22,134 nucleotides of DNA. Origin: Candidatus Aerophobetes bacterium Ae_b3b (GTDB lineage Bacteria > Aerophobota > Aerophobia > Aerophobales > AE-B3A). The translations under genes and the position numbers were made by a program. Every line of letters starts with the position of its first letter. Positions within the stretch are counted from its first letter, which is position 1. The stretch is from contig NJBP01000039.1 in assembly GCA_005223085.1 (NCBI GenBank), positions 1 through 22,134 on the forward strand, read 5' to 3'. Of the stretch, positions 1 through 22,134 are shown one piece after another. The notes beneath the pieces were generated by a model. The model ran no database searches, was not told the DNA's origin, and saw nothing but the letters and a program-made list of their open reading frames with translations.

Positions 1-1
1 G

Positions 2-757
2 AAGCTAGCCTGTAAAGAGCTTAGGATTAATAAAATCGGCTCTTTTAAGCTGTTTCTTTCCCGTCCTATTGAAGGAGAAATAAAAACTGTAACTATTCGT
101 AAAACTCTTTCTGGGAGATGGTATGTAACTTTCTCCTGTGATAATGTTTTTTCTAAACCACTTCCTAAAACTGGTAAATTCATTGGAATTGATGTTGGCT
201 GCCTCTCTTTTTTAACTACTTCCACTGGTGAGAAGATTAACAATCCCAGATTTTTTCAAAGAGCACAAAATATTTTAACTAAAAGACAAAGAGCAGTTTC
301 CCATAGGAAAAAGGGTTCTAAACGACGAACCAAAGCGAAAATATTGCTTGCAAAGGCTCACGAGAAAGTCTTTAACCAAAGAAGAGATTTCCATTTTAAA
401 ATTGCTAGAAAAATTCTTTTGGCGTATGATACTATCTATATCGAGAATATGAATCATTTTAAAAGCTATAGGGTACTTAATCGGTCTATGAGAGATGTGG
501 CCTGGTTTAATTTCTTTAACATTCTTCTTTTTAAAGCGGAAGAAGCTGGAAAAGAAGTTGTTAAAGTGCCTGCCAAGAATACATCGCAGAAATGTTCTAA
601 TTGCCAAAAACTCGTTCCCAAGGAATTGTCTTGTCGTATCCATAATTGTCCTTTCTGTGGCCTCTCTATAGATCGAGATATTAATGCCGCCCGCAATATT
701 CTAAGGCTCGGGCAGAGCCTTCAGGGAGCAGGAGCATTGGTTCCTGCGATGAACTGA
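2..757 (+). CDS. tnpB: TnpB RNA-guided nuclease (IS605 OrfB), 5' partial
   Basis: The reading frame is open from base 2 to the TGA at 755-757, giving 251 visible residues; the N-terminus lies before the window. In order it shows the RuvC-I motif GIDVG (about residues 61-65), a basic K/R-rich stretch, RuvC-II YIENMN (about 145-150), a four-cysteine zinc finger (CSNC near 198-201 and CPFC near 217-220) and RuvC-III DRDINAARN. The catalytic acidic residues D, E and D are all present, so the nuclease part looks intact. TnpB proteins are RNA-guided DNA nucleases encoded by IS200/IS605 and IS607 elements. They use a guide RNA made from the element's right end and flank, cut matching sites, and help retain the element. 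Whether a TnpA partner is present cannot be seen. Confidence 0.93.
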   Translation, partial: KLACKELRINKIGSFKLFLSRPIEGEIKTVTIRKTLSGRWYVTFSCDNVFSKPLPKTGKFIGIDVGCLSFLTTSTGEKINNPRFFQRAQNILTKRQRAVSHRKKGSKRRTKAKILLAKAHEKVFNQRRDFHFKIARKILLAYDTIYIENMNHFKSYRVLNRSMRDVAWFNFFNILLFKAEEAGKEVVKVPAKNTSQKCSNCQKLVPKELSCRIHNCPFCGLSIDRDINAARNILRLGQSLQGAGALVPAMN

Positions 758-762
758 GAATC

Positions 763-793
763 CTCTCGGACTTTAGTCCTGGGGAGTGTCAAA
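763..793 (+). ncRNA. Right-end hairpin, probable 3' scaffold of the TnpB guide RNA
   Basis: A GGAC/GTCC stem (768-771 with 776-779, loop TTTA) is extended by a partly wobble-paired CTCT/GGGG stem across one mismatch. It lies just after the tnpB stop and ends in GTCAA. In this family the guide RNA (reRNA or omegaRNA) spans the 3' end of tnpB and the right end, and the guide is copied from the flanking DNA. The first flanking bases here begin near 793. The RNA itself is inferred; only the hairpin is seen. Confidence 0.5.
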
Positions 794-835
794 GGTTTAC
801 GGATCTCGCAGGATGAAAAGAGAGGTGAGGCAAGA

Positions 836-1936
836 TTGGTTAAGGTAATGCTTAAAGGTTTGAAGAAATACTTTGGCAGAGTGAAGGCTGTTGATGATGT
901 AGACCTGGAGATCGAGGCCGGTGAGTTCCTGGTATTGCTTGGTCCTTCTGGCTGCGGCAAGACGACGTTGTTGCGCTGCGTGTCGGGCTTGGAGAGAGTT
1001 ACTGCTGGCAAGGTACTTTTCGATGATGATGATATGACCTACCTTTCACCAAAGGAGAGGAACATATCAATGGTCTTTCAAAACTATGCAGTGTGGCCAC
1101 ACATGACCGTGCATAATAATATCGCTTTTCCTTTGAGGATTAAAAAATACTCCCGACATGAGATAGAGAAACGAGTCCTCTGGGCAGCTAAACTCTTAGG
1201 GATAGATAACCTCCTGGAGCGTTATCCGGCACAGCTTTCCGGTGGACAAAGACAACGAGTGGCAGTGGCAAGGGCGATTGTGATGGAGCCAAGGGTATTG
1301 TTGATGGACGAGCCGTTATCCAATCTCGATGCTCTCTTGCGTGTAAGAATGCGCAGCGAGGTAAAAAAATTACAGCGGAATCTTGAAGTTACCACCATTT
1401 ATGTCACCCATGATCAGGTAGAAGCGATGACCATGGGTGACCGGATCGCTGTGTTAGAACAAGGTAAGCTTCAACAGTTGGGCAGCTCTAGCAATATCTA
1501 TCACAATCCGGTTAATATGTTCGTAGCAGGATTCATCGGTTCACCACAGATGAATTTCATTGAGGTTGAGATCGCAAGGGAGAACAAAAGATTATACTTA
1601 AGAACAAAAGGTTTGATAATACCTTTATTGGATGAATTCAAGGCTAAAGTTTCCAAGCTTTCAGACAAGAGAAATTATGTCCTGGGCATAAGGCCGGAGC
1701 ATATTTACGTGGCTGGTCGAGCGCCAACCCATAAAGTAGCACCAACAAAGGGCAAAGTCTACTTTCTGGAGCTGTTGAGGTCAGACACTGTCGTCCATCT
1801 GGAAAAAGAGTTCGGGTTTCTTGTCGTTAAGGCATCAGGGGATTTAAAAGTAGAGGAGGATAGGGAGCTCGAGATCCTATTCGATCTGACCAGAATTCAT
1901 CTGTTTGATAAAGATACAGGTAAGGCAATATTATGA
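836..1936 (+). CDS. Sugar ABC transporter ATP-binding protein, MalK/UgpC/MsmX type
   Basis: This 366-residue protein is the cytoplasmic ATPase of a carbohydrate-uptake (CUT1) ABC transporter. Visible motifs: Walker A GPSGCGKT (36-43), Q-loop Q82, signature LSGGQ (134-138), Walker B VLLMDE (154-159), H-loop His192, then a TOBE-type C-terminal region containing GIRPEH. I chose the TTG start at 836 because AGAGGTGAGG lies a few bases upstream; an in-frame ATG at 848 is the alternative. No permease or binding protein is adjacent. The incomplete CUT1 transporter at 8058-11214 lacks an ATPase, and this protein could serve it, as MsmX-type ATPases serve several systems. It is followed after 32 bases by the mannosylglycerate synthase, so the two are probably co-transcribed. 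The transported substrate is unknown. Confidence 0.93.
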   Translation: MVKVMLKGLKKYFGRVKAVDDVDLEIEAGEFLVLLGPSGCGKTTLLRCVSGLERVTAGKVLFDDDDMTYLSPKERNISMVFQNYAVWPHMTVHNNIAFPLRIKKYSRHEIEKRVLWAAKLLGIDNLLERYPAQLSGGQRQRVAVARAIVMEPRVLLMDEPLSNLDALLRVRMRSEVKKLQRNLEVTTIYVTHDQVEAMTMGDRIAVLEQGKLQQLGSSSNIYHNPVNMFVAGFIGSPQMNFIEVEIARENKRLYLRTKGLIIPLLDEFKAKVSKLSDKRNYVLGIRPEHIYVAGRAPTHKVAPTKGKVYFLELLRSDTVVHLEKEFGFLVVKASGDLKVEEDRELEILFDLTRIHLFDKDTGKAIL

Positions 1937-1968
1937 AGTCAGGTGGAAGGATAGTTTTACTTTAGCCC

Positions 1969-3135
1969 ATGAAAAAAAGAAGTCTGCAAAGTATGGTCTG
2001 TTTTCCTTTTAAGGCCGAGAATGCTCAGGTTTTCCTCAAGAATATAAAGGAGGCTTTGGCTCATCCCAGAGTAGGAGAAGTTCTGGGTGTGGGTTACGAG
2101 AAAAATAACTGCTTTGAAGAGATAGAGGCTAAGCTCTCCGGGGTTGAAAGGAAGGGGAAGAAAATTCACCTCATGGTGCAGAAAAGATGGGGAAAGAAGC
2201 GTCCTGGTAAGGGAGATGGTATGAATACAGCTCTGGACTACTTTGTTAATCACACATCTTTCGATAGAATTCATTTTTACGATGCTGACATTGTCACCTT
2301 TAGCCGTCAATGGATTGAGAAAGGGGAGAAAAGACTTGAGGAGGATTATCAGGTAGTAAGATTTTTCTTTCCCAAGGTCTCCACTGATGGTATGATCACC
2401 TGGAATATCACTAGATGTGGCTTGGCTTATAACTGGCCCCATACTATTCTTCCCCTTATTGAACAGCCTCTGGGAGGAGAACTTATCCTTAAAAGGGAGA
2501 TGGCCGAAAGGTTAATTAAAGACCCCTGGGTAATGAACTATAGTGACTGGGGTATAGATACTGCCTATGCGCTGGCCTTCGCAAAATATCAAGCTCCCCT
2601 CTACGAAGCTTACATTCAGGAGGGGAAACTTCATAAGCTCTACGGCAGGCTTAGCGATCTTTATACCATGCTCGTAGAGTGCTTTGTCGTTATTAAGGAA
2701 AGTTCGGCAATGCCAATAAATACCGAAAGTACTCTTTATAAGAAGGATACGGTGGAAAAGATTCCTTCCTCTATCCAGGAAAAAACAGCCTTTGATGTCA
2801 AGGAGACCATTCCTTTACTAACGGTGAATTGGACCGAGGAGGAGATGGAGCTACTTAATTTTTTTCCTTCAAAGATAAAAGAAGGAATGAGGTCATGCCG
2901 AAATAACCTTGACCTTCATTTTATGGGTCCTCAGGCCTGGTATGAAGTATATGAAGTTTTACTAGAAAAATTCGACCAAAATAAAAAAGCCTGGCGAGAC
3001 CTCTTATTTCGTTTGTGGATAGCCAGAGTTCTCAATCACACATTCTACTATGCATCCAAAGGTTATGAGTACACTATGAAAAGTCTGGAAGATATGGTCG
3101 GTTATTTTGTCCAGAGAAGGCTCAAGGAGGGCTAA
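1969..3135 (+). CDS. mgs: Mannosylglycerate synthase (GT78, single-step type)
   Basis: The 388-residue product resembles Rhodothermus marinus mannosylglycerate synthase along its whole length. That enzyme joins GDP-mannose and D-glycerate to make 2-O-alpha-mannosylglycerate, a compatible solute for heat and salt stress. Shared landmarks are the N-terminal VCFPFK, the RPGKGDGMNTAL loop (79-89), the DAD metal motif (105-107), STDGMITW (138-145), IEQPLGGEL (164-172), SDWGID (192-197) and EGKLHKLYG with the metal-ligand type His222. The single-step route needs no separate phosphatase, and none is present. ATG 1969 has only a distant purine-rich stretch upstream. ATG 1993 (giving MVCFPFK) matches the Rhodothermus start better and is a real alternative. 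An AAGGAGG near its end serves the next gene. Sugar donor range cannot be judged; the family also accepts other GDP-sugars. Confidence 0.9.
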   Translation: MKKRSLQSMVCFPFKAENAQVFLKNIKEALAHPRVGEVLGVGYEKNNCFEEIEAKLSGVERKGKKIHLMVQKRWGKKRPGKGDGMNTALDYFVNHTSFDRIHFYDADIVTFSRQWIEKGEKRLEEDYQVVRFFFPKVSTDGMITWNITRCGLAYNWPHTILPLIEQPLGGELILKREMAERLIKDPWVMNYSDWGIDTAYALAFAKYQAPLYEAYIQEGKLHKLYGRLSDLYTMLVECFVVIKESSAMPINTESTLYKKDTVEKIPSSIQEKTAFDVKETIPLLTVNWTEEEMELLNFFPSKIKEGMRSCRNNLDLHFMGPQAWYEVYEVLLEKFDQNKKAWRDLLFRLWIARVLNHTFYYASKGYEYTMKSLEDMVGYFVQRRLKEG

Positions 3136-3138
3136 GAG

Positions 3139-4437
3139 ATGGAAAATGAAAGTAGTTTAGCAGAAGAGGCAAGGGATCAGATTGAAGAGATGGGGAAAGC
3201 GGACATTCTGGTGGGGATACCCAGTTTTAATAATGAAAAATCTATTGAACATGTAGTGAGAGCAGTTCAGTATGGTTTGGCTAAATACTTTCCTAAATTT
3301 AGATCGGTGGTCATGAACTCCGATGGTGGTTCAACCGATAAAACCAGGGAAATCGTTAAGGAGACCAGTATTTACCCTGATTTACATACCATTCTCATTG
3401 AACATCCAGTTCGACCAGCGAGGAGTCTTTCCACTCCCTATCATGGTATTCCCGGAAAAGGAAGTGCTTTCAAGGCTATCTTCGAAACAGCAAAGTTGCT
3501 GAAGGTAAGAGCCTGTGTGGTGGTCGATTCTGATGTAAGAAGCATTAATCCTGAATGGATTGAGCTTTTGGCCGGTCCGATCGTGATAAAAGGTTATGAT
3601 TATGTTTCTCCGCTTTACCTTCGTCATAAATACGATGCTACCATTACCAATTCCATTGTCTACCCTTTAACCAGAGCCCTTACTGGTTTAAGGGTGCGTC
3701 AACCCATAGGGGGAGATTTTGGATTCTCGGGCAAACTAGTTAAATCCTTCTTGGACAAGGATGTTTGGGGAACGGATGTGGCCCGTTATGGTATAGATAT
3801 CTGGATGACTGCTACCGCTATAAACGAGGGCTACAAGGTGTGTCAATCTTTCTTGGGAGCCAAAATACATGATGCCAAGGATCCCGGGAAAGATCTCGCT
3901 CCCATGTTTAAACAAGTCGTGGGCACTCTTTTTCACCTCATGTGTGATTATGAAAATCACTGGAAGCAGATCACCCGTGCAAAGCCCCCCGCTGTTTACG
4001 GTTTCCGTTCGGAAGCTTCGCCTGAGCCGGTAGCGCTAAACCGTAAGCTTTTGGTAGATAAATTTAGAAAAGGATTAATGGAGAATCGTGATTATTGGCT
4101 TACTTTTCTTCCACGCGAAAGGATAAGACAGCTAGAAAAAGTAGCCAGGCTTCCCTTCGATGGATTTAGTCTTTCTCAGACGCTTTGGATAAAAACGGTC
4201 TATGACTTTGCCGTTGCCTATCGTCAAAGAAAAGCTGCTCCACTTGAGGTGAGGGATCAACTCCTCGAGTCTCTGGTGCCTATTTATTTTGGAAGGACAG
4301 CTTCCTTTGCTATTGAGACCAGAGATATGCCGACCTACGAGGCCGAAGAGGTAATTGAACGCTTATGTGATAAGTTTGAAAAATTAAAGCCTTACCTCCT
4401 CCAGCGATGGGACTCTATTGTAAATAATGAGGGATAG
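3139..4437 (+). CDS. GT81-family glycosyltransferase, probable glucosylglycerate-type synthase
   Basis: The 432-residue protein has the fold signature of GT81 enzymes, which make glucosyl-3-phosphoglycerate or glucosylglycerate from NDP-glucose. Seen in order: VGIPSFNNEKSI (25-36), nucleotide-binding SDGGSTDKT (61-69), PGKGSAF (105-111), the DSD metal motif (130-132), RQPIGGDFGFS (187-197) and YGIDIWMT (217-224). The C-terminal 170 residues are longer than in the short mycobacterial GpgS type and are rich in charged helices. It starts 3 bases after mgs with AAGGAGG at 3124-3130, so the two are translated from one message. No glucosyl-3-phosphoglycerate phosphatase is near, leaving open whether the acceptor is glycerate or 3-phosphoglycerate. 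Together with mgs it could make two solutes or contribute to a mixed mannosyl-glucosyl-glycerate. Confidence 0.8.
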   Translation: MENESSLAEEARDQIEEMGKADILVGIPSFNNEKSIEHVVRAVQYGLAKYFPKFRSVVMNSDGGSTDKTREIVKETSIYPDLHTILIEHPVRPARSLSTPYHGIPGKGSAFKAIFETAKLLKVRACVVVDSDVRSINPEWIELLAGPIVIKGYDYVSPLYLRHKYDATITNSIVYPLTRALTGLRVRQPIGGDFGFSGKLVKSFLDKDVWGTDVARYGIDIWMTATAINEGYKVCQSFLGAKIHDAKDPGKDLAPMFKQVVGTLFHLMCDYENHWKQITRAKPPAVYGFRSEASPEPVALNRKLLVDKFRKGLMENRDYWLTFLPRERIRQLEKVARLPFDGFSLSQTLWIKTVYDFAVAYRQRKAAPLEVRDQLLESLVPIYFGRTASFAIETRDMPTYEAEEVIERLCDKFEKLKPYLLQRWDSIVNNEG

Positions 4438-4445
4438 TCTGATCT

Positions 4446-4563
4446 CTAAATGGTCTTTTCTTCTATCTGCCGGCAAATACTTCCTGCGGCCAGAAAAATA
4501 CTTATCAAAGCGGTGAAGAAGGAGATAGAGGCAAGACCTAGAAATAGCCAAAACGGCTCCCAT
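4446..4563 (-). pseudogene. Possible small membrane protein, frame broken after its ATG
   Basis: Directly after the nadK stop, an ATG (4563-4561) is followed one base out of frame by a 38-codon open frame ending in TAG at 4448-4446. That frame starts WEPFWLFLGL, continues as an unbroken hydrophobic segment of about 25 residues (including FFTALISIFLAAG) and ends in a charged tail (CRQIEEKTI). This is a convincing single-span membrane peptide and fits the gap before the convergent gene. Removing one G from the GGG after the AT would join the ATG to the frame. As given, the in-frame ATG product is unlike any protein. It may be a sequencing slip, a genuine frameshift or chance. No family is recognised. 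Confidence 0.33.
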
Positions 4564-4576
4564 TTTACCTGGGAGC
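4556..4576. terminator. Hairpin between convergent genes, possible bidirectional terminator
   Basis: A perfect 7-bp stem, GCTCCCA (4556-4562) with TGGGAGC (4570-4576), encloses a 7-base loop. It lies between the + strand GT81 gene (stop at 4437) and the - strand nadK gene, and overlaps the nadK stop. On the + strand it is followed by TTTATAA; on the - strand by CGTTTTGG. The T-runs are short, so termination strength is uncertain. Confidence 0.5.
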
Positions 4577-5443
4577 TTTATAACTAATGCCAGTCCATCC
4601 CAGTTTGGTTTGGAGCATTCTGAAGAAAAACTTCTCTTTTAATCTTATTAAAGTAGCCTGAGAGGAAGCCTTTTTTACTCTAATTATATCCTCTTCCTTT
4701 AGATCATAGACAACCTGACCATCTATGGTAAGCAGGGTTTTACCGGAAGAAGGCTCCACAATGACATCTATCTCGTCCGTTTCCGGGATGACCAAAGGTC
4801 TCACCGCCAGGGTATGGGCACAGATAGGGGAGAGGATTACTACCCCCAGATTGGGATGCACTACCGGGCCACCAGTGGAAAGAGAGTAAGCCGTGGAACC
4901 GGTGGGAGTGGAAATAACCAATCCATCAGCCGAGTAAGTGGTAATGAATTCCCCGCCCACAAAGGTCTTAAGATTTATAATGCGAGGAATTCCCCTTTTA
5001 CTGATCACTACATCATTTAAAGCAAGACAGGTTTCTATTTTTTTTTTATTTCGGATGAGATTTGCCTCCAACATGAGGCGTTTTTCGGTTCGATAATCGT
5101 CGGCTAGGATCTTATTCAGACCCTGCCGATATCGAGAAATGGGAATTTCAGTAAGGAAGCCTAATCCCCCAAAATTGATGCCCAGAAGGGGGACCTCATA
5201 AGGGGCAAAATCCCGGGCTGCTCGGCAAAGAGTTCCATCCCCCCCCAGACTGATAACAAGATCTGAGATTTCACCTATCTCACTTTTGTCTGCTACTAGA
5301 TCATGCCGATGGATCCTGTTCCCTAACCAATTAGTTACCAGGACCCGATTTTCTTTTTTCTCTAGCCACTGGATCACACCCCGGGCATACTGGACTGCAC
5401 CTTCCTTCTCTCTATTTACAATTATTCCCATGGTTTTAGACAT
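4565..5443 (-). CDS. nadK: NAD kinase
   Basis: This 292-residue cytoplasmic enzyme phosphorylates NAD to NADP. It carries the family's GGDGT motif (67-71) after ISL, the GINFGGLGFL segment (88-97), LNDVVISK (142-149) and the glycine/serine-rich SADGLVISTPTGSTAYS stretch (171-187). The length is normal for bacterial NadK. The ATG at 5443 is preceded by AGGAAAG. The gene begins 12 bases after the stop of the DUF212 gene, consistent with one operon with xseA and xseB. The last codons overlap a hairpin that may end the transcript. Confidence 0.97.
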   Translation of the reverse strand: MSKTMGIIVNREKEGAVQYARGVIQWLEKKENRVLVTNWLGNRIHRHDLVADKSEIGEISDLVISLGGDGTLCRAARDFAPYEVPLLGINFGGLGFLTEIPISRYRQGLNKILADDYRTEKRLMLEANLIRNKKKIETCLALNDVVISKRGIPRIINLKTFVGGEFITTYSADGLVISTPTGSTAYSLSTGGPVVHPNLGVVILSPICAHTLAVRPLVIPETDEIDVIVEPSSGKTLLTIDGQVVYDLKEEDIIRVKKASSQATLIRLKEKFFFRMLQTKLGWTGISYKAPR

Positions 5444-5455
5444 TCTTCTTTCCTC

Positions 5456-5899
5456 TTACATCCAGAGCAAAGCCATGAAAAATCCTACTATTCCCCCCAC
5501 TAGAACCTCAATGGGGCTGTGACCCATGCTTTCCTTTAGTTTGAGTTTTGTGTTGGCTTGGTAGGCCAGATGGTGAATCAATTCATTCAAAAATTCTGCT
5601 TGTTTTCCCACTTCTCTACGCACGCCAATTGCCTCATACATTGTAACCAGAGCTAGAACTAAAACGATGATGAAAATGGTGGATCCAACCCCCTGCTTTA
5701 TTCCTACACCTGTGAGCAAGGCTACCACGGCCGCAGCATGAGAGGAGGGCATCCCCCCTGGTTCTATAAAGCGGCGCAATTTTAGTTTTTTCTCTTCCAT
5801 GGCTGAGACTACCACTTTTAGTGCCTGGGTCAGAATCCAGGCCCAAAAAACAGCCATGAGCAAAGGGTGGTTAAGAATAAAGTAAAGAATTTTCAGCAT
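5456..5899 (-). CDS. Divergent PAP2 family (DUF212, YuiD-like) membrane protein
   Basis: The 147-residue product has hydrophobic segments at about 5-30, 55-67, 74-92 and 130-147, so it is an integral membrane protein. The conserved block GGMPSSHAAAVVAL (48-61) is the divergent phosphatidic-acid-phosphatase motif, and RREVGKQA (94-101) and KESMGHSPIEVLVGG (122-136) are further hallmarks of this family. An AGGTGA just before the ATG sets the start. Its enzymatic role has not been settled for the family; a lipid-phosphate phosphatase activity is only suggested by the motif. It lies between xseB and nadK in a same-strand run, about 77 bases after xseB. Confidence 0.9.
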   Translation of the reverse strand: MLKILYFILNHPLLMAVFWAWILTQALKVVVSAMEEKKLKLRRFIEPGGMPSSHAAAVVALLTGVGIKQGVGSTIFIIVLVLALVTMYEAIGVRREVGKQAEFLNELIHHLAYQANTKLKLKESMGHSPIEVLVGGIVGFFMALLWM

Positions 5900-5976
5900 C
5901 GATTCACCTGAAAATTTTTGGGTTTTTCTTTGGGGTTCGTTTTGTGGTATTTTGTGAAATCTTTTGGCTCATTGCC

Positions 5977-6279
5977 TTAATTTTCCTCATTTCGGAAAAG
6001 AGAATCTGATGATGATGGTTTTTTTGGACTCTCAGTTTTTCGACTTTTTTCGCGTTCTCCCGTGATTCTTTCTTTTGCCCAATCTTTTAGTCTAAATTTC
6101 TCTCCTTCCTTTATTAAAACCTGAATCTTTTTCTTTACCTCGTCCAACCTTTTTTCACAAAAGCCGATTAATTTCATTCCCTCTTCAAATTTCGCCAGAG
6201 CTCCATCCAGGGAAAGATTACCCTGTTCCAGCTCTTCAGTAATTTTTTCCAGTCGCTCCATTGCTTCCTCAAACTTCAC
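5977..6279 (-). CDS. xseB: Exodeoxyribonuclease VII small subunit
   Basis: The 100-residue protein is the small subunit of exonuclease VII, which degrades single-stranded DNA with XseA. The first 65 residues match the family: FEEAMERLEKI (3-13), a charged EELEQGNLSLDGAL turn and a second helix beginning FEEGMKLIGFCEKRL. The tail after about residue 70 is longer than usual, highly charged and serine-rich, with little similarity expected to other members. It begins with GTG at 6279 behind a very strong GGGAGGAT, and overlaps the end of xseA by 11 bases, which suggests translational coupling that would keep the subunits in step. Confidence 0.95.
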   Translation of the reverse strand: MKFEEAMERLEKITEELEQGNLSLDGALAKFEEGMKLIGFCEKRLDEVKKKIQVLIKEGEKFRLKDWAKERITGEREKSRKTESPKKPSSSDSLFRNEEN

Positions 6280-7618
6280 TTTTATCCTCCCTCTGATAAA
6301 CCCGAGAGTATAGTGTCCCCCTATGTAGTTTTGTCCTCATCTTTGCCCCTTTCTTAACCTGCTTGGAGGCCGTAATTATCTCTCCCTTAGGATAGCTAAA
6401 GCAAATACTATAGCCTCTCTTCAGAATAGATAAAGGAGAAAGGTCCCTGAGTCGATCTTTCCCGAAAGATAGCTTCTCTTTTTCTTTTTCTATTCTCATC
6501 TTTCCCAGGCCCTCTAATTTGTCTCGCAGTCTATCTAGTTTCTCCCTCGAAAGATTTATCATTTGCAAGGGAGACGATTGCCTTAGACCGTGGGCAAGAC
6601 TTGAAAGTCCATTTCTTGCTAGCTCCTGCTTCTGAACAATGCAGGAACCTATCCTTCTTTCAAAGTCATCTATTTCCTGCCTAAGATCCTCTATTCTCCG
6701 GTAAGGTTGTCGGAAGGCAGGAGAACTCTTTATTTTATCGAGATCGCCATGAGCAATATCTAGATAGTTATTTATGAGATAACAGACTCTCTGCTGCTGC
6801 CCTCTTAACGACTCCAGGAGGTCTTTCTTTTTTGGAATTATGAGTTCGGCGGCTGCTGAGGGGGTGGGAGCTCTCTTATCGGCTACAAAGTCGGAGATAG
6901 TTACATCTATTTCATGTCCTACGGCAGATACGATAGGGATGCGAGAATCGTAAATGGCCTCGGCGACTATCCGCTCATTAAAACTAAAAAGATCCTCGAA
7001 AGACCCCCCACCTCTTCCTACGATTATTACATCAACTTCACCATAATCATTTAGATCCCTAATAGCTTGGGCAATGGCTTGCGGAGCTTCTTTTCCCTGA
7101 ACCCGGCAGGGAGAAAGAACAATCTCCATATTAGGAAAACGTCCATCCAGAACAGTAAGGATATCTCTGATAGCTGCTCCCTCAGGGGAAGTAACCACTC
7201 CTATCCTCTGGGGAAGATAGGGCAGGGGAACTTTGTGTTCGGGTTCAAAGTACCCCTGACGCTTTAGTTCTTCTTTTAACTGCTCAAATCTAAGATAAAG
7301 AACGCCTTCCCCTAGAGGATGAATCTCCTGGACGTAGAGCTGATACTTACCTTGAGGTTTATAGACTCGCATGCTTCCCTGAGCTACGACTTCCAGTCCA
7401 TTCTTAAGGGCAAATTTTAGAGTATCAGCCCTATCCTGAAACATAATGCAGGAAAGAAGGCCCTCTTCATCTTTGAGGGCAAAGTATAGATGTCGGGAAG
7501 GTGCCTTAAAATTTGAAATCTCACCCCTCACCCAGATGTCTTGCAGGATCTCATCACCCTCCACCAGCCTCTTTATATACCTGGTAATCTCACCTACCGT
7601 GTAGATATGCACTGACAT
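6269..7618 (-). CDS. xseA: Exodeoxyribonuclease VII large subunit
   Basis: This is the catalytic subunit of exonuclease VII. With the ATG at 7618 it has 449 residues, the usual size. It begins HIYTVGEITRYIK, then has an N-terminal OB-fold (WVRGEISNF, LYFALKDEEG), the central catalytic region with VTSPEGAAIRDI, VGRGGGSFEDLFSFNE and VSAVGHEIDVTISDFVADKRAPTPSAAAE (read as separate adjacent motifs), and a long coiled-coil C-terminal half. An AGGG lies 7 bases before the ATG. The frame stays open upstream to a TTG at 7711, and a perfect AAGGAGG at 7674-7680 precedes an in-frame ATT at 7666, so a 16-residue longer product is possible. It is the first gene of the xseA-xseB-DUF212-nadK run and is divergent from the transport cluster. 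Confidence 0.95.
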   Translation of the reverse strand: MSVHIYTVGEITRYIKRLVEGDEILQDIWVRGEISNFKAPSRHLYFALKDEEGLLSCIMFQDRADTLKFALKNGLEVVAQGSMRVYKPQGKYQLYVQEIHPLGEGVLYLRFEQLKEELKRQGYFEPEHKVPLPYLPQRIGVVTSPEGAAIRDILTVLDGRFPNMEIVLSPCRVQGKEAPQAIAQAIRDLNDYGEVDVIIVGRGGGSFEDLFSFNERIVAEAIYDSRIPIVSAVGHEIDVTISDFVADKRAPTPSAAAELIIPKKKDLLESLRGQQQRVCYLINNYLDIAHGDLDKIKSSPAFRQPYRRIEDLRQEIDDFERRIGSCIVQKQELARNGLSSLAHGLRQSSPLQMINLSREKLDRLRDKLEGLGKMRIEKEKEKLSFGKDRLRDLSPLSILKRGYSICFSYPKGEIITASKQVKKGAKMRTKLHRGTLYSRVYQREDKSEV

Positions 7619-7735
7619 TTTTTGTCCCTGAACCTGAATTCTGTCCTCGTTGGATAACTGTAAAATAGCAAATCCTCCTTCATTGTCAAATTTAATGGCC
7701 AGCAGTCTCAAAAAATCTTCGATTCCGAGTGCGGG

Positions 7736-7770
7736 TTGACAAGAATTTTAAAATGATTATGCTATATAAT
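7736..7770 (+). promoter_or_regulatory. Probable sigma-70-type promoter of the transport/catabolic cluster
   Basis: A perfect TTGACA (7736-7741) is followed by an AT-rich stretch with overlapping -10 candidates: TATGCT at 7758-7763 (spacer 16), an extended TGC-TATATA ending at 7768, and consensus TATAAT at 7765-7770 (spacer 23, too long for the same -35). It points toward the binding-protein gene at 8058. The exact start point is not determinable. Confidence 0.6.
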
Positions 7771-7794
7771 AGAATTAAGTTCTATATCATAGAA
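7769..7794. promoter_or_regulatory. Three-armed inverted repeat, probable repressor operator
   Basis: ATAGAA (7769-7774), TTCTAT (7780-7785) and ATAGAA (7789-7794) alternate in orientation. The last two form a perfect 15-bp palindrome, TTCTATATCATAGAA (7780-7794). The first two form a second inverted repeat with a 5-bp centre. The block overlaps the -10 region and likely transcription start, the classic place for a repressor. The IclR-family protein at 14440-15252 is the only regulator in the cluster and is the natural candidate; this pairing is inferred. Confidence 0.55.
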
Positions 7795-7802
7795 GAGAAA
7801 GA

Positions 7803-7871
7803 CTCGTTATATAAGGAAGGACCTGCGTAACCTGAGGTTGGTAGTGAAGCCAGGTCTTTTTCTTAGACGAG
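7803..7871 (+). promoter_or_regulatory. Leader hairpin with T-run, possible attenuator
   Basis: A 9-bp stem AAGGACCTG (7817-7825) with CAGGTCTTT (7851-7859) encloses a small AACC/GGTT hairpin (7829-7832 with 7836-7839) and leads into TTTTTCTT. An outer CTCGT/ACGAG pairing (7803-7807 with 7867-7871) brackets the whole. The stem-then-T pattern looks like an intrinsic terminator inside the leader, 190 bases before the first gene. No known riboswitch class was recognised. Confidence 0.42.
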
Positions 7872-7920
7872 AAGCTAAAAATAAGGCCAGGAGGGAGGTG
7901 ATAAAGTAAGTAGGCCTGAG

Positions 7921-8025
7921 CTGGGGGGAAAGAAAGCTTTCAAAAAGAAAGGCGTTAAATAATTAAGTCTCTTTTTAGAAGCTTTCCCAGAAAATTTAAC
8001 CAGGTCGATGAAGACACAGATCGAC
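7921..8025 (+). promoter_or_regulatory. Further leader stems upstream of the binding-protein gene
   Basis: CTGGG (7921-7925) can pair with CCCAG (7986-7990), and AAAGCTT (7933-7939) with AAGCTTT (7979-7985), giving a long-range stem with a bulge. A separate hairpin is formed by GTCGAT (8004-8009) and ATCGAC (8020-8025). These lie in the untranslated leader before the ATG at 8058. They are compatible with post-transcriptional control, but function is unproven. No protein-coding frame is evident in the 7619-8057 gap apart from the possible upstream extension of xseA. Confidence 0.35.
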
Positions 8026-8057
8026 TAAAACAAGATTGATGATGAGGAGGTAAAAGA

Positions 8058-9407
8058 ATGGTAGGTAAAAAATGCTCGAAGGGGTTAATGGGAGTTTTAG
8101 CTGGATCAGTGATTATGATGGGGATTGTTTCCGGTGCCTTTGCGGTGGAAGTGAGTGTTCCCAAGGGTTTCAAGTTCGGAACTTACACCCAGCAGCCGTG
8201 GGCCGGTAAGACTATTCATGTGGCTATGGTTGCAGAGCCTCGCTGTGATGCACTGAAAAAGCTGGCTCCCGAATTTGAGAAGCTGACCGGAATAAAGATT
8301 GTCTTTGATATTCTCGCCTACCCGACTCTACAGGAAAAGCAGATGGTGGCTCTTACTCAGGGTACCGGGGTCTATGATATAGTTCATGTTGATTGTGTGT
8401 GGGTTGGTCAGTATGCAGGTGAAGGATGGACAATCCCGCTGGAGGAATTTATTCTGCGCACAGATCATAATACCCTGGCTCTAGATGATTTTATCCCGGC
8501 GGTCGTATCAGAACAGGGAATGTGGGAAGATAGAATCTTTGGATTTCCATTTATTAATGCGGCATTTGGACTGCACTATCGAACCGACATTTTTGATAAA
8601 TATGGGATAGAAGTTCCTCAGACCTGGAAAGAGTTAAGGGAGACGGCTGAAAAACTTAATTTGAAGGAACCAGGAGTTTCCGGTATTACCTTTATGGGCA
8701 GAAGAGGGGTTCAACTCCAGTGCAGCTATGACAATATGCTCTGGTCCTTTGGCGGAGACTGGTATGATGAAAACTACCGCCCCACCATAAACAGCCCGGC
8801 TGCAGTGGATGCGCTAGAGTACTTCAAATCTCTTATTCCTTTCGCCCCTGCCGGAGTATTGACTTATGATTGGGATGAAACAGCTCGTTCCTTTGCCCAG
8901 GGGAAGGCAGCTATGGATCTTCAGTGGCATAATGCTGCCCCTACGGCCTCCGATCCTTCGAAATCGAAAATCGTGGGTAAGTTTGATTTTGCCGTGATTC
9001 CTGGAAAACTACAACCCGACGGGAGTATCAAAAGAACTCCTACCTTCGGGGGTTGGAGTCTGGAGATTCCTAAAGATTCCAAAAATAAGGAAGCTGCCTG
9101 GGAGTTTATGGTTTGGGCCACTTCACCAGAAATACAACCAAGACTGGCTTATGGTCAACCCGGGGATCGTTTCTCTTCCTTAGCAGACCCGAAATTACAG
9201 GAAAAATATGTTGGGTACCAAACACTGTTGGTTTCCCTCCCCATAGCTAAAGGTCGTCCCCGGATTGCTGCTTATTCGGAACTTGCAGATGCCTTAGAGG
9301 TAGGTCTATCTGAGGGTATGACTGGAGCTAAGAGCGCTAAAAAAGCGCTAGATGACGCGAACAACAAATTTGAGTTTATTCTCAAAAAGTGGGGGTATTT
9401 GAAGTAG
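8058..9407 (+). CDS. Extracellular solute-binding protein, family 1 (CUT1 sugar uptake)
   Basis: The 449-residue product begins with a typical Sec signal peptide: basic MVGKKCSKG, a hydrophobic core to about residue 25 and an AFA cleavage site near 29. There is no lipobox cysteine, so it should be a soluble periplasmic protein. The mature part reads as a MalE/UgpB-like binding protein, with PEFEKLTGIKIVFD (64-100 region), YDIVHVDCVWVGQYA, and FGGWSLEIPKDSKNKEAAWEF in separate conserved blocks. The start is fixed by an excellent AGGAGG 7 bases before the ATG. It heads a three-gene transport unit with two permeases. The ligand is unknown, but the neighbouring enzymes suggest a polyol, sugar acid or glycoside. 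Confidence 0.93.
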   Translation: MVGKKCSKGLMGVLAGSVIMMGIVSGAFAVEVSVPKGFKFGTYTQQPWAGKTIHVAMVAEPRCDALKKLAPEFEKLTGIKIVFDILAYPTLQEKQMVALTQGTGVYDIVHVDCVWVGQYAGEGWTIPLEEFILRTDHNTLALDDFIPAVVSEQGMWEDRIFGFPFINAAFGLHYRTDIFDKYGIEVPQTWKELRETAEKLNLKEPGVSGITFMGRRGVQLQCSYDNMLWSFGGDWYDENYRPTINSPAAVDALEYFKSLIPFAPAGVLTYDWDETARSFAQGKAAMDLQWHNAAPTASDPSKSKIVGKFDFAVIPGKLQPDGSIKRTPTFGGWSLEIPKDSKNKEAAWEFMVWATSPEIQPRLAYGQPGDRFSSLADPKLQEKYVGYQTLLVSLPIAKGRPRIAAYSELADALEVGLSEGMTGAKSAKKALDDANNKFEFILKKWGYLK

Positions 9408-9415
9408 TTTAAACT

Positions 9416-9444
9416 GGGGGGCTGAGCAGATTGCTTGGCCCCCC
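9416..9444 (+). promoter_or_regulatory. Intercistronic stem-loop between binding protein and permease
   Basis: A 12-bp stem pairs GGGGGGCTGAGC (9416-9427) with GCTTGGCCCCCC (9433-9444), including two G-T wobbles, across a 5-base loop. It starts 8 bases after the binding-protein stop. No T-run follows, so it is not a good intrinsic terminator. Such hairpins between binding protein and permease genes commonly protect the upstream message and lower permease expression. Confidence 0.7.
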
Positions 9445-9460
9445 GAAAAGGGAAAAATAA

Positions 9461-10384
9461 GTGGAACTGGGCCAGAGAGTGTGGCTTTTTTTTTGTTTGT
9501 TAAAACGTAAGTATATGTGGCTTTTTTTTCTTGCTCCTACAGTTGCAGTCCTTATCAGTATAGTTATATTTCCTCTCGTTTTTTCTCTCAGTCTCAGTTT
9601 TCACGACTGGAATATTATCAGAGCTGGGGGATGGAGCTGGACCGGGATTGGCAACTACCGGACAATTCTTTTTCAGGACTCCTACTTTCGTTCTTCCTTT
9701 AAGGTTACCCTTCTCTATTTAGCTGGTACTGTTCCTTTACAGTTTGGTTTGGGTCTTGTAGTTGCGCTTATACTGCATCGGATTACCAAAAAAATTATTG
9801 GATTTTTGCGAACCGCCTTAATTATTCCTACTACTATGACTCCGGTCGTAGTTGGAATGATATGGAGACTGATGTACAACCCGGATTTAGGTATGCTCAA
9901 TTATTTTCTCACCTTGTTTCGTTTCCCCCCCGTTAACTGGACCGGCATGCCAGGGACAGCTCTTCCCTCAGTAATGATGGCTGATATCTGGGAGTGGACC
10001 CCTTTTATGGCCTTGATACTGCTGGCCGGACTTCAATCTTTACCCCAGGAACCCTTTGAGGCCGGTCTTGTTGACGGAGCATCACCCTGGCAGACATTTC
10101 GTTATATTACCTTACCTCTTTTAAGTCCGGTCATGCTGGTGGCACTTCTTATTAGACTGATGGATTCTTTTAAGACTTTCGATTTGATCTTTGTTCTTAC
10201 CCAGGGAGGGCCGGGTATGAGCACTGAAATATTGAATTACTATACCTATCGCTATGGTTTCAAATTCTTTCACCTAGGATATGCCTCAGCTTTGTCGTGG
10301 CTATTGCTGGTAGTTGTGACCATAATCTCCATAATTTTAATCAGAATACTCCACTCCAGGGGAATATATGCCGAGAGAGCATAA
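9461..10384 (+). CDS. Sugar ABC transporter permease, MalF/UgpA type
   Basis: This 307-residue inner-membrane protein is one of the two pore subunits of the CUT1 transporter. It has about six hydrophobic spans, the first at roughly residues 19-45, and the cytoplasmic EAA loop that docks with the ATPase, EAGLVDGASPWQTFRYITLPL (about 197-217, read in two parts). The segment TQGGPGMSTEILNYY is typical of UgpA/MalF-like permeases. The GTG at 9461 has AAGGG about 8 bases upstream; an ATG at residue 19 is the alternative start. It follows the binding-protein gene after a strong stem-loop and overlaps the next permease by one base. Confidence 0.95.
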   Translation: MELGQRVWLFFCLLKRKYMWLFFLAPTVAVLISIVIFPLVFSLSLSFHDWNIIRAGGWSWTGIGNYRTILFQDSYFRSSFKVTLLYLAGTVPLQFGLGLVVALILHRITKKIIGFLRTALIIPTTMTPVVVGMIWRLMYNPDLGMLNYFLTLFRFPPVNWTGMPGTALPSVMMADIWEWTPFMALILLAGLQSLPQEPFEAGLVDGASPWQTFRYITLPLLSPVMLVALLIRLMDSFKTFDLIFVLTQGGPGMSTEILNYYTYRYGFKFFHLGYASALSWLLLVVVTIISIILIRILHSRGIYAERA

Positions 10385-11214
10385 TGAATGAAGTTGTTAG
10401 AGCAAAAGTAAAAAAGATAATTTTTCTGCTAATAGCGGCAGTTATCTTTGGTGTAATTCTTTTTCCTCCTGTGGTTTTATTCTTAACCTCTATTAAAACC
10501 GAATTAGATGCTCTTAGTTTTCCTCCCAAGTGGATCTTTAAGCCCACGCTGGAAAATTATACGGAGATATTTGAATTCTCTCCTTTTGCCAGGTATCTAC
10601 TAAACAGCTTCATAGTTGCTTCCCTAAACACAGGAGTGGTTCTTGTTCTGGGTTCCTTCGCTGCCTACAGTTTAGCCCGATTTAGGTTTAAGGGAGCCGA
10701 TGATATTGCTTTCTGGATACTTTCCGTAAGAATGATGCCTCCCGTAGCTGCCATTATTCCTATTTATATTATCATGAGAAATCTACGCTTGCTGGATACT
10801 CCCTGGAGTTTAGTGATAACTTACCTCACCTTTAATCTACCTTTTGCAGTCTGGATGATGAGAAGTTTTTTTCGGGAGATTCCCCGGGAAATTGAAGAGA
10901 GTGCTCTGGTAGATGGATGCTCCATCTTTCGTTCTTTTCGGAGTATAGCCCTACCTCTGGCGGCTCCAGGATTAGCAGCAACAGGAATACTTACTTTTAT
11001 TTTTTCCTGGAATGAGTTTTTATTTGCCTTAATTCTCACCGGGAGCAAAGCGGTAACTTTACCGGTGGGTATCACTGGTTATATGAAGGAAACCGGTATT
11101 AATTGGGGTTATATGACTGCAGGTGGAGCACTTGCCCTGATTCCGGTAATAGTATTTACAATTTTGGCCCAGAAGCATTTAGTAAAGGGTCTAACTATGG
11201 GGGCTCTAAAATAG
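10384..11214 (+). CDS. Sugar ABC transporter permease, MalG/UgpE type
   Basis: The 276-residue product is the second pore subunit. It has an N-terminal span (about 12-33), LTSIKTELDAL, the NSFIVASLNT and GSFAAYSLARF segments, and an EAA loop, EESALVDGCSIFRSFRSIALPL (about 189-210). The stop and start overlap as TAATG, so translation is coupled to the first permease and the ATG at 10384 is secure despite a longer open frame upstream. No ATPase gene follows; the MalK-type ATPase at 836-1936 or one elsewhere must energise the pair. Confidence 0.95.
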   Translation: MNEVVRAKVKKIIFLLIAAVIFGVILFPPVVLFLTSIKTELDALSFPPKWIFKPTLENYTEIFEFSPFARYLLNSFIVASLNTGVVLVLGSFAAYSLARFRFKGADDIAFWILSVRMMPPVAAIIPIYIIMRNLRLLDTPWSLVITYLTFNLPFAVWMMRSFFREIPREIEESALVDGCSIFRSFRSIALPLAAPGLAATGILTFIFSWNEFLFALILTGSKAVTLPVGITGYMKETGINWGYMTAGGALALIPVIVFTILAQKHLVKGLTMGALK

Positions 11215-11257
11215 CTTATTTCAAACGATTTTAGATAAAAAGGGGGAGGAAACTCAT

Positions 11258-12019
11258 ATGAAACTAGGGCGTAAATCGGCAGTTATTACCGGTGGCGCTA
11301 TGGGGATAGGGAAGGCTATTGCTCAGCTATTTTCCAGTGAAGGTTGTCGGGTGGTTATAGCGGATGTCAATGAGGAGAAAGGAGCTGAAAGTCGAGAGGA
11401 GATCGAAGAGCGGGGAGGAAGTAGTCTATTTATTAGATGTGATGTTGCCAGAGCTGATGAGGTAAGAAATATGGTTCAAAAGGCGGTTTCCGTTTATGGC
11501 AGCATTAACATTCTGGTGAATAATGCGGGAATCTGGAGACCGGGAAGGGTCACCGATCTTACGGAGGAAACCTGGGATCAGGTGTTAAATACAAATTTGA
11601 AGGGGAACTTTCTTGTCTCAAAGGAGATTATTCCCCATATGCAGAAAGACGGAGGGGGTTCAATAATAAATGTAGCCTCGGTGGCTGGATTAGTGGGTTC
11701 CAGAGAAGCATCTGCTTACAATGCCTCCAAGGGGGGTATTGTCAATTTAACCCGAGCTATGGCCTTAGATTTTGCCAAAGATAATATCAGAGTTAATTGT
11801 ATCTGCCCTGGATTAATAGAGTCTGCGCAGGGAGATATGGTAGTTGCTCATTATGCGCCTGGTAAAGATCCTAAAACTGCTATGACATCCTGGCAACCTA
11901 TAGCTCGAATTGGGATTCCGCAGGATGTTGCAAAAGCTGCTCTTTACCTTGCTTCTGATGAGTCCTCTTTCGCTACAGGATCGATTTTTGTAATAGATGG
12001 GGGATTAACGGCTGAATAA
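11258..12019 (+). CDS. Short-chain dehydrogenase/reductase (SDR)
   Basis: The 253-residue protein is a classical SDR oxidoreductase. It shows the dinucleotide motif TGGAMGIG (11-18), Asp36 at the end of the second strand (which favours NAD over NADP), NNAG (88-91), and the catalytic set Asn113, Ser141, Tyr154 and Lys158. The ending GSIFVIDGGLTAE is the usual FabG-like C-terminus. GGGAGGAAA precedes the ATG. It starts 43 bases after the second permease and is the first enzyme of the catabolic run. The substrate is probably a sugar, polyol or keto-acid intermediate; SDR sequences do not reveal which. Confidence 0.93.
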   Translation: MKLGRKSAVITGGAMGIGKAIAQLFSSEGCRVVIADVNEEKGAESREEIEERGGSSLFIRCDVARADEVRNMVQKAVSVYGSINILVNNAGIWRPGRVTDLTEETWDQVLNTNLKGNFLVSKEIIPHMQKDGGGSIINVASVAGLVGSREASAYNASKGGIVNLTRAMALDFAKDNIRVNCICPGLIESAQGDMVVAHYAPGKDPKTAMTSWQPIARIGIPQDVAKAALYLASDESSFATGSIFVIDGGLTAE

Positions 12020-12075
12020 GGATACTTTTATCTTCCGCTACTGCTAAAATTTTTGGCAAAGGTATGGGGTGAAAA

Positions 12076-12795
12076 TTGCAGCTAAATATTCGTGATTTTG
12101 CCAAGATGATAGAATTCAGTCTGGTAAGACCTGATGCAACAGAGAAGGATATAGAGCGGTTTTGTCACATTGTCAAGGAAAATAATTTTGCAACTGCCTG
12201 CGTTAATCCGGTAAATGTATCCCTTACAGCAGAGCTTCTTAAGGGAACAAATATAGATATATCAGCCTCTATTGGCTTCCCCTTTGGTTCCCACATTCCG
12301 GAGGTAAAGGCCCTTGAGGCTAAACGGGCCATCGAGATGGGAGCAACTCAGATAGACATGGTAATAAACATAGGTGCCTTAAAATCGGGAAAAAATGAAA
12401 TGGTGTTTAAGGACATAAAGGCAGTAGTGGATGTATCAGGTAATGCTCCGGTGAAAGTGATTCTGGAAAATGGGTTCTTAAATGATGAGGAAAAAGTAAG
12501 AGGATGCAGAATGGCTAGAGATGCAGGGGCGAGTTTTGTAAAAACATCAACAGGAGTTGAAAGTAAATATCTTCTCCAGAGAGGCTCTGAGTCTGTGGGA
12601 GCAAAAGTTAAAGATATTAAACTTATGAAGAAGGTAGCAGGAGAGAAAATGAGGGTTAAAGCATCAGGAAGGATATACACCCTTGATTTTGCCCTGGAGC
12701 TTATAAAGGCAGGGGCAGACAGAGTGGGAACCAGCAAGGGGCCTCAATTGATTCGGGAATTTAAAGAGAGATTTCGAGACTCTATTCAGAGATAG
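12076..12795 (+). CDS. deoC: DeoC-family class I aldolase, divergent
   Basis: The 239-residue protein belongs to the deoxyribose-phosphate aldolase family. The Schiff-base lysine is Lys156 in FVKTSTG, the helper Lys195 lies in RVKASG and the proton-relay Asp94 in QIDMVINIGALKSG. Several positions differ from the common form: the phosphate-loop GGIRT is GRIYT (198-202), the early IDHT is IEFS (12-15) and the segment after KTSTG is VESKYLLQRG instead of the usual glycine-rich FGTGG-like turn. These lie near the substrate, so the aldehyde or phosphate acceptor may not be deoxyribose 5-phosphate. TTG is the start, behind GGGGTGA. It sits between an SDR and an FGGY kinase, a plausible kinase-aldolase pair. 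Confidence 0.85.
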   Translation: MQLNIRDFAKMIEFSLVRPDATEKDIERFCHIVKENNFATACVNPVNVSLTAELLKGTNIDISASIGFPFGSHIPEVKALEAKRAIEMGATQIDMVINIGALKSGKNEMVFKDIKAVVDVSGNAPVKVILENGFLNDEEKVRGCRMARDAGASFVKTSTGVESKYLLQRGSESVGAKVKDIKLMKKVAGEKMRVKASGRIYTLDFALELIKAGADRVGTSKGPQLIREFKERFRDSIQR

Positions 12796-12821
12796 ATGGG
12801 AGTTTTTGAGGGAAGAACAAG

Positions 12822-14381
12822 TTGAAAGATAAGTTTTTTATCATAGGGGCCGATGTTGGTACTACTTCTGCCAAGGTTATAGTTTTTGAGGAAGAAGGAA
12901 ATCCAGTGGCTGAGGGGAGAGCCTCCTATCCTCTTCTTCGGCCTCAAACTGGCTGGGTTGAGCAGAAAGCAGAGTGGTGGTGGCAAGCCTTCCAGACAGC
13001 TACAAAAGAAGCTTTAAAGCAAGGGAAGATCAATAAAAACAAAATTGTGGCTATAGGCATCACTCACCAGAGAATCACCACTGTACCAGTGGATGAGACG
13101 ATGGAACCTGTTCGCAATGCCATTCTCTGGAATGATATGAGATGCACGAAACAAAATGAGTGGGCGAGAGAAAAAATAGGAGTAAAGAGGATCTACTCCC
13201 GTACGGGAAACTTCCCCAGTATCTGGACAGTTTACAAAGCCATGTGGCTCAAGAAGAATGAACCGGAGACCTACAGAAAAACTTATAAGTTCCTTCTTGT
13301 TCAGGATTACATAATCTATAAACTAACAGGAAGATTAGTTACTACCTCAAGTTCTGCCATCCAGACTGGCTGCTTGGATGTGACCTCTCCTACCAAGTGG
13401 GCTGAGGATATTCTTGATCTTTTTGACATTCCGGCTAGTCTCTGGGTAGACGGGATCCTTCCCGGAGGGGAGCTGGTGGGAAAGATCACCAAAAGGTCAT
13501 CAAGCCTTACAGGTCTTCCGCAGGGACTGCCCGTAGTGACCACCGCGGGGGATCAGCCCTGTGGAACATTAGGAGCTGGAGTTAACCAACAGGGGATGCT
13601 GGCTATAAATGGAGGAACCTCCTGTTCCTTGGAGGTTTATGTGAAGGAACTTAAACTGGATCCCTATTTAAACTACTTTATAGAGATCAGCCCCACTGGG
13701 GACTACCTTCTGGAGGATTCCATATGGAGTGGAGGCTCGGCTCTCATGAGCTGGTTTAAAGATAATTTTGCCAGAGAAGAGGTCAAAGAGGCTCAAAAAG
13801 AAGGAGAACATCTCTGGGATAAACTCTACAATCTGGCTACCCAAGCTCCTCCCGGTAACAAAGGACTCATGTTAATTCCCTATTATTCTGGTGCATCCTC
13901 TCCCTACAGGGATCTCATGGCAAGAGGGGTTATCTTCGGATTTCTTCTGGATCACGGCAAATCTCATCTCGTAAGAGCCATTCTGGAAGGACTTGCCTTC
14001 GAATCACGCCGTAAAAAAGAATTCATGGAAAAAGGTTCCGGGATTCCCATTACTAGGGTGAGAATGTACGGGGGATCAGCCAAAAGTCCTGTCTGGAATC
14101 AGATATTTGCCGATGTGTTAGGCGTTGAGGTCTGTACTTTGAAGACTCCGGAGACTACTGCTCTGGGAGCCGCAATATGCGCAGCCATCGGAGGCAAGGT
14201 ATATTCTAGTTTTCAGGAAGCAGTGAAGAAAATGGTTCATGTAGACCGAACTTTTTTACCGGATTTTGGGAAAAGAGAGATCTACGATAACCTTTATTCT
14301 CAGGTCTATAGCAAGTTCTATGATCGGGTGCAGGATCTCGTCCATACTGCCTCCGAAATAATCGAACAGCATAAAAAATAG
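12822..14381 (+). CDS. FGGY-family carbohydrate kinase, xylulokinase-like
   Basis: This 519-residue kinase transfers phosphate from ATP to a sugar or polyol. The N-terminal phosphate motif is GADVGTTSAKVIVFE (9-23), HQRITTV lies near 82-88, the catalytic base is Asp244 in AGDQPCGTLGAG (242-253), and INGGTSCSLE (262-271) and MYGGSAKSPVWNQIFADVLG form the second-domain ATP site. Length is normal for the family. TTG at 12822 is preceded by GAGGGAAG. FGGY specificity cannot be assigned by eye; candidates include ketoses, polyols and linear keto-sugar acids made upstream in the pathway. It lies 26 bases after deoC and is followed by the regulator gene. Confidence 0.93.
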   Translation: MKDKFFIIGADVGTTSAKVIVFEEEGNPVAEGRASYPLLRPQTGWVEQKAEWWWQAFQTATKEALKQGKINKNKIVAIGITHQRITTVPVDETMEPVRNAILWNDMRCTKQNEWAREKIGVKRIYSRTGNFPSIWTVYKAMWLKKNEPETYRKTYKFLLVQDYIIYKLTGRLVTTSSSAIQTGCLDVTSPTKWAEDILDLFDIPASLWVDGILPGGELVGKITKRSSSLTGLPQGLPVVTTAGDQPCGTLGAGVNQQGMLAINGGTSCSLEVYVKELKLDPYLNYFIEISPTGDYLLEDSIWSGGSALMSWFKDNFAREEVKEAQKEGEHLWDKLYNLATQAPPGNKGLMLIPYYSGASSPYRDLMARGVIFGFLLDHGKSHLVRAILEGLAFESRRKKEFMEKGSGIPITRVRMYGGSAKSPVWNQIFADVLGVEVCTLKTPETTALGAAICAAIGGKVYSSFQEAVKKMVHVDRTFLPDFGKREIYDNLYSQVYSKFYDRVQDLVHTASEIIEQHKK

Positions 14382-14439
14382 ACAAATTTGGAGGATTAAA
14401 TTAAAATATGTGATGAGACCTGTAGGAATCTGGTAGAAA

Positions 14440-15252
14440 GTGAGAAGCGACTTGTCTAAAAAAGAACCTACTTATCCTCTGAAGGCCTTGGATAAATCTT
14501 TAGCAATTCTTGAGATTTTGTCCCGGGAGAACTCTCCTTTGAGTATAGCTCAGCTTAGTGAGAGATTAGGCATCTATCCCAGTACCATCCACCGTATTCT
14601 GGACACTTTAAGATATTGGGGGTATGTAGAGCAGGACCCTGTCACCCAGAGGTACCAACTGGGTTTAAAGGTACTAGAATTGAGTACGGCTAAACTTCAG
14701 GGAATGGAGCTAGTAAAAGAGGCGGCTTCTTACCTTAAACAGCTACGGGAGCAGTCAAATGAGACTGTTCATTTGGCCGTCTTAGACGAGGGAGAGGTTC
14801 TTTATCTTGATAAGGAGGAATCGCCTCAGAGCATAAGGATGGTTTCTCAGGTGGGTAGACGTCTTCCTGCTCATTGCACCGGTCTAGGTAAGGTTCTCTT
14901 AGCTAACCTTGACGAAGAAGAACAAGAAAAGATTATAGAAGAAAAAGGACTTCCCCGTTTCACTGAAAGTACTATAACTGATAAAAAAAAGTTAAGAGAA
15001 GAACTGAGCAAAGCTAGACACCAGGGTTTTGCCGAGGATAGGGAAGAACACGAGCAAGATGTCCATTGTTTAGCTGCTCCTATAAAAGACCATAGCGGCA
15101 AAGTGATAGCGGCTATCAGTGTCTCCCTTCCTTCTTTCCGTATGAATGCTAGCAAAAGGAGGAAGTTAAAGGAGACTCTAATCCAAATGGGTGAGAATAT
15201 TTCCAAAAGATTGGGGTATAATAGGACTCGAGGAACTACTTCTATGTATTAG
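14440..15252 (+). CDS. IclR-family transcriptional regulator
   Basis: The 270-residue protein has an N-terminal winged helix-turn-helix (about 15-75: ALDKSLAILEIL, LSIAQLSERLG, STIHRILDTL, GYVEQ) and a C-terminal IclR effector domain (about 90-255), with RMVSQVGRRLPAHCTGLGK and GFAEDREEHEQDVHCLAAPI as family blocks. Such regulators bind palindromes near promoters and respond to small aromatic or sugar-acid ligands. It is probably the repressor or activator of this cluster and may recognise the palindrome at 7780-7794. The start is uncertain: GTG 14440 and TTG 14452 both lack a strong ribosome site, while GGAGG at about 14390 is followed by an ATG that runs straight into TGA (14408-14413). Confidence 0.93.
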   Translation: MRSDLSKKEPTYPLKALDKSLAILEILSRENSPLSIAQLSERLGIYPSTIHRILDTLRYWGYVEQDPVTQRYQLGLKVLELSTAKLQGMELVKEAASYLKQLREQSNETVHLAVLDEGEVLYLDKEESPQSIRMVSQVGRRLPAHCTGLGKVLLANLDEEEQEKIIEEKGLPRFTESTITDKKKLREELSKARHQGFAEDREEHEQDVHCLAAPIKDHSGKVIAAISVSLPSFRMNASKRRKLKETLIQMGENISKRLGYNRTRGTTSMY

Positions 15253-15262
15253 GGGGAAAACA

Positions 15263-16036
15263 TTGAATGAGAACAAGTTAAAAAGGCTTATCAAAGAGGG
15301 AGGAGTGGTGGTGGGGCCATTTATGAAGATAACAGATCCAGCAGTCATGGAAATCGCAGGTTATGCAGGGTTTAACTTCGTAATTATTGATACAGAGCAT
15401 GGGCCTGTCTCCATAGAGACAGCTCAAAATCTAGTGAGAGCAGCTACTTATGCAGAAATCAGCCCTATCATTAGGGTCAAAAATAATGACCCAGCTACCA
15501 TTCTAAGGGCATTAGATATTGGGGCAGAGGGTATCGAGGTTCCGCACATTAGTAGTAAAGAAGATGCTGTAAAGGCAGTACGGGCGACGAAGTTTGCTCC
15601 TGTTGGTGAACGAGGAGTCTGTCGTTTTGTAAGAGCTGCTCAATATTCTGCCTTAGATCGTTTTAAATATTTTGAAACCGCCAATAAGGAAACCATGGTT
15701 ATACTCCATATTGAAGGAGTGGAGGGGATAAATAACTTAGAAAGGATATTGTCAGTAAAGGGGGTAGATATTATCTTCATCGGGCCATACGATCTTTCTC
15801 AGTCGCTGGAATTACCAGGTCAAGTCAATCATCCGCTAGTAACTGAAAAAATGAACCATGTGATTTCATCTACCAGGAAAAAAGGAGTAGCTGTGGGGAC
15901 TTTTGTAGATGATGTAGAGACTGCTAGAAAGTGGATTAATCTGGGAGTCCAATATATAGGATTTTCCGTAGATGTAGGGATTTTCTATGAAGCCTGCAAA
16001 GACATAGTAGTGAAAATATTTCCAGAAAAAAAATAA
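15263..16036 (+). CDS. HpcH/HpaI family class II aldolase
   Basis: The 257-residue protein is a metal-dependent aldolase of the group that cleaves 2-keto-3-deoxy (or 4-hydroxy-2-keto) acids to pyruvate and an aldehyde. The expected residues are present at family positions: His46 in DTEHGP, Arg71 in IIRVKNNDP, metal ligands Glu151 in LHIEG and Asp177 in GPYDLSQSL. The TTG at 15263 was chosen because GGGGG lies 7 bases before it and it gives the normal length; the frame stays open upstream into the regulator gene. It follows the regulator by 10 bases. With DeoC, the cluster has two unrelated aldolases, which suggests two cleavage steps or two branches. Substrate unknown. Confidence 0.9.
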   Translation: MNENKLKRLIKEGGVVVGPFMKITDPAVMEIAGYAGFNFVIIDTEHGPVSIETAQNLVRAATYAEISPIIRVKNNDPATILRALDIGAEGIEVPHISSKEDAVKAVRATKFAPVGERGVCRFVRAAQYSALDRFKYFETANKETMVILHIEGVEGINNLERILSVKGVDIIFIGPYDLSQSLELPGQVNHPLVTEKMNHVISSTRKKGVAVGTFVDDVETARKWINLGVQYIGFSVDVGIFYEACKDIVVKIFPEKK

Positions 16037-16049
16037 GGTAAATGATAGA

Positions 16050-17102
16050 ATGAAGAGTAAAGGGATAATGATTGAAAAACCCGGCCAGCTTAAGATTATG
16101 GAAAGTGAAGTAGTAGAACCTCAGAAGGCCCAGGTTCTTTTAAAAGTGAATAACGTTGGTATTTGTGGTTCTGATATTCATCTTTATTATGGAAGTTATA
16201 CCGGACCTCATAGCTATCCTTTGTATTTCGGCCATGAATGGTCTGGAACAGTTATAAAAAAAGGTAAGAAAGTAAAAAGCCTGAACATAGGTGATACGGT
16301 AACAGGAGATTGTTCTATCTACTGCGGGAAATGCCAATATTGCCAGCAAGACAAGAACCTCTGTGAGAATATCCACAAGTTTGGCATAACTATAGGGGGT
16401 GCTTCGAGAGAGTATTTCCTGCAAGATGAGAAGTATCTTTATGAGCTGCCTGAAAATTTGCACCCAGGTTTAGCTTCCCTTGCAGAACCAGTGGCTGTTG
16501 CTGCTCATGCTCTAGAGAAGTTAGGCGAGATATCAGGCAAAAGAATCCTGGTGTTGGGTGCTGGAACTATTGGTCTTTCTGTTTTGATGGTCTTAAAAAA
16601 AATTCATAAGACTAAAAAAGTGGAGCTTTTCGATCTTATAGACTTTAGGCTAAAATTGGCAGAAGGTTCAGGAGCAAGGGTTCCTGACAATTTGGATCTT
16701 TTTAAAGGGGAAGTTAAGATCGGCGAAAAATATAAAGATTTCTATTCTGAGTTTGCCTACGATATTGTCATTGAAAGTAGCGGTTCTCCAAAGGCCTTTG
16801 ACAACGCCTTGAATCTGGTTAAACCTTTAGGGACTATCCTAAATATAGGCTTTATCCCGCCCTCAGAGATAAACTTTAGACTGGTTACTTTAAAAGCGAT
16901 TAGATTGATAGGGAGTATCGGGGGGACAGGAAATTTCCCCCAGGTTCTTCAATTGTTAAAAGATAATCAAGACTATGCCAGCTCACTTATTACTCATAGA
17001 TTTCCCTTCCAGGATGCCCAAGAGGCCTTTAAATTAAGTAAGGAGGCTGCTCAGGCTGTTAAAATTCAGTTGTTTTTCGAAGAAGAGTCAGAACCAAATT
17101 AA
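16050..17102 (+). CDS. Zinc-dependent alcohol/polyol dehydrogenase (MDR), sorbitol-dehydrogenase-like
   Basis: The 350-residue oxidoreductase has the medium-chain dehydrogenase layout. Catalytic zinc ligands are Cys39 in GICGSD and His62-Glu63 in GHEW, with Glu146 in LAEPVAV, as in sorbitol and threonine dehydrogenases. The structural zinc uses Cys92, Cys95, Cys98 and Cys105. The NAD site is VLGAGTIG (168-175). AAGGT precedes the ATG. It begins 13 bases after the aldolase. It probably oxidises a secondary alcohol of a polyol or sugar acid, or reduces the reverse. It is not closely alike to the second zinc dehydrogenase downstream, so the two probably act on different steps. Confidence 0.93.
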   Translation: MKSKGIMIEKPGQLKIMESEVVEPQKAQVLLKVNNVGICGSDIHLYYGSYTGPHSYPLYFGHEWSGTVIKKGKKVKSLNIGDTVTGDCSIYCGKCQYCQQDKNLCENIHKFGITIGGASREYFLQDEKYLYELPENLHPGLASLAEPVAVAAHALEKLGEISGKRILVLGAGTIGLSVLMVLKKIHKTKKVELFDLIDFRLKLAEGSGARVPDNLDLFKGEVKIGEKYKDFYSEFAYDIVIESSGSPKAFDNALNLVKPLGTILNIGFIPPSEINFRLVTLKAIRLIGSIGGTGNFPQVLQLLKDNQDYASSLITHRFPFQDAQEAFKLSKEAAQAVKIQLFFEEESEPN

Positions 17103-17175
17103 GTCTAGATTTATCTAAAAGACACCCGAAAGATGGAATGCACAAAAATAAATAAGTAGCTAAATTCTCAAAGCC

Positions 17176-18258
17176 GTGAATGAGGAGAAAGTGGATATTG
17201 CAAAAAAAATGAAGGCAGCGGTGTTATTCGGGTACAATGACTTGAGAGTGGTGGAAAAAGAAGTACCAACCCCAGAGCCTGGTGAGGTTTTGATCAAAGT
17301 GAAAGCCTGTGCTATTTGTGGTACCGACCCGCACATAATTTCTCAAGGTTGGCCGTCCAACCCACCCTTTGGGGAGTACATTCCGGGGCACGAATTTACC
17401 GGTGAGATTGTGAGGGTTGGAGAAACAGTGGACGAGTTTAAAGTGGGAGATAGAGTAGCGGTTGAACCACACAAAGGGTGTGGCCGATGTGTGAACTGTA
17501 TTAGAGGATTATATACCATCTGTCTAAATTACGGCAATATAGCAAAAGGACATCGGCATTATGGTTTCAGCACTAATGGAGGATACGCTGAATATGCAGT
17601 CAACCACATCAACACTCTTCATAGGATACCGGAAAAGCTCTCTTATGAGAATGCAACTCTAATTACTACTGCCGGAACTGTTATGTACGGGATAGAAAGA
17701 ATTGGGGGGATTAGGCCGGGGGAGACAGTGGTTGTCACCGGTCCAGGGCCGATTGGACTTATGGGAGTGCAGATTGTTAAAGCACTGGGGGCAGGTAGAG
17801 TCATTCTCACCGGAACTCGAGAGTCAAGACTGAAAGTAGGTAGAGAGGTTGGTGCTGATGAGACTATCAACATTCGTCAGGATGACCCAGTGAAAAAGAT
17901 AAACGAGCTTACCCACGAGCTTGGAGCAGATGTAGTGGTTGAGTGTTCAGGGAATCCTCGGGCCTCAGCCCAGGCTATAGATCTCATTAAAAAAGGGGGG
18001 AGGATTGCCCTGGTGGGCATCTATCAGGAGCCGGTGAGTCTTAATTTAAATAAAGTTGTTCAATGGAATTTATCCTTAGCTGGCGGAAAAGCTGAAGGGA
18101 TGTGGAATCTGGAAAGAGCAGTTCCCTTAATGGCAGATGGCAGAATCAAGGCAGGGCCTCTTATAACTCATATTTTTCCTCTGGACAAGATAAACGAAGC
18201 AATGGAGACCTTTGTTAAAAGAATAGGAGGGGCGATAAAGGTGGTCATTAAACCTTAA
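17176..18258 (+). CDS. Zinc-binding dehydrogenase (MDR), possible IolM-like inosose dehydrogenase
   Basis: The 360-residue protein has Cys48 in ICGTD, His72-Glu73 in GHEF, structural cysteines 102, 105, 108 and 116, and the nucleotide motif TGPGPIGLMG (188-197). The AEP glutamate found in the preceding dehydrogenase is absent here (LITTAGT). The start is uncertain: GTG 17176 has no ribosome site, GTG 17191 lies only 3 bases after GAGGAG, and ATG 17209 (giving MKAAVLFG) matches many homologues. It stands 11 bases before an IolN-like hydrolase. In Thermotoga maritima a zinc dehydrogenase (IolM) oxidises 2-keto-myo-inositol before IolN opens the ring, and this gene is the best candidate for that role. 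The assignment rests on context. Confidence 0.85.
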   Translation: MNEEKVDIAKKMKAAVLFGYNDLRVVEKEVPTPEPGEVLIKVKACAICGTDPHIISQGWPSNPPFGEYIPGHEFTGEIVRVGETVDEFKVGDRVAVEPHKGCGRCVNCIRGLYTICLNYGNIAKGHRHYGFSTNGGYAEYAVNHINTLHRIPEKLSYENATLITTAGTVMYGIERIGGIRPGETVVVTGPGPIGLMGVQIVKALGAGRVILTGTRESRLKVGREVGADETINIRQDDPVKKINELTHELGADVVVECSGNPRASAQAIDLIKKGGRIALVGIYQEPVSLNLNKVVQWNLSLAGGKAEGMWNLERAVPLMADGRIKAGPLITHIFPLDKINEAMETFVKRIGGAIKVVIKP

Positions 18259-18269
18259 GGAGGAGTAAA

Positions 18270-19388
18270 GTGTCTGGTCAAAACGAAAAAAGCAAGCTAT
18301 GGTTGACAACAGAAAATCCCGCTATCTTCTTCGAAAATACCGAAGTAGGCAGACTGAAGAAGAAGATCTGGGATGCATCGGAAGCCGAGATTGATGCGAT
18401 TCTGGCTGAATATGAGGTACCCTCACTTCCAGAGTTAGGTAAGCCTGGCAGTTACATTCAGACTACAGTTCGTCAGAAACTTATCGAAAACCGGAGCAAG
18501 AACGATATCGTTATTATACCTGTGGGATGTACGGAAAACCATGGTCGGCACACCATCTCTGGTCTGGATACCTTCATGGTGACCCAGATTGCTGAGGCAC
18601 TGCGTAGATATACGGCTAAAAAGGATCGGGCAGTTAATCTTGCCCTGCCCCCTCTCAATTATGGGGCTCATCCTTATCATCACCTGGGAATGCCCGGTAC
18701 GGTGATTATGCCGGATGAGGTGGTGCGGGAAACTCTCATCTATGTAATGCTTGGGCTATGGAACGATGGCTTTCGCAAACAGATTATAATTAATAACCAC
18801 GGGCAGCTCTGGGTATTGGAGACAGCTTTACATGAGTTTACTAAAAGATACCAGCTTCCGGGAATCTTCCAGGTGCTGGACTGGCATCGAGGAGTGAGGG
18901 AATTCTTTGGTTTAACTGGAAAAGCAGACAGCCATGAGACGCAGTTTGTCCATGCGGATGAGTCGGAGACCTCGGTGGCCCTTTTAATGTTTCCGGAAGG
19001 CACGGTTGAAATGAGCCTTGCTCAGGACACTGAAGGAGAAGGATTTCTTCCGGATGGTCATTTTGATAAGTCGGTGGATCCATTTCGTCGACCTCACCGC
19101 TGGTCTGAAGGTGAAGGCCACATGGCCATCGAAATAGCCGCAACGCCGGAAGGGACGGTGGGAAAACCAAGCTTAGCCAGTGCCAGAAAGGCGAAGCGGC
19201 CTATTGCGGCTATCCTCAGGTACTTGACCTTGGTTATTGATCAGATCCTGGAGGTCTTTCCACCTGGTAAAGTTCCGCCAGTGGGTAAGGTGACCTTGCG
19301 GGATGCTTCGGAGATGGAGCCTTATCTGAAAGAGCCTCAGAGTAAGGGTTGGAAATCAGTCTACAGATTGCCAAGGATTGGGTTCTAG
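18270..19388 (+). CDS. iolN: Creatininase-family metal hydrolase, IolN-like (3-dehydro-scyllo-inosose hydrolase)
   Basis: The 372-residue protein contains a creatininase core after an N-terminal extension of about 65 residues. Metal-ligand positions of the family are seen: Glu89 and His91 in GCTENHGRH, Asp100 in SGLDTF, His177 in INNHGQ and Glu231 in HADESETS. It is much longer than creatinine amidohydrolase (about 250), and lies between zinc and Gfo/Idh dehydrogenases, the arrangement of the Thermotoga inositol genes. There IolN hydrolyses the doubly oxidised inositol ring to 5-keto-L-gluconate. A strong AAGGAGGAG fixes the GTG start. Another lactam or lactone hydrolase activity cannot be excluded; the assignment is by length, motif and neighbours. 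Confidence 0.72.
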   Translation: MSGQNEKSKLWLTTENPAIFFENTEVGRLKKKIWDASEAEIDAILAEYEVPSLPELGKPGSYIQTTVRQKLIENRSKNDIVIIPVGCTENHGRHTISGLDTFMVTQIAEALRRYTAKKDRAVNLALPPLNYGAHPYHHLGMPGTVIMPDEVVRETLIYVMLGLWNDGFRKQIIINNHGQLWVLETALHEFTKRYQLPGIFQVLDWHRGVREFFGLTGKADSHETQFVHADESETSVALLMFPEGTVEMSLAQDTEGEGFLPDGHFDKSVDPFRRPHRWSEGEGHMAIEIAATPEGTVGKPSLASARKAKRPIAAILRYLTLVIDQILEVFPPGKVPPVGKVTLRDASEMEPYLKEPQSKGWKSVYRLPRIGF

Positions 19389-19472
19389 CTCGCAAAACAG
19401 TTGCAAAACCCCATTTTAAGATCAAGAGAGGATGGATGAGGTTATAATACAAGAGCTTTTTGGAGGAAACGG

Positions 19473-20474
19473 ATGCCTAAAGCGGTGAACATTGGAATTG
19501 CCGGGGCGGGCCGTATTGGGCAACGTCACGCAAAAAATTTGCTCACCCAAATCCCGAACGCTCATTTAGTTGCAGTGGCCGATGTTGAGAAAAAGAGAGC
19601 TCAGGAATTGGCAGAAAAGTGTGGTAAAATTAAATGGTACGATGACTATGAGAAGATGCTGGAGCAAAAAGATATAGAAGCTGTGATTATCAGTGCGAGC
19701 ACCAACGTTCACAAGGAAATAATCATTAGTGCCGCAAGCAAGGGCAAGCATATCTTCTGCGAAAAACCAATTGCCCTTACCTTGGAAGAGACAAATGAAG
19801 CTCTGGTGGTAGTGCAAGAGGTCGGAGTCTTGATGCAAGTTGGTTTTATGCGCCGATTTGATCCTGCCCTCTTTTCTGCTAAAGAAGAAGTCGATAAAGG
19901 ATCTATCGGGAAACCTCTTGTCTTCAAAGCAGTAAGCAGGGATCCCGAGGGTCCTCCCCTTGACTACGCGCAAGTAAGTGGGGGTCTTTTTGTGGATAGT
20001 GCCATTCACGATATTGATCTTGCCCGGTGGTTTATGGGCAGTGAAGTCGAAAAAGTCTATGCTGAAGGAAGAGTTCTTATCTATCCAGAATATAAAGAGT
20101 TTGGGGATGTTGATGTTGCCTTCACCACGTTAACCTTCAAAAATGGTGGCCTCGGCAGCATTGAAAATTCTCGTAGGTCCGGGTATGGATACGATACGCG
20201 GGTGGAGATAGTGGGCTCTGAAGGAACTTTACAGGTTGGCTATCTTCGCAGCCGGCGATTTTTTCGGCTGAACAAATCGGGAGTGAGCCATGACGTCGTT
20301 CCTTCGTGGATGGAGCGATTTAGCGGAGCTTTTGTCCATGAGTTGCAACACTTTGTGGACTGCGTCATGGACAATAAGACTCCCCTGGTTACCGGTATTG
20401 ACGGGAAGAAAGCTTTAGAAATTGCACTGGCAGCGACAAAATCTTGTCAGAAAGGTATCTCAATAACTTTGTAG
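19473..20474 (+). CDS. Gfo/Idh/MocA dehydrogenase, IolG-like (first of tandem pair)
   Basis: The 333-residue NAD(P)-dependent oxidoreductase has the N-terminal Rossmann motif GAGRIG (11-16), EKP with catalytic Lys98, and GGLFVDSAIHDIDLARW (170-186) containing the Asp175 and His179 pair used by inositol 2-dehydrogenases. The C-terminal half is the usual substrate sheet. GGAGGAAAC precedes the ATG. It is the best candidate for the first oxidation of a cyclic polyol, making the keto-inositol that the zinc dehydrogenase and IolN would process. The substrate could instead be another inositol isomer or a sugar; the family is broad. Confidence 0.9.
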   Translation: MPKAVNIGIAGAGRIGQRHAKNLLTQIPNAHLVAVADVEKKRAQELAEKCGKIKWYDDYEKMLEQKDIEAVIISASTNVHKEIIISAASKGKHIFCEKPIALTLEETNEALVVVQEVGVLMQVGFMRRFDPALFSAKEEVDKGSIGKPLVFKAVSRDPEGPPLDYAQVSGGLFVDSAIHDIDLARWFMGSEVEKVYAEGRVLIYPEYKEFGDVDVAFTTLTFKNGGLGSIENSRRSGYGYDTRVEIVGSEGTLQVGYLRSRRFFRLNKSGVSHDVVPSWMERFSGAFVHELQHFVDCVMDNKTPLVTGIDGKKALEIALAATKSCQKGISITL

Positions 20475-20526
20475 TCTTGGATAGAGAGATCGAAGCTATT
20501 GAAAAGGTAGGTACCGGAAGAACAGG

Positions 20527-21543
20527 ATGGATGATAAAGTAAAAATAGGTTTGATTGGTTTGGGAAGAATGGGGCGTATATATGTGGAGGCTCTCACTTT
20601 CCGAATCCCTCGGGCAGAACTGGTGGCGGTAGCTGATATCAACGGCGAAGCTGCTAAAAAAATCGCTGCCTCCTACAGGATAAAGCACTGGTTTGACAAT
20701 TACCCGGATCTCCTCAAAATCGAAGGTATCAGGGGGGTAGTCATCGCTGCTTCTACCAGCGTCCATACCGAGATTATTGTCGGCGCTGCTGAGGCCGGGA
20801 AAGATATATTTTGTGAAAAGCCTGTTGCCCTTACCTTGAAGGAAACTGACATTGCTCTTAGGGCGGTAAAAAAGAGAAAGGTAAAATTTCAAGCAGGCTT
20901 TATGAGAAGATTTGACAGAGGATATATGGTGGCCAAGAAAAAAATTGAAGAAGGCAAGATAGGAAAGCCTGTAAGTTTTAGATCTATAAGTAGAGATCCC
21001 ATGTGTCCCCGACTTGATTATGCCAGGGTAAGCGGGGGATTGATAATGGATATGGCCATTCATGATTTTGACCTCGCCCGATGGCTGATGGAAAGTGAGG
21101 TAAAAAGAGTTTGCGCTGAAGGGGGAAGGCTGGTATTTGATCAGCTAAGAGAGGCAGATGATATTGATAATGCTACTATAAATATGCTTTTTTCGAATGG
21201 TTCCCTGGGAAACGTTGAGGTAAGTCGTAATGCCTTGTATGGCTATGACATTCGTACCGAAGTTCTAGGTTCGGAAGGTGGTATAATGATTGGTTATGCT
21301 AGGCATACTCCAGTAGTCCTTTTAACAAAAAAAGGTGCGGCTCATGATTTTGTTCCCTATATTATGGAAAGATTTGGGGAGGCTTATACCAATGAGTTAA
21401 AATATTTTGTTGACTGCATTTATAAGGACCAAGACCCTTTAGTTGCCGGTCAAGACGGAAGAGCTGCTCTTGAGATTGCTCTGGCAGCAACTCAATCTTA
21501 TAAAGAGGCAAAACCAGTAGAAATACCCTTGGCAAGTCAGTAA
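20527..21543 (+). CDS. Gfo/Idh/MocA dehydrogenase, IolG-like (second of tandem pair)
   Basis: The 338-residue protein aligns with its upstream neighbour without gaps over at least the first 186 residues: GLGRMG (11-16), EKP with Lys98, FMRRFD (125-130), SRDP, LDYA-VSGGL and MAIHDFDLARW with Asp175 and His179. The pair therefore arose by tandem duplication or joint transfer, and both keep the catalytic residues. Differences cluster after residue 190 in the substrate domain, so the two may handle different stereoisomers, as B. subtilis does with myo- and scyllo-inositol. The ATG at 20527 follows GGAAG. It lies 52 bases after the first copy and 61 before the hydroxyacid dehydrogenase. Confidence 0.9.
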   Translation: MDDKVKIGLIGLGRMGRIYVEALTFRIPRAELVAVADINGEAAKKIAASYRIKHWFDNYPDLLKIEGIRGVVIAASTSVHTEIIVGAAEAGKDIFCEKPVALTLKETDIALRAVKKRKVKFQAGFMRRFDRGYMVAKKKIEEGKIGKPVSFRSISRDPMCPRLDYARVSGGLIMDMAIHDFDLARWLMESEVKRVCAEGGRLVFDQLREADDIDNATINMLFSNGSLGNVEVSRNALYGYDIRTEVLGSEGGIMIGYARHTPVVLLTKKGAAHDFVPYIMERFGEAYTNELKYFVDCIYKDQDPLVAGQDGRAALEIALAATQSYKEAKPVEIPLASQ

Positions 21544-21572
21544 TTTAGCAGTTTGATAAAGGATAAGGAATA

Positions 21573-21608
21573 ATGTCAGCGGTTTGCAGGAGAAAAAGGA
21601 ATCGATGA
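21573..21608 (+). other. Short upstream frame coupled to the next gene
   Basis: An ATG at 21573, preceded closely by AAGGA, opens an 11-codon frame (MSAVCRRKRNR) whose TGA overlaps the next gene's ATG as ATGA. It could be a leader for translational coupling, or chance. The arginine-rich content gives no functional clue. Confidence 0.25.
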
Positions 21609-22132
21609 CGAATAATAGAATGAAAGTAGTAGTAACCGATTATGACTATCCTTCGCTTGATCTGGAAAGAAAAGTACTGGAAGAAATTGATCCTGAGTTT
21701 GTTGGGGCTCACTGTACCACAGAGGAGGAGGTCATAACTGCGGCTAAGGACGCCGATGGTATACTCAATCAATATGCTCCCATAACCGAGAGAGTAATCA
21801 AATTTCTTGATAGATGCAAAGTTATCTCTCGTTATGGTGTAGGAGTGGATAATATTAATGTGGAGGCAGCTACTGAGCGAGGGATCATTGTGGCTAATGT
21901 TCCGGATTACTGTGTTGATGAGGTATCCACTCATGCAATGGCCTTGATCCTGGCCTGTGCTCGAAAGATACCTTACCTTTCTACCACCGTAAAAAACGGA
22001 AATTGGGATTTTACGGTGGGAAAGCCCTTATTCCGATCCCAGGGGAGAGTCCTGGGACTGTTTGGTCTGGGAAGAATTGCTAAAGCTGTGGTCCGAAAAG
22101 CAAAAGGTTTTGGCTTCCAAATTATAGCCTAT
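21605..22132 (+). CDS. D-isomer-specific 2-hydroxyacid dehydrogenase (SerA-like), 3' partial
   Basis: The frame is open from the ATG at 21605 to the window end: 176 codons and two further bases. It shows the N-terminal catalytic-domain pattern of SerA/CtBP-type enzymes: ISRYGVGVDNINVEAATERGI (74-94, in parts), VANVPDYCVDEVSTHAMALIL (96-116, in parts) and the start of the NAD fold, VLGLFGLGRIAK (149-160). The catalytic Arg, Glu and His of the second half lie past the window. AAAAGGA precedes the ATG; an internal ATG at 21620 is the alternative. It probably interconverts a 2-keto acid and a D-2-hydroxy acid made by the cluster. The name phosphoglycerate dehydrogenase should not be taken as proof of serine synthesis. 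Confidence 0.88.
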   Translation, partial: MTNNRMKVVVTDYDYPSLDLERKVLEEIDPEFVGAHCTTEEEVITAAKDADGILNQYAPITERVIKFLDRCKVISRYGVGVDNINVEAATERGIIVANVPDYCVDEVSTHAMALILACARKIPYLSTTVKNGNWDFTVGKPLFRSQGRVLGLFGLGRIAKAVVRKAKGFGFQIIAY

Positions 22133-22134
22133 GA

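Follow-up and report, generated by a model that had tools for sequence, protein, structure and literature searches.

The mannosylglycerate synthases (MGS) of family GT78 are enzymes of the one-step type, taking D-glycerate itself as acceptor and needing no phosphatase. The glucosylglycerate synthases (Ggs, EC 2.4.1.268) known from Persephonella marina and from Petrotoga mobilis are presumed here to belong to GT81, as is the GT81-like enzyme considered below, and a gpgS-gpgP-ggs operon was reportedly found in P. marina by Fernandes in 2007. A two-step route to mannosylglycerate, through MPGS and MPGP, has also been described (PMC8490865).

Organization of the locus

The window, the whole stretch of 22,134 nucleotides that was analysed, is contig C24 of a draft assembly of 2.04 Mb in 86 contigs, 88.6% complete; the gene inventory given for this genome rests on targeted searches of the assembly at that level of completeness. 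Two complete ORFs on the plus strand are separated by three bases (TAA GAG ATG; Table 1), in agreement with the initial annotation, which described two glycosyltransferases of different families at this spacing. The Shine-Dalgarno sequence of the second, GT81-like gene lies within mgs and this suggests, but does not prove, that both are read from one message. The short transcription unit would encode two single-step, retaining GT-A sugar-glycerate synthases.

Table 1. Positions of the paired genes, their main motifs and the genes upstream, in window coordinates.
Feature	Position	Strand	Basis or remark
TnpB-type (IS605/IS200) gene	2-757		Cut by contig end; just upstream of UgpC and mgs
UgpC/MalK-type ABC ATPase	836-1936	+	32 bp upstream of mgs
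Mannosylglycerate synthase (GT78), mgs, 388 aa	1969-3135	+	Pfam, PDB 2bo4
MGS DxD metal/nucleotide motif, D105-A-D107 (R. marinus D100-A-D102)	2281-2289	+	Residue mapping
MGS glycerate-binding acceptor loop DGMITW, residues 140-145 (R. marinus DAMITW)	2386-2403	+	
Shine-Dalgarno sequence AAGGAGGG	3124-3131	+	In mgs 3' end, 7 nt before GT81-like ATG
GT81-like glycosyltransferase, predicted MGS fold, 432 aa	3139-4437	+	Profiles, predicted structure, acceptor loop
DSD motif of GT81-like enzyme, D130-D132	3526-3534	+	Alignment
Acceptor loop of GT81-like enzyme DATITN, residues 166-171, MGS type, without arginine	3634-3651	+	Alignment

The UgpC/MalK-type ATPase possibly opens the mgs message and stands outside the sugar-glycerate pathway. 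It might serve a sugar ABC importer and catabolic cluster at 8058-21543 of the window, which comprises a binding protein, two permeases, an FGGY kinase, aldolases, an IclR regulator and dehydrogenases and in which no ATPase gene is seen. The TnpB-type gene may be a sign that this part of the window has been mobile.

The mannosylglycerate synthase

The product of the first ORF matches the Pfam families MGS_GT (4.6e-89) and MGS_C (9.5e-30), both far above the curated cut-offs, and PDB entry 2bo4 with an E-value of 9e-112. It shares 46% sequence identity with Rhodothermus marinus MGS, and the residues Lys9, Glu11, Gln66, Lys76, Asp100, Asp102, Asp135, Met137-Ile138-Thr139, Leu163, Asp192, His217 and Tyr220 of that enzyme are all identical. 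Two positions differ, Arg131 and Arg218 of R. marinus MGS both being lysine here; the change at Arg131 is conservative. On this sequence evidence the assignment as a mannosylglycerate synthase is beyond doubt. The enzyme would transfer mannose from GDP-mannose to D-glycerate, giving mannosylglycerate.

Family and fold of the GT81-like enzyme

The second enzyme is less readily placed. Single-sequence comparisons give weak matches, to the GpgS model PRK13915 (1.1e-10 and 41 bits, for a cut-off of 262) and to PDB entry 7p5l (1e-4). An alignment of 15 family members finds the GpgS crystal structures at 1.4e-13 and MGS at 1.4e-10, and profile-profile comparison of the family gives 2e-12 for actinobacterial-type GpgS, 1.3e-8 for MGS and 5e-6 for archaeal-type GpgS. 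Because of these scores to both GpgS and MGS, the enzyme lies by sequence between GT81 and GT78.

The structural relationship is clearer than that of the sequence. An AlphaFold model, made with the family alignment and of mean pLDDT 90, superposes on MGS with a Z score of 35.4 over approximately 360 residues, the C-terminal helical domain included, and on GpgS with a Z score of 21.7 over approximately 227 residues, little beyond the GT-A domain. Foldseek likewise gives 1e-16 for MGS against 8e-10 for GpgS. The enzyme is thus predicted to be MGS-like from end to end.

In a tree of 49 sequences the protein groups with the other Aerophobetes copies, and when it was used as query in a scan of genome contigs only two loci were returned. 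Taking more than 300 bits as strong membership, the family is present in 42 of the 386 genomes sampled; none of the members tested passes a curated specific model. In three genomes of one family the GT81-like domain occurs in fusion proteins of 735-768 residues (loci L044, L112 and L113), and in the first of these (L044:7435-9639) a GT2-like glycosyltransferase domain recognised by Pfam precedes it.

Acceptor site and substrates

Alignment of the acceptor loop gives D[GA]TI[TS][NT] in 37/37 members of the GT81-like family and D[AG]MITW in 3/3 MGS. The pattern GR[VAG][TV], carried by 12/12 phosphoglycerate-type enzymes (seven archaeal-type and three actinobacterial-type, with Rubrobacter xylanophilus MpgS and M. 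hassiacum GpgS), is found in 0/37 of the GT81-like relatives; the enzymes compared are related to each other and these counts are hence not independent observations. The loop arginine, which in later GpgS structures reportedly contacts the phosphate, is missing from the GT81-like family as it is from MGS. In the GpgS and MGS crystal structures the acceptor carboxylate is held by the main chain of Val186 or Ile138 and the side chain of Thr187 or Thr139, respectively, and the position of GpgS Glu232 is aspartate in MGS (PMC2581804). The GT81-like enzyme has Asp220 at the latter position.

The loop pattern makes free glycerate, or some other acceptor without a phosphate, a better candidate than 3-phosphoglycerate, and homology to MGS would indirectly make the acceptor site one of the free-glycerate type. 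Against assignment as a GpgS using 3-phosphoglycerate stand the score, which falls below the GpgS cut-off, and the lack of GR[VAG][TV].

None of the features tested predicts the donor of the GT81-like enzyme. The genome encodes GalU (UTP-glucose-1-phosphate uridylyltransferase) and a ManC-like mannose-1-phosphate guanylyltransferase; among the nucleotidyltransferases of the 88.6% complete assembly no GlgC-type ADP-glucose enzyme was recognised. The motif PIGGD, as opposed to PLGGE or PLSGE, was considered as a marker distinguishing glucose from mannose and discarded, since the glucose-using M. hassiacum GpgS also carries PLGGE. Glycine at the Ser81 position is a weak sign of wider nucleotide use. 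With moderate confidence, the GT81-like enzyme is a candidate one-step glucosylglycerate synthase of the Ggs type, which would transfer glucose from NDP-glucose to D-glycerate, giving glucosylglycerate. We infer the substrates of the two enzymes, their co-expression and an osmo- or thermoprotectant role for both products.

Is a phosphatase required?

The initial annotation had noted the absence of a phosphatase gene. This stands for the window, where no sugar-glycerate phosphatase gene was found, but not for the genome, in which a GpgS-type gene on contig C61 (C61:35132-36696, L002:1366-2930) is directly followed by one for a histidine phosphatase. The GpgS-type product scores 383.6 bits, above the model cut-off of 262, and matches PDB entry 3f1y at 6e-66. 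The histidine phosphatase is most similar to phosphoserine phosphatase (1e-28) and matches mycobacterial glucosyl-3-phosphoglycerate phosphatase at 2e-16. Targeted searches of the 88.6% complete genome found neither an MPGP-type HAD phosphatase nor a MOFRL-type glycerate kinase.

On these similarities the C61 pair likely gives the organism another, phosphorylating way to make glucosylglycerate. Genes for gpgS and a histidine phosphatase also adjoin the GT81-like gene in two other genomes (G109 and G376, loci L096 and L107), and therefore a conventional two-step route may run beside the one-step enzymes, an arrangement also reported for Persephonella. A gpgP-like phosphatase elsewhere in the genome had been named as evidence against the original proposal; the C61 pair goes part of the way, the substrate of its phosphatase being putative. 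The further claim, that the paired enzymes form a route without a phosphatase, gains from the acceptor-loop residues and the whole fold, which point to free glycerate. The missing phosphatase is not odd because most likely both paired enzymes are phosphatase-independent.

Genomic context and history of the pair

Relatives of the GT81-like gene adjoin gpgS, of either archaeal type (NF040724) or actinobacterial type (PRK13915), in about ten loci. At several of them there is also a HAD phosphatase of MPGP/GpgP type, a channel of MscS type or trehalose genes (OtsAB/TreT); at one locus a glycerate kinase gene directly follows the GT81-like gene. The neighbourhood of these relatives is a compatible-solute setting which recalls the Persephonella operon and is in keeping with a Ggs-type reading of the enzyme. 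The gpgS/gpgP neighbourhood is absent from the window and from the other Aerophobetes loci. In two larger clusters (L041:3076-14257 and L043:4507-11291) genes for GpgS and the GT81-like enzyme lie with those of two GT-B-like transferases that Pfam barely recognises, the former also with trehalose genes and a glycerate kinase, the latter also with an HAD hydrolase; they possibly make a larger sugar-glycerate product.

MGS proper is present in only two of the 386 genomes sampled, the remaining matches of the MGS search being GT81-like proteins. Among 17 Aerophobetes genomes the synthase is intact in one and the GT81-like gene is present in eight; all 16 others lack an intact synthase, including the seven others that have the GT81-like gene. 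Within the 386 genomes the adjacent pair occurs in the window genome only. In the other MGS carrier, G017, the two genes are on different contigs and this co-occurrence is not significant, the probability of one other MGS genome doing so by chance being approximately 0.11 with the window genome taken as chosen beforehand. Plasmids gave no MGS, and GT81 matches that were weak and partial only; no MGS was found in viral contigs. One genome of the phylum of G017 and three of that of G229 were searched for MGS, too few to inform.

Two relatives bear on the history of the pair. The sister species G001 has an intact GT81-like gene, 86% identical to the window copy, and directly upstream only the last 40 codons of mgs (L033:2029-2148), behind genes that read, on inspection of the sequence, as pgk, tpiA and secG. 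This stub would represent loss of mgs caught in a close relative, provided that the contig is correctly assembled. In G009 the order NAD kinase, DUF212, xseBA is kept downstream of the GT81-like gene with other genes interspersed, and upstream frr takes the place of mgs. The stub, the G009 gene order and the separate contigs of G017 suggest that mgs came to lie beside an older gene and that it can disappear while this gene remains; the addition next to a Ggs-type gene probably occurred within this genus, and the pairing is probably not old.

A survey of genomes for the same pair, proposed earlier, thus finds it not conserved, with one pair, one stub and one case on separate contigs. Of the idea that both sugars are made from one message, likely co-transcription is supported but a maintained functional unit is not, given that the GT81-like gene is older, usually lacks an MGS partner and has only a stub beside it in G001.

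Function of the pair

The reading we favour, at marginally better than an even chance, is that two phosphatase-independent synthases encoded in one short unit make mannosylglycerate and glucosylglycerate, and such parallel synthesis is plausible. However, the C61 GpgS and phosphatase would already make glucosylglycerate, so the GT81-like enzyme may have another job. An alternative is that one enzyme makes glucosylglycerate or mannosylglycerate and its partner extends this to mannosyl-glucosyl-glycerate (MGG), with no phosphorylated intermediate on the way. MGG does occur as a solute, in Petrotoga and Rhodopirellula (PMC3694870). Adjacency of the genes suits a two-step path, and the C61 enzymes offer another source of glucosylglycerate, but the glycerate loop of the MGS, nearly that of R. 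marinus, gives no hint of a larger acceptor, and the GT81-like gene is mostly found without MGS. Known MGG synthases reportedly belong to another, GT4-like family. The mixed product, which the initial annotation had raised as an alternative, gains no specific support. We judge sequential action unlikely, and doubt somewhat more a phosphatase-free two-gene route to MGG in which the mgs product adds mannose to what the GT81-like enzyme has made.

The frequent position of relatives directly beside gpgS and gpgP, already makers of glucosylglycerate, and sometimes beside GT-B-like transferases would suit an enzyme working downstream of GpgS/GpgP, which extends or modifies glucosylglycerate rather than making it, for example into diglucosylglycerate or as the first step towards a longer glucan. 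The acceptor loop and full-length fold match instead those of MGS, a free-glycerate enzyme, and a one-step synthase is reportedly part of the Persephonella operon, in which these three functions are likewise combined; we consider extension improbable. Lowest we place mere proximity, with mgs having landed upstream of an older, unconnected gene and only the promoter common to both. The upstream side is indeed variable (frr in G009, the pgk-tpiA-secG-like genes and stub in G001, and in the window a UgpC ATPase with TnpB), whereas G009 keeps the genes that follow, and the pair is seen nowhere else among the 386 genomes. Yet both enzymes are of the sugar-glycerate branch, the Shine-Dalgarno sequence of one gene lies inside the other, and the second MGS genome also has a GT81-like gene, albeit with the chance level given above.

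Comparison with known systems

Both kinds of enzyme are known; the arrangement is new and apparently local. If parallel synthesis is right, a rare mannosylglycerate synthase is placed in Candidatus Aerophobetes and a single transcript could provide two sugars that protect against salt. The contrast of D[GA]TIT with GR[VAG][TV] would then provide a testable rule to separate phosphatase-independent from phosphatase-dependent enzymes, of use across a subfamily with the distribution noted above.

The closest described enzyme is R. marinus MGS (GT78; PDB codes 2bo4, 2y4j-m). The mgs product is alike over its full length, with the same DxD motif, Lys76, Asp192, His217, Tyr220 and loop. The GT81-like enzyme has the same two-domain fold, as modelled, and the same loop pattern but is only about 15% identical in structural alignment, and its donor-sugar motif reads PIGGD where that of MGS reads PLGGE. 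With GpgS (GT81; PDB codes 3e25, 7p5l) it shares the GT-A core, the DxD motif, the GKG lysine and the metal-site histidine, but it lacks the GR[VAG][TV] loop and has an MGS-like C-terminal helical domain; it is contig C61 that carries the true gene of GpgS type. The likeness to Ggs of P. marina and P. mobilis is by description, in that relatives of the GT81-like gene adjoin gpgS and gpgP, whereas the neighbour in the window is MGS. The mannosylglucosylglycerate pathways of P. mobilis, reportedly described by Fernandes in 2010, are said to pair a glucosylglycerate-type synthase with a mannosyltransferase, like the window pair, although that mannosyltransferase (MggA/MggS) is reportedly not a GT78 enzyme, unlike the mgs product described here.

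Follow-up and report, generated by a model that had tools for sequence, protein, structure and literature searches.

A single run of genes in a 22,134-nt stretch of DNA places a hydrolase of the Thermotoga inositol ring-opening type together with a sugar kinase and two aldolases, which raises the question of whether these genes encode one catabolic pathway and, if so, which of them act on the ring-opened product. This stretch, referred to as the window, is the complete contig C24 of an Aerophobetes-type draft genome (G000; 2.04 Mb, 88.6% complete). Gene identities were assigned by ORF calls and by Pfam and NCBIfam profile scans against curated cut-offs, and both agreed with the gene order listed for 11258-22134 in a first-pass annotation of this DNA. 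Fourteen genes, all on the + strand, extend from nucleotide 8058 to the contig end with intergenic gaps of 2-84 bp, and since this spacing holds from the solute-binding protein gene at 8058 onward, the start of the putative operon is located upstream of 11258. The gene set is a real, well-formed operon, and its genes are presumably co-transcribed.

The putative operon opens with a three-gene ABC importer that lacks an ATPase and consists of an SBP_bac_1 solute-binding protein (8058..9407; PF01547, 178 bits; 87% identity to the protein encoded on contig C135 of genome G002) and two permeases matching PF00528 (9461..10384 and 10387..11214). The ORF call for the second permease begins at 10297, and the start at 10387 was deduced from homology to G002 and from the gap. 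Upstream, a MalK-type ABC ATPase gene, which could power this importer, is followed by genes for mannosylglycerate synthase and a second glycosyltransferase (836-4437). The contig begins inside an IS605-type OrfB (TnpB-like) gene (2-757). At the other end, a D-2-hydroxyacid dehydrogenase gene (21584..22134; PF00389, 72.7 bits; PF02826, 44.8 bits) is cut by the contig end after the N-terminal 183 aa, and a search of the other contigs for its continuation found none. A 136-bp piece of this gene (21891-22026) is repeated with 95.6% identity on contig C52 (L109 1875-2010) as an isolated scrap, the rest of the gene being absent there. The possibility of an assembly chimera was considered and rejected, as the DNA from the solute-binding protein gene to the start of the IclR gene is collinear with G002:C135 and GC3 has no abrupt shift at the junction. 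The half from IclR to the hydroxyacid dehydrogenase, however, has no collinear relative.

The gene at 18270..19388 codes for a 372-aa IolN of the long type, which scored 313.6 bits against the IolN model NF041098 (cut-off 245) as compared with 44.1 bits for creatininase and 49.0 bits for MftE. These scores ruled out a creatininase or lactam hydrolase identity and bear out the first-pass description of the protein as IolN-like. Its closest relatives come from Candidatus Aerophobetes MAGs; it is 87% identical to the IolN of an IolM-ZDHb-IolN operon of G002, ZDHb being a second zinc dehydrogenase, and is sister to this canonical IolN in the tree (support 99/94). The long type adjoins IolM in most of 78 loci, the sister sequence L006 included. 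IolN proteins are either of a long type of about 370 aa, with 306-314 bits, or of a short type of about 322 aa, with 523-535 bits, and the types swap in the same operon slot (L133 3878-4846; L131 6256-7269). The two genes that follow, IolG1 (19473..20474) and IolG2 (20527..21543), are of the inositol 2-dehydrogenase type, with 399.5 and 380.0 bits against TIGR04380 (cut-off 355), and the closest solved relative of both is 3ezy (E 9e-83 and 2.5e-75, respectively), which we take to be T. maritima TM0414.

The two zinc dehydrogenases that precede IolN, ZDH1 (16050..17102; PF08240/PF00107) and ZDH2 (17176..18258), are not IolM: they scored only 168.6 and 244.7 bits with the IolM model, the cut-off of which is 450, and in the tree they form well-supported clades across lineages, apart from both IolM and ZDHb. 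What stands of the first-pass interpretation is the union of a Thermotoga-type hydrolase and an IolG pair with kinase and aldolase genes, located away from IolM and IolO. The observation that the locus has no IolO, on the other hand, fails at the level of the genome, as contig C37 (G000:C37:65377-68363) includes IolM (499 bits), ZDHb, and an IolO that is truncated where the contig ends (333 bits). The genome thus encodes IolG, IolM, IolN and IolO, with IolM and IolO outside the operon that holds IolN. Upstream of IolM on C37 are genes for a member of the phosphofructokinase family and for a PfkB kinase (L111 8758-11094); the T. maritima inositol cluster also holds a PfkB-type, PPi-dependent inositol kinase, TM0415 (PMC5931981).

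The gap between ZDHb and IolO on C37 is only 9 bp, and it lies exactly where three relatives keep an IolN: the gene orders are IolM-ZDHb-IolN-IolO in G010, IolM-ZDHb-IolN in G002, and IolM-ZDHb followed by a short IolN in G004. For this reason the simplest history is that IolN probably moved from the C37 operon into that of the window. A DNA match starting at 18220 was evaluated as a possible 3' end of ZDHb carried along with IolN, and it was explained instead by the conserved C-terminus AIKVVIxP. A genome search found no second IolN over the cut-off in G000, although one may be unseen as the draft is only 88.6% complete. Because IolM and IolO are encoded on C37 without an IolN, the window IolN probably serves the standard route as well as the variant described below. 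The same facts could be accommodated by an ordinary Thermotoga pathway that is merely split, in which the IolG1, IolG2 and IolN of the window complete the IolM-ZDHb-IolO of C37 and the remaining window genes belong to unrelated sugar pathways, adjacent by chance. The sister relationship of the window IolN to the canonical G002 protein, the scores of both IolG proteins over their cut-off, and the separability of the SDR, DeoC and FGGY genes described below all agree with such an arrangement. We nevertheless consider it somewhat unlikely, as chance adjacency does not account for the recurrence seen in two other phyla, where ZDH2, joined by ZDH1 in one lineage, adjoins IolN in gene sets that lack IolM and IolO.

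This recurrence was established by a ZDH2 protein search at E<=1e-105, which identified 3 of 386 genomes in a broad sample, G000 included, and 3 of 26 in a Tepidanaerobacter-centred sample. As the latter was selected on account of the operon, which a ZDH1 search had earlier revealed in the Tepidanaerobacteraceae, only the broad sample is unbiased. In each of the six genomes an IolN gene lies at most 5 kb away from ZDH2. Apart from the window, the orthologues, with 62-68% identity, belong to G249 and G055, both of one phylum, and to three Tepidanaerobacteraceae genomes. The Tepidanaerobacteraceae operon includes IolN, a KduD-like SDR, KDPG aldolase, DgoK, a 2-hydroxyacid dehydrogenase, ZDH1 (45-47% identity) and ZDH2, with a ribose-type importer adjoining. 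In G055 one strand carries a short-type IolN, ZDH2, a TIM-barrel protein and another zinc dehydrogenase, and the other strand carries KDPG aldolase, a PfkB kinase, a 2-hydroxyacid dehydrogenase and a KduD-like SDR. The best model for this PfkB kinase is KDG/KDGal kinase, with a score under the cut-off. IolM and IolO are absent from the gene sets of both lineages, and HpcH, IolG1 and IolG2 were not found in the other ZDH2 loci, a point against the pathway proposed below.

A further such point is that the 2-hydroxyacid dehydrogenases of the ZDH2 loci belong to at least two subfamilies, those of the window and G055 both carrying the motif NVPxYCxDEVSxHAxALILA. The IolN proteins of these loci do not form one clade (AU test, p 1e-32), so that ZDH2 was not accompanied throughout by one lineage of IolN. 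IolN may have been recruited more than once, or else ZDH2 came to lie next to IolN genes that were already in place, and under either history the same hydrolase family would work with both dehydrogenase sets. On Thermus plasmids (L146 10236-14440; L148 10236-14440) the gene for a ZDH2 homologue (51%) and one of the creatininase family are divergently oriented, and a TIM-barrel protein is encoded with them. The creatininase-family protein scores below the IolN cut-off, and these loci suggest that the pairing of dehydrogenase and hydrolase may be wider. Searches of plasmid records with IolN, FGGY and ZDH1 gave no match at the thresholds applied.

The first-pass annotation had tentatively joined the kinase and both aldolases into one pathway for the ring-opened product, an idea that loses its ground when the upper part of the operon is compared with other genomes. 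This part includes an SDR dehydrogenase (11258..12019; PF13561, 232 bits; NF005559, 258 bits, subfamily cut-off 215; 86% in G002), a DeoC of the deoxyribose-phosphate aldolase type (12076..12795; TIGR00126, 228.6 bits, cut-off 117.3), an FGGY carbohydrate kinase (12822..14381; PF00370/PF02782) and an IclR-family regulator (14440..15252; PF01614, PF09339). The kinase reached no NCBIfam equivalog cut-off (best TIGR01312, 341 vs 380), and the regulator, which scored under the BhcR and KdgR cut-offs, passed no specific equivalog. The stretch from the importer to IclR is collinear in G002:C135, with 73-87% protein identity, on a contig other than that of IolN. In this genome (L098 5256-7745) DeoC has been cleanly lost from its place between SDR and FGGY, and of IclR only two fragments are left, beside a DJ-1/PfpI-family gene. 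On contig C26 of G012, FGGY and DeoC (76% identity) are accompanied by an aldehyde dehydrogenase, an SDR and another kinase of the FGGY family, and no IolN match was found in G012 at the threshold used. Therefore SDR-DeoC-FGGY can be considered a separable module, present in G012 without a detected IolN and on a contig apart from IolN in G002. The aldehyde dehydrogenase beside DeoC fits the release of acetaldehyde from a 2-deoxyaldose phosphate, and judging from this neighborhood the genes, together with the importer, are a module placed beside the inositol genes that probably acts in a deoxysugar-phosphate route. That FGGY and DeoC instead phosphorylate and cleave the ring-opened product, in a Bacillus-like logic with different enzymes, would agree with their common strand and gaps of up to 84 bp, but their occurrence in G012 and G002 makes this very unlikely.

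The proposal that the lower half defines a new way of processing the ring-opened product fared better, being strengthened by the ZDH2-IolN loci of two other phyla, even though cleavage by HpcH is likelier than phosphorylation by FGGY and cleavage by DeoC. We interpret the lower half as a variant of Thermotoga-type cyclitol ring-opening with ZDH2 in place of IolM, which would end in a 2-keto-3-deoxyhexonate split by HpcH, and we hold the chances of this interpretation to be about even. Family assignments are its starting point, and both the individual reactions and the substrate are predictions. By analogy with the T. maritima route, IolG1 or IolG2 would convert the cyclitol to an inosose, and ZDH2, the proposed IolM substitute, possibly with ZDH1, would carry out the second oxidation to a 1,3-diketone, which is the task of IolM in the standard route. 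IolN would then open the ring to a 5-keto-hexonate, the standard product being 5-keto-L-gluconate. The 2-hydroxyacid dehydrogenase, together with ZDH1 or an SDR, may effect redox shifts at C2 and C5 toward 2-keto-3-deoxyhexonate. The HpcH/HpaI pyruvate-type aldolase (about 15266..16036; PF03328, 126 bits) would finally cleave this compound, unphosphorylated, to pyruvate and glyceraldehyde, a role predicted from its family: its closest solved proteins are HpaI, GarL, YfaU and related enzymes, and it passed no specific equivalog model in the NCBIfam scan. HpcH relatives on haloarchaeal plasmids are set among other sugar-acid genes. In the relatives of the window operon a KDG/KDGal-type kinase and KDPG aldolase would take the place of HpcH, and it is the finding of two unrelated kinase families, DgoK and PfkB, both with KDPG aldolase, that points to 2-keto-3-deoxyhexonate as the end product. 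In another reading, the hydroxyacid dehydrogenase would reduce hydroxypyruvate after HpcH cleavage.

With an ordinary inositol as the substrate, this scheme has a gap at the dehydratase step, since none is encoded in the window locus or in the other ZDH2-IolN loci; the enzyme may lie elsewhere in the genome, as in the standard route. For the same reason a deoxyinositol of the quercitol or viburnitol type is an option as the substrate. In this special case of the preferred interpretation, two oxidations and IolN would render a 3-deoxy-5-keto-hexonate, the 2-hydroxyacid dehydrogenase would convert it to 2,5-diketo-3-deoxyhexonate, a known type of KduD substrate, and a KduD-like SDR would generate KDG or KDGal, to be consumed by kinase and KDPG aldolase or by HpcH. 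The gene sets of the Tepidanaerobacteraceae and G055, in which no dehydratase is visible, would be explained in this way. Dehydratases could, however, sit elsewhere in those genomes, the window has no KduD-like gene (the nearest in G000, with 49% and 44%, are on C22 and C31), and a literature search found no genes for quercitol catabolism. A deoxyinositol pathway common to the three phyla, which reaches 2-keto-3-deoxyhexonate without a dehydratase and continues with aldol cleavage, whether or not a phosphorylation is included, is in our estimate quite improbable, and the special case as written out here a shade more so.

Several known systems share parts of the proposed variant of cyclitol ring-opening. 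The T. maritima IolGMNO inositol pathway (Rodionova 2013, as cited in PMC5931981 and PMC12632266) is matched, as far as it is described in those citing papers, by the IolN and IolG proteins of the window, which exceed the curated cut-offs, and by the IolM and IolO encoded in the genome. Unlike in that description, the window IolN sits with ZDH1 and ZDH2 and not with IolM, the operon adds aldolases, an FGGY kinase and a 2-hydroxyacid dehydrogenase, and the IolN is of the long 372-aa type, with about 310 bits as compared with about 530 for the short type. In Paracoccus 43P the L-gluconate pathway, which starts from L-glucose, leads from 5-keto-L-gluconate via D-idonate and KDGal to KDPGal (PMC12632266); the outlet through 2-keto-3-deoxygalactonate with a kinase and an aldolase and the IclR regulator are similar, whereas its dehydratase, LgnE, is without counterpart in the window or the other ZDH2-IolN loci. 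Luteolibacter LG18 uses the epimerase LguG on 5-keto-L-gluconate to reach D-tagaturonate and then KDG (PMC12632266), an epimerase step comparable to that of the IolO on C37, but its route has no IolN step and depends on the dehydratase LguB. The Bacillus IolBCDEJ pathway also begins with IolG. Profile scans of the window confirmed, as noted in the first-pass annotation, that IolB, IolC, IolD, IolE and IolJ are all missing from it.

A noncoding leader element of about 140 nt is found on the + strand upstream of the first gene of the operon (7860..7995). Conserved copies are present on C37 (two; L111 153-300 and 11155-11292), C36 and C22 (L149 10898-11038; L150 9598-9737), in G002 (two; L098 1117-1177 and 7818-7957) and, as one weak copy, in G013 (L102 12974-13105). 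They are located 44-85 bp upstream of operon-first genes, which mostly code for solute-binding proteins of different types and also for an SDR, so that the element precedes transport or catabolic operons in Aerophobetes genomes. Comparison with Rfam identified no family at the gathering threshold.

What is new in this analysis is the set of ZDH2 and IolN, joined in other phyla to a back end for 2-keto-3-deoxy sugar acids. An immediate consequence is a hazard for annotation, as ZDH2 and ZDHb are readily mislabelled as IolM or threonine dehydrogenase. Should the deoxycyclitol reading be true, it would provide a route for the plant quercitols. More generally, the results suggest that IolN also takes part in a second pathway, which has a dehydrogenase of its own in ZDH2 and back ends that differ among the three phyla. 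Such a pathway would widen the known uses of the IolN family, and the loci provide concrete candidate enzymes for it.
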